This document shows, piece by piece, positions 1 through 64,000 of a DNA stretch of 64,000 nucleotides (position 1 is the stretch's first letter; every line of letters begins with the position of its first letter). The position numbers and the translations under genes were made by a program. Source of the stretch: Craterostigma plantagineum (taxonomy: Eukaryota; Streptophyta; Magnoliopsida; Lamiales; Linderniaceae); contig JAPQWV010000125.1 in NCBI GenBank assembly GCA_027422505.1, positions 868,001 to 932,000 of the forward strand. The letters run 5' to 3'. The notes beneath the pieces are model-generated. The model worked only from the letters and a program-made list of their open reading frames with translations, did no database searches and had not been told where the DNA came from.

Positions 1-1409
1 CACCTCTTTTCGATGGTTACAAAAGGCCACACTGCATTGGGCTCAACGCTCGAACCATATTTTTCTTCGTCATCAGTGTAGTCAATGTGGTGAGAAGCTT
101 TCACATTACATTTCGCATAGATTGGTCACTGCAAATTTCATAAATTATGTTAGATTTTTCTTGTATAGTTAATGTCCGGCGACATATGCAATGGAATCAA
201 GATTGAATTTTCGTTGTGTCTAATATATGTGATTGATATGTATGACTGTGAAAGTGATCACACCACATCTGGATTTTTTTATTACTTTTTGCTTAGTAAC
301 AAGAGGATTAATTACGGCACCACTTTAATGGATCATAGAAAAATATAATTTTTTTGAATATCATATGGAACACGAACATAGATACTAACACACCAACAAC
401 TTTGATTGCTAGACTACTTGTCGTTTCGCCGTTGTATGTAATGAATATTCTTTGATCTTTGTAGGTAGTAACGAATGATTGATTACTTATGTATAACCTG
501 TCGCCAAGTAACGTTTTTTTTATGAAACATTGCATTGATATTGACACCGTAACTATAACGACTAATAGTGATATATTTTCTTAATATGCTATCGAGTGCA
601 TTACAATGCATTTGTAGATCATTTGAGATTTTATGTATCCAAAGCCAATTTTGTTTTCTTTTTCTCTTTTTTCATTGCTAGGTATATATATCCTCCATCA
701 CAATCCTTACATTCATGCTTAATCATTTTCTGAAGCGTACCTAACTTCACTTTCGACTATGAAACAACTCTAATTTTGAGATTTATACAAAATGAGGGAT
801 AATTTATATACATATACATATAACCTTCGGACAAGTAGGAAGATCTCTGTGTTCGAAAATGATTGACTTCTCTTTGTTTTGAGATTCTTTTGCCTATTGA
901 ATTTAGAACGATTGAGCATATGTGGTGGGCTAACTGCTGAGATTCTAGCTTACTCAAAAGAAGTATAGCTTTACAACTTAATAAGTTTTATATATAATCC
1001 ATCACTTGAAGAAATTAATAAATCAATGACCTTTGGTGATGGAAACGTGTCCATGATATGAATTCATTACCCTGTCTTAATTTCCAACATATATGCATAT
1101 GCATCTTCCCAGAATCGCATATGCAGAGAATATATGCAACTGTAACTTTCAGTGTTACGTAATCAAATCAAATCGAATGCTCCCATTAAGATAAATTTCA
1201 ATCGGATTCGGGTTTATAATTTCAACGGGGACGAATTCAAATAACTATCTATTATATTGCAAAGTTGCGATCTTTTCTTTGTTTTCTGTTTTCTGCAGAG
1301 AAATGCAGCAAGAAAACTTTGGACTATGGTTGTTTTACATCATCATATAATTCAAACAAATTGCAAAGAAGAGGGAAAAATACTCACATTCAATTCGATT
1401 CTGCGAATC
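1..1409. other. Intergenic sequence, no supported gene
   Basis: AT-rich sequence with no reading frame I recognise. A short open frame runs in from the left edge on the plus strand and stops at about position 81. It could be the last codons of a gene lying outside the window, but 26 residues are too few to assign. The segment just left of 1410 is the 3' flank of the minus-strand phosphatase gene. Confidence 0.5.
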
Positions 1410-2057
1410 TCAATCAGCAATCCAATCCATGATATTCTGATAATTCAATCCACGAAAGACGATCAAAGCTTCGGCAACGCCCAAACAAGCCCCAGCAAGA
1501 ACATCCATCACGAAATGCCTGCCCATCAAAACCCTCGAAAACGACGTCGTAACGGCCCAGATCCCCACCGCCGTCAGAAACCCTTCGAACCCTAAAAATT
1601 CGGCGATCGATTCCAAATACAGGTGACAGAAGCTCGCCACGAAGAAAACCCTACTCGAATGCCCACTGGGGAAGGACCAATGATCCACGGCAAACGACAC
1701 GAACATGTTCTTGTTGTAAACGGGCCGAGGACGCCTGATCAAATGCTTGAGCGAGCCGATGAATGCCAAATCGACGAGGCCACCTATGAGGAGATTCGCC
1801 AAGAGGATGAATTTTAGGCCGCCGATGCCGTCTTCGGCGTAGTAGTAGTCGTGGATGAGAAGGGAAATCGTGATTGGAAAGAACAATCGGCCGTCGCCGG
1901 AGAGTTCGAGGAGTTTAAGGAAGGAGTGTGGGAGAATTGGGTTGAAGAAGCTGTGGAGATTGAGGGATATTTTGGTGTCGATTAGGGCTAAACGGCTGAG
2001 AGTTGTCCGATTTGGATTTGAGCTTTGTATATTTTTTCTGGGTTTCTTCACGGACAT
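1410..2057 (-). CDS. LPPB: PAP2-type lipid phosphate phosphatase (LPP beta-like)
   Basis: Single-exon 215-residue protein of the type-2 phosphatidic acid phosphatase family. The family dephosphorylates phosphatidate and related lipid phosphates at membranes. The three catalytic motifs are intact: K104-x6-R111-P112, P130-S131-G132-H133, and S174-R175-x5-H181-x3-D185. H133 and H181 are the expected nucleophile and acid/base residues. Hydrophobic stretches at about 57-69, 82-101, 135-150, 160-173 and 186-201 fit a multipass membrane protein. Length and motif spacing match plant LPP-beta proteins (about 213-230 residues). The start is the first Met of the frame; the N-terminus is basic and hydrophilic. 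No break is seen. I infer the beta subtype from overall resemblance; membership of PAP2 is certain from the motifs. Confidence 0.92.
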   Translation of the reverse strand: MSVKKPRKNIQSSNPNRTTLSRLALIDTKISLNLHSFFNPILPHSFLKLLELSGDGRLFFPITISLLIHDYYYAEDGIGGLKFILLANLLIGGLVDLAFIGSLKHLIRRPRPVYNKNMFVSFAVDHWSFPSGHSSRVFFVASFCHLYLESIAEFLGFEGFLTAVGIWAVTTSFSRVLMGRHFVMDVLAGACLGVAEALIVFRGLNYQNIMDWIAD

Positions 2058-2707
2058 TGTTTCGTGTTCTTGATTTTTTCGGATAATTTTTCCGATGATT
2101 TTGTCAGCTGTTTATTTGTTGTCAGTGAATTGGGGAAGACGACGACGATCAAAAGGTAAGCTAATTTAGGGAAACTACAATTATAGTCCTAACTGATTTT
2201 GTACATTACGCAATTTCCCCTATTTACTACTAATTACACTTCTAGATCCACATTCGTAAACCTGAAAAAAGCGTATATGCTCCAATGCTATTAAGTATTA
2301 ACCCACGTAACATTCTCATGGAATCTTAAGTAATTCATAAATAACTTTCACACATCCTCTAGAACGTTGATATTTTCTGGCGAGAAAAAAAATTAGGATT
2401 CGTGACAACATAAGATATCAAGTCAATCTGTCAATGCAATGTTTCTCTACTTGGAAGTCTACAAAAGACGCGTTAAACGGTCACAAACGTACGTTATTAA
2501 TGCAATTTTGTGAAGTATACAGATTCACAATATTTTTCTTCAGAAATGTTGAATAGGGTATGGAATGGAATATCACTATCTTAGACCAACAAAGGGAGCC
2601 ATGTGGCTCAATGAAGTGAGATGCTATATTTAAATCTATTTGATTCGTATGGTTCCGTTAACACATTATTGAGTTGTCATAAATCAATAACCAACAATCT
2701 GGGAAAA
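2058..2707. other. 5' flank of the LPP gene, intergenic
   Basis: Upstream side of the minus-strand phosphatase gene, then AT-rich spacer up to the Copia-B 3' LTR. I see no other gene or convincing repeat here. Confidence 0.4.
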
Positions 2708-3038
2708 TGATATAAACATATTATAAAGATTAAGTATTTTATTAATGACGATTATCGTAATATTAGAGAGACAACTAGAGAGATAATAACTTCTTTATTA
2801 ATACTTCTTCATACCATTTACACAATCCCAAATCACATATTTGTACTACAAATTCACTAGTACACCTAAATTTACAACATTTATTACAATGTACACATCA
2901 TCTTATCAATTAATACTCATCTAATTTTTACAACATTCAATATAATACATCCAAATATTTTATATATCCTAATTTCAATAACTCAACAACAATCCAAAAA
3001 CATCCACATCTTAATATTATATCTTAATATTCATAACA
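2708..3038 (-). repeat. 3' LTR of Copia-B
   Basis: This 331-bp repeat aligns with 8473-8835 once the SINE there is removed: both share the region containing attagagaga, ataacttcttta and acaaattcacta. The boundary at 3038 is set by the purine-tract complement that follows, and the one at 2708 by alignment with the start of the other LTR. Divergence between the two copies is substantial, so the element is old. Confidence 0.8.
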
Positions 3039-3245
3039 CTCCCCCTTGGATGTTTTTCAAAGAATATGCCTCGTTAAAACCTTACTAGGAAAAACCCAAT
3101 AGGATAAAAAAGTGAAGGAAAAAGAGTACATTATTCATTTGATACGCTTCATATGTTGCCTCAACCTTACTAGGAAAACCCGATGGGAAAAATCACAGTG
3201 AAAGGAAAAAGAGTGCAACACATATTTTCTCCCCTGATGATAACA

Positions 3246-3605
3246 TCACTTCAAATCTCGAAGTTGTCGGACTCCGATTGAATATACCAATTTTCTGAAA
3301 ATTATAGGAGGAAGTACTTTCGTAAACAAGTCTGCGAGATATTCGCCAGATGACACTTGTTGTACATCAATATCATCATTCTTCTCCAGATCATGCGTAA
3401 ATAAAAATTTTGGTGAAATGTGTTTTGTTCTATCACCTTTGATATATTCGTCATTTAATTGGCCAATGCATGCCGCATTATCATCATATAATGTCGTCGG
3501 AACTAACTTTTCCGATGATAGCCCACAAGTTTGTTGTATATGCTGAATAATCGATCGAAACCAAACACATTCTTGGCTAGCTTCATGTATAGCTAGAATT
3601 TCCAC
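3246..3605 (-). pseudogene. Copia-B RNase H fragment
   Basis: This open segment of 119 codons resembles the C-terminal RNase H part of Copia polyproteins. It contains a DDNAACI segment with the catalytic-type acidic residues, a TKHISPKFLFTHDL segment and an ADLFTKVLP segment near the end, all hallmarks of plant Copia RNase H. The N-terminal part of the domain is lost in frame breaks at 3606-3915. In the element it lies downstream of reverse transcriptase and just before the purine-rich tract. Confidence 0.85.
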
Positions 3606-4204
3606 ATGATTAGATGACGTAGCCGTTAAACTTTGCTTAACCGATCGCCATGAAATGGCAATTCCACCGTATGTAAATAAATAACCGGTTGTGATCGAGC
3701 ATTATGTGGATAGGATAGTAATCCAGCATCTGCTTAGCCAATTAAATCCCCTTTCATCTCATTAGAATAGAACAATCTCATATCAGTTGTTCCTTGAAGG
3801 TATCGAAATATCCGTTTAACTCCATTTCAATGTCTATGAGTCGGTGAAGAACCGTATCTTGCCAATAAATTTACTGCAAATGTTATGTCAGGGCGCGTAT
3901 GACTCGTAGATACATTAGTGCTCAAATAGCACTGAGATATGTACTTCAGGACCAATCACTTCTTCATTATCTTCGTATGGTCTAAACGGGTCCCTAGTCA
4001 CTTGTAATGATCGGACTATCATTGGAGTATTCAATGGATGAGCTTTGTTCATGTAAAATCTTTTCAACACCTTTTTTCGTACAAGTCTCTTGATGGACAA
4101 ATATTCCATTCCTTAAATATCCTATTTGCAGTCCGGGACCAAATTAGTTTTACTGAGATCCTTCATTTCGAATTCTCTTTTCAAACAACCAACGGTTTCG
4201 ATAA

Positions 4205-4522
4205 CTATTCAGGAGTTTCGATTATATTGATATCATCAATATATACTGCAATGATAACAAACTCATTTTTAAATCTTCTCGTAAATATGCTGGGGCAAAT
4301 TTGATCATTTTTATATCCTTCTTTCATTAAGTATTCACTTAGTCGATTATACCACATTCGTCCGGATTGTTTTAATCCATAAAGCGCTTTGTTCAATTTA
4401 ATTGAGTACTCATCTCGCGGCCCTGAATTTTCAGGCAGTCGAAAACCTTCTGAAAGCTTCATATAAATGTCACTGTCAAGCGAGCCATATAAATAAGCAG
4501 TGACAACATCCATTAGATGCAT
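4205..4522 (-). pseudogene. Copia-B reverse transcriptase fragment
   Basis: This 105-codon open segment covers the central reverse transcriptase. It begins with HLMDVVTAYLYGSLD (one catalytic Asp), continues with KALYGLKQSGRMWYNRLSEYL, and retains the YIDD catalytic box. Upstream coding sequence is visible only as fragments, for example GYKWVF-like peptides near 4690. Between 3606 and 4204 further reverse transcriptase sequence is scattered over several frames. Although the catalytic box is intact, the gene is clearly non-functional. Confidence 0.85.
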
Positions 4523-4570
4523 ATCAAGTCCTTTATGTACTCCAGACTAATTATGTAACGAAAAGTTGTT

Positions 4571-4620
4571 ACGTCCACCACGGGAGAATACGTCTACGTC
4601 CACCACGGGAGAATACGTCT
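4571..4620. repeat. 25-bp perfect tandem duplication inside Copia-B
   Basis: The 25-bp segment at 4571-4595 is repeated exactly at 4596-4620. It starts acgtccacca and ends aatacgtct. It shifts the reverse transcriptase frame and probably arose by replication slippage. Confidence 0.9.
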
Positions 4621-5309
4621 CCTCATAATCAAAACCAGGCCTCTGCGAGAAACCTTGTGCGACATCTCACAATTTCGTTGTTTTCATTTCTCTTTCTGAT
4701 GAAAACCCATTTATATCCAACTGGCCTTACATTTTCTGGTATGCGGACTACAGGCCCGAAAATTTTTCGCTTCTCAAGTGATTTTAATTCTGGCTCAATT
4801 TTTATCTTTCCATATTAGCCAATCATTTCTTTGTTTGCATTCATGTACAGACTTTGGTTCATGATTCTCATTCTCATTAATCTCATTCATTTCATGTAGC
4901 GCTACGTTAATTCCATTATGGGCATAATTGATCGAGATCCCTAATTATCATTATTTTCAAATTGTTCAGGTACTTGAGTTTCTTTCTCATCATCATTTAT
5001 GCCCATCGACTCTTCTTTAGTCGATAAATCCTCGATTGGACCATTCTTATTATTTGCTCCTTTTCTGTTACGAGGATTTTTATCTTTGGAACCCGAGGGC
5101 CTACCACGCTTCAGCTGTAGTTTAGGCTCAATACTGTTCTTTGTTTGTTCTACAGAAACATCAATTCTAACATGAGCATTAACAGTTATGTGACTTGGTC
5201 ACTCTTTTCGGGTCAGTAAAGCTGTCTGGCAATTGATTCGCTAAGCTTTCTAGATGAATTATCATTTGAACTTCTAGTTCACATTCTTTCGTTCAAGGAT
5301 CATAATGAT

Positions 5310-6346
5310 TTAGTGAAAATTCATTCCAACTAATGTTTCTTTCCAGCTGTTTCTTTTCTCCCCTAATGTCGGAAAGTTTGTTTCATCGAAGTGACAGTCG
5401 GCAAATCTAGCCGTGAATCGATCTCCAGTTAAGGGTTCTAAATATATTGACGAAGATTCAAATCCGACATACATTCCCAACATCCTTTGAGGTCCCATCT
5501 TTGTGCGTTGTGGTGGCGCAATTGGAACATATACCGCACATCCAAAGATCCTAAGATGGAAAATATCTGGTTCCTGACCACAAACCATTTGCAATGGGGA
5601 GAGATCATGATAACTTGTTGGCCTGAGTGCTGCTGCACGTAATATAGCATGTCCCCAACAAGACGATGGAAGTTTCGACTTCATTAATAATGGCCTTGTA
5701 ATTAATTGCAGACATTTAATCAACGATACTACAAGACCTTTTTGCGTATGAACATGTGACACATGATGCTCAACATCAATACCGATCGACATACAATAAT
5801 CATTAAATGCTTTGGAAGTAAATTCACGAGCACTATCAAGGCGTATTTTCTTTATCGGATAATCTGAAAAATGTGCTCTTAATCTAATCAGCTGAGCAAG
5901 TAATCTCGCAACTGCCATGTTTCTCGTAGATAATAAACATACATGGAACCATTTACACGATGCATCAATTAATACCATAGAATATTTAAATGGTCCACAT
6001 GATGGATGTATCGGCCCACAAATATCGCCATGTATACGCTCTAAAAATGCAATAGATTCTGTTTGTACTTTCATTTGTGACTGTGGAGTAATTAATTTAC
6101 CTTTAGAGCAAGCAATACATGCTAATTCATTTGATTGAAAAATCTTCTTGTTCCTCAATAATGTCCGCATAATTTTTCAATTATTTTTCGCATCATATTT
6201 ATACCGGGATGGCCCAACCAGTCATGCCAGACATTAAATGTACTGTCATTGGTAAACTTTTGGATAGCATATGATTCAATTGTTCTAAGATATGTATAGT
6301 ATAGCCCAGAATCAAACAACGGTAATATTTCAGAATTATTTTCCAT
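5310..6346 (-). pseudogene. Copia-B GAG-pre-integrase and integrase
   Basis: Two overlapping open segments (6346-6155 and 6170-5310) together encode the zinc-binding pre-integrase module, with HDWLGHPG and CIACSKGK segments, and the integrase core. In the core the first catalytic Asp lies in HGDICGPI and the second in RLDSAREF, where the usual form is D-N-x-G-E-F. At the third position the usual GLAES-type motif is replaced by GLVVSLIKCLQL, so the catalytic Glu is lost to Val. A further conserved Copia segment, LRIFGCAVYVPI, follows. The frame change near 6160 and the missing Glu mark this as a pseudogene. Confidence 0.88.
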
Positions 6347-6844
6347 TCGATATCACTTTTGGAATGCGCAAATATTCCATGTCTCTCTTTTGTGCAGTCT
6401 CAACATGATATCCGTTATTTCGGATCGCTTTAAAGCTTAATAAATTTCTTTGAGACTTAGGGGAACATAAGCCATTTTCAATAATCAACTTTGTTCCTCT
6501 GGGCAACAATATTTAGCTCTTCCGGAGCCTTCAATTATATTTGTGCTTCCCGATATAGTTATGACACTGGCTTATTTCATATCAAGATGCTCGCAATATT
6601 TCTTATTTTAAGAACTGTATTAGTCATTGCACATTCTGCAAGACATAATTCTCCATTGCACATGCTCATGTCCATCATATAAAATCCTTTATGAACAAAC
6701 AAATAATTATCAATACATATTATTGGAAACAAACGGTACATAGCAAACACATGAATAACATTCAAACGATAATGTTATAGCAAACAGAACATTCAACTAA
6801 TACACGACAAAGCACACAATAATTATGCATAAAACGATAGCAGG

Positions 6845-7465
6845 TCAAATTTCTTCATTTGAGAGGTTCAGAAAATCGTCGATATCGAGATTAACACCTT
6901 CATCATTAACCCCAGAAGTTGAAGCAATTTCCCCCTGAACAAAGTTCGTTTCAATTTTCTTTCCTTTACCCTTTGATTCTTGATACAGCTCAACAAGGTA
7001 TTTGAGCGTACGGCAACTGCAGGACCAATGACCCAAACCACTGCATCGGTAACATCATTCTTCATTCACTTTTTGTTCAGGTTGCTTCTTCTCATTTTTA
7101 CTGTCTTTCTTCTTCTGGAGATTATGGTGACCACCACGAAAATATTGATAGCCACTACCATGATAGCTTCGGCCACGACCATGACCTTGACCATGGCCAC
7201 GTCCAGGGTCGTGATATCCTCCACGACCACGTCCACGACCATAACCTCGATTATTATCATTATTAATGTTGACTGCATTCACTTCAGGGAGTGCAGCAGC
7301 ACCAGTCGGACGGGATTCATGATTTTTCAGCAGCAACTCATTGTTTTGCTCAGCCAACAGTAAGCAAGAAATAAGATCTGAGTACTTTTCAAATTTTCTC
7401 TCTCGATATTGTTGTTGTAGAATATCATTTGACAGATGAAACATTGTGAACGTTTTCTCCAACAT
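6845..7465 (-). pseudogene. Copia-B gag C-terminal part with CCHC knuckle
   Basis: The open segment 7465-7055 encodes the C-terminal half of a plant Copia gag. It includes a YRERKFEKYSDLISCLLLAEQ segment and a Gly/Arg/His-rich basic stretch. An in-frame TGA at 7057-7055 is followed at once, in the same frame, by a CCHC zinc knuckle (CYRCSGLGHWSCSC) and then by 7036-6845. A single nonsense mutation therefore separates the knuckle from the rest. The N-terminal gag region (7466 to about 7860) is present only as frame-broken sequence. Confidence 0.8.
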
Positions 7466-8472
7466 TATTGCATCGGTAATAGTTTATCCACATAATTTCA
7501 GTATAGAAGTAATTCTAAACAGAAGTGTATTCGCTTACCGTTTTGAAATCTTGAAAGCGTAAGTTCACCCATTCAGACCTTGCATTGGGGAGACTAACAG
7601 TTTTTAGGTGGTTATATCGATCTTCCAGGTTTTTCCACAAGTCTTTCGGATCTTTCATTGTTAAGTATTCAATTTTCAGACTTTCATGAATATGGTGGCG
7701 AAGAAAATTGCCTTCGCCTTGTCTTGCTCGGATGTCGTATTGGTCAGTTTGATGGTATCACCTAGACCTTTCGCTTCCAAATGAATCTCGACATCTAGTG
7801 CCCAAGATAAATAAATCGGCCAGTGATATCGAGTGCAACAACTCAAGACTCGTCAAATTCGTCATATTACTATAAAAATACAAAAACTTTAACAATGATA
7901 ATATAACAAAATATTACACGCATAACTAATCTTCTTTAGTATCGTCGTTATATCTTCTTCAGTATCTTCCTTTGAAAAAATTCTTATGAAAACATTATCA
8001 ACGTCAAAAGAAGTGCCCACGTAATAATAACGCACATAAGCAAATGTTCAACGATTAGGTCGAGCAACATCCTTCAAAATAAACTATATTTTAAGTAATA
8101 GTAATATTAAGAAAATTACATTTTATTAAGGAACATTCAAATTAATAATAATATTTTTTGTAAAATTCGTTAAAAATATTTTGGTATGCCATGCCACGAA
8201 TAGGAATCGAAATCTGGACCTCACATCACTTTAAGTGACGATAATCCGCGAAATCATTTGCACTGGCGTTTCGTTATATAAGTTTTAACAATTAGTCAGA
8301 TACATACGTATATGACTTTTAATTCAACGATGGTATTCGTATAAAATAAAATTACAGTATCTCAATCGAACTCGTTGAAGAACTTCGACGGAGGTTGATT
8401 TCGACAGTGGAGGACGATCTCTAAGGCGGAGGTTGATCTCGACGACGGAGCGTGATCTTGCTGATAAGAACG

Positions 8473-8835
8473 TGTTATAAAAATATTATAACGATTAAAT
8501 ATTTTATTAATTACGATTATAGTAATATTAGAGAGATAACTAGAGAGATAATAACTTCTTTTTTTCGGATAACCGACCGGTTCCGGGTTGCCCCGACTAA
8601 TCCGGTTCGCCCCGCGTCGCGTACCTGGTAACGGCAGGTGAGGCTCCAAAGGGGGGTGCTGCACACACACGGATTCGAACCCGAGCATTGCTTAAGCGAT
8701 ACCAAGTCGCTTACCACTTGGACCAACCCCCATTGGTAGATAACTTCTTTATTAATACTTCTTTATATCATTTATACAATTCGAAATTACGTATTTATAC
8801 TACTACAAATTCACTATTACACTTTGAAATTTACA
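8473..8835 (-). repeat. 5' LTR of Copia-B, truncated and split by a SINE
   Basis: Homologous to the 3' LTR at 2708-3038. The inner boundary (tgttataaaa at 8473) is next to the primer-binding-site-like sequence. The copy is interrupted by a SINE (8562-8739), and similarity fades after about 8835, so the upstream end of the LTR is deleted or too diverged to see. Confidence 0.75.
8562..8739 (-). mobile_element. tRNA-derived SINE (Au-SINE-like) with TSD
   Basis: On the minus strand the element begins tgggggttggtccaagtgg, contains a polymerase III B box of the form gggttcgaatcc preceded by an A-box-like ggtccaagtggt, and ends in a short A-run after ggttatccg. It is about 178 bp long. The 11-bp direct repeat ataacttcttt flanks it at 8551-8561 and 8740-8750, and the uninterrupted sequence exists in the other Copia-B LTR. 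The head closely resembles the widespread plant Au SINE, from memory of that family. It is an inserted SINE, not a tRNA gene: there is no acceptor-stem pairing. Confidence 0.9.
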
Positions 8836-9228
8836 TATAAACAGCAAAAAACATATCTAAAAAAAAGTGTTTTGATGGTACGAACGATCATTCTTTTACG
8901 ACTCGATCAAACCCTATTGGCCGACTCATAATCACAAGATGAAAACCTCTAGTTCATGAGAATATAATTCCAACAAAACCCCAACAAAAAATTAATTTTT
9001 TTTCCAATATTATATATAAACAAAGAAAGAAAAGTATATATGCGCCCAGTCAATAATAATAGTCAAGCCAACCACACTAAGCAATCAATTCCCATTGATT
9101 GACTCCTTCTCTTTCCTTTCCCACTATTCTCGACATAAATACCCGCAAAAGCTAAAAAAAGCTTCACTTTTTATCACCTCCAAAACAAAAGCGAACTCAC
9201 CGTTTAAAAGGAGCCACTAAAAAAAAAA
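8836..9228 (+). other. Upstream region of the lipid-transfer protein gene
   Basis: AT-rich spacer, then the promoter and leader of the gene starting at 9229. A CT-rich stretch (ctccttctctttcctttccc, about 9102-9121) lies just before the TATA-like element, a common plant promoter arrangement. Confidence 0.5.
9134..9141 (+). promoter_or_regulatory. Candidate TATA box of the lipid-transfer protein gene
   Basis: The sequence cataaata lies 88 nt before the ATG at 9229, downstream of a pyrimidine-rich patch. This would leave a leader of roughly 55-60 nt. Position and sequence are plausible but unproven. Confidence 0.4.
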
Positions 9229-10310
9229 ATGCAGACGTCAAGAATAACGACGTCGTTTTACCTCGCCGCAGCGGCGGTTCTCCTCGCGTCGACGGCGACG
9301 CTCACGGCGGCGCAGAACGACTGCGTGGCTCAGCTTGTGACTTGCTACAACGACCTTAACGCGACGACCCCATCTCAGCCGTGCTGCTCGGCGATCAAGA
9401 GCGTGGTGACGACGCAGCTCGCCTGCCTATGCAATCTGTACAACGACCCGGCGGCGCTCGGCGGGATTAATATGACTCAGGCGCTTGAGCTTCCCAAGAA
9501 GTGTAACCTATCTGCTGATACCAGCGTATGCAAAGGTCTGTTGATTTATATTTTTTTATTTGTACATTTTCGTTTTCGTTGGTTCTTTTCTGTCTGTGTA
9601 CGATACGATACGATGATCTGTCCATTTTTTTTGTACTTGAATAAATATAATTTTAAGTTGTATTTTAATATTCTTTTTTTTTTTTATTTTCATGTCTTCT
9701 ATTTGATAAACAGCTCTGGCTCCAGGAGCTTCATCTCTGCCTCCTCCAGGTAAATTAATTTACTTGATTCAAAATTATTTCTGTTTTACTATTATATTAG
9801 TTGTGTTTTACCATTGCCTTTTTAGCTATCGTTTAGTAATTATTTAATTTTGTGTTCAATAGTTATGACTTACGACAACCTCAGATAAATAATTAGTTTC
9901 GGTTATGCGTTTGATGGGCGGCATTTAATTATTGTACTTGCTTGGAAATGAGCAATAGCTTAATTACCTCAATTAATTAACTCGATTACGCATTTGATGG
10001 AGTCAAAATATTTAGGACTAAATTAGAAGCTTCTCTTTCAGTATTTGACAACGACTTTAACACGACGCGGTTTACCTTTGACCACGCGGACACGCCTACG
10101 CTTTTGCTTGCTAGTTATGAAACTCTATAGAATGAAAAGCATATTTATGTGACCATTTCTTTTTTCAAATTAATCAATGCGAAATTATTTTTTGTATTTT
10201 TCTATTCAGCTGGTGGAAATGACAAAGGTGCAGCTGCTGGAAAAAACTCATGGATGGGAATGCAGGCGGCTTTGATCTTTGCCTTTGCTTTTATTATCTC
10301 ATTTAGTTAA
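9229..10310 (+). CDS. Non-specific lipid-transfer protein, GPI-anchored type (3 exons)
   Basis: Exons 9229-9535, 9714-9749 and 10210-10310 join in frame through GT-AG introns to give 147 residues. Residues 1-28 form a signal peptide ending before QNDC. The mature part has the eight-cysteine lipid-transfer fold: C32, C39, C52-C53, C66-x-C68, C92 and C101 (pattern C-C-CC-CxC-C-C). These cysteines form four disulfides around a lipid-binding cavity. A short Pro/Gly/Ala-rich linker follows, and the C-terminus is strongly hydrophobic (about 129-147) after small residues. That is the layout of a GPI-anchor signal, so the protein probably sits on the outer face of the plasma membrane. The tiny 36-nt middle exon is typical of this gene family. 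An unspliced read-through frame ends at 9753 and should not be taken as the protein. Confidence 0.93.
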
Positions 10311-10799
10311 ATTTCAATAGTGATTCTCAATACATTTGTTGAGTATATGAGGTTACTTATATCGAATGCTATTGTTATTACTATGTACTATGTTTCACGA
10401 CGATTATCCTGTCCTAGTTTGTATTACTGTTTATGAACATTCCACGTTCTTAATTCACCCTAAGCTTGGGGAAAGAACACTGCAAGATTTTCCCCAGCGA
10501 AAAGGGTTCAGTCTGTGTTATTATTTTTTCGGTTCATATATTTGAGAAATTTTAGTCGAATTTTTTTGGAGTGGAAGAAATGTTGGGTTTTTAAAACATT
10601 AATGGTTTATTGGGCCAATTATGGGTAATTAATGCATTAATAAAAGTTGTCCCATATTTAATTAGATCGGAAGCCATCGGTTGTCCCAACGAAAATCGTT
10701 TAAGGGTTATGAATCTACATTTCGAGGGGAATCTAAAGAATATTAATAAGCTCAAACCGAGTTCGGGTGAGTGACAAATCAATTTTCGAGTTGGACCAA

Positions 10800-12318
10800 T
10801 GATCGAGCGGATCGAGTAATAAAAATAAAACGAATATTATGAACTATTCTACGCTCAATAGGCAAGTGTACCTATCGATAGTAGTACAGAAGCGGTAAGT
10901 ATTCGAGTATCGAACCAAATGAACTATCTACTTTAGAAAATCGTCATTTAAATATCCTAGTGAATACTTTTGGTTTGAGACAAATATAAATAACAACAAA
11001 CTAAATAAACGATAAAAACGCAAATAAAAATCTGATAAAATAGCTTTAACGGGTTGGAACGACTTTATAAAAGCAAAGTATTTGAGACTCCGAATCCCCC
11101 TAACTCGACGGAAGCAAATATCTATTGTTCATGAACATGACATGACAATCATTAGACCGTGGAGATTCCTATAACATGCGTACGAGTCTCTATAGCTGAC
11201 AAAACTACGCCTTACTATAAATAATCGTAAACAACTAATCTACCTCTTGAATAGCTGGGCAAGCTTCCCTAACTACACAATCGCAGACAGCATAAAAATA
11301 CGATAAATCGCTCTATTAGATTTGACTCTAATTCGACGGGATAGCCCAACCTATCTCTAGCGATGGATTTATTCCGCTCGTTTACGAGTGGTCTAATCGA
11401 CAGCCCCTCTTTCGAGCGTAGCTTACGATTTTCCAACAATTATCTCAATCACATAGACATAATCAAAATAATAATATAAATCATAATCGAGTCGTAACAA
11501 TAGCCAAAAACAGCAATACTCAAAACATGCGTACGATGTCGCTAGGATTCATCTCATCTCAAATACTACGGGATCTAGCTATGAATTAAACACAACGAAG
11601 AACGAATATAACACAGAGAAAACATTGTATCTTCCCTGAAATTGGCTGAGCAGATCCTTATTCTTCGTTGAGGTAATTGATCGAACACCTTATGAGCGAG
11701 CTTGGAAGGGGCAGTCCAGCTTCAACTCCTTGTTGTCGTGTATGTGCTTGAGAGGAGAAGAGCAGCTGCGTGAGGTGCTTGCTTCTTGGAAGAGCTGCCT
11801 CCTTTTGATGGACTTTCAGCCGTGAATTATGCTAGGAGCTTGGTGAGCTGCTACCTTACATGAATTGAGAGCCGACTGCTTTAATTCTTTACAGCCTTGA
11901 GGGTTTCGATCATTGAGGGGTGATTGAGTGGTGAATGCTTGAGGTGTGTGCTTTGGGTTGTAGGTGAGCAATTGTTACGAAGGTTGAGTGAAGGTTTTCT
12001 TTCTTGGTCGACTCCCCCTTCCATAGCTCTGCCAGTGAGTTATATATATTAGAGCAAATTGTGTAGTTGATTCCTTTGTCCGTGTGAAAGAGGTCGCCTG
12101 AAAACATGTCGCTCCTTTTCATCCGTTTTGCCTATTTCTTGTTTCAAGGAAAGTGATTCCATCATCCCCAATTTCTGCACTCATGTCACGTTAATGTCCT
12201 GAAATATCAGCCAATTTGCATAGTTTTCCCAATTTTCGCAATAATTAAGCATAAATCCCCCGAAAACTCAAATACAAATGACTCATTTATCAAATATAAC
12301 ATAAAATTATGTTTATCA
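10800..12318. mobile_element. 1.52-kb solo LTR-like insert inside the Copia-A solo LTR
   Basis: Starts tgatcgagcg and ends gtttatca (TGAT...ATCA ends), flanked by the direct repeat accaa at 10795-10799 and 12319-12323. The empty site can be read in the other Copia-A LTRs (ttggcccaataacc). There is no coding content; the small ORFs inside are not conserved. Ends, 5-bp duplication and length fit a solo LTR. It is probably from a Ty3/gypsy-type element, but with no internal region the superfamily is inferred. Confidence 0.85.
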
Positions 12319-12686
12319 ACCAATAACCATTAAAAGTGTATACATGAGGGAATTAAGTGTCCCACATTGGTTAAACACTAGAAAATCTTCACTATAAATA
12401 TAGAAATCCATGTGGGTTTTATTCAAATATGCTTGCCTAGTGATGGGATTAAGTGGGTTTACGTGGGCTTCAATTGGCTTAGAAGCTAATATGGGTTTTG
12501 GCGCAAATAATAGCCAGGGTGTGAGGAGGTGCCTCGCACCGACTAGCACCGAACCGAGCCCGAGCCCGAGTCGTGCCAAAGTACACAATGGACGTTTGAG
12601 CTGGCGCTCCGTAGTGTTGATTGGGCAGCCCAGCTGAGGTGGCATGGTCCATTGGATCAATTGGCGGCAGCGGACTGTTGGACGAC

Positions 12687-13310
12687 CAGTGTTTTAAAAC
12701 GCGCATAGCGCAAGGCGTCGCGTTTCAGTTCAGATAGCACGTAGCATAAATATCGTAGCGTATTGCGTGAGTATTTCGGATAAGCCACTTATTACGTTAA
12801 GAAACATAATTTATAACAAATTACTAATAGTAAGCACATTATTCAAGCTTTATATAAAATTTGGGTTCAATAATATATGTAAAATGTAATAATATGTATA
12901 TTCCAAACAATAAAATATACATAAAATGATTTTAATGGATGTAAAAAATATAAGATATGCATGTCATTTTCTTCGTTGTTAAACGAAGAATAAATTAGAT
13001 AAATTTTATTTATTTTTATCACATAAGTTACATTAAAGAATCCAATTTTTATTATTTGGTGGAAGTAATGACAAGCTAGATAAAATTTGAAAAAGAAAAT
13101 AATATATTATTTGTCATCTTTCGTTAAAGTACATTGTAATAGACAATAATATCTCTCTTCCAGCTAATAATAATACAGTGTGAGCCGTAACATCTCTCTT
13201 CCAGCTATAGTGTGAGCCATACGCTTTTTTTAACGCACCGTAGCGTTTTAAAGAAAAGCTACGCGATTGCGCGGGACAACGCGCGCATCATAACGCTTTT
13301 TAAAACACTG
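12687..13310. mobile_element. Non-autonomous hAT element, copy 1 (624 bp)
   Basis: Begins CAGTGTTTTAAAACGCGC and ends in the inverted counterpart (taacgctttttaaaacactg). The 8-bp flanks tggacgac (12679-12686) and tggacgat (13311-13318) match at 7 of 8 positions. CAGTG ends with an 8-bp duplication are the hAT signature. The subterminal regions are dense in GCG/TAGCG-type motifs. No transposase is encoded. Its left arm matches the right arm of 40449-41073 in inverse orientation (shared gcgtcgcgttt, ttcggataagccacttat), so both belong to one family of almost identical length. Confidence 0.9.
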
Positions 13311-15310
13311 TGGACGATGCGTTGGAGCGAGGTGCATTGAGGAGCTTAAATTTATGCTCCGGTGGGTGGTGATGGTGACGATGATGTCACTGATGCATGG
13401 CGGTCCAAGTGAAATGGCAACTTTGAGGTGAAGATGAGGTAGCGCTGCGTAAGTGCTAATTGGGCAGCCTAGCTGGCATAGTCCATTAGATCAATGGGCC
13501 GCAGTGGACTGTTGGGCTGATCCGGTCCAACCCGAGGATTATGGACCGTCGGTGGGTGTTGGTGGGTCAAACTTGGACTGCCGGTGGTCGAATCCGGCCG
13601 TCGATGGATCGAGTCGGGCCGGCCTGTGGATCGGGTCATCAATTGACGGGGTAGTCCAAAAGTTGCGATATTATGCATTCTGACCCTTGGACTGAAAAGT
13701 CAAATTATCAAAGCAATCCAACAAGTTTCATAAATTTGAATTCAGTCCCTGCAACCTTTGAGGTATTGTAAATATGCCGCATACGATTGGAAAATTCATT
13801 CACTCTAGCACTTGCATGAAAAAATACACACACTCCTAGTCCCCGAAATCCCCAAGCAAGAGAAAACTCGATGTCGAGTACGAATCCTCGTAAAAACTCG
13901 AATCGTTGTGCTGCGATTACGAGCTCAAGAAGTCGTTATATCTTGTGGACAAACGTCGCTAACCGAAAGCACTCAATATCGGGACGATTTCGTCTTACGG
14001 ACAGTGTGTCCAACACACGCCTCGACTTGCTATTTGAAGACGAAGATAACACCCATCTTCTAACTATGTTCATATAGCTACTGCTACAAATCACTAGTCC
14101 ATGAACCACAAATTCATAAGATACCATTTCCGACGTTCCATCTGCCGCCGACCAGACCGCAACCAAGAACCAACAAGAAATTATCAAAATTGATAATCTT
14201 AGTTTATAATTTAGTCCTCTAATTATTAATTGATTTTAATTAAACCCTTATAAAGAGTTTTCAATTTATATATTTAAAAATATTCGTTGTTTTACATAGT
14301 TAATGATAATATCGTATATTAAATATGAATTTTTTAAGGGGTTTCAACACTTAAATACCTAGAAGAATAGAAAAACGAACAAGTCCCCTGGTAGATTAAA
14401 GTTTTCTTTAGGTACCTAGTTGAAACATTTTTTTACTGATAGGTACCTAACTGACGAAAATACCCTTATAAAAAGTTAGTTATTACAACTTTACGTAGTT
14501 TCTTTTAAAATGGGTTGATAAAGTAAAAAAACCAGTAAATCTACACACACACACACCCCATCGAGCACAACACAAACACGCACAACCTCCGCAACTTTCT
14601 TCCCCAAAAATCTGTCTGTGCTTCATGAATCAAGCGACGAAGCTACTCTCGTCGCAACTAGCCATCACCACCGTTCTAACGCCGCTCAAACTCATCGCAG
14701 TCATTCACTGAGAAGGAAGTTAAGTAAGTCGATTTTTTTAAAAAAACTTCGCGCATTGTGTTGAATCATTCGGTGCGTGTTTGTTATGGGTTTTGATAGA
14801 TGTTCCAGTTAATGTTCGTAACGATTTGTGCGTGTTTTTCGAATGGATCGATTTGTTGTGGTCGATAGGAGTTTTCTCGAATGATTTAATTTACTGTGGT
14901 CGATTTGGGTTTTTTTTTCAACGGTTCAATTTATTGTGGTCGATATGAATTTTTCGAATGGGTTGATTTGTTATGGTCGATTGGGTTTTGTGGGGTCATT
15001 TCTTTTGGTACTACATGATCATTGTATTTGGTACCATCTGTTTAGGCAAATTGGTACACCGTGTGTGAATAAAATGGTACTGTTTCTTCATTCCTCGCTA
15101 ACAGTTGTGCTTTTTCTTTACAGAAATACCTCCGCGGAACAGATCTGATCTTTCTTCCAGGTGCCATCCCGATCTCTTTCGATCTACCATAAGCAAATTG
15201 ACGGGTAGAGCATAAGATGACCTGGGCCGCTAGAGCATTAGTAAGTTTTAACATTGGGCATATTTTATTGAGTGTTGCAGTTCTGTATTAATTTCATTTA
15301 TATTGTGCAG

Positions 15311-15562
15311 GCTCATTTTCTAACGAATTATTGGGCACGGAAGTATGAGTATCTATGTAAGAAGACCGTGGATCCAGAGTTTAACCGGCTCCAATTTGGC
15401 GACATAGACTGTGGGGTGCTTGCCTCATTAACCATAGAGGAATACATTGTCGACACCCCAGAGTTTAAGAAATATGGCAAAGAAGTGGATGTGTATCGTG
15501 CTTCTATGGCTGCTCACATTTTACGTGACGAGCACAGTTGTGCGCTAGATCTGTTTCGTTAA
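15311..15562 (+). pseudogene. Ulp1-like cysteine peptidase (C48) C-terminal exon
   Basis: Following an acceptor-like ttgtgcag, 84 codons run to a TAA. The peptide contains FGDIDCGVLASLTIEEYI. The DCG segment carries the catalytic Cys of C48 (Ulp1/SENP) peptidases, followed by the usual helix. The segment ends HILRDEHSCALDLFR. The His and Asp of the triad would lie upstream, where 15120-15235 contains a DLIFLPGAIPISFDLP-like peptide broken by a stop. In this setting it is transposon cargo rather than a host SUMO peptidase. Upstream exons could not be assembled, so I call it a remnant. Confidence 0.65.
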
Positions 15563-15699
15563 GTTATTTGACTGGGGATGAGACTGTTTGGAGACTTTGT
15601 TGTTTATGTTCATTAAGTTGTTATTTGACTTGGGGATGAGATTGTTTGGAGACTCATTGATGTCGTTTGTTGTCTAGTTTATGAGACTGTCCGTATTTT

Positions 15700-16180
15700 T
15701 TGCAGTACCATATGTGTTTATATTAAGTCTTTTACATACAGAGTACCATAATATGAAAGTTTACTGTACCATTATATAAATATATAGCGTACCATAAACA
15801 AAAGATATGAAGTACCTTGTCTTTTACATTAGTGTACCTTATCTTTTACATAAAGAGTACCATAATATGCAGGTTTATCGTACCATTATGTATAAATATG
15901 TAGCGTACCATCACCAGAATATAAGAAGTACCTTATCTTTTACATTAACGTGCCTTATCTTTTACATACAGAGTACCGTAATCTGGAAGTTTACCGTACC
16001 GTTATGTCTAAGTATAACGTACCATAACCAGCATGTATGAAGTACCTCATCTTTTACATATATCTGGTATAATAACGCACCTTATCTTTTACATATATAG
16101 TACTATAATCTGCAGGTTTATCGTATCATTATGTATACATATGCAGTACCCCAATTTGCAAGTGTACCGTACCATTTGTT
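15700..16180 (+). repeat. ~115-bp GTACC-rich higher-order tandem repeat (about 4 units)
   Basis: Units begin near 15741, 15855, 15971 and about 16097 with gagtacc/tagtact, then continue with a gtttacygtacc-like block, a tagcgtaccat-like block and ccttatcttttacat. Spacing is about 114, 116 and 126 bp. Units are diverged. Each contains several gtacc or ggtac words, the same word that recurs in the element's terminal repeats. Confidence 0.75.
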
Positions 16181-16929
16181 TTACCTCGAAAATACCATCG
16201 AAATAAATTCCTAAGCAAATCGCGTTCTTCTGCATGATTTTGACCAGACCTAACAATAATAAAATGACTAAAAAAGGAAAGCGCACATTTATGAGTCACC
16301 AGATTTTTTAAAATATGTTGTAAGATGTTCTTGCTTCTGTTCTTCTATTCTAATGAATGTTGGAGTTCGAAGGTTTAATTCATGCGTGTAAGGCCTAATG
16401 CGCCTAATTTGATATAAAAGGTAATTAATACTCTAAATTAGTGTTTTAGGGTGGTTCGAGATGAAAAACTAATTCGTACGACCTCGAAAAATGCTAACCC
16501 TAGTATAACGTATCACATATTTAAGAGGCAACGTACCTTTCTTAGCTTTGTAGGGGTATCTGTTTGTTTATTTTAAGCGTACCGTATCAGACACGGTTGT
16601 AGTTCCCAAAATTACTATGACATCACACATTTTCTGAAAGGCAATGACATGTTAGAGGATCCGTCTTTTTTGATTTATTACCTCGTATGTCAGTAATATG
16701 TCCAGTCATGACAGCAAACGTCAGAAATATGTCGAATCATGACAGAAAAATGTCCAGTCATGACAGAAAAACATCAGACATATGTCTCTTTCTTTTTTAC
16801 ATCAAACATCTTCTGAAAGGCTTCTGACGAACTATCCCCAAGTCATATAATCGAAATCTTACTTTAATTTATACGGCACCTATTTCTTAAAGGATACCGC
16901 ATCCTCTATGGTATGTTTAGTGTACCTTA

Positions 16930-17395
16930 TTTTCATATATTACAGTACTTTGTTTGCATATATTACAGTATCTTGTTGGCTTATATTATAATACCTTGTT
17001 GATATATATTACACTACCTTGTTGGCATATATTGCAGTACCAAATTGGCATATATTACAGTACCTTGTTGGCATATATTACAGTACCTTATTGTCACATA
17101 TTACTGTACCTTGTTGGCATATATTACCGGACCTTGTTGGCATATATTACAGTACGTTGTTGGCATATCTGTATCAAATTGGCATATATTACAGTATATT
17201 GTTGGCATATGTTACTGTACCTTATTGTCATATATTACAGTACTTTGTTGGCATATATTACGGTACATTATTGTCATATATTACAGTACCTTGTTATCAT
17301 ATATTATATTACCAAATTGACATATATTACAGTATCTTATTGTCATATATTACTGTACCTCGTTGTTATATATTATAGTACATTGTTGGCATCAT
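16930..17395 (+). repeat. 23-bp minisatellite, about 20 copies
   Basis: The unit is approximately cagtaccttgttggcatat plus atta, repeated head to tail with scattered substitutions (ttgtcatat and tactgtacc variants) and a few indels. Because 23 is not a multiple of 3 and the unit seldom yields a stop, the array is open in all three plus frames for 80-150 codons. Those frames are a by-product, not genes. The array lies inside the MULE-like element. Confidence 0.9.
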
Positions 17396-17551
17396 TTAGA
17401 CAAAAAGAATGAGTCGTATCCTATTGACACTGGACAAAAGAATAACCTACTGGCAACATTTGGATAAAAGAATGTGCCATTACCATTCAAAAGAGAAACA
17501 AAAAGGTTGTTGGGACAAAAGTAGTAACAAAATACATGGCAAATACGAACC

Positions 17552-17788
17552 CTACGTCGATACGGCTTCTCTACAAGTACGACAATTATTCTCGTATTTC
17601 CCACATATTTTGCACTTGTTGGATCTTCTATCTACCTGAGAAGGAATCCTCCGCGTCTTTCGGCGACCGGGAAGAACACGAATGTCCGGGTCACGAATCA
17701 AATTCCCGTCATCGGTTTGAGAATTCATCTCGTGCGTCGACGCTTCATTGATCGATACTAAGAATGACTCCCTTTTATACTCACACAA
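17552..17788 (-). pseudogene. MULE/FAR1-type zinc-knuckle tail remnant
   Basis: The 78-codon minus-strand frame includes PGRRKTRRIPSQ followed by CKICGKYENNCRTC. This resembles the C-terminal basic stretch and CX2CX4HX4C knuckle of Mutator-type transposases (usual form CxxCGxxGHNxRTC), with the zinc-binding His replaced by Asn. It lies within the MULE-like element on the strand opposite the Ulp1 exon. The rest of the transposase is not readable, probably displaced by the satellite. The match is short. Confidence 0.5.
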
Positions 17789-18521
17789 TGCAAATAACGT
17801 CCGCCACTAACCGAACTTGTAGACGGCATATTTTCAGATAATTGGCAACCTGTATAAATAGTACTTCTGTATTGTTTACAATGGTACTGTGTACGCGGAC
17901 ATCTTGGTACGTTGTAACAGTTATATAAAAAATCCGAAATTCCGATGGATTAGCCTCAATAACTATCAATTACCGACATCTCACCCTTACATCGAGCTCT
18001 TAGATCGCATTTAGCTTTCGTATCTAGGTTAAGCTTGACCTCACGAGTGCAATCGAATAACCAAAACCAAAGCAAAATAAAAGCTTATATGACAAAACGA
18101 GACCCTAAATCGAGAACCCAACGTGGAATAGGCTCGTCGCTCATCGTCCTGCGCCACCACGAGCGGAAGGTGGTCACCGATTGCAGAGATGGAGCTGAAA
18201 TTTCATCAATCGTGATGGAGCTCGAAATTGCAGAGAAAAATGTGATATGAGTGTAAAATCAAAGGTAAATTGGTAATCTTAGGTGATTAGGTATCTATCT
18301 ATAAAATTTTTATTCAAATGGGTATCTAGCTTAAAAACATTTCTGAGAAGGGATTAATGTGGCTTTTTAGTTTTCTATTAGGTATTTATGTATAGATACC
18401 CGATTTTCTAACCATAAATAAAACAATACAATTATGAATTGGGCACACGCATCTAACACTTTTAATTAAATAACAGAAGAATCACGTTGTAAACAAGGTA
18501 AAATACAAATATGTACGTGCA

Positions 18522-18595
18522 ATAATAATTCATCGTTCTCCATATACTTCTCAGTTTTATAATAATTCATCGTGCTCCATATACTTCTCAGTTTT
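18522..18595. repeat. 37-bp tandem duplication in the promoter of the plastid-type gene
   Basis: Two adjacent 37-bp copies (18522-18558 and 18559-18595) begin ataataattcatcgt and end acttctcagtttt, differing at one position (t/g). They lie about 60 bp upstream of the TATA-like element and about 220 bp before the ATG of the gene at 18816, so they may double a cis-element. Confidence 0.9.
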
Positions 18596-18653
18596 CACAC
18601 AACCGTTAAAAGAAAGGAGTATTATTTTTTATTACAAAACGCGCTGTCTCGCG

Positions 18654-18662
18654 TCTATAAAC
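18654..18662 (+). promoter_or_regulatory. Candidate TATA box of the plastid-type membrane protein gene
   Basis: The sequence tctataaac lies about 155 nt upstream of the ATG at 18816, just after the 37-bp duplication. A start site near 18690 would give a leader of about 125 nt. Assigned by position and sequence only. Confidence 0.4.
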
Positions 18663-18815
18663 AAGAAACTCTCATTTATTGCAATCATCTTTCTAAGGCG
18701 AGCTTCAATAATGCAATAATATGTCATATAGTCAATTACCTAGCTCAAGCCTAACAAGTCTCCTTTTCAAATCTCATCAACTACAAAAAAGAGAGAAAAA
18801 TTAAATTCGATTCAA

Positions 18816-20889
18816 ATGGCTTCTTCATCCCTCGCCTGCTTTAGCATCAGCGTTTCTGTTGGAACAAATCCCAAGTGTTGCAATTATCGACAATTGCCTT
18901 CTTCGTCCCTTCTTGGAAGAACAAGTAGCAGCAGATCAGAATCAAGAAAAAGAAGCACAAAAAGGTTTTTTTTTTAGAATTTTCACGATTTAAGACATAC
19001 ATATCAATCATCACATACATATAGAATTAAAGATATATATCAATATACATAATATTATGTGTGATTTAATTAGCAGGTATTTGATAGTTAGAAACGCCAC
19101 GCCAGAAGTAGCAGCAGCAGCTAGCGATGTTCTCTCTTCTCTATCGATTCCAGGAATTCCAGGGTTTTCTTTTCCTGGAGACAATCCATTGTGAGTGATT
19201 ATAAATTATAATACGATCTAATAACCATGTTAGAAAGATAATAGAAGTAGTTCTTTTTGTCAAGGAAAGATTCCCTCGTTGCTAAAAGCTGAAAAAAAAA
19301 AAGGCAAAGAAAAAGATGCCCATTTCGTCAGATTATCAAGAACTCCTTTACTTTACCCTTTTGTGTTTTGTAATAATTATTTCATTTATTTTTTTTTATT
19401 TCAAATTCCCAGGTTGACTGGTGCAGCAGGGTTGTTCATAGTAGTGCCCATCGTGATCCAAAGGCTCATGGCTTTAACTAGTAAAGAAAGACTAAAAATC
19501 TTTACAATAATATTCTTTTACAAGCCGTAAATTGTTGAATTATTTAATTGAAAAATGTGTGTGTAGAGCAAGTTGATATGGCAGCTCAGACAATTGAAAA
19601 GATAGCAGACACTGTCGGAAAAGTGGCGGAGGAAGTGGACAAAGCGGCGGAGGACATGGTGGAGAAATTGCCCGCCGGCGGTCTGAAGAAGGTTGCGATT
19701 ATGGTCGAACACATGGCTGAAGAAACTGTCAAGGATGCTCAAAAGGTTGAAGATTTGATGGATAAGGTAATAAAATTATAAGTTAATTTCTTTATCAAGT
19801 TCTAGAAAGAGTTAGTAGGGTGGATTGTAGGGTTTTATTGCAAACTTGCACGATCTTAACTTCATATTGAAATACCATAAATTTGAAGTTTTTGAAATAC
19901 AGTAGTATCTTGCACACGGTTTTTGATAATCCGCGTTCCTACTTTCGTAGCTAGTGTTATTATATTATAATAAATATAAGGGGTTGGTACACTGTGTTTT
20001 TAGGCTTTTTCAGGTGGTGCCCAAATTTATTTTCAATTCCGATAGGTACCCTTGTGTTTAAGCTTTCCCAACCGATACCAAAATATTTTTTAATTCCAAT
20101 TGGTACCCCTGTGTTTAAGACTATTTCCAATTGCCGTCCAATGTGTTTTCAAGGTAGAGACCCCTAACATATAACGTTGTGAATTTGAAAAGCTACAAAT
20201 TTGGATTTTAGGTGTTGGAACCGTTTTTAGTCCTTCCTAGAATTCCATCAGCAATTAACAGTGCTTACACCTAAAAAATCTCGTTTTTGGTCATTTAAAA
20301 TCAAGACCTTATAAGTTAGGGTATCTATCTATCTTGAAAATACTTAGCATACTAGTTGGAAAAGCCTGAAACACAAAGGTACCATCTGGAATTGAAAAAT
20401 ACTCTGGATACCAGTTGGAAAAGTCATAAATACAGATGTACGTAGCGGAATTGAAAATAACTTTAGACACAGCTGGAAAAGCCTAAAAACAGGGTACCAA
20501 GTGAAATTTCCCTAATTATAATATATAGTGGCAAGGTCTATTGTATAATTTAATGTATATAGGGCAAGTGGGGACTTTGTAGGTGTGAATTGGATTTGCA
20601 TTTATTATAATAATAAATTGAATAATTGGGAGTAGTTGGGATTGATAGGCATGTGAGCTGCAGCTGCCCATTGTTGAAAATATCTCAACTTGCTCAGCCT
20701 TTTTTTTTTTTTGAAAATTTGAAGTGATTGTGAAGTATTATATCACTCTTGAAGTTTTAATATTTTTTTATTGATATGGAACCATTTTTCGTTCATTTTG
20801 ATATGTATACTGTATAGATCGAAGAATTGGACGATAAGGTGGAGGAATTCTTGACCCACCAGCTGAAAGGGGCGGAGAAAAACGCGTGA
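18816..20889 (+). CDS. Predicted plastid-targeted single-pass membrane protein, function unknown (5 exons)
   Basis: Exons 18816-18964, 19077-19190, 19413-19480, 19567-19766 and 20818-20889 join in frame through GT-AG introns into a 200-residue protein. Residues 1-50 are rich in Ser, Arg and Lys with almost no acidic residues, like a chloroplast transit peptide. Residues 89-109 (LTGAAGLFIVVPIVIQRLMA) form one membrane segment. From 112 on it is a charged, heptad-like helix rich in Glu and Lys. The segment VEKLPAGGLKKVAIMVEHMAEETVKDA recalls a small family of uncharacterised plant proteins reported at the chloroplast inner envelope; I recall this only loosely. Exon phases agree at each junction, which supports the model. 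Intron 4 (about 1.05 kb) contains a foldback transposon. No enzymatic motif is visible. Confidence 0.82.
19979..20513. mobile_element. Foldback/MULE-type MITE in intron 4
   Basis: About 535 bp. The left arm (ggggttggtacactgtgttt) is complementary to the right arm (ending ctaaaaacagggtaccaag) for some 200 bp. Each arm is built of diverged subrepeats of about 50 bp containing ttcaattcc, ggtacc and a tgtttaagctt/tgtttcaggctt block. No coding sequence. It lies wholly inside intron 4 of the 18816-20889 gene. Flanks are AT-rich and I could not settle a duplication. The ggtacc words link it by style to the MULE-like element at 14338. Confidence 0.75.
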
Positions 20890-21384
20890 CTTTTCAAATG
20901 CGACTTTCGAGATTCAATTAGCAAATAGTACTACGAAACGCAATATCTCCCCGTGTGCTCATTTTTACACTATTAGTACTTTCATTTCACCAAGAAAATT
21001 TTAATTTCGTGTATTTCAGTAATCATAATGTAATTGTTAAGCTTTCTAGTCTAGACGTAAACTCCATTTGTGGGTTGCTGCTAAAAAGGAGAGGCACGAA
21101 GACGAAGAAGTATGCTTCATCTCAAAGCATAATCTTTATAACACTATCTTCTTTAATGTAATGGAATAATAATATTCAAAACCTCATTTCGACAAAACCT
21201 GAAATAACGCTCGAAGTACTTTTGTCTCTATATACCTATGCTGCATTTATTACTCAAGTCTTCGCACGTTTTGCCTCGTGAAGGAACTTTGGTTCTCACA
21301 ACTGTTCACGTGTATGCCAGCAACCGCTGTGTTGTGTGTGTAATATAAATTTAAATAAAGAGTTTAATTTTTGGGGATTTTACA

Positions 21385-21735
21385 CGTAAATATTCATTTG
21401 GATAAAAACTTGTAATTAAATACACTATCAGTATTTTTTTACTTGTAGGTACCTATTAGAATAAAATTTTTGCAAATAGGTACCTGATCCGCCGCAGGTA
21501 CGCCATATAACACATTTAGTTACCATATAGCAACGTATTGTGGTACGTAATACGTTGAGAAAATGGTACGTCATATAACACATTAAGGTACCTTATAGAA
21601 ACTGTATAGGTTACCGTATAAACTGCTACGCAATACACACATAAAAAAAGTACGTTAAGACTGAGAAAATTGGTACAAACAGTAAAATGGATACTTATTC
21701 AATTGGATATTTTTATATAGTTTCACATAATTTTT
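21385..21735. mobile_element. GTACC-rich MITE-like repeat, copy 1
   Basis: About 350 bp. It aligns along its length with 25890-26215 (shared ataaaaactt, ctattagaataaa, catataacacatt and repeated ggtacc/ggtacg words). It is non-coding and resembles terminal regions of the MULE-like element. Ends are approximate because terminal inverted repeats and a duplication could not be fixed by eye. Confidence 0.6.
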
Positions 21736-22596
21736 TTTTTCCTTTTCTGAAAATGGTAAAATCGATGAAGTTAGGTCATTTATAGTCCAAATTGTAACGC
21801 ATCACTTGCACTCTAGTCATGCATGTCAGATCGGATTACAAGAATCTCAATTCATAGATACCTTCGAAACAATTACTTGCCAAATTAATGTTATTAATGA
21901 AGGTCTTTTCTTGATTGATTTATGGTATCTTTGTAATTATTGAGCTTCAGCAATGCGATAATTAAGATCCTTCCATAAAATTATACTCCTATGTCTCAAG
22001 ATAACCAAACTAGAAACATCATATTTAGGGTTTTATGACATGTATATATTCAGCTTCTCACTTTCATCAATGGACATATGGTCTCAAAATCAACGACAGA
22101 CAGATGAGTTACATTCACTTCTTAAACTAATAGTACAATCATATCACAAAGCTCCTCTCTATCATTCATAAAAATCAAACTCAAAAACTCATTTTGATAA
22201 AAAAAAAAAAAAACAAGTCAAACCATCATCGATTATAACCACTCATCCAATTTTCATACTTCAAATATATATTTCAGTGCCGTAATATCATCACACCCAT
22301 CGCAGCAAATCGAAGGAGGAAATGAACGAAGAGATCAGCTTTTCATTGAATGAAGGCAAACACTAACCGAACTGAACCCTAAATCAAAAGTTTTCCAGCC
22401 TAAAATATCCGAACATCAATCTCAATCTGATAAATAAAGCATAAATTCGAAGGATCATCATCAAGCAAGAGTATATAGAAACAGTAGTTTGTCCATCCTA
22501 TAAACGCAAAAATCAATGATGCAAACAAAAAGATCATAAACCTACTTCAAGTTTCAATACTTTTCCCAGTTTTTAACTCAATGAAGAGAAGCTAAA
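21736..22596. other. Intergenic, 3' flank of the AHL gene
   Basis: AT-rich. The part nearest 22597 is the likely 3' untranslated region of the minus-strand AHL gene. An A-run lies at about 22200-22214. No further gene is seen. Confidence 0.4.
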
Positions 22597-23523
22597 TCAA
22601 TACGGTGGCCTTCCCATAGCCCAAAACGCTTCATTCTGCATCATGGGATTATTCGAAGGCATCCCTTGAAAAATTGCTGCATTTTCTGCGCCATTATTAT
22701 TAGCAGCAATCATCATTTGCTGATGATGATGATGAGTCGACCCACCAATAACCCTACTGTGATCTTCTCCTTCAATCAAATTATTACCGCCCAAATTATT
22801 ACCTTCGTCTTCTTCAAGGGGAAGCCTCTCATAAGCAGCGTTGCTGAAGGAAGCAGCCATTACAATCACCGGCCCAGAAGCCACCAACTGCCCGGCAACG
22901 CTGCCCCCCACCACCTGACCCTGCCCGCCGGCCAGGTATATGGTCAGACCCGTCGCCGCCGTCGGGGCGGGCGGCGGAAGGAACGACCCAGACAGGGACA
23001 AAATCTCGAACCTGCCGTGTAAAGTCACTACAGCTCCCCCAGCGGAATTAGGTTGCCTGATGGCGACGTTGGTGACGTGTCCGCTGCCGCTCATGACGCA
23101 CACGCCGCGCTGGCGCCGGCGGGCGAAGGTGGAGAAGCACTCCATCAAATCGCAGCCGTCGGCGACCTCCATGAGGTGGGAGCGGAGGGCGTTCGCGCTG
23201 TCCCTGGTGATGATGACCGGCGGCTTGGGCTTGTTCTTGGAGCCCGCCGGCCGTCCCCTGGGCCTCCTATTGCTGCTTCCGCCGCCGTCTCCTCCCAGTT
23301 CGTCGCCGTTGAAGTCTCCTCCTTCTCCTGCGCCGGCTAGGGCCGAGTCTTGGTCGTTGGGATCTGCTGCTGCTGGGTGGTCGTCATCTTCGCGGTGGCG
23401 CTTCAGGGCTGCGCCGTTGGGGTCTCCGTCGCGGTGGTGGAACTGGTGGTGGTGGCCGAGGTGGTGGAGGTCGAATTCCCTGGTGTGGAAAGGCGGGAGA
23501 GGTGAGTGTCCATGTCCGTCCAT
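22597..23523 (-). CDS. AHL22: AT-hook motif nuclear-localized protein, AHL22-like
   Basis: Intronless DNA-binding protein of the plant AHL family (clade A), which binds AT-rich DNA in the nucleus and acts in growth and flowering control. I chose the Met at 23523 (308 residues). The frame is open 12 codons further to 23559, but the remaining N-terminus ([12 protein letters not shown], then a His-rich run) resembles the start of AHL22-type proteins. In the longer numbering a type-I AT-hook lies at 99-110 (RPRGRP with GSKNK after it). The PPC domain follows at about 115-250, with LRSH at its start and the GRFEIL core (182-187) used for trimerisation and partner contact. Asp/Gly-rich linkers and a His/Asn-rich tail are present. 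No intron fits clade A. The exact AHL number is inferred from resemblance. Confidence 0.92.
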
Positions 23524-24808
23524 TTGTCGTCTTCTTTTTAGATCTGAGGTTTGATTCAAATCTGAAGAATCAATCTAATTGGTCATAATCTTGATGAGGC
23601 TCTCTTAGATCTTGGGCTTCAGAGAACTTTTTCGATTCTCGGCTAGCTTGCTTATTCTTTTCTAGGGTTTTCTTACCTAATAGATCAAGCGAGTCATAAT
23701 CTTGATGTAATAGGGTGTAGTGTAACTAGCGATGAAGAACTGTAAGAAGTAAGAAGTGTTTTACAGAAGCTTTGGCTAAGTTATTTTCTGGTGCATATCC
23801 ATGGAGATTTTCATGATGATATTGAAAGAGAAAGCTCAGCTTCGAAGCTATGGGGTTATGTCTGATTTGATTATATGCCTCCTTAGATTGCAAAGGGTTG
23901 TTTTTCGATTTTTTAGTTTGATTTTAATGCAAGGGAAAAGAGACTCTCTCTCTCTCTCAAAAAATTCAACTTCTCTTTGTCCTTAATGTACGAGCAGGTG
24001 TTGTTGGTATAATGAGAGCTAATAAAAAGAAAAGATGTACAATTATTACTATCTTTACCTGTCTAATACTATATGAGTTTTCTTTGATATTTATTTATAT
24101 TAAATTGAAGGGGATATGGTTAGGACTTTCGCATATTTTTTGTTGCCTTTTGAACTTCTAAGTCATAGATTATTACCTTTGTACTTGACTATAATTATTT
24201 TATAACCACGGCGTTATCCGTAAAAGCAAAGCATATAACGAGTAAATGAGACTAGCTATAATATGTAAACACATGACATTGTAGTTTAAATACGGCCTTA
24301 TCCTTATATGACGAAATATGTAATCAGTTAAGTTCAACTTTCTAATAGAAAAATATTTCTAAATAATCTTCAAATAATTAATTATATAACATGAAATTTT
24401 TTGTATGAGAACTACATCTTAGCTACTAACCTCATCAACCCCACATGGATCTTATTTTTATTCCGTAGACAAAATTCAATTTGAAGCTCATTCCTCTATA
24501 GATCTACGAATCATCCGACATGAAATTAATATCGACACCTAAATTTCAGCGCCGTCACGAGGTAATTTCCAACCTTTTTTTAAAATTGATAGTATGTAAA
24601 ATATGACAACTAAACAATCTCTTTCACATTTTCTATGTGGAGAGGAGGTACATCGCCTGCATATGATATATGAAATAAAGAAAAACTCCCTAATCAATTA
24701 ATTTACATGCAGGAAAAAAAAATAGATCGCGGTCGTTTAACTTTCCACCCCAATGGAGCTCGAAGAACAAGTCGTCACTTATTAAGCTGTCGAAATTATT
24801 TAATATGA
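23524..24808 (-). promoter_or_regulatory. Upstream region of the AHL gene
   Basis: 1.3 kb between the AHL start and the next transposon. It holds the presumed leader (a purine/pyrimidine-biased stretch with a CT microsatellite at about 23943-23958) and AT-rich promoter sequence. No ORF of note. No individual cis-element is claimed. Confidence 0.4.
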
Positions 24809-24818
24809 ATATATAACA

Positions 24819-25179
24819 GGCCAAATTATTATTTTAGGTCACTAAGTATACATGTTTTCGATTTTGGGTCACTGTGTTTGATAATTGTAAAAGTAGGTCA
24901 CTAACTATTGTCAAAAACAAATTTGGGTTACCCTTTCATTTGTGGGTCACTAAGTATACATGTTTTCGATTTTGGGTCACTACGTTTTTATGAATGCGAA
25001 AATGGATTTAATATAGCGACCCAAAAACTTAAAACACATATACTTAGTGATCCAAAAATGGGAGGATGACCCGAATTTGTTTAAACATATATAGTAAGTG
25101 ACCTATTTTTTCAATTATCAAACATAGTGATCCAAAAAAGAAAACATGCGAACTTAGTGACCTAAAATTATATTTTGGC
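24819..25179. mobile_element. MULE-type MITE with long inverted repeats (361 bp)
   Basis: Terminal inverted repeats of about 110 bp, starting ggccaaattattattttagg and ending in the complementary taaaattatattttggc. Each contains three spaced taggtcact/gggtcact blocks. The 10-bp direct repeat atatataaca flanks it at 24809-24818 and 25180-25189. Long inverted repeats plus a 9-10-bp duplication indicate Mutator-like origin. No coding sequence. Confidence 0.85.
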
Positions 25180-25336
25180 ATATATAACATATATGCTGCG
25201 AAAATTAATGCTACAAACGTGAGCAAAGAAGATGAGATTAGATTAAATCTTTCCCAAGAACCACACCACATGCGTCCACAAGCAAATGGCCTGGCGAGCA
25301 CAGCTCATTATATATTAATAAATTAGGGTTTCTAAC

Positions 25337-25358
25337 GAGAGAGAGAGAGAGAGAGAGA
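25337..25358. repeat. (GA)11 microsatellite
   Basis: Uninterrupted GA dinucleotide run of 22 bp. Confidence 0.95.
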
Positions 25359-25725
25359 TAACCACAAAGCATCTTAACCATCATGAATCTGACCATATTG
25401 ACAAAGTTGTGGGGGCCCACATTTTGATGGTGGGACACGTGTTAACCCCCGCGATCTGCGGGTCTCTGTTCATTGAATAGTGTTTAGCTCATACTGCATA
25501 GCATAAATAGAAATATAATATAGCTGTATATTGATTGTTTTCTTAGTGATATGATGATAACTATATTCTCATGTTAATTGAGATTTTTAAGGTTCTTTGA
25601 TATTGTATTTGTTACAGTTTCTTTTCCCTTTCGACCTAATTGTGGATACAGAATAACAAGGCAAGGTAATAAGAGAGAGTTGACTGTGCACCGAAAGCCT
25701 AAAAAAAGATGATTAATATAATGTC

Positions 25726-25775
25726 ATATATATATATATGTATATATATGTATATATATATATATATATATATAA
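25726..25775. repeat. (TA)n microsatellite
   Basis: About 50 bp of alternating TA, interrupted twice by a TG step. Likely polymorphic in length. Confidence 0.95.
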
Positions 25776-25889
25776 ATATTATTACACGCGTGGTCGTCGC
25801 TGACAACAAAGTAGCAGTTTAGGGCACGAGAGCCTCAATGCTTCTTTCAGTCTTGTTTATTACTAATATTTAATATGAAGAATCTACGA

Positions 25890-26215
25890 AAAAGTATCCA
25901 CTTGTATAAAAACTTGCAAGTCAGTACACTGTCATTGTTTTTTATATGTAGATACTTATTAGAATAAATTTTTGCACATTGGTACCGTAAGGTACTTCGT
26001 TAAACATTGAGGTACCATATAGCAATGTATTATGGCACATAATATATAAGAAATGGTACATCATATAACACATTAAAGTACGTATAGAAATGTATATGTG
26101 TGCCATATAAACATGCACATAATACACATATAGAAATGTAGTCAAGACATGAAATATGGTACACGCAGTCAAAACGGGTACTTATATAAAAAGTTTTCTG
26201 ATAGATTTAAATGCA
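25890..26215. mobile_element. GTACC-rich MITE-like repeat, copy 2
   Basis: Second copy of the repeat at 21385-21735, same orientation, with many substitutions and small indels. The shared skeleton includes ataaaaactt, ttattagaataaa, gaggtaccatatagcaa and catcatataacacatta. Non-coding. Boundaries are approximate. Confidence 0.6.
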
Positions 26216-26595
26216 AATTTTTTATACACAAATGGGTAATTTTCTACAATTCACCATTAATATTATTAACATTTTTTCTTACAACTTTATTTTCTTCACG
26301 AAGAAGATTCTGCTACTTCCAAGAAAACAGAAATGTTGCGTTTGGCAAGGGAGATGCTCTTTTTACTCATTTTGTATGTATTAGTCATTACATAACTGAG
26401 ATAAAACATGGCTTCACATCTCAAGATGTAGCAAGACATGAACATTTACAAATGCTGCCACTAAATTAGTGAAATTTACTGAAAATTAGCTTAGGCCCGT
26501 TTTCTTTTTGGGATTATATTGTACATCAGAGGACTTGCATGGGTTTTTGTTTTGTTAACAGACCAAACTTACTTGGCTTGTCAATTTGGGATTCT
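26216..26595. other. Intergenic spacer before the Copia-A element
   Basis: A plus-strand frame crosses 26280-26469 but matches nothing I recognise. Treated as non-coding. Confidence 0.35.
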
Positions 26596-26600
26596 AAATT

Positions 26601-29600
26601 TGTTGGATTTTATTAAACCAATTGGGTTTTGGGCCCAAATGGGTATTAACCCATTAATAAAATCAGTTTCGGTTTTAATTAAATCGGAAAGCTATCGAAT
26701 GTCGAAATGAAATCGTTGAAAGATTACGAATCTATGTTTCACGGGGATTCTAAAGAATATTAATACGCTCAAAACCGATATCGGGTGAATGAGAAATTAA
26801 TTTTCGAAGTTGGCCCAATAACCATTAAAATGGTTGGTAGTGTTTAAGTGGGAATCAAGTGTCCCGCATTGGTTAGTGTAACACCCGTAAAATTTAATTA
26901 TGGGATTTACGATTTACTGAGCCGTGAAAGTGTTTAATTAGTAATCTTGTTGGATTAATTAAATAAAGAGGTTAAGACTTTGGGTGAAAATTCTATTTAT
27001 AACACATAATTATTTTAAGTTCGATGTGTGATACAATGCTTTCATGCCTTTATGTGAGTTATGTGTTTATATGACATATGTGATATGCAATAAAAATGAC
27101 TTATGTGAAAATGTTAGGATTTAGGAAATTCTGGTTAACATTTAAGTGTAAGACTTGGGAAATCTTGGTGAAAATAAGTTTATACTATGAAGTGGAATTC
27201 GACCAATTGTAGTGAAGGGCAATGTTAGGACAATTTAGACTTCAGTATAGAAATTCGGACGATTCCTGAGAAAATGACTTCGGTCGATTCAATACATGTA
27301 AAGTTAGAATTTTTGGTAGGTGATGACTTTTGCCGATTTAATGAAATACACACATGATAGTGAGATCGGGCGATTACATATTACTAACTAGACTGGAATC
27401 GTGTTTAAATAGTAAAGAGAAAACTCAGTCAACATATGCAATATGACCAACCCAATCACAATTCACGTGGGGTTATCAAGTGATTATAGTCCATGTATAA
27501 ATAATATAATGGTACTAGGAGACAAATGAGTGCCTAAAGCAATAAAATATTTGATGTGAGAAAAAGGAGAAGTTTTACTTAGCTCATGAGGAAAAACACG
27601 TCACATAGCCTAATAAACAAACAATTACTACACGATTTTCCAAGCTCTCATTTTTATCTATTAGTTCCTTAAAGAAAACACTCATACGAAAGTAAAGAAG
27701 AAGCATTCAAGGAATAAAAGTAACAGAGGAAGAAAACCACATCAAAAGAACGAGCAAATCATTTGAACAAAAAGAAGAACACGAAACACCTTCTGACAGA
27801 GAGCACTCTTGGAAACCCTAGCATTAAGAAGAAAACCCAAAACAAAAATAGATCGAGCTAAGCTTGGAAATAGGTATACTATTCTTACCTGATCTCGTGT
27901 TTTTCATCTGGTTAGTAGTATACTCTAAGAATTATTAACCCCGAAAATCTCAGTTGTTAGATGTATATAGGCTTAATTTTCAAAGGTTTAATATCGTTGA
28001 AGCTAGTATAATAGTTAACTGTTCTTGAAGAGAAGGGAGGTTCGATCGGAAATTAGATTATTTTATAAGATGTTTCGGATAACGATAGGATTTTCTAGGT
28101 TATGAATTTCGAAACTGTTAGATTGATAAGAATGATATCGAGGTTTATTTTAGGAGTTAGCTCGAGAATCTATGTTTTATTTCTGAAAATCTCGAAACCA
28201 TGTTAAGTGGAAGGAATAATTTGGAGATAAAGCTTGAAAAGCATATTAAATTCCGTTTATGATATTGATTTCGAAGCATATAGTAGTTCGACATTTTATT
28301 TATAATGTCTGACATATATCTCGACATTTCATGTAAAAGCCTAACATACATCTCGACATCCATTTCGAGTTTTTGTGAAATTTCAGTATCGAAATCATAT
28401 ACTATCCAAAGCTCGAGATTCATTTTAGTCATATCGAGATTTAACTTGCTAGGTATCTCGAAATCTTTTGTTAAATATCGAAATCTTATGTATAATGTCT
28501 CGAGATTCTAAGATGGTAATGTCGATATCTATGTCAATTCCCACTATGAGATTAATCTCGAAATATTGAATACTATATTACCAAGCTCGAAATTTATTTT
28601 CAACATGTCGAGATCCTTATGAAGTTCAAAATATTATTTTCCAACTTAAGACAAAGTTCGAAATTTTAGGGTTTCGAAATTTATAAAAGTCAAAATTAGG
28701 GTTTTCAAGCTAAGCCACTTTTGTATAATTATTATTAGGCTAACAAACCCTAATTTTATATGTTTGTATACTTAGGGTTCGAAGGTTAGCGACGTACCGT
28801 GCGATATGTTAAATAGCTAAGGATAGCAGGTAGGTGGAATATCCATCTACAACGCGTAAACACCTATTTGATAATGTGATTTTATGTGCTTCGGTGAATT
28901 ATGTGTTTTACGTATTTTATGTGCATTTCATGTGGCATCACGTTTCATGTATTATCACGTAAATGCCTGCATGTGCATTACACGTCATTTCACGAAGTGT
29001 ACCGTGGTGGAACGGTGGTACTGTATTGTACGTAGTGAGCGAGTAGCCGATATTGGCTGTCGACCCGTAGAGGAGTCATGTGAGTGGGGGCATCTGCTGT
29101 GCATCAGCGCCTGTGACGGTGAGCCATTGGCCCGTTGGACATTGTGCGGCAGACTACGGGCGACCTAGAAAGGAACGACTTGGGACATCCCCAAGTAGAC
29201 TAGCTAGCGTAGGCCACGCTGTCGCATGCGGGAGGAGGCGACTTGGAGGGTGCGACCTGGGTACCCTTACGGGACCTGGTGTAGGCTACCAGCGTAGGCA
29301 CCGCATTAGGCAGAAGAGGCGACCTGAGAGTGTGACCTGATACGGCTCAGGGAGGCTGCTCGGTGTAGGCCACTGCCGTAGTGTTGCGATCGTGTTGTGG
29401 TTGTGTTCGTAATCGTGGTAGTGATTTCGCGTGATGGTGCACAGTATGGAGCCCAGGGCCCGTTGTGAGGTGGTGAATGTATCCCGGTTGTGATGAGTGA
29501 TAGTGAGTGGCATTGCATTGGTGAGAATTGGGGGTGAGTGAACGTGAGTGAGTCACACGTGCATGTGCACTATTTCACCTACTGGGCAATAGCTCAGCGT

Positions 29601-31200
29601 TTACGTGTTGTAGGAAATCGATGATCGAGGTTGGCTATCGGAGCTTCCATGGGCTTTTGAGGGCGGGACTGTACATGGATGACGACCTGTGGGCGAGTGA
29701 TAGGGTGATTTGGGCCTAAGGCCCATTCGTAGTAACATTTTATACAAATAAATATTTTTGTAAAATGGGTGGAATCTATTCCAAACATATATGCCATGGT
29801 TCCTTACTTCGACAGGGTACAAATATCTAAATTTGCTATTTTTAGATACTTTTTCAGACCTATTGCCGATACTAAGTAGCAGTAAAAATTTGTATCCATT
29901 TTACATGATATTAGGCATGGATCAGGTATATCATGTCGAATTCTTCAGAAAAAATGGTGTCTTCCACAATGGAATTCTCCGGGGCTTTCGCTGCTAAACC
30001 CGGCGTAAGTTATCGCTAATCAGCGATTAGAGAGTGGGGTCGCCACAGTTAGACACTAAGAAAATCTTCACTATAAATATAGAAACCCTTGTGGGTTTAA
30101 TCAAAAGGGCTTGCCATGTGTATGGGCTTAAAAGGGCTTGTGGGCTTAAAGTGGGTTTAAGTGGGCTTGAGAAACTTGTGTGAGTTTTGGCCTAAATAAT
30201 AGCCCGGGTGTGAGTCGGTGCCTCGCACCGACGAGCACCGAGCCCGAGCCGTGCCAAAGTGCGCAATGGGCGCTTTGAGGCGCGCACTTTGCACGACGCA
30301 TCGGAGCAAGGAGCTACTTAAATTTTTCCTCCGGTCGGCAGCGACGGCGATGGTGCCGGAGACATGGCAGTCGATGTGAAGCTGATTGGGCAGCCCAGAT
30401 GTGATGGCTTGACCCATTTGATCAATTGGGCTGAAGTGGGTTGTTCGGCTAATTCGGCCCAACTCAAGGAAGTGTCGGTCGGCCCAACTAGAGGCGTCGG
30501 TAGCCGCCTCGGGCCGTCGGTCGAAGAATGGGCCGCCGCCGGTGGGACACGCATGAGATTCGGGCTGTCGGCCCGAGAATCGGGTCTGTCGCGGGCCGGT
30601 AAATAAACCGACAGTCCAATAGATGCAAAATGTTGCAATATAGTCCCTGGAAAATTACAGAATCAGCCTAGCAAGTTCTCGAATTTGCGGGGAGGTCCCT
30701 GCGACATAAAATCTATAAATAGGCCCCCATTGAGATGGAAATATTCATTCACTTCAACCCGAAAAATTGCATATTTCACTCCCAAACACCCCTATTTCCC
30801 TAAGTAAGTAAAAACTCAGTTTCGAGTACGATTCGTTGGAAAATTGTAGTCGTTGTGCTGCGATTATGAATTAAGGAAATGTCGTTGTATCTTGGGGACG
30901 ATCGCTGCTAACCGAAAGCACTGTATATCGGGGCGATTTCGTCTTACGGACAGTGTGTCCAACACACGCCTCGACTACGTCTAAGGTCATGGATAGTCTT
31001 CATCAACTCCAGGCCTATTTATTCTTTATTTATTCTTCATGTTGTGTATAATAGTTATCACATATGCCCTCATCATTATCTGGGTACTGGCAAACTGCAC
31101 CCGCGTTTGAAGAACACTCCATCTTCCGACTATCTACTGCCGAAGTTTATCTATTGCCAAAGATCTCTGCCGCCGACCAGACGCAACCACAGAAACAACA
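26601..31200 (+). repeat. 5' LTR of Copia-A, split by a solo LTR
   Basis: Left part 26601-26876 and right part 30048-31200. Removing the insert and one copy of its 5-bp duplication leaves about 1424 bp, against 1431 bp for the 3' LTR. Starts tgttggattt and ends agaaacaaca. It contains a GC-rich tract around 30180-30600. Confidence 0.93.
26877..30047 (+). mobile_element. 3.17-kb solo LTR (Ty3/gypsy-type) inside the Copia-A 5' LTR
   Basis: Starts TGTAACACCC and ends GGGGTCGCCACA, flanked by gttag at 26872-26876 and 30048-30052. The empty site reads cattggttagacac in the 3' LTR. It encodes no retroelement protein. TGTAACACCC-type starts and LTRs of several kilobases are typical of plant Ty3/gypsy chromoviruses, hence the assignment. 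It includes a region (about 28050-28700) unusually dense in tcgagat/ctcgaaat words and a GC-rich stretch near 29000-29600. Orientation is tentative. Confidence 0.88.
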
Positions 31201-31235
31201 ATCGGAAGACGAAATCATTGTTCGTGATTTGATCG

Positions 31236-31861
31236 ATGGCAACCAACGCAGCAACGATCCCTACCGGCAACCATGTCGAACGTCCTGCCAAATTCAACGG
31301 GACGGAGTTCAAACGCTGGCAACAAAAGATGATGTTCTATCTCACTACTCTCCACCTCGTCCGATTTCTGAAAGAAACTGCCCCTTCGGTGACTGAAGTC
31401 GCTCAACCAGCTGAGGGTGAAAACCCTAACGACGCAGCTTATGCTGCTCGTATCGCTCAATCTGAGCAAGAAAGGGCTGCGTTAGACGCATGGAATCATA
31501 ATGATTTCATGTGCCGCAATTATATCTGAATGCCCTCGATGACTCCCTATACAACGTCTATGCAGTGGCTACGACTGCGAAAGAGTTGTGGGATTCGTTG
31601 GATAAGAAATATAAGACCGACGATGCCGGACTAAAGAAGTTCATCGTTGGCAAGTTTCTGGATTATAAGATGACCTACTCTAAGCCGGTTCTGGACCAAG
31701 TCCGTGATCTGCAGCTGATTATCCACGATATTCACGCCGAAAATATGCAGATCAGCGAAACCTTCCAGGTAGCTGCGATTATCGAGAAGCTGCCGCCTTT
31801 GTGGAAGGATTTCAAGAATTACCTCAAGCACAAACGAAAGGAGATGGGCTTGAGGATTTGA
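31236..31861 (+). pseudogene. Copia-A gag, N-terminal part (frameshifted)
   Basis: Starts at the ATG 36 nt after the 5' LTR. The frame 31236-31529 (FNGTEFKRWQQKMMFYL) continues in another frame at 31511-31861 (LWDSLDKKYKTDDAG, then [20 protein letters not shown]). The peptides join if one base was lost near 31526. A second shift near 31845 leads into the next frame. These segments are the UBN2-type gag domain of plant Copia elements. Confidence 0.88.
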
Positions 31862-33327
31862 TTGTGCGGCTTCGGATCGAGGAAGACAATCGAAAGAATG
31901 AAGCCAAGAACAAAAGGGGCAGTATGGAGGCGGGAGCCAACTTGGCCGAGCCAAGCTATGGTAACAAGCGTAAAAGGCCAGGTCCGCCGCAAAAGAAGCA
32001 TGACCCGAATTCCAAAAGAATTAAGGGCAACTGTTATAATTGTGATAAACCAGGGCATATGGCCAAGGATTGTCGTAAAAAGAAGAGAGTTAATAATACT
32101 CGGGCGCATCTCGCTGAAGAGAAGCAGCCGGCGAAAGACATGTCGGAGCTAGACTTGACTGCCGTCGTGTACGAGGCAAACGTCGTGGAAAATCCGAACT
32201 ATTGGTACATCGACAGCGGAGCAACGCGCCACATCTGCTCCGACAAAGAAATGTTCTCCACTTACACGCCTATTTCGGGTAGGACACTATATATGGGGAA
32301 CGCGGCGACGTCCAACATCGTAGGATTGGGACGGGTGGTGCTGAAGATGACCTCAGGCAAGGAAGTGACGCTTGTGGACGTGCTGCATGTTCCAGACATC
32401 CGCAAGAATTTGGTGTCCGGCGCTCTGCTCAGTAACGCTGGATTTAGACAAGTGTTTGAAGCTGGAAAATATGTACTGACCAAAAATGGTCATTTTATTG
32501 GCAAAGGTTACCTCGAGAAGGGCCTTTTTATGTTATCTGTAATGCCTGTAAAACGCGATATTAAGATCGCTGATAATAATAAAGCCAGTTCTTCTTACTT
32601 GGTTGAGTTGTCTAATTTATGGCATGGTAGATTAGGACACGTGAGTTTGAACAGACTGAAAAAGTTAATTGGTTTAAACTTACTTCCACAAATGGAAATT
32701 GATTCACAACATAAGTGTGAAATCTGCGTAGAAGCAAAAATGACCAAGGCACCATTTTTCTCTGTCGAAAGAAACAGTTCACCACTAGAATTGATCCATA
32801 CTGATATATGCGATCTAAAATTCGTGCAAACTAGAGGTGGAAAGAAATACTTTATTACATTTATCGACGATTGCACGAAGTACTGTCACGTATATCTTTT
32901 AAGTGGTAAAGACGAAGCTCTTGATACCTTCAAAAGATATAAGAATGAAGTTGAGAATCAACTTAATTCTAAGATCAAAATAATAAGAAGTGACAGAGGA
33001 GGAGAATACGTGGCACCGTTTGTGGAATTTTTCAGAAAAAATGGTATTATTCATCAGACGGCGGCGCCATATTCACCTCAATCAAATGGCGTTGCTGAAC
33101 GAAAAAATAGAACTCTTAAGGAGATGATGAATGCGATGTTAATCAGTTCAGGGCTACCTCAGAATTTGTGGGGGGAAGCCATACTGTCATCAAATCGCAT
33201 TCTAAATATGTTGCCACATAAACGGGATAAAACACCGTACGAATTGTGGAAAGGTAGACAACCTTCCTACGGATATCTTAAAGTGTGGGGGTGTTTAGCA
33301 AAGGTCGAAGTACCTAAACCAAAATAG
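31801..33327 (+). pseudogene. Copia-A gag C-terminus, protease and integrase
   Basis: A 508-codon open segment. Domains in order: CCHC zinc knuckle [14 protein letters not shown] (about residues 77-90); aspartic protease with [15 protein letters not shown], active site D-S-G; GAG-pre-integrase ([16 protein letters not shown], then CEICVEAK); integrase core with [17 protein letters not shown] and [14 protein letters not shown] supplying the D, D and E of the catalytic triad, all intact. It ends at an in-frame TAG (33325-33327). The same frame resumes immediately with KIGPKTVDCIFIGYA-like sequence, so one nonsense mutation separates integrase from reverse transcriptase. Confidence 0.93.
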
Positions 33328-34822
33328 GTCAAGATAGGACCGAAAACGGTTGACTGCATTTTCATTGGATATGCAGAAAATAGTAATGCATACAGATTTC
33401 TGGTGCATAAGTCCGAAATTCCCGACATGAATTCTGGGATGATTATTGAATCAAGAAATGCTGTTTTCTTTGAGAACATCTTTCCAACGAAGGAAAGAAA
33501 TGAAATAAGTTGTAAAAGAAATTATGAAGCCGTTGAAGTTTCGCCTCCAGAAGTTGAGAAACCACGGCAAAGTAAGCGTAAAAAAGTGGCCAAATCATTT
33601 GGGCCTGATTTCCTAACATTTATGTTAGACGACGAACCTAGGACAGTGCAAGAAGCTCTGTCGACTCCAGAAGCTCCGTTCTGGAAAGAAGCTGTAAACA
33701 GTGAAATTGAATCCATCATGCAGAATCACACTTGGGAGTTAGTAGATCTCCCTAAGGGGTGCAAACCTTTAGGATGCAAGTGGGTCTTTAAAAGAAAATA
33801 TAAAACTGATGGATCAATTGAGAAATATAAGGCTCGTTTAGTAGCTAAGGGATATTCTCAAAAGGAAGGGTATGATTTCTTCGATACCTATTCACCTGTA
33901 ACAAGAATTACGTCAATACGGGTTCTATTTGCTATTGCAGCATTGCATGATCTCGAGATACATCAAATGGATGTAAAAACGGCATTCCTAAATGGAGACC
34001 TCGAAGAAGAAATCTACATGAATCAGCCTGAAGGATTCATAATACCTGGACAGGAAAACAAAGTGTGCCGACTCGTGAAGTCGCTTTACGGGCTTAAACA
34101 AGCACCGAAATAAATGGCACGAAAAATTCGATATGACTATGCTATCGAATGGGTTCAAAATCAATGAGTGTGACAAATGTGTTTACATTAAGGGCACACC
34201 CGATGAATTCGTGATTGTCTGTCTTTATGTAGACGGCATGTTAATCACGGGAAGCAATCATAAAATGATTGTAAACACGAAGACTATGCTGAAAAATAAT
34301 TTCAGTATGAAGGATATGGGTTTGGCTAATGTCATACTAGGGATAAATGTCTATAGGACGCCCGAAGGAATTATGCTGACACAATCTCATTATATTGAGA
34401 AAGTGTTGAAGAAATTTAATGCCTTCGATGATCCTCCGACTAAGACTCCTGTAGATATAAATCTACATCTGGCTAAAAACAGAGGAGAACCCATATCACA
34501 GCATGAATATGCTCGAGTGATTGGCAGTCTAATGTATTTATCGAACTGCACTCGACCTGATATAGCATATTCAATAAGTAAACTCAGCAGGTTTATGAGT
34601 AATCCTGGGAGTGATCATTGGATAGCCTTGAGAAGGGTGCTGAGATATCTGAAGCACACTATTAATCATGGTATACTCTACACTAGGTATCAAGCAGTTC
34701 TTGAAGGATACTGCGATGCCAACTGGATATCTGATAGCAAAGACTCCAAGTCCACGAGTGGTTATGTATTTACCATCGGTGGTGGAGCAATTCTTGGAAA
34801 TCCTCCAAACAAACGTGCATAG
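33328..34822 (+). pseudogene. Copia-A reverse transcriptase (frameshifted, active site mutated)
   Basis: The open segment to 34113 carries the N-terminal reverse transcriptase: CKWVFKRKYKTDGSIEKYKA, YSPVTRITSIRVL, the catalytic-Asp segment HQMDVKTAFLNGDLEEEIYM and [10 protein letters not shown] one-base insertion at about 34110-34113 moves the frame to 34133-34822. The catalytic box there reads Y-V-D-G instead of Y-V-D-D (34230-34241), losing one metal-binding Asp. The segment ends in a further frame break after FTIGGGAI. The protein would be inactive even if the frameshifts were ignored. Confidence 0.92.
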
Positions 34823-34833
34823 CTCGATCTACG

Positions 34834-35238
34834 ATGGAATCGGAGTTTATTGCACTAGACAAAGCCGGCGAAGAAGCAGAATGGCTTCGAAATTTTTTGG
34901 AGGACATTCCTTGTTGGAATAAGCATGTACCGCCTATTATGATACATTGCGACAGCATGGCCGCAATTGGTAGGGCACAGAATAGTATGTATAACGGTAA
35001 GTCTCGACACATTCGTCGAAGACATAATACTGTACGACAACTGATCTCTAGTGGAATAATTGCTATTGACTATGTGAAGTCTAAAGAGAATATAGCAGAT
35101 CCTTTGACGAAAGGTATTGCTAGAGATCAGCATTATAATGCAGTAAGGGGAATGGGGCTTAAAAACCACACACCCAAGAATGAGCTCGGTGGTAACTCAA
35201 CCATGATGAGTGGAGATCCCACAAACTTGGTTCAATGA
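34834..35238 (+). pseudogene. Copia-A RNase H
   Basis: 134 codons of the C-terminal RNase H: STMESEF-type start (the segment begins [18 protein letters not shown]), [13 protein letters not shown] with a catalytic-type Asp, [16 protein letters not shown], and [16 protein letters not shown]. The frame differs from the preceding reverse transcriptase segment because of an indel near 34790-34830. It ends at TGA (35236-35238), about 0.5 kb before the 3' LTR. Confidence 0.92.
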
Positions 35239-35743
35239 GACAACTAAGCTGAGTGAAGTTTAGTAGTTTACTTGGAACTTTTCTAAGAAGTTCATTCTCA
35301 TAAGCTGCCCAAGTAATTACCGATGTCGTGTGGTAAAGGGTAAGCAATTTTGCTTTTAATGATGGCTATACGTGATGGTGGAGTATTTCGGGATACTCTA
35401 GGATTAAGTCCTAATAGTCGATCACCTATATAAGTGAGAAGTGGGGCCGCTTCAATGCAACACTTATGAATCCAAGATATGGTCCAAGGCCGAAATGGAC
35501 ACAACATGAGAATCGAAAGAAATAAGATTCGTCACTGTGTGTACGCTGTTGTCTTAATTTACACAAAAGCTGTCAGTTCAAGACATCATGTTCACTGAAC
35601 AGCGAGTAAATTCGATTGCGTTTTCACTAGGGAAGGTTCAAAGCCACAAGCTACCTATCCCGATGCAGTGACGAGTTGTCAAGTTTTTCTTGCAAGAGTC
35701 AGCATGCATAGCATTTGCATTAATTTCCATTCATGTGGGGGAT

Positions 35744-37174
35744 TGTTGGATTTTATTAAACCAATTGGGTTTTGGGCCCAAATGGGTATTAACCCATTAA
35801 TAAAATCAGTTTCGGTTTTAATTAAATCGGAAAGCCATCGAATGTCGAAATGAAAAATCGTTGAAAGATTACGAATCTATGTCTCACGGGGATTCTAACG
35901 AATATTAATACGCTCAAAACCGATATCGGGTGAATGAGAAATTAATTTTCGAAGTTGGCCCAATAACCATTAAAATGGTTGGTAGTGTTTAAGTGGGAAT
36001 CAAGTGTCCCACATTGGTTAGACACTAAGAAAATCTTCACTATATATATAGAAACCCATGTGGGTTTAATCAAAAGGGCTTGCCATGTGTATGGGCTTAA
36101 AAGGGCTTGTGGGCTTAAAGTGGGTTTAAGTGGGCTTGAGAAACTTGTGTGAGTTTTGGCCTAAATAATAGCCCGGGTGCGAGTCGGTGCCTCGCACCGA
36201 CGAGCACTGAGCACCGAGCCCGAGTCCGTGCCGTGCCGTGCGCAATGGGCGCTTTGAGGCGCACTTCGCACGACGCATCGGAGCGAGGAGCATTGAGGAG
36301 CTACTTAAATTTTTCCTCCGGTGGGCAGCGACGGCGACGGTGCCGGAGACATGGCAGTCGAGGTGAAGCTGATTGGGCAGCCCAGATGTGATGGCTTGAT
36401 CCATTTGATCAATTGGGCTGAAGTGGGTTGTTGGGCTAATTCGGCCCAACTCAAGGAAGTGTCGGTCGGCCCAACTAGAGGCGTCGGTAGCCGCCTCGGG
36501 CCGTCGGTCGGAGAATCGGGCCGCCGCCGGTGGGACACGCCTGAGATTCGGGCTGTCGGCCCGAGAATCGGGCCTGTCGCGGGCCGGTAAATAAACCGAC
36601 AGTCCAATAGATGCAAAATGTTGCAATATAGTCCCTGGAAAATTACAGAATCAGCCTAGCAAGTTCTCGAATTTGCGGAGAGGTCCCTGCGACATAAAAT
36701 CTATAAATAGGCCCCCATTGAGATGGAATATTAATTCACTTCAACCCGAAAACTTGCATATTTCACTCCCAAACACCCCTATTTCCCTAAGTAAGAAAAA
36801 CTCATTTTCGAGTACGATTCGTTGGAAAATTATAGTCGTTGTGCTGCGATTATGAATTAAGGAAATGTCGTTGTATCTTGGGGACGATCGCTGCTAACCG
36901 AAAGCACTGTATATCGGGGCGATTTCGTCTTACGGACAGTGTGTCCAACACACGCCTCGACTACGTCTAAGGTCATGGATAGTCTTCATCAACTCCAGGC
37001 CTATTTATTCTTCATGTTGTGTATAATAGTTATCACATATGCCCTCATAATTATCTGGGTACTGGCAAACTGCACCTGCGGTTGAAGAACACTCCATCTT
37101 CCGACTATCTACTGCCGAAGTTTATCTATTGCCAAAGATCTCTGCCGCGACCAGACGCAACCACAGAAACAACA
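35744..37174 (+). repeat. 3' LTR of Copia-A
   Basis: 1431 bp, starting tgttggattt directly after the purine tract and ending aacaaca. It provides the uninterrupted reference for the other two copies of this LTR in the window. A GC-rich zone at about 36180-36590 gives chance ORFs on both strands. Confidence 0.95.
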
Positions 37175-37328
37175 AAATTTGCTCAAATTGGAGACAAAAA
37201 AACTGTCCCTTCTCTCCCCTTTGTTTAATTTATTTTTGCTATTTTTGTTGATTCTTATAACTTTTGAACTTTGTTTTTTCTCGTACAGAAGTTATTTTCT
37301 CTTTGTAGAAAATATTCATTCCAAAGGC

Positions 37329-38122
37329 TAGGGGTGGGATCGAGTAGGGTATTTCGGGGTTCGGATTTGTTTGGGTCGTGTAGCCGATGTAATCGAGTAG
37401 TGATTTTGAACCTGATCCCGACCTGATCAAATGACCCGATGGTCGGGTACCCGAAACCCGATCGGGTGCTCGCGGGTCGGGGTTCAGGGTTTTTTTTTTA
37501 TAATTTTTTTGTTTAAATTTTAAAAAATTTCAATAAGCTTAAATTAGTTTAATCGCTTCAACAATAAAATCATTTAAACACCAACAACTATAAAACTCAA
37601 CAACATAAAAATCAACGATAAAATAGATTCAATACCATGTGTCAGACGCCGGTCGTGTTCAGATTTTTATTTTTAATTTTATTTTTTATTTATACATTTT
37701 TTAACTTTAGGTAAGCTTAAGTTATGTGCATTTCCTTCAACAATAAAATAACTTAAACACCATCAACAAGAAAGAAATTTAAGCAACATCAATAATAAAA
37801 TAAATTCAACTCCATCAACGTCAACAATAAAAAAATTCAACACCATCAAAAATTAAAAAAAAAAGCTCAAAACATAAACATATCTTTTTCTTTCGTTAGT
37901 TGGATTTGGTTTTATTTTGTATGTAGTTGGGTTTAGTTTTTACATGAGTTTTTTTTGTTTATGTCAGATACCCAATCGGGTACAATCGAGTAGCATACTG
38001 CTACCGATATCCGACCCGAACTTTATAGTCGGGTATCGGGTTTAAACCGTCTTTCGATCGGGGGAAAACCCCAATCGGGTCAAGTCGGATACCCGAAACC
38101 CGACACCCGAATCCCGCCCATA
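37329..38122. mobile_element. hAT-type element with CGGGT-rich ends (794 bp)
   Basis: Starts TAGGGGTGGGATCGAGTAGG and ends with the imperfect inverted partner (cccgaatcccgcccata). Flanked by the perfect 8-bp duplication ccaaaggc (37321-37328 and 38123-38130). Both subterminal regions are full of cgggt/acccg words, typical of a common plant hAT group. The middle (37500-37960) is AT-rich and non-coding. Confidence 0.9.
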
Positions 38123-38408
38123 CCAAAGGCTATAAATTCTAGGAAGTCGAAGACCAGAAAAGTGAGGAATCTAATATAATTATAGAAATGTAGGTGTTCT
38201 CATATGCTGCCACGATTAAAAAATAAATTAAATAATAAAACCCCCTAACAATTCGAGTACCACATGTTATTTTCCACAATAACTACCCACTATTATACAT
38301 AACGTTCATAATTTTATTAACATATAAAATTATAAAATGTTAATACCTTGCAACTGCACGGATAAAAAAAACTAGTATGTATTATCAAGCTGATATGTAT
38401 TATTTCTT

Positions 38409-38646
38409 TTTTCTTTTATGACCAGGGGTACCCTGGCAGTCCAGATAAAACCCCTGGGACCGACGCGATAGCCTACAAACCACGCCAACCAGAAAGCCAC
38501 ACTAGAACAAGTCCATGTGTGACAGGCTCACTCAAAGAAATTCGTAGTCAGGGAGGTTCGAACTCATGACATATCAGCCTTTCGGGTCCCCTGCCAAAGA
38601 CTTTGAATGTCTCAGATTGACCAGTAGAGTCAAAGCCTAGTTGGCG
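38409..38646 (-). mobile_element. tRNA-derived SINE with 12-bp TSD
   Basis: About 238 bp, flanked by the perfect 12-bp duplication gtattatttctt (38397-38408 and 38647-38658). On the minus strand a B-box-like gagttcgaacctcc lies about 75 bp from the start and an A-box-like segment precedes it. The 3' end ccaggggtaccctg region is followed by an A-rich tail. It is a different family from the SINE at 8562. Confidence 0.85.
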
Positions 38647-38944
38647 GTATTATTTCTTGTTCTTACTTTTTCTTTGTATTAGTTTTTATTTTTTCTTTTA
38701 GATGGTCGAATCTTCAAGATTTTATTCTTGCAAATTTATTTTCACAATTAAAAGGAACATTAATAACGTCGGTACGAGTACGAGCAAGTTTATAAGAAGG
38801 TAAAAGGAATAATACATACCATTGAAACTAACGTGCATCAAATTCCACACACCCAATGAATCGAGTAATCGACAGAGGAAAGAAACGAGAAGGGGAAAAA
38901 GAAAACTTAGGATCTCTAGTCTATCAAATCGCTATACTATATTT

Positions 38945-39403
38945 TCATATCCTATCATCAATTTTGTCGGCCTTAACGATGGGATTCGCCTTCTCAATCT
39001 CTTCCCTACCAAAACCCCTAAAATCAAAACTACAGCCGTGCGCCTCCGCGTGCCTGTGGGCCCCACAAAACGTGCCGCCGCACCTGCAATCGAACCCAAG
39101 CAGTCCAACCTTCTTATTGCAGCTCGAGCACCTATTCTTCGCCGCCGCCGCCGCCGCCGTGGATTTCTCGTCCACGGTCTCCGCCGCCGTCGAGGCCTCA
39201 GCGGGGTACGGATTTGGAGATATTCTATTTACGGCTGATTTAGCAGAAGAGAGGGCGATTTCCTTTTCGAACAATGACTGCCTGTAGCACTTGGAGCAGA
39301 GGCCATTCGTCGCCGCCGCCCCGAAGAAGCCGCAGCCGCCGGCGCACGGAGTCGGCTCGGCGGATTGATAATCGGCGTAGCTGCCTCCGTCGGAAGAACC
39401 CAT
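38945..39403 (-). CDS. A20/AN1 zinc-finger stress-associated protein (SAP)
   Basis: Intronless 152-residue protein with both domains of the plant SAP family. The A20 finger uses C20, C24, C36 and C39 (C-x3-C-x11-C-x2-C). The AN1 finger uses C92, C95, C106, C108, C113, H116, H122 and C124, all present. A low-complexity Ala/Ser linker (about 68-88) separates them. The family is induced by abiotic stress and binds ubiquitin or acts as a ubiquitin ligase through the A20 finger; a specific role here is inference. Length and single exon are typical. The start Met gives the usual short N-terminus before A20. The plus strand carries long GC-rich shadow frames that are not genes. A TATA-like element lies about 125 bp upstream. 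Confidence 0.95.
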   Translation of the reverse strand: MGSSDGGSYADYQSAEPTPCAGGCGFFGAAATNGLCSKCYRQSLFEKEIALSSAKSAVNRISPNPYPAEASTAAETVDEKSTAAAAAAKNRCSSCNKKVGLLGFDCRCGGTFCGAHRHAEAHGCSFDFRGFGREEIEKANPIVKADKIDDRI

Positions 39404-39525
39404 TTGTTAGAGACGCCGATGAGATCTGATTAGAGTTGAGAAGAAGCGATTGAAATTCGTTTATAGGGAAGAAGACAAACTTTTGCCGCAAGAAAGAAAT
39501 GGGAATACGAGGATGAGAGGGTGTA

Positions 39526-39534
39526 CTTTTATAG
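39526..39534 (-). promoter_or_regulatory. Candidate TATA box of the SAP gene
   Basis: Minus-strand ctataaaag, about 123-131 bp upstream of the SAP ATG at 39403. A good match to the plant TATA consensus at a plausible distance. Confidence 0.5.
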
Positions 39535-40440
39535 TAAGAACGACGGGGAGTGAATTACGATTTTGCCCTTGCTTGATTTGATTAAGATTACGCCTACCTT
39601 TGTTCACACGACAAAGTTGGATGTTACGATATTACCGTAATTGTGTGATGTTTTTCTTTTCCTAACAATACTATCATCGGTGATTCTAATTTGGTAATTC
39701 ATTTTAGCTAATTATTATTAAGTATCATCGTGATTATTATTATTTTCACTTACCTAATTAGTGCGTGGTTTGTTATCTAGCACAACAACTTGTGGCCTAT
39801 GTGGGTTTGGTTGATTCTAGAAGAGTCGAGAGATGGCACGCAAATAAATAGTCTCCACTGGCTTAGCAAAACTGATTCTCAAACTCAAAATACATCAATT
39901 CTTCTCCAACCGATTATTGTAATATTCTCTTCCACTTCATATTTTAATATTACCCATTCAATTTACAACTTTGCAAATAAAACCACATTGTTTTTTTAAT
40001 CCGATTAGAAAAAATAATGCCACTAAATTAATATTAAACTCAATATTAATTAATAACATAGAAAAACATAGAAAAAAATAATTAATAATAGGAGTCCTTT
40101 TATATACTTTTATTAATTTTTTGTTTTTTATGTGAGTACTTTAATAATTAAAGTAAAACAAGGGTATATTGTAATTTTTAAAATATCAAACGCACCTTTT
40201 GGGATATCTCGTTATCAAACGCATATATGCGTTTAAAACAAGAGACAAGACGAAAACATATTTTGAGTTTGCGTTTCGAGTACGGTTGGAGAACTTTTAG
40301 TATACATTTGGGTTTTTGCATATCGATTGGAGATGCTTTTATTCTAGAATGAAGCCCAAATCAAACATACGTCCAATGTTAAATAAATTAACCACAATAA
40401 ATATTAATAAACTAGTACTTTTTGAACACTCAATTTGTGT
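39535..40440. other. Intergenic, upstream of the SAP gene
   Basis: AT-rich; the proximal part is the SAP promoter region. A stretch near 40190-40340 has the look of decayed MITE sequence, but I could not define ends. Confidence 0.35.
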
Positions 40441-40448
40441 GATATGAT

Positions 40449-41073
40449 CAGTGTGTTAAGTAGCGTACTATAGCGCGCTACATAGCATGAAATAGCGTAA
40501 ATTTACTCGAAACGCGTTAAAGCGCATGGAATGTAGCGTTTTTCCCCGAAAGCGCTATATTTTGCGCAATTTAGCGTGATTAGCGTAAGATGGCGTGATT
40601 TAGCGCAATTTATCGTATTTTAGCATAGTTTAGCACGATTTGTATTTTAAGTCATGTACGTGCACGGACCTGAATTGTTTTTACTAATATATATTTTAAC
40701 ACTTTTAACCATGTATTGTTGCATATATCTATGGTAGCATTTTCACTAAATATGTAAGAAAAAGTCTTATTTAAGGGGTCTCCATACATGTCTTTTTCTT
40801 CAAACTAAATAGTACAACCAACTTCTTTTGATAATAATTTATTGATATAAATATTATTATTTGTAATCTATATAAAGGGTTTTATTTCCTACAGTGCCGT
40901 AATCCGAATGTTATTTCTTAGACATACCTAGTTTCATGATTGAAGACCATTTAAAATTTGTTTATTATAAGTGGCTTGCCCGAAATTCCTACGAAATATG
41001 CTACGCTACTTACGCTACGCAAACATCAGAACAAAAACGCGACGCATTGTGCAATACGCTTCTTAAAATATTG
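40449..41073. mobile_element. Non-autonomous hAT element, copy 2 (625 bp)
   Basis: Starts CAGTGTGTTAAGTAGCG and ends cgcttcttaaaatattg, the imperfect inverse. The flanking 8-bp duplication gatatgat is perfect (40441-40448 and 41074-41081). Subterminal DNA carries many tagcg/gcgta/agcgt words, dense at 40450-40640 and again at 40990-41060. The complement of its right arm aligns with the left arm of 12687-13310. No transposase. Confidence 0.92.
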
Positions 41074-41300
41074 GATATGATACATACCATATTAAATTTA
41101 TTTTATATTAAAAATGTTGAGTAGAAATTATAATTTAAATTTAATTATATATATTTATAAGTATATAAGAAAATTATTATTAAATTAAAGATAGAATAAC
41201 TTAAAATAAAAGATAGTTGGTGGTTTTCTTTAACGAAGGTGATCATTAGGTAAACTAGACCAATTCTTGGATTTGCTTGTGTACAAAAAGGAAAGGAATA

Positions 41301-41500
41301 TACTCCCTCTGTCCCAAACGGTTATGGACAATTGGACATTTGTGGTAGAGACAGTTTTTAAGAAAATGATTATTTTAATAATATAGTACAATTAAAAGGC
41401 AAAAAAAATGTATATTTTGACACGTCTTTTAAGAGTATTTAATGCTCCCTCTGTTCCTATTTAAATGTCGGTTAAGATAATTTTTTTGTCCCTTAAGAAT
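41301..41500. repeat. Two truncated Stowaway-like (mariner MITE) ends
   Basis: At 41303 the sequence ctccctctgtcccaaacg follows TA, and at 41445 a second ctccctctgttcctattt occurs in the same direction. CTCCCTCYGTYCC is the terminal motif of Stowaway MITEs and related mariner elements. The matching opposite ends (gggacggagggag) are not found downstream, so these are truncated or diverged copies. Confidence 0.55.
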
Positions 41501-42214
41501 GTCGTTTTGGGGTTTTCAGAAAATGATTATTTGTAGATTTCCATATTTGCCACCATATTAAATAATAACACAAAGTTCTATACTAGAAAACTACACCAAC
41601 GCGTATTTCCAACTTCTGTAAACCTCTCTTAAAAAAACTGTAATAAACACCTCTCTTATAAAAACATGTCTTTCCAATGCAATCTCAGCAAGTTCCAATA
41701 TCTCTAAAATTTCCCACAACTCCCATTTAACTATCTATAAAAACATGTTCAAGAAATCTGTAAACACCACAAAAATAATTCTCTGCAATTGTAGAAGAAA
41801 CTCTCTTGAATGGAAGATAGAAAGGAAAAGCAACCAATTTCAGAAGATTCGTATTCTTTCCAAGTTCAAGTCAAACAAGAGATTGAGGAGGACAGAGTAT
41901 CTCCCAAAGTTGAATCCGAAGATCATCAAGTGATTGCCAAGGTTAAACATGGTTTTGATTTGAACAAGTTCTATGTCGATGAAGGAGAATTCCATACCAA
42001 CAAAGAGATTCAACAAGAAATCGTAACAATGTTGAAAATCTATCTTCCAAAATATTTTTAGATTACTTGCACTTATAAAAATGGTGTAAGTGATTTTGTT
42101 CCAACGTATTGTTCCTAAATGCGTTGAATATACGATGGATCTGATTGAAACGCAGCTCGACGATGAGTCCATATTTACAGATCCTTCCTAACCTATGTAC
42201 AGATTATTGCGTAT
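41501..42214. other. Intergenic with an unassigned 83-codon ORF (41810-42061, +)
   Basis: A plus-strand ORF (starting MEDRKEKQPISEDSYSF) is acidic and lysine/glutamate-rich, with no motif I know. It lies between MITE ends and the presumed Harbinger end. It could be a gene fragment or chance. No function is proposed. Confidence 0.25.
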
Positions 42215-42552
42215 GGGCCCATTTAGTTGGCATGATATAATAAGATAAAGCCCAAATTATCTTCCTCAGTATTGTTCGGTTGCAATAGCCCTTACTCTGT
42301 TAAAGCCCGAGACAAAACCTGAGCCCGCTTTAATAATCCAAGGCGCCCAACACTACTTATCCAATGAAGCCCTCCGAGATAAAAAACCCAACCCAAGATA
42401 AAACAACGAAATGGCCAAATTACCCCTAACTGCAGCAAATAGGCGCAATGGCAGATTTCATTTTTCATCTCCCGCTATTTCAGAGGCGAAGACTTGGTGG
42501 AGTGCTCCTTGGCGACTTTTGAAGCGATTTAGTATATGGCTCAGCGCCCGAC
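42215..42552 (+). mobile_element. Candidate PIF/Harbinger left end, interrupted by the TR-GAG array
   Basis: Sequence starting gggcccatttagttggcatg followed by ataagataa resembles the terminal repeat style of plant PIF/Harbinger elements (GGGCCCGTTTG-like). It lies upstream of a Harbinger transposase C-terminus and Myb-like gene that resume on the far side of the array (62.0-63.5 kb). The opposite terminus would lie beyond 64000, so this is a working interpretation. The segment 42400-42552 could also be leader sequence; it contains an ATG at 42536 with no long frame. Confidence 0.35.
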
Positions 42553-45156
42553 TATAACGACCCTCACTTTCTAACAAATATTTTGGCGGATTTTCGCAAC
42601 GTAAGTCGCGGAAGACCCGTCAATTTCAATTTATATTTGTGTTTAAAATTAAAATGTTAAACATTCGGAAGTCGATTCCAGAATCCGACACAACATAAAT
42701 TTTGGTCTCTTATTATTAAACACACAATACTCAAATTTATTCAACATAAACCACGACACTCCACAGGTCTTCATCCATGTACCGCCCGCTCTCAAAAGTC
42801 CCTGGAGTCACCGCCACAGCGCGCCTCAGTCGCGACAATGTCGTCAGACTCGTACCTACAACACGTAAACCTGAGCGATTGCCCAGTAGATGAAAATATA
42901 CATGAATGCAACGTGCGGTCACTCCCAAACCCGAATACCTCACAATAAAATGCACACGCGACTTTTTCCACTCTTCCCAATCCTATCATAGTCCAACACA
43001 AACAGGGCCCTAGGCTAGACTAGGCACCTCGCGCAACCCATTTAAGGAAGGAGTCAGGAGAGCAGATCTCGAGCAGCCCCGGCTCTCTCTCGAAACATCT
43101 ACCTGCCCCGGCGATGCCTACGCTGGTAGCATTCTCCCTGAGCTAACACTAACAGGTCGCCCCTTTCGCCAAACAGACCCTCTAAAGAGAGATCTCGACA
43201 GTACAACTGTCAGGTGCGCTAGACTATCCTCAACTCCACTACGAGTCGACTGCCAATATCGGCAACCTTACACATCGACACTACCCACCCCACACATCGA
43301 CACCTTAAGGTGTCAACATATTACATGATTATCCTCATCCCTCATGCTCATATGGAACGCATATGCCGTGTATATGAAATGCAACATCACACAACATCAC
43401 GTTCCCATATTATTTTCTCCACTCGGAACTCTTACACATAAAAAAAATCAGTAATTTACGATAATATTCCTTAACTCAAAACTTCATTATTCACTAAGCC
43501 TTAAGAATAATGAAACTTTCCTAAAACTTTCAGAAAACGTAAACCTTAAATTCCGGAAATATTCACAACCCGAAAACCTCACACAACCACAACGTCCTAG
43601 TACCTAAAACTAACTTCCTCAATTCTAACACATGTTTAAAGTTCATATAAATGCAATAGCATCTCGAAAATATATATAACCCACGTAATACACACCATTC
43701 TAACACACATTCGAAATTTCATATTAATGCAAAGAGCATCTTAAATAGATGTATTCGCATATGCACATAAACAACATATAACACATTCAAAACACTTTGT
43801 TAAACACAACAAACAATATTTATTTATTCCATTTCCAAAGGCATGCAACAATATCGAACTCCAGGCACATAGTACATGTAAGATATAAATTATTTACTCC
43901 ATTTTCAAAGGCATGCAACAATATCTATCATTTTCGAAAGCAAACAAAGCATTTTCAACAAGTTAACGTATTGGGGTGAATTTACTCACCTCCAATCCGA
44001 ATTTCACATAAAGGTTTACGTATCGTAGGTGAAATTTCCACCTACCTCACGTCCACAGCTTGGTTATTTGAGAGTTCCTAGCTTGCCCACCCTTTTCGTT
44101 TTGTTAATGTCTCTTCTTTCTCATTCGGACGTTTTTTCCTTTGTTTCAAATGTTTCCTCCCTTCTCCTTTCTTATTTGTGGAATAATGTAGATATAAGAT
44201 TTTCTAAGGGTTGATAACGTGAGGATTCCCTTTCTTTTGTTGTCTTCCTTGTTAATGAGGTGTAAATGTATTTTTATATGTAAAAGTTGTAGATCAATTT
44301 TTTTTTTTTTTTGAAAGATTCCTTTTGTCCCTTGAGTTGAGTAGGTAAGTGGTTATGGTTTGTAAATTTGTATCATTATTAATGTTCTAGGTAATGGAAA
44401 TACACGTTAGTTCCCTCTTTGATTAAGCAAATTTGTCCCTTGTGTATAATATACATTTTTCTATAATTTACTAAATAATATTATAAATCCCATCTTGAGG
44501 TTTTTGGCATTTTATGGATAATAATTTGTTGATGACTAAGTTTTCCACATGATTGAGCTAAGTTTGTCTTGTCATGTTTAATGTTTTATGATTTCCATAT
44601 GATAATTAGTATATGACGAAACTTTTCACATGATTAAGCAAAATTTGTCTTGTATGTACACTATTTTATTATTTCCTCATCATTGCCTTTTACTTACTTC
44701 TTAATTTTCGTAACTTTCTAACGGTCCCCACTAATTGAAATGTTAAGAGATGTATCTTAAAGCCATGTGATTTGGCAAGTTGGTGACAAACTTTACCTCA
44801 TGGGTAAACTAAGGTTCCTCCCTCATATATGTTATTTTATTTCTCTTATCCATTTTTATCTCTAATTATTACTAATATTATAAATATATGCCATTGTATC
44901 TAACCACAAAAATCATTAAGCCTTTGCGGGAAACTTCAATAACCCCAATGAGTCAATACATTTTTTTCTTTTTTTATTTGAGTGTTCCTTATTTTTAAAT
45001 ATTTATTCCACTAAGTATTAATTCAAAATTCCTGATTATATTTTTCACCCAAAAATCTTACATTCGTTATCTAAATAATACAGCTAAATTTGTAATTTAA
45101 TATCTGTCTTGCTAATTATATTATAAATCCCGTATTTAAATTTTACGTTTATTACA
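42553..45156 (-). repeat. Array LTR1 (outer, 3' LTR)
   Basis: 2604 bp. Minus-strand start TGTAATAA, end GTTATA. It keeps the 52-bp block that LTR2 and LTR3 lack (about 43007-43058). Private differences include cacagcgcgcctc, acgtttattaca at its border and one extra acaacatc near 43390. The palindrome gacaccttaaggtgtc is at 43299-43314. Confidence 0.93.
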
Positions 45157-45468
45157 TTCTCCCACCCTTAAAAAAATTTCGCCCCCGAAATTACGCCGAC
45201 TGGAATAATTCGGGGTGTTTATCTTTCCTTCTCACTACCCTCTTCCAGGTATTCGTTAATAGTCGTTTTCACATTTCCCGTACTTGGGTAAGTGAATAAT
45301 TCTCCACTATTAACAATTACGACTCCACTATACTTCCGCTACGCTTATTCAATTTTTTTTTTAATGGAATAGGATTTATTCCTACCATTGTCACGCAATT
45401 AGCCGACCCATCCAAATGTGTGACTCGGTCGCCTAAGATTGAAAATAAGTATGCGAATACTTCGAAAT

Positions 45469-46586
45469 TTACGTACCCGTATTCATCACAGGGTTTGCTT
45501 CCTCAGCGGTTAGAGTAAATACTCTCCCAGTGGCCGGTGGTAGTTGTGCTGGCTCTTGTATGGGAGTAGGGCGTGGGTTCGCCTGACAGTCTCGGGCGAA
45601 ATGTCCCGGCTTGCCACATCGAAAACATTGTATCACTGTCCTTGGTCCTGGACCGTAACAAACGCCCCTGTGATAGCGTCCACACTGTTGACATCGTGGC
45701 GCGGGGTTTTGAGGTTGGACATGGTTATTGTTAAGTTCCTGTTTTGGCCTAGGTTGCCCTGGGCGTTTATTCAGATTATTGTTTGGACCTTTCTCAAAAA
45801 CCTGACGCTTCCTATTAGCCTCTCCTTCCAGCTGGCTCTCCGCTTTTCTCTTTTCCTCGTGGGCCTTTGCAATCTGAACCTCTGCTTGCTCCGCGATAAG
45901 TGCTCGTTCTGCCACTTGAGCAAACGCAATTCTCGTGTTCCCGCCATGCTTACATCTCGATAGATCTCAGGTTTGAGACCTACTTGGAATCGCTCTACCT
46001 TTAATGCATTCGTCGCCACCATGTGCGGCGCAAAGCGCGACAGCTCCTCAAACTTGCGAATATATTCAGCGATAGTTTGCTCGCCTTGCTTCAGATTTAT
46101 GAACTCGTTCATTTTTCGAGTTCGGTCATGGCTGGTGAAATATTTCTCACGGAATAATTCTCGGAATCTTTCCCATGGCATAGTCATTGGGTCCTCTAAG
46201 ACTCTGATGGTATCCCACCAAAACCTTGCGTTCCCCCGGAGCATAGAAACGGCACACAATACCCGTTCATTCTCAGGAACCCGACCATACAAGAACATAT
46301 CCTCTATGGTACACAACCAATCGTCGGCCAAGGTAGGATCGACGGCATCCTCAAAGGTCGGAGGGATCAATTTACGGAACCGTTCCCCTATTATTTCTAC
46401 ACGTTCGGGTGGTGTAGGATGTTGCTCAGATGAGTTACGGTGATTGATCAACCCGTTGATCTGATCCGACTGACGTCGAATCAGTTCAGTAAGGCGCAAG
46501 ATCGTGGAGTCTCGTTCAGTTGTGGGTGACTCGGATGCAACTCCACGACTTGCCTCTCCATTGTTTTCTCTACGTCCCCTCGTCAT
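45469..46586 (-). pseudogene. gag of array unit 1 (one frameshift)
   Basis: Ty3/gypsy-type gag. The first frame (46586-45771) starts MTRGRRENNG and contains the capsid-type domain: FRKLIPPTFEDAVDPTLADDW, then MLRGNARFWWDTIRVLEDP, FREKYFTSHDRTRKMNEFI and YIRKFEELSRFAPHM. Near 45925-45950 (at MAGTRELRLL) the homologous reading moves to the second frame, which continues to 45469 through a Glu/Lys-rich stretch. Two knuckles follow: CQQCGRYHRGVC and CFRCGKPGHFARDC. It ends at VFTLTAEEANPVM, just where the protease would begin in an autonomous gypsy element. One private change here is CTIED where the other units have RTIED. The frameshift is shared by all four units. Confidence 0.92.
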
Positions 46587-46743
46587 TTTGGCGTACTATC
46601 TACAACATTCACGCAAACAAGTATATTTATCTAATCAAGCAAAAACTTAAAAACTTACAGGCAAGGCTGATTGATCCTCCAGGCTTTTGAGCGGCAGTAC
46701 ATGGACAGTCTACAGAACCTCTAACCTAAGCTCTGATACCACC

Positions 46744-49289
46744 TATAACGACCCTCACTTTCTAACAAATATTTTGGCGGATTTTCGCAACGTAAGTCGC
46801 GGAAGACCCGTCAATTTCAATTTATATTTGTGTTTAAAATTAAAATGTTAAACATTCGGAAGTCGATTCCAGAATCCGACACAACATAAATTTTGGTCTC
46901 TTATTATTAAACACACAATACTCAAATTTATTCAACATAAACCACGACACTCCACAGGTCTTCATCCATGTACCGCCCGCTCTCAAAAGTCCCTGGAGTC
47001 ACCGCCACAGCCCGCCTCAGTCGCGACAATGTCGTCAGACTCGTACCTACAACACGTAAACCTGAGCGATTGCCCAGTAGATGAAAATATACATGAATGC
47101 AACGTGCGGTCACTCCCAAACCCGAATACCTCACAATAAAATGCACACTCGACTTTTTCCACTCTTCCCAATCCTATCATAGTCCAACACAAACAGGAGA
47201 GCAGATCTCGAGCAGCCCCGGCTCTCTCTCGAAACATCTACCTGCCCCGGCGATGCCTACGCTGGTAGCATTCTCCCTGAGCTAACACTACCAGGTCGCC
47301 CCTTTCGCCAAACAGACCCTCTAAAGGGAGATCTCGACAGTACAACTGTCAGGTGCGCTAGACTATCCTCAACTCCACTACGAGTCGACTGCCAATATCG
47401 GCAACCTTACACATCGACACTACCCACCCCACACATCGACACCTTAAGGTGTCAACATATTACATGATTATCCTCATCCCTCATGCTCATATGGAACGCA
47501 TATGCCGTGTATATGAAATGCAACATCACCATCACGTTCCCATATTATTTTCTCCACTCGGAACTCTTACACATAAAAAAAATCAGTAATTTACGATAAT
47601 ATTCCTTAACTCAAAACTTCATTATTCACTAATCCTTAAGAATAATGAAAACTTTCCTAAAACTTTCAGAAAACGTAAACCTTAAATTCCGGAAATATTC
47701 ACAACCCGAAAACCTCACACAACCACAACGTCCTAGTACCTAAAACTAACTTCCACAATTCTAACATATGTTTAAAGTTCATATAAATGCAATAGCATCT
47801 CGAAAATATATAACCCACGTAATACACACCATTCTAACACACATTCGAAATTTCATATTAATGCAAAGAGCATCTTAAATAGATGTATTCGCATATGCAC
47901 ATAAACAACATATAACACATTCAAAACACTTTGTTAAACACAACAAACAAATTTATTTATTCCATTTCCAAAAGGCATGCAACAATATCGAACTCCAGGC
48001 ACATAGTACATGTAAGATACAAATTATTTACTCAATTTTCAAAGGCATGCAACAATATCTATCATTTTCGAAAGCAAACAAAGCATTTTCAACAAGTTAA
48101 CGTATTGGGGTGAATTTACTCACCTCCAATCCGAATTTCACATAAAGGTTTACGTATCGTAGGTGAAATTTCCACCTACCTCACGTCCACAGCTTGGTTA
48201 TTTGAGAGTTCCTAGCTTGCCCACCCTTTTCGTTTTGTTAATGTCTCTTCTTTCTCATTCGGACGTTTTTTCCTTTTGTTTCAAATGTTTCCTCCCTTCT
48301 CCTTTCTTATGTTGTGGAATAATGTAGATATAAGATTTTCTAAGGGTTGATAACGTGAGGATTCCCTTTCTTTTGTTGTCTTCCTTGTTAATGAGGTGTA
48401 AATGTATTTTTATATGTAAAAGTTGTAGATCAATTTTTTTTTTTTTGAAAGATTCCTTTTGTCCCTTGAGTTGAGTAGGTAACGTGGTTATGGTTTGTAA
48501 ATTTTTATCATTATTATTGTTCTACGTAATGGAAATACACGTTAGTTCCGTCTTTGATTAAGCAAATTTGTCCCTTGTGTATAATATACATTTTTCTATA
48601 ATTTACTAAATAATATTATAAATCCCATCTTGAGGTTTTTGGCATTTTATGGATAATAATTTGTTGATGACTAAGTTTTCCACATGATTGAGCTAAGTTT
48701 GTCTTGTCATGTTTAATGTTTTATGATTTCCATATGATAATTAGTATATGACGAAACTTTTCACATGATTAAGCAAAATTTGTCTTGTATGTACACTATT
48801 TTATTATTTCCTCATCATTGCCTTTTACTTACTTCTTAATTTTCGTAACTTTCTAACGGTCCCCACTAATTGAAATGTTAAGAGATGTATCTTAAAGCCA
48901 TGTTTTGGCAAGTTGGTGACAAACTTTACCTCATGGGTAAACTAAGGTTCCTCCCTCATATATGTTATTTTATTTCTCTTATCCATTTTATCTCTAATTA
49001 TTACTAATATTATAAATATATGCCATTGTATCTAACCACAAAAATCATTAAGCCTTTGCGGGAAACTTCAATAACCCCAATGAGTCAATACATTTTTTTT
49101 CTTTTTTTATTTGAGTGTTCCTTATTTTTAAATATTTATTCCACTAAGTATTAATTCAAAATTCCTGATTATATTTTTCACCCAAAAATCTTACATTCGT
49201 TATCTAAATAATACAGCTAAATTTGTAATTTAATATCTGTCTTGCTAATTATATTATAAATCCCGTATTTAAATTTTACGGTTATTACA
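46744..49289 (-). repeat. Array LTR2
   Basis: 2546 bp. It lacks the 52-bp block (deletion between cagg microrepeats near 47193) and lacks the 4-bp agcc insertion found in LTR3-LTR5. It shares the shortened gccatgttttgg form with LTR3. Confidence 0.93.
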
Positions 49290-49601
49290 TTCTCCCATCC
49301 TTAAAAAAATTTCGCCCCCGAAATTACGCCGACTGGAATAATTCGGGGTGTTTATCTTTCCTTCTCACTACCCTCTTCTAGGTATTCGTTAATAGTCGTT
49401 TTCACATTTCCCGTACTTGGGTAAGTGAATAATTCTCCACTGTTAACAATTACGACTCCACTATACTTCCGCTACGCTTATTCAATTTTTTTTTTAATGG
49501 AATAGGATTTATTCCTACCATTGTCACGCAATTAGCCGACCCATCCAAATGTGTGACTCGGTCGCCTAAGATTGAAAATAAGTATGCGAATACTTCGAAA
49601 T

Positions 49602-50719
49602 TTACGTACCCGTATTCATCACAGGGTTTGCTTCCTCAGCGGTTAGAGTAAATACTCTCCCAGTGGCCGGTGGTAGTTGTGCTGGCTCTTGTATGGGAGT
49701 AGGGCGTGGGTTCGCCTGACAGTCTCGGGCGAAATGTCCCGGCTTGCCACATCGAAAACATTGTATCACTGTCCTTGGTCCTGGACCGTAACAAACGCCC
49801 CTGTGATAGCGTCCACACTGTTGACATCGTGGCGCGGGGTTTTGAGGTTGGACATGGTTATTGTTGAGTTCCTGTTTTGGCCTAGGTTGCCCTGGGCGTT
49901 TATTCAGATTATTGTTTGGACCTTTCTCAAAAACTTGACGCTTCCTATTAGCCTCTCCTTCCAGCTGGCTCTCCGCTTTTCTCTTTTCCTCGTGGGCCTT
50001 TGCGATCTGAACCTCTGCTTGCTCCGCGATAAGTGCTCGTTCTGCCACTTGAGCAAACGCAATTCTCGTGTTCCCGCCATGCTTACATCTCGATAGATCT
50101 CAGGTTTGAGACCTACTTGGAATCGCTCTACCTTTAATGCATTCGTCGCCACCATGTGCGGCGCAAAGCGCGACAGCTCCTCAAACTTGCGAATATATTC
50201 AGCGATAGTTTGCTCGCCTTGCTTCAGATTTATGAACTCGTTCATTTTTCGAGTTCGGTCATGGCTGGTGAAATATTTCTCACGGAATAATTCTCGGAAT
50301 CTTTCCCATGGCATAGTCATTGGGTCCTCTAAGACTCTGATGGTATCCCACCAAAACCTTGCGTTCCCCCGGAGCATAGAAACGGCACACAATACCCGTT
50401 CATTCTCAGGAACCCGACCATACAAGAACATATCCTCTATGGTACGCAACCAATCGTCGGCCAAGGTAGGATCGACGGCATCCTCAAAGGTCGGAGGGAT
50501 CAATTTACGGAACCGTTCCCCTATTATTTCTACACGTTCGGGTGGTGTAGGATGTTGCTCAGATGAGTTACGGTGATTGATCAACCCGTTGATCTGATCC
50601 AACTGACGTCGAATCAGTTCAGTAAGGCGCAAGATCGTGGAGTCTCGTTCAGTTGTGGGTGACTCGGATGCAACTCCACGACTTGCCTCTCCATTGTTTT
50701 CTCTACGTCCCCTCGTCAT
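49602..50719 (-). pseudogene. gag of array unit 2 (same frameshift)
   Basis: Collinear with unit 1 and nearly identical. The 271-codon first frame (50719-49904) and 148-codon second frame (50048-49602) overlap in the same way, so the same one-base frame change is present. Both knuckles are intact. Private changes include RQLDQ for RQSDQ near the N-terminus. Of the four copies, units 1 and 2 are the least damaged. Confidence 0.92.
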
Positions 50720-50876
50720 TTTGGCGTACTATCTACAACATTCACGCAAACAAGTATATTTATCTAATCAAGCAAAAACTTAAAAACTTACAGGCAAGGC
50801 TGATTGATCCTCCAGGCTTTTGAGCGGCAGTACATGGACAGTCTACAGAACCTCTAACCTAAGCTCTGATACCACC

Positions 50877-53428
50877 TATAACGACCCTCACTTTCTAACA
50901 AATATTTTGGCGGATTTTCGCAACGTAAGTCGCGGAAGACCCGTCAATTTCAATTTATATTTGTGTTTAAAATTAAAATGTTAAACATTCGGAAGTCGAT
51001 TCCAGAATCCGACACAACATAAATTTTGGTCTCTTATTATTAAACACACAATACTCAAATTTATTCAACATAAACCACGACACTCCACAGGTCTTCACCC
51101 ATGTACCGCCCGCTCTCAAAAGTCCCTGGAGTCACCGCCACAGCCCGCCTCAGTCGCGACAATGTCGTCAGACTCAGCCGTACCTACAACACGTAAACCT
51201 GAGCGATTGCCCAGTAGATGAAAATATACATGAATGCAACGTGCGGTCACTCCCAAACCCGAATACCTCACAATAAAATGCACACTCGACTTTTTCCACT
51301 CTTCCCAATCCTATCATAGTCCAACACAAACAGGAGAGCAGATCTCGAGCAGCCCCGGCTCTCTCTCGAAACATCTACCTGCCCCGGCGATGCCTACGCT
51401 GGTAGCATTCTCCCTGAGCTAACACTACCAGGTCGCCCCTTTCGCCAAACAGACCCTCTAAAGAGAGATCTCGACAGTACAACTGTCAGGTGCGCTAGAC
51501 TATCCTCAACTCCACTACGAGTCGACTGCCAATATCGGCAACCTTACACATCGACACTACCCACCCCACACATCGACACCTTAAGGTGTCAACATATTAC
51601 ATGATTATCCTCATCCCTCATGCTCATATGGAACGCATATGCCGTGTATATGAAATGCAACATCACCATCACGTTCCCATATTATTTTCTCCACTCGGAA
51701 CTCTTACACATAAAAAAAATCAGTAATTTACGATAATATTCCTTAACTCAAAACTTCATTATTCACTAATCCTTAAGAATAATGAAAACTTTCCTAAAAC
51801 TTTCAGAAAACGTAAACCTTAAATTCCGGAAATATTCACAACCCGAAAACCTCACACAACCACAACGTCCTAGTACCTAAAACTAACTTCCACAATTCTA
51901 ACATATGTTTAAAGTTCATATAAATGCAATAGCATCTCGAAAATATATATAACCCACGTAATACACACCATTCTAACACACATTCGAAATTTCATATTAA
52001 TGCAAAGAGCATCTTAAATAGATGTATTCGCATATGCACATAAACAACATATAACACATTCAAAACACTTTGTTAAACACAACAAACAAATTTATTTATT
52101 CCATTTCCAAAAGGCATGCAACAATATCGAACTCCAGGCACATAGTACATGTAAGATACAAATTATTTACTCCATTTTCAAAGGCATGCAACAATATCTA
52201 TCATTTTCGAAAGCAAACAAAGCATTTTCAACAAGTTAACGTATTGGGGTGAATTTACTCACCTCCAATCCGAATTTCACATAAAGGTTTACGTATCGTA
52301 GGTGAAATTTCCACCTACCTCACGTCCACAGCTTGGTTATTTGAGAGTTCCTAGCTTGCCCACCCTTTTCGTTTTGTTAATGTCTCTTCTTTCTCATTCG
52401 GACGTTTTTTCCTTTTGTTTCAAATGTTTCCTCCCTTCTCCTTTCTTATGTTGTGGAATAATGTAGATATAAGATTTTCTAAGGGTTGATAACGTGAGGA
52501 TTCCCTTTCTTTTGTTGTCTTCCTTGTTAATGAGGTGTAAATGTATTTTTATATGTAAAAGTTGTAGATCAATTTTTTTTTTTTTGAAAGATTCCTTTTG
52601 TCCCTTGAGTTGAGTAGGTAACGTGGTTATGGTTTGTAAATTTTTATCATTATTATTGTTCTACGTAATGGAAATACACGTTAGTTCCGTCTTTGATTAA
52701 GCAAATTTGTCCCTTGTGTATAATATACATTTTTCTATAATTTACTAAATAATATTATAAATCCCATCTTGAGGTTTTTGGCATTTTATGGATAATAATT
52801 TGTTGATGACTAAGTTTTCCACATGATTGAGCTAAGTTTGTCTTGTCATGTTTAATGTTTTATGATTTCCATATGATAATTAGTATATGACGAAACTTTT
52901 CACATGATTAAGCAAAATTTGTCTTGTATGTACACTATTTTATTATTTCCTCATCATTGCCTTTTACTTACTTCTTAATTTTCGTAACTTTCTAACGGTC
53001 CCCACTAATTGAAATGTTAAGAGATGTATCTTAAAGCCATGTTTTGGCAAGTTGGTGACAAACTTTACCTCATGGGTAAACTAAGGTTCCTCCCTCATAT
53101 ATGTTATTTTATTTCTCTTATCCATTTTATCTCTAATTATTACTAATATTATAAATATATGCCATTGTATCTAACCACAAAAATCATTAAGCCTTTGCGG
53201 GAAACTTCAATAACCCCAATGAGTCAATACATTTTTTTCTTTTTTTTATTTGAGTGTTCCTTATTTTTAAATATTTATTCCACTAAGTATTAATTCAAAA
53301 TTCCTGATTATATTTTTCACCCAAAAATCTTACATTCGTTATCTAAATAATACAGCTAAATTTGTAATTTAATATTTGTCTTGCTAATTATATTATAAAT
53401 CCCGTATTTAAATTTTACGGTTATTACA
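50877..53428 (-). repeat. Array LTR3 (mosaic)
   Basis: 2552 bp. It shares the 52-bp deletion and gccatgttttgg with LTR2 but carries the agcc insertion (actcagccgtacc) of LTR4 and LTR5, so it combines markers of both neighbours. Confidence 0.93.
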
Positions 53429-53740
53429 TTCTCCCACCCTTAAAAAAATTTCGCCCCCGAAATTACGCCGACTGGAATAATTCGGGGTGTTTATCTTTCC
53501 TTCTCACTACCCTCTTCTAGGTATTCGTTAATAGTCGTTTTCACATTTCCCGTACTTGGGTAAGTGAATAATTCTCCACTGTTAACAATTACGACTCCAC
53601 TATACTTCCGCTACGCTTATTCAATTTTTTTTTTAATGGAATAGGATTTATTCCTACCATTGTCACGCAATTAGCCGACCCATCCAAATGTGTGACTCGG
53701 TCGCCTAAGATTGAAAATAAGTATGCGAATACTTCGAAAT

Positions 53741-54857
53741 TTACGTACCCGTATTCATCACAGGGTTTGCTTCCTCAGCGGTTAGAGTAAATACTCTCCC
53801 AGTGGCCGGTGGTAGTTGTGCTGGCTCTTGTATGGGAGTAGGGCGTGGGTTCGCCTGACAGTCTCGGGCGAAATGTCCCGGCTTGCCACATCGAAAACAT
53901 TGTATCACTGTCCTTGGTCCTGGACCGTAACAAACGCCCCTGTGATAGCGTCCACACTGTTGACGTCGTGGCGCGGGGTTTTGAGGTTGGACATGGTTAT
54001 TGTTGAGTTCCTGTTTTGGCCTAGGTTGCCCTGGGCGTTTATTCAGATTATTGTTTGGACCTTTCTCAAAAACTTGACGCTTCCTATTAGCCTCTCCTTC
54101 CAGCTGGCTCTCCGCTTTTCTCTTTTCCTCGTGGGCCTTTGCGATCTGAACCTCTGCTTGCTCCGCGATAAGTGCTCGTTCTGCCACTTGAGCAAACGCA
54201 ATTCTCGTGTTCCCGCCATGCTTACATCTCGATAGATCTCAGGTTTGAGACCTACTTGGAATCGCTCTACCTTTAATGCATTCGTCGCCACCATGTGCGG
54301 CGCAAAGCGCGACAGCTCCTCAAACTTGCGAATGTATTCAGCGATAGTTTGCTCGCCTTGCTTCAGATTTATGAACTCGTTCATTTTTCGAGTTCGGTCA
54401 TGGCTGGTGAAATATTTCTCACGGAATAATTCTCGGAATCTTTCCCATGGCATAGTCATTGGGTCCTCTAAGACTCTGATGGTATCCCACCAAAACCTTG
54501 CGTTCCCCCGGAGCATAGAAACGGCACACAATACCCGTTCATTCTCAGGAACCCGACCATACAAGAACATATCCTCTATGGTACGCAACCAATCGTCGGC
54601 CAAGGTAGGATCGACGGCATCCTCAAAGGTCGGAGGGATCAATTTACGGAACCGTTCCCCTATTATTTCTACACGTTCGGGTGGTGTAGGATGTTGCTCA
54701 GATGAGTTACGGTGATTGATCAACTCGTGATCTGATCCGACTGACGTCGAATCAGTTCAGTAAGGCGCAAGATCGTGGAGTCTCGTTCAGTTGTGGGTGA
54801 CTCGGATGCAACTCCACGACTTGCCTCTCCATTGTTTTCTCTACGTCCCCTCGTCAT
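53741..54857 (-). pseudogene. gag of array unit 3 (two frameshifts, damaged knuckle)
   Basis: Same gag. A one-base loss at about 54725 (caactcgtgatc instead of caacccgttgatc) cuts the N-terminal 40 or so codons from the rest, so the long frame starts at MINHRN (54723). The shared frameshift follows. The first zinc knuckle reads RQQCGRYHRGVC, its leading Cys changed to Arg; the second is intact. The internal region has a 4-bp deletion near the primer-binding site (aggctgatcc), shared with unit 4. Confidence 0.92.
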
Positions 54858-55010
54858 TTTAGCGTACTATCTACAACATTCACGCAAACAAGTATATTTA
54901 TCTAATCAAGCAAAAACTTAAAAACTTACAGGCAAGGCTGATCCTCCAGGCTTTTGAGCGGCAGTACATGGACAGTCTACAGAACCTCTAACCTAAGCTC
55001 TGATACCACC

Positions 55011-57615
55011 TATAACGACCCTCACTTTCTAACAAATATTTTGGCGGATTTTCGCAACGTAAGTCGCGGAAGACCCGTCAATTTCAATTTATATTTGTGT
55101 TTAAAATTAAAATGTTAAACATTCGGAAGTCGATTCCAGAATCCGACACAACATACATTTTGGTCTCTTATTATTAAACACACAATACTCAAATTTATTC
55201 AACATAAACCACGACACTCCACAGGTCTTCATCCATGTACCGCCCGCTCTCAAAAGTCCCTGGAGTCACCGCCACAGCCCGCCTCAGTCGCGACAATGTC
55301 GTCAGACTCAGCCGTACCTACAACACGTAAACCTGAGCGATTGCCCAGTAGATGAAAATATACATGAATGCAACGTGCGGTCACTCCCAAACCCGAATAC
55401 CACACAATAAAATGCACACTCGACTTTTTCCACTCTTCCCAATCCTATCATAGTCCAACACAAACAGGGCCCTAGGCTAGACTAGGCACCTCGCGCAACC
55501 CATTTAAGGAAGGAGTCAGGAGAGCAGATCTCGAGCAGCCCCGGCTCTCTCTCGAAACATCTACCTGCCCCGGCGATGCCTACGCTGGTAGCATTCTCCC
55601 TGAGCTAACACTACCAGGTCGCCCCTTTCGCCAAACAGACCCTCTAAAGAGAGATCTCGACAGTACAACTGTCAGGTGCGCTAGACTATCCTCAACTCCA
55701 CTACGAGTCGACTGCCAATATCGGCAACCTTACACATCGACACTACCCACCCCACACATCGACACCTTAAGGTGTCAACATATTACATGATTATCCTCAT
55801 CCCTCATGCTCATATGGAACGCATATGCCGTGTATATGAAATGCAACATCACCATCACGTTCCCATATTATTTTCTCCACTCGGAACTCTTACACATAAA
55901 AAAAATCAGTAATTTACGATAATATTCCTTAACTCAAAACTTCATTATTCACTAATCCTTAAGAATAATGAAAACTTTCCTAAAACTTTCAGAAAACGTA
56001 AACCTTAAATTCCGGAAATATTCACAACCCGAAAACCTCACACAACCACAACGTCCTAGTACCTAAAACTAACTTCCACAATTCTAACACATGTTTAAAG
56101 TTCATATAAATGCAATAGCATCTCGAAAATATATATAACCCACGTAATACACACCATTCTAACACACATTCGAAATTTCATATTAATGCAAAGAGCATCT
56201 TAAATAGATGTATTCGCATATGCACATAAACAACATATAACACATTCAAAACACTTTGTTAAACACAACAAACAAATTTATTTATTCCATTTCCAAAAGG
56301 CATGCAACAATATCGAACTCCAGGCACATAGTACATGTAAGATACAAATTATTTACTCCATTTTCAAAGGCATGCAACAATATCTATCATTTTCGAAAGC
56401 AAACAAAGCATTTTCAACAAGTTAACGTATTGGGGTGAATTTACTCACCTCCAATCCGGATTTCACATAAAGGTTTACGTATCGTAGGTGAAATTTCCAC
56501 CTACCTCACGTCCACAGCTTGGTTATTTGAGAGTTCCTAGCTTGCCCACCCTTTTCGTTTTGTTAATGTCTCTTCTTTCTCATTCGGACGTTTTTTCCTT
56601 TTGTTTCAAATGTTTCCTCCCTTCTCCTTTCTTATGTTGTGGAATAATGTAGATATAAGATTTTCTAAGGGTTGATAACGTGAGGATTCCCTTTCTTTTG
56701 TTGTCTTCCTTGTTAATGAGGTGTAAATGTATTTTTATATGTAAAAGTTGTAGATCAATTTTTTTTTTTTCAAAGATTCCTTTTGTCCCTTGAGTTGAGT
56801 AGGTAACGTGGTTATGGTTTGTAAATTTTTATCATTATTATTGTTCTAGGTAATGGAAATACACGTTAGTTCCGTCTTTGATTAAGCAAATTTGTCCCTT
56901 GTGTATAATATACATTTTTCTATAATTTACTAAATAATATTATAAATCCCATCTTGAGGTTTTTGGCATTTTATGGATAATAATTTGTTGATGACTAAGT
57001 TTTCCACATGATTGAGCTAAGTTTGTCTTGTCATGTTTAATGTTTTATGATTTCCATATGATAATTAGTATATGACGAAACTTTTCACATGATTAAGCAA
57101 AATTTGTCTTGTATGTACACTATTTTATTATTTCCTCATCATTGCCTTTTACTTACTTCTTAATTTTCGTAACTTTCTAACGGTCCCCACTAATTGAAAT
57201 GTTAAGAGATGTATCTTAAAGCCATGTGATTTGGCAAGTCGGTGACAAACTTTACCTCATGGGTAAACTAAGGTTCCTCCCTCATATATGTTATTTTATT
57301 TCTCTTATCCATTTTTATCTCTAATTATTACTAATATTATAAATATATGCCATTGTATCTAACCACAAAAATCATTAAGCCTTTGCGGGAAACTTCAATA
57401 ACCCCAATGAGTCAATACATTTTTTTCTTTTTTTATTTGAGTGTTCCTTATTTTTAAATATTTATTCCACTAAGTATTAATTCAAAATTCCTGATTATAT
57501 TTTTCACCCAAAAATCTTACATTCGTTATCTAAATAATACAGCTAAATTTGTAATTTAATATCTGTCTTGCTAATTATATTATAAATCCCGTATTTAAAT
57601 TTTACGGTTATTACA
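55011..57615 (-). repeat. Array LTR4
   Basis: 2605 bp. It keeps the 52-bp block, has agcc, and shares acatacattttgg with LTR5 only. Confidence 0.93.
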
Positions 57616-57928
57616 TTCTCCCACCCTTAAAAAAATTTCGCCCCCGAAATTACGCCGACTGGAATAATTCGGGGTGTTTATCTTTCCTTCTCACTACCCT
57701 CTTCTAGGTATTCGTTAATAGTCGTTTTCACATTTCCCGTACTTGGATAAGTGAATAATTCTCCACTGTTAACAATTACGACTCCACTATACTTCCGCTA
57801 CGCTTATTCAATTTTTTTTTTTAATGGAATAGGATTTATTCCTACCATTGTCACGCAATTAGCCGACCCATCCAAATGTGTGACTCGGTCGCCTAAGATT
57901 GAAAATAAGTATGCGAATACTTCGAAAT

Positions 57929-59045
57929 TTACGTACCCGTATTCATCACAGGGTTTGCTTCCTCAGCGGTTAGAGTAAATACTCTCCCAGTGGCCGGTGG
58001 TAGTTGTGCTGGCTCTTGTATGGGAGTAGGGCGTGGGTTCGCCTGACAGTCTCGGGCGAAATGTCCCGACTTGCCACATCGAAAACATTGTATCACTGTC
58101 CTTGGTCCTGGACCGTAACAAACGCCCCTGTGATAGCGTCCACACTGTTGACATCGTGGCGCGGGGTTTTGAGGTTGGACATGGTTATTGTTGAGTTCCT
58201 ATTTTGGCCTAGGTTGCCCTGGGCGTTTATTCAGATTATTGTTTGGACCTTTCTCAAAAACTTGACGCTTCCTATTAGCCTCTCCTTCCAGCTGGCTCTC
58301 CGCTTTTCTCTTTTCCTCGTGGGCCTTTGCGATCTGAACCTCTGCTTGCTCCGCGATAAGTGCTCGTTCTGCCACTTGAGCAAACGCAATTCTCGTGTTC
58401 CCGCCATGCTTACATCTCGATAGATCTCAGGTTTGAGACCTACTTGGAATCGCTCTACCTTTAATGCATTCGTCGCCACCATGTGCGGCGCAAAGCGCGA
58501 CAGCTCCTCAAACTTGCGAATATATTCAGCGATAGTTTGCTCGCCTTGCTTCAGATTTATGAACTCGTTCATTTTTCGAGTTCGGTCATGGCTGGTGAAA
58601 TATTTCTCACGGAATAATTCTCGGAATCTTTCCCATGGCATAGTCATTGGGTCCTCTAAGACTCTGATGGTATCCCACCAAAACCTTGCGTTCCCCCGGA
58701 GCATAGAAACGGCACACAATACCCGTTCATTCTCAGGAACCCGACCATACAAGAACATATCCTCTATGGTACGCAACCAATCGTCGGCCAAGGTAGGATC
58801 GACGGCATCCTCAAAGGTCGGAGGGATCAATTTACGGAACCGTTCCCCTATTATTTCTACACGTTCGGGTGGTGTAGGATGTTGCTCAGATGAGTTACGG
58901 TGATTGATCAACTCGTGATCTGATCCGACTGACGTCGAATCAGTTCAGTAAGGCGCAAGATCGTGGAGTCTCGTTCAGTTGTGGGTGACTCGGATGCAAC
59001 TCCACGACTTGCCTCTCCATTGTTTTCTCTACGTCCCCTCGTCAT
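57929..59045 (-). pseudogene. gag of array unit 4 (two frameshifts plus nonsense codon)
   Basis: It shares with unit 3 the one-base loss near its N-terminus (long frame 58911-58231 starting MINHRN) and the 4-bp deletion near the primer-binding site, and with all units the central frameshift. In addition the second frame has a C-to-T change making TAG at 58199-58201 (Gln to stop, just before the knuckles), and the second knuckle has Pro to Ser (CGKSGHF). It is the most decayed copy. Confidence 0.92.
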
Positions 59046-59198
59046 TTTAGCGTACTATCTACAACATTCACGCAAACAAGTATATTTATCTAATCAAGCA
59101 AAAACTTAAAAACTTACAGGCAAGGCTGATCCTCCAGGCTTTTGAGCGGCAGTACATGGACAGTCTACAGAACCTCTAACCTAAGCTCTGATACCACC

Positions 59199-61805
59199 TA
59201 TAACGACCCTCACTTTCTAACAAATATTTTGGCGGATTTTCGCAACGTAAGTCGCGGAAGACCCGTCAATTTCAATTTATATTTGTGTTTAAAATTAAAA
59301 TGTTAAACATTCGGAAGTCGATTCCAGAATCCGACACAACATACATTTTGGTCTCTTATTATTAAACACACAATACTCAAATTTATTCAACATAAACCAC
59401 GACACTCCACAGGTCTTCATCCATGTACCGCCCGCTCTCAAAAGTCCCTGGAGTCACCGCCACAGCCCGCCTCAGTCGCGACAATGTCGTCAGACTCAGC
59501 CGTACCTACAACACGTAAACCTGAGCGATTGCCCAGTAGATGAAAATATACATGAATGCAACGTGCGGTCACTCCCAAACCCGAATACCTCACAATAAAA
59601 TGCACACTCGACTTTTTCCACTCTTCCCAATCCTATCATAGTCCAACACAAACAGGGCCCTAGGCTAGACTAGGCACCTCGCGCAACCCATTTAAGGAAG
59701 GAGTCAGGAGAGCAGATCTCGAGCAGCCCCGGCTCTCTCTCGAAACATCTACCTGCCCCGGCGATGCCTACGCTGGTAGCATTCTCCCTGAGCTAACACT
59801 ACCAGGTCGCCCCTTTCGCCAAACAGACCCTCTAAAGAGAGATCTCGACAGTACAACTGTCAGGTGCGCTAGACTATCCTCAACTCCACTACGAGTTGAC
59901 TGCCAATATCGGCAACCTTACACATCGACACTACCCACCCCACACATAGACACCTTAAGGTGTCAACATATTACATGATTATCCTCATCCCTCATGCTCA
60001 TATGGAACGCATATGCCGTGTATATGAAATGCAACATCACCATCACGTTCCCATATTATTTTCTCCACTCGGAACTCTTACGCATAAAAAAAATCAGTAA
60101 TTTACGATAATATTCCTTAACTCAAAACTTCATTATTCACTAATCCTTAAGAATAATGAAAACTTTCCTAAAACTTTCAGAAAACGTAAACCTTAAATTC
60201 CGGAAATATTCACAACCCGAAAACATCACACAACCACAACGTCCTAGTACCTAAAACTAACTTCCACAATTCTAACACATGTTTAAAGTTCATATAAATG
60301 CAATAGCATCTCGAAAATATATATAACCCACATAATACACACCATTCTAACACACATTCGAAATTTCATATTAATGCAAAGAGCATCTTAAATAGATGTA
60401 TTCGCATATGCACATAAACAACATATAACACATTCAAAACACTTTGTTAAACACAACAAACAAATTTATTTATTCCATTTCCAAAAGGCATGCAACAATA
60501 TCGAACTCCAGGCACATAGTACATGTAAGATACAAATTATTTACTCCATTTTCAAAGGCATGCAACAATATCTATCATTTTCGAAAGCAAACAAAGCATT
60601 TTCAACAAGTTAACGTATTGGGGTGAATTTACTCACCTCCAATCCGAATTTCACATAAAGGTTTATGTATCGTAGGTGAAATGTCCACCTACCTCACGTC
60701 CACAGCTTGGTTATTTGAGAGTTCCTAGCTTGCCCACCCTTTTCGTTTTGTTAATGTCTCTTCTTTCTCATTCGGACGTTTTTTCCTTTTGTTTCAAATG
60801 TTTCCTCCCTTCTCCTTTCTTATGTTGTGGAATAATGTAGATATAAGATTTTCTAAGGGTTGATAACGTGAGGATTCCCTTTCTTTTGTTGTCTTCCTTG
60901 TTAATGAGGTGTAAATGTATTTTTATATGTAAAAGTTGTAGATCAATTTTTTTTTTTTTTTTGAAAGATTCCTTTTGTCCCTTGAGTTGAGTAGGTAACG
61001 TGGTTATGGTTTGTAAATTTTTATCATTATTATTGTTCTAGGTAATGGAAATACACGTTAGTTCCGTCTTTGATTAAGCAAATTTGTCCCTTGTGTATAA
61101 TATACATTTTTCTATAATTTACTAAATAATATTATAAATCCCATCTTGAGGTTTTTGGCATTTTATGGATAATAATTTGTTGATGACTAAGTTTTCCACA
61201 TGATTGAGCTAAGTTTGTCTTGTCATGTTTAATGTTTTATGATTTCCATATGATAATTAGTATATGACGAAACTTTTCACATGATTAAGCAAAATTTGTC
61301 TTGTATGTACACTATTTTATTATTTCCTCATCATTGCCTTTTACTTACTTCTTAATTTTCGTAACTTTCTAACGATCCCACTAATTGAAATGTTAAGAGA
61401 TGTATCTTAAAGCCATGTGATTTGGCAAGTTGGTGACAAACTTTACCTCATGGGTAAACTAAGGTTCCTCCCTCATATATGTTATTTTATTTCTCTTATC
61501 CATTTTTATCTCTAATTATTACTAATATTATAAATATATGCCATTGTATCTAACCACAAAAATCATTAAGCCTTTGCGGGAAACTTCAATACCCCAATGA
61601 GTCAATACATTTTTTTCTTTTTTTATTTGAGTGTTCCTTATTTTTAAATATTTATTCCACTAAGTATTAATTCAAAATTCCTGATTATATTTTTCACCCA
61701 AAAATCTTACATTCGTTATCTAAATAATACAGCTAAATTTGTAATTTAATATCTGTCTTGCTAATTATATTATAAATCCCGTATTTAAATTTTACGGTTA
61801 TTACA
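59199..61805 (-). repeat. Array LTR5 (outer, 5' LTR)
   Basis: 2607 bp. It keeps the 52-bp block, has agcc and acatacattttgg like LTR4. It ends ggttattaca immediately before the right copy of the ccgac duplication. The palindrome is retained although the adjacent base changed (catagacacc). Confidence 0.93.
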
Positions 61806-61810
61806 CCGAC

Positions 61811-62030
61811 TCTTTTAATCTGCAATGCGAAGGTCCTCCCATAGTCGAAGCTCTACGATTGACAAGACCCAGGTTAGATATTGTTCACCACTCAAGATTA
61901 TCGCATTATACCTTGTATTCGCCTAATTCGTCCTTCTCTTCCGTTTCAGGTTATAAATCAACGGCTTCTTGTATGGGCTGGCCGACTTTATAAGAATTCC
62001 CTACTGCAAAATCCGAGTTAGTTTTTTATT
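61811..62030 (+). other. Sequence right of the array TSD
   Basis: Continues the DNA interrupted at 42552. A donor-like caggttaga (about 61869-61877) and an acceptor-like tccgtttcag (61941-61950) suggest an intron of the interrupted transcription unit, most likely of the Harbinger transposase. No frame joins cleanly to the left flank. Confidence 0.3.
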
Positions 62031-62264
62031 TTGCGTTCGATTTATGTTGAGACAGACGTTTGGGGACTTTATAATTACACTTGTTGGCTGTGTTATAGCT
62101 CACATGTTGGTTGTATGGGGGATAACATTGACTTTAACAATGATGAGGGGGAGGATGGTGATAACATTTGCGCTCTTGATGCATCGACTGAATGGGGAGC
62201 TTGGAGAGATATGTTAGCGGCGACAGCTTTTAATGAGTGGACAAATAATGGAGCTAGATCTTGA
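62031..62264 (+). pseudogene. PIF/Harbinger transposase, C-terminal fragment
   Basis: The frame ends DNICALDASTEWGAWRDMLA and then AFNEWTNN before the stop (TGA). An acidic stretch followed by a D/S-EW-x2-WRD-x-LA-x4-FNEW motif is the usual tail of plant HARBI1-like nucleases. The catalytic DDE core is absent from the window at this point, and upstream codons of this frame look unrelated, so only the last exon or a fragment remains. It is followed in the same orientation by a Myb/SANT-like gene, the normal two-gene layout of PIF/Harbinger elements. Confidence 0.6.
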
Positions 62265-62497
62265 TTTGGTTGTTGTGCAAGTTTTTTTTGGGTGTGGTTT
62301 GTTAACGTGGATTCGTACTATGTTGCATAGATTGTATTGAACGTGTCCACCTCCCGTTTTAATGAATGCTAACTGTATTTATTGTTGGAATTAGTATATG
62401 TGGTTCGTATGAAAATGAATGACTTGAATATGTTCGTTGTGTTGTGGATTTTTTTCACTCATTTTTCTACTGTGGATTAACTTCAGCATTTTGAGGC

Positions 62498-63541
62498 ATG
62501 TTTCAGGATCTCATGGAACTCACAGCGGGTACAAACTTCAGGTCAAATCCGCCATTTAAGGAGAGAAACAGTAGGCGTGGGTGGAGTCAGCAAGAACAAA
62601 TGACTCTGATAAACGCAATGAAAGAAATAGTGGCGAGTGGTTGGAGGTGTGAGAATGGATTCAAGGCCGGGTATCTTAAGATCCTAGAAGCTCGCATGAT
62701 GTCCGCTTTTCCGGGATCCGACATTCGCGCGTCGCCGGACATTACCTCACGTCTTCAAACATGGAAGAAATATTATTACAGCCTCTCTAGTATGCTAAGT
62801 ATGACCGGGATTGGGTGGAATGACTCGACGAAAACGAGTGATGTTTTTTAGGATCAATGTTGGAATGAATCTGTGAAGGTATCTGTGAAGGTACGAAGCT
62901 CTCTTTATTTTCTAAGATATGTTAAGCACATATTATACTTTAACAATCCTTTTTGTTGAACAGAAAGACCCACTTGCTAAGTCGATGCGCCACAAATCTT
63001 GGCCATACTATAATGAGTGGGCTGAAATATTTGGAAAAGATCGTGCTACGGGTGACCATGCGGAGGACATCGAGGAAGTGATACGAACCAGGTGTGTTTA
63101 AATGGGACTGATTGGTCATTCAGCACTGGTGAACGCGAGAATAATACTCCAAATGGGACTGATTTTCCTCAAGGTTCGGCAACAGACGAGGTAGTTAGCG
63201 GGTCCAATGGAGGAGGTAACGGAAACACGCAACGCCGTGCTCGAAAACGGAAAATCAATGAAGTCGATAAAGAGTTGATCGACATAATAGGCAAGTATTG
63301 TGCGGAAACCAATGCTGCTCTTCAACGGTTCATCTCCATTGTTGAAGTTGAGAGCGACATAATCCTGAAAAAGTATAATGTCTACCAACAAATCGACGGA
63401 ATGGATGGACTAAGCCCTGATCATAAGCTTTTGATTTTGAAGTTCCTCGTCAATCATTGTGACGAACTTCGACTATTCGACAGTTTGCCGCCGGACATGA
63501 AATATCGCTACGTCATTAACACATTACGTACCCTTGTATGA
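62498..63541 (+). pseudogene. Myb/SANT-like DNA-binding protein (Harbinger ORF2 type)
   Basis: The first segment (62498-62851) holds a Myb/SANT-like domain (PF12776 type): RRGWSQQEQMTLINAMKEI, FKAGYLKILEARM, RLQTWKKYYYSLSSML and GIGWNDSTK, with the spaced tryptophans. An in-frame TAG (62849-62851) is followed in frame by DQCWNESVK, so it is a nonsense mutation. An intron of about 90 bp (gtatctgtg to ttgaacag) leads to KDPLAKSMRHKSWPYYNEW and EIFGKDRATGDHAEDI. A frame change near 63090 joins to 63092-63541, with a basic RRARKRKINEVDKE segment and a helical tail ending YRYVINTLRTLV. In PIF/Harbinger elements such a protein assists the transposase. Host L10-interacting-type Myb proteins share the domain, so a decayed host paralogue is an alternative. 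Confidence 0.7.
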
Positions 63542-64000
63542 AAGGTAACGGTTTCGGGTTCTTTTGGGCGTGGTTGAAAGATTGCACAAGTGTTGTTTTG
63601 ACTTTGATAGTTAGTCGGATGCTGTGACATCATGGAGCTAGCATTTGTTCTGCTCTTTCAGCTTGTACCACTGCTATTTTCAACTTCTGTCACTGCTATT
63701 TTCACCTTTTGGTTGTATGATGTACATGTAAAAGCAGCTACTGTAAATTTGGATGGCTGTATTGGCATTACTTCGTATGTTGAGCGGCTAGCTGTATTTT
63801 TGGGGAACAATTCAGTTATTATGTCGACAACTATGTTATAATTTAATTTCCAGCTTAACATATTTATATATTTGTCAGGCTTCTCTCTGTTTCCCAGCTG
63901 AAGGAACAATTGTCATTCGCAACCCAGCTGAAGTCCGAGGGATTAGTAGCCTCAGAGTCACTAGAGATATCGATCACTTCAACAAACTGCCACTTAAATA
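63542..64000. other. Sequence to the right edge, no supported gene
   Basis: Downstream of the Myb-like remnant. Short frames only (63632-63841 plus, 63658-63909 minus), neither recognisable. The right terminus of the presumed Harbinger element is not visible before 64000. Confidence 0.4.

Follow-up and report, generated by a model that had tools for sequence, protein, structure and literature searches.

We have found that five LTRs alternate with four internal bodies, all in a single orientation, at positions 42553–61805 of the window (the whole stretch of 64,000 nucleotides analysed from Craterostigma plantagineum). This layout, already proposed in the first-pass annotation, is borne out by self-BLAST, motif positions, alignment and edge checks. 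Its best reading is probably one integration, followed by in-place growth through LTR-LTR exchange. The single integration, which the annotation had also claimed, is well supported by the one 5-bp target-site duplication and the intact internal junctions. The repeated unequal exchange that it proposed is the best explanation, and all 12 variants searched fit it without recurrence, but it is not proven, since a tandem cDNA that went in whole and was homogenised later should look much the same, and the copy-order test is weak.

Layout and junctions of the array

In the alignment, the LTRs are 2,546–2,607 bp and the bodies 1,582–1,587 bp long. The coding strand of the element is the minus strand, and therefore the right-hand LTR is its 5′ LTR; all LTRs and bodies are accordingly minus-strand features. 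From the left, LTR1 (42553–45156, 2604 bp), the outermost left copy and the array's 3′ LTR in element orientation, is followed by body 1 (45157–46743, 1587 bp, with gag in two frames), LTR2 (46744–49289, 2546 bp), body 2 (49290–50876, 1587 bp), LTR3 (50877–53428, 2552 bp), body 3 (53429–55010, 1582 bp), LTR4 (55011–57615, 2605 bp), body 4 (57616–59198, 1583 bp), and LTR5 (59199–61805, 2607 bp), the outermost right copy and the array's 5′ LTR. Such a unit of ~4.1 kb, about 99% identical and in a single orientation, is not a matter of chance. The repeat had been described as ~4.15 kb; the start-to-start spacing of the LTRs is not constant (4,191, 4,133, 4,134, and 4,188 bp), mainly because of a 52-bp deletion common to LTR2 and LTR3. 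No further copies of the repeat were detected outside the array by self-BLAST of the window (matches over 300 bp).

The 5-bp sequence CCGAC occurs only at the outermost ends of the array, with matching left (42548–42552) and right (61806–61810) copies, neither assigned a strand. At the internal edges, the bases adjoining the LTRs are CCACC on the left (4/4) and TTCTC on the right (4/4). At every one of the eight inner edges, an LTR thus meets the primer site or the polypurine tract of the element itself, and an internal duplication is absent, in agreement with the annotation; neither foreign DNA nor different 5-bp duplications around single units were found at any of the eight. In body 1, the polypurine tract lies at the left end and the primer-binding site at the right end. 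The latter, TGGTATCAGAGC, was located by motif search at 46730–46741 on the minus strand and is repeated at 50863, 54997, and 59185; we take it to be of the initiator-methionine tRNA type. The locus thus carries the LTRs, 5-bp target duplication, primer-binding site and polypurine tract of an LTR retrotransposon, together with the features by which tandem LTR-retrotransposons are recognised in PMC11899658, i.e., alternating LTRs and internal regions, an LTR at both ends, and one target duplication.

Coding content of the bodies

For body 1, the capsid part of gag (45774–46586, minus strand) matches Retrotrans_gag (PF03732, E 1.8e-19) and Ty3_capsid (PF19259, E 2.6e-13), while the zinc-knuckle part lies in a separate frame (45472–45966, minus strand) and matches zf-CCHC (PF00098, E 1.2e-7). 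When pieces of bodies 1, 3, and 4 were scanned, Retrotrans_gag and Ty3_capsid were matched in bodies 1 and 3. Judging from these domain matches, the element keeps a gag of Ty3/gypsy type. Thirteen relatives of this gag were found; those with names belong to Olea, Rehmannia and Ficus, and one more carries the label Salmonella enterica. The frame changes between the capsid and zinc-knuckle parts in all four bodies, so that an intact Gag was rejected, and a whole Gag is probably not made by the array now. The two frames overlap in bodies 1 and 2, where programmed frameshifting would be conceivable; bodies 3 and 4 have an additional common deletion, and body 4 has an extra stop within the zinc-knuckle part.

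Downstream of gag there is a short degraded match to the start of a protease (shown for bodies 1 and 4), where the similarity to a gag-protease relative breaks off at the DSG motif of the latter, in degraded sequence with two stops. Beyond this relic, pol (RT, RNase H, integrase) is absent from the 1.58-kb body. The element is therefore a non-autonomous derivative. The earlier term "gag-only" is nearly right, but it overlooks the protease remnant and the frame change in all four gag copies. As for hallmarks of Tekay/Del, the body has no RT or integrase for RT phylogeny or chromodomain placement. Rfam gave no matches at gathering scores.

Elsewhere in the window, an AT-hook protein was searched (7,992 candidates scored); among the best 120 of 4,625 matches, the top one is from Morella rubra (63% over 66% of the query), and next among the matches listed are Erythranthe species (54–58% over 94%), then many other dicots.

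Variants among the copies and the proposed order of growth

Private variants occur in every LTR and every body, and they are unevenly distributed. Actually, 18 of the 27 copy-private substitutions are in the outer LTRs, LTR1 and LTR5 (p 0.005), and with indels included the proportion is 28/39 (p 6e-5). After sites beside two homopolymer runs were dropped, 18 of 25 private substitutions were still found there (p 0.001). This excess is as expected if the inner copies are younger or homogenised. It rests more on LTR1, which has the most private variants of all LTRs (10 substitutions and 7 indels), than on LTR5 (8 substitutions and 3 indels; 8 versus 9 for the three inner LTRs, p 0.04). In bodies 1–4, the private substitutions number 6, 2, 2, and 3, with a long branch for body 1 only. 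Among the ten LTR pairs, LTR1–LTR5 is the most divergent (19/2597, 0.73%) and LTR2–LTR3 the least (6/2546), with 12/2603 for LTR4–LTR5.

Other variants are shared between copies. A 4-bp CAGC is missing in LTR1 and LTR2 and present in LTR3, LTR4, and LTR5; the 52-bp segment deleted in LTR2 and LTR3, which also share five linked sites, is kept in LTR1, LTR4, and LTR5. All four combinations of these two indel states occur among the LTRs, so that exchange between copies or repeated mutation is needed. LTR4 and LTR5 have one substitution in common, and bodies 3 and 4 have two substitutions and two deletions (1-bp and 4-bp). The sole variant exclusive to LTR1 and LTR5 is a change in the length of a poly-T run.

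Informative sites number nine in the LTRs and four in the bodies; with the LTR1/LTR5 poly-T site dropped, 12 were searched, all unpolarised as no outgroup copy tells old states from new. All 4,374 histories of three one-unit exchanges were enumerated. Nine of them explain the 12 sites with 12 changes, i.e., without repeated mutation, and all nine give a single order of duplication. A simultaneous origin without exchange and a 1-2-4 doubling require 24 changes each, and the doubling of a two-unit array was thus rejected.

On the other hand, when the order of the copies was shuffled, 240 of 2,880 arrangements (8%) were equally free of homoplasy, so the order alone is not significant. It also counts against the history of in-place growth that the 12 sites fall into just four patterns, and that the best history makes the LTR2/LTR3 split older than that of LTR4/LTR5, though LTR2 and LTR3 are the least divergent pair, which needs chance or conversion. 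The heavier share of LTR1 in the end excess, the long branch of body 1 only, and the poly-T variant exclusive to LTR1 and LTR5 count against it as well, as does the lack of polarity of the 12 sites.

Origin of the array

In the growth that we propose, a non-autonomous Ty3/gypsy-type element, its body consisting of gag and a protease relic, integrated once and left CCGAC on both sides, as the anatomy shows, with pol presumably provided in trans. LTRs on sister chromatids or homologues would then misalign and exchange, or one would repair a break in the other, and every such event would gain one body and one LTR. Three additions, to which the shared variants point, would give the order LTR-I-LTR-I-LTR-I-LTR-I-LTR. 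The inner LTRs may have been kept alike by exchange or conversion while the end LTRs drifted. The array would now be a passive tandem locus, which may gain or lose units or shrink to a solo LTR.

An insertion of the whole tandem would likewise leave one target duplication. It could arise by tandem reverse transcription, from read-through RNA of a one-LTR circle or by template switching between RNAs, with later conversion of the inner LTRs. This route is left open by PMC11899658 and PMC7215508, cases of the kind are described in PMC1950507, and the 52-bp segment common to LTR1, LTR4, and LTR5 but missing in LTR2 and LTR3 also speaks for it. However, the outer LTRs, identical after one cycle of reverse transcription, should be the most alike unless homogenisation spared them, and high outer-LTR similarity is a mark of template switching in PMC1950507; here they differ by 0.73%, yet are the most divergent pair. 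In addition, this route without later exchange needs 24 changes against 12, and a 19-kb tandem would be long for a single RNA or cDNA. Overall, we consider it unlikely. An assembly artefact, with surplus units or two haplotypes fused end to end within an LTR, is less credible still and should be quite improbable. The units are about 99% alike and the array is known from assembled sequence alone, but private variants are seen in each LTR and body, and the window contains no N. A fusion of haplotypes predicts that copies two steps apart are alike; this pattern takes 24 changes as compared with 12, and the fusion was rejected. Least probable of all, to the point of being scarcely tenable, are several independent insertions, nested or adjacent, joined later by recombination. 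PMC4528315 favours recombination between insertions for the multi-LTR Wukong elements, and according to PMC1950507 the shared-LTR complexes of Triticeae usually stem from recombination of adjacent insertions. The same paper describes such complexes without matching outer duplications, whereas CCGAC matches on both sides here and the inner junctions contain neither foreign DNA nor a duplication; we have rejected this origin.

Returning to in-place growth by exchange, the array is well preserved and its history is partly readable. PMC11899658 states the origin of tandem LTR elements, by tandem insertion or later exchange, as open. The five distinguishable LTRs provide more marks of history than the three-LTR loci detailed there, and a comparison of accessions at this one locus could therefore decide between the routes. 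In other respects, the array is a source of structural variation like many others. It is possible, although we suggest this with much hesitation, that the array is a legible record of unit-by-unit growth in place, with ends drifting and inner copies homogenising in an early satellite birth, and that it answers the rice question of PMC11899658 on the side of chromosomal exchange. The annotation saw an element becoming a satellite, which is overstated, as four units at a single locus do not make one.

Comparison with known tandem LTR elements

Units of Cassandra are shorter than those of the present array. Cassandra also lacks gag and has a 5S domain in its LTRs, while our element has a gag relic; its arrays and the three-LTR structures of BARE1, of which at least 4,600 are cited for barley, resemble ours in their shared LTRs, and unequal exchange is considered to alter their unit number (PMC7215508). 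The maize satellites CRM1TR and CRM4TR, and the sobo satellite cited alongside, are likewise retrotransposon-derived tandem repeats, and the CRM repeats were proposed to grow when an LTR break is repaired from a non-allelic LTR; CRM1TR and CRM4TR, however, consist of many part-LTR/UTR monomers at or near centromeres, in contrast to four whole units here (PMC3648361). The 89 intact elements of the maize TRIM Wukong include eight with three LTRs, five with four, and two with six and seven (PMC4528315). These are also multi-LTR, in the same orientation and non-autonomous, but small and without coding capacity, whereas the present array has LTRs of 2.6 kb and a gag relic in its bodies.

A further likeness is to the tandem LTR-retrotransposons of rice, Arabidopsis, almond, and cotton (TLI loci, IDENTAM), which show the same alternation of internal regions with shared LTRs inside one 5-nt target duplication (PMC11899658). 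The copies of TLI2 are also 99% identical, and the rice tandems are mostly gypsy, as the present array is of Ty3/gypsy type. The two loci detailed there comprise two bodies with three LTRs, compared with four and five here, and the 28 curated rice tandems code for retrotransposon domains, while ours has a gag relic. Since tandem elements inside one target duplication are reported to be widespread in plants (PMC11899658) and Wukong reaches six and seven LTRs, "uncommon", as the array had been called, goes too far; it is a clear-cut case, and a fairly long one, but not a new kind.

Anatomy and coding content of the array

The array spans 42553–61805, where in our alignment five LTRs (LTR1 to LTR5 from left to right: 2,604, 2,546, 2,552, 2,605, and 2,607 bp) alternate in a single orientation with four internal regions (body 1 to body 4: 1,587, 1,587, 1,582, and 1,583 bp). 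In the window self-BLAST its units appear as a direct repeat of ~99% identity, and no additional copy was found outside the array among matches >300 bp. The target-site duplication CCGAC flanks the whole array, at 42548–42552 and 61806–61810. At the eight internal edges, the five bases adjoining the LTRs are uniformly CCACC on the left (4/4) and TTCTC on the right (4/4), which identifies these edges as primer-site and polypurine junctions belonging to the element itself.

The element lies on the minus strand, on which all five LTRs start with TGTAATAA and finish with CGTTATA. In the motif search, TGGTATCAGAGC, which we take to correspond to initiator-methionine tRNA, adjoins the LTR at the right end of all four bodies, and a purine-rich tract with terminal GGAGAA precedes the TG of the next LTR. 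In body 1, the Retrotrans_gag and Ty3_capsid matches share one frame and the zinc knuckle is in a different one; compared with a gag-protease relative from Olea, the capsid and zinc-knuckle parts are out of frame with each other in every body (4/4). Bodies 3 and 4 have in common an additional 1-bp deletion in the upstream gag part, and body 4 has one additional stop. Relative to the gag-protease protein, the open frame of the bodies ends at the gag/protease boundary; past its stop, a degraded match with a second stop reaches the protease DSG motif of that relative (alignment of bodies 1 and 4). Since the bodies are only 1.58 kb long, there is no room for the remaining pol. The element is a non-autonomous one of Ty3/gypsy type, and the array locus probably makes no whole Gag.

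Divergence among the copies

The ten LTR pairs differ by 6–19 substitutions per about 2.54–2.60 kb, and the body pairs by 5–11 per about 1.58 kb. From LTR1 to LTR5, there are 10, 2, 3, 4, and 8 private substitutions and 7, 1, 0, 1, and 3 private indels. That is, the outer LTRs (LTR1 and LTR5) carry 18 of the 27 private substitutions (one-sided binomial p 0.005), 28 of the 39 private changes when indels are included (p 6e-5), and 18 of 25 substitutions when sites beside two homopolymer runs are left out (p 0.001). This excess indicates that the inner LTRs are younger or homogenised. For the bodies the counts are 6, 2, 2, and 3, so the left end body (body 1) alone stands out. With literature rates of 1.3e-8 and 7e-9 substitutions per site per year, respectively, the age is about 0.28 or 0.53 million years for LTR1–LTR5, 0.24 or 0.44 for body 1 versus the other bodies, and 0.09–0.18 or 0.17–0.33 for the later splits, all being orders of magnitude only because few substitutions underlie them.

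Shared variants and routes of origin

In LTRs and bodies alike, variants in common fall in neighbouring copies. LTR2 and LTR3 agree in a 52-bp deletion and five linked sites; a 4-bp insertion unites LTR3, LTR4, and LTR5, the last two of which also agree in one substitution; and bodies 3 and 4 have two deletions and two substitutions in common. As the comparison is among the array's own copies, "deletion" and "insertion" are unpolarised labels here. All four combinations of the 4-bp and 52-bp indels are seen (neither change in LTR1, the deletion alone in LTR2, both in LTR3, and the insertion alone in LTR4 and LTR5), so exchange between copies or repeated mutation is needed. The 52-bp segment (43007–43058), without counterpart in LTR2 and LTR3, has a short CAGG repeat at its bounds, like segments lost by a microhomology-mediated route; independent loss in LTR2 and LTR3 is thus unlikely, though possible.

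We enumerated 4,374 histories, each of three one-unit LTR-LTR exchanges, over 12 informative sites, excluding a poly-T length site common to LTR1 and LTR5. Nine histories require 12 changes for the 12 sites, with an identical duplication order in all nine, versus 24 for growth by doubling and 24 for simultaneous origin without exchange. This result has clear limits: the 12 sites form only four patterns, 240 of 2,880 copy orders fit equally well, and LTR2 and LTR3, although they represent the older split in the best history, differ least of all pairs (6/2546 vs 12/2603 for LTR4–LTR5).

Overall, the array probably arose by growth in place, through one integration followed by exchanges between LTRs. 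A tandem cDNA inserted whole, which we consider rather unlikely, would likewise leave one target duplication. High outer-LTR similarity is used as a mark of template switching by Sabot and Schulman (PMC1950507). Here, LTR1–LTR5 is the most divergent of the ten LTR pairs, though just 0.73% apart; homogenisation of the inner LTRs afterwards could also leave the outer pair most divergent. As judged from the assembled sequence, assembly error is unlikely, because every copy bears its own variants.

Surroundings of the array

Retrotransposon remains are interspersed among the plant genes of the window, which by domain matches include a PAP2 phosphatase, a lipid transfer protein, an AT-hook/PCC protein, and an A20/AN1 zinc finger; the nearest on the left ends ~3 kb from the array. 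These genes and scattered repeats place the array, within the window, outside any satellite block. A second LTR retrotransposon, apparently Copia-type, occupies 30048–37175, with direct repeats of ~1.15 kb (30048–31201 and 36017–37175, 94.9% identity by self-BLAST) and a frame at 31708–33324 matching zinc knuckle, gag pre-integrase, Pol_BBD, and integrase core; RT-like frames were noticed by eye downstream of it. Pol fragments lie on the minus strand at 3246–6176, comprising integrase core and SH3-like domain matches (5313–6176) and, by eye, an RNase H-like Copia fragment (3246–3701). A tandem repeat at 16922–17392 (23-bp unit, 20.7 copies, 77% matches) has one frame open for 163 codons and is probably no gene. 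Self-BLAST also gave imperfect palindromes at 19984–20500 (72% self-complementary) and 24820–25179 (78%), which may be fold-back or MITE-like elements. On the plus strand, a Myb/SANT-like domain (PF12776, E 4e-6) of a kind occurring in Harbinger-related and plant nuclear proteins lies at 62495–62848, ~0.7 kb beyond the right end of the array.

Comparison with known tandem LTR elements

Morales-Diaz et al. 2025 (PMC11899658) counted 266 potential tandem LTR-retrotransposon structures in a rice pangenome, 130 in cotton, and 11 in each of Arabidopsis and almond. Gypsy elements were over-represented in the rice and Arabidopsis sets but in neither of the other two; in Nipponbare, 28 of 66 cases had a clear tandem structure, of which 10 had a perfect 5-nt duplication, and the mechanism of formation was left open. 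Maize Wukong TRIMs with six and seven LTRs are on record and attributed to recombination of adjacent elements (PMC4528315). Related growth is seen in Cassandra arrays, in the 4,600 three-LTR BARE1 structures cited alongside them (PMC7215508), and in CRM-derived repeats (PMC3648361). Our literature search under narrow terms gave no match, from which we do not claim that an equal case is unpublished. The rice, Wukong, Cassandra, BARE1, and CRM cases show that this kind of structure is already known; five 2.6-kb LTRs inside one duplication are at the long end of the cases compared.
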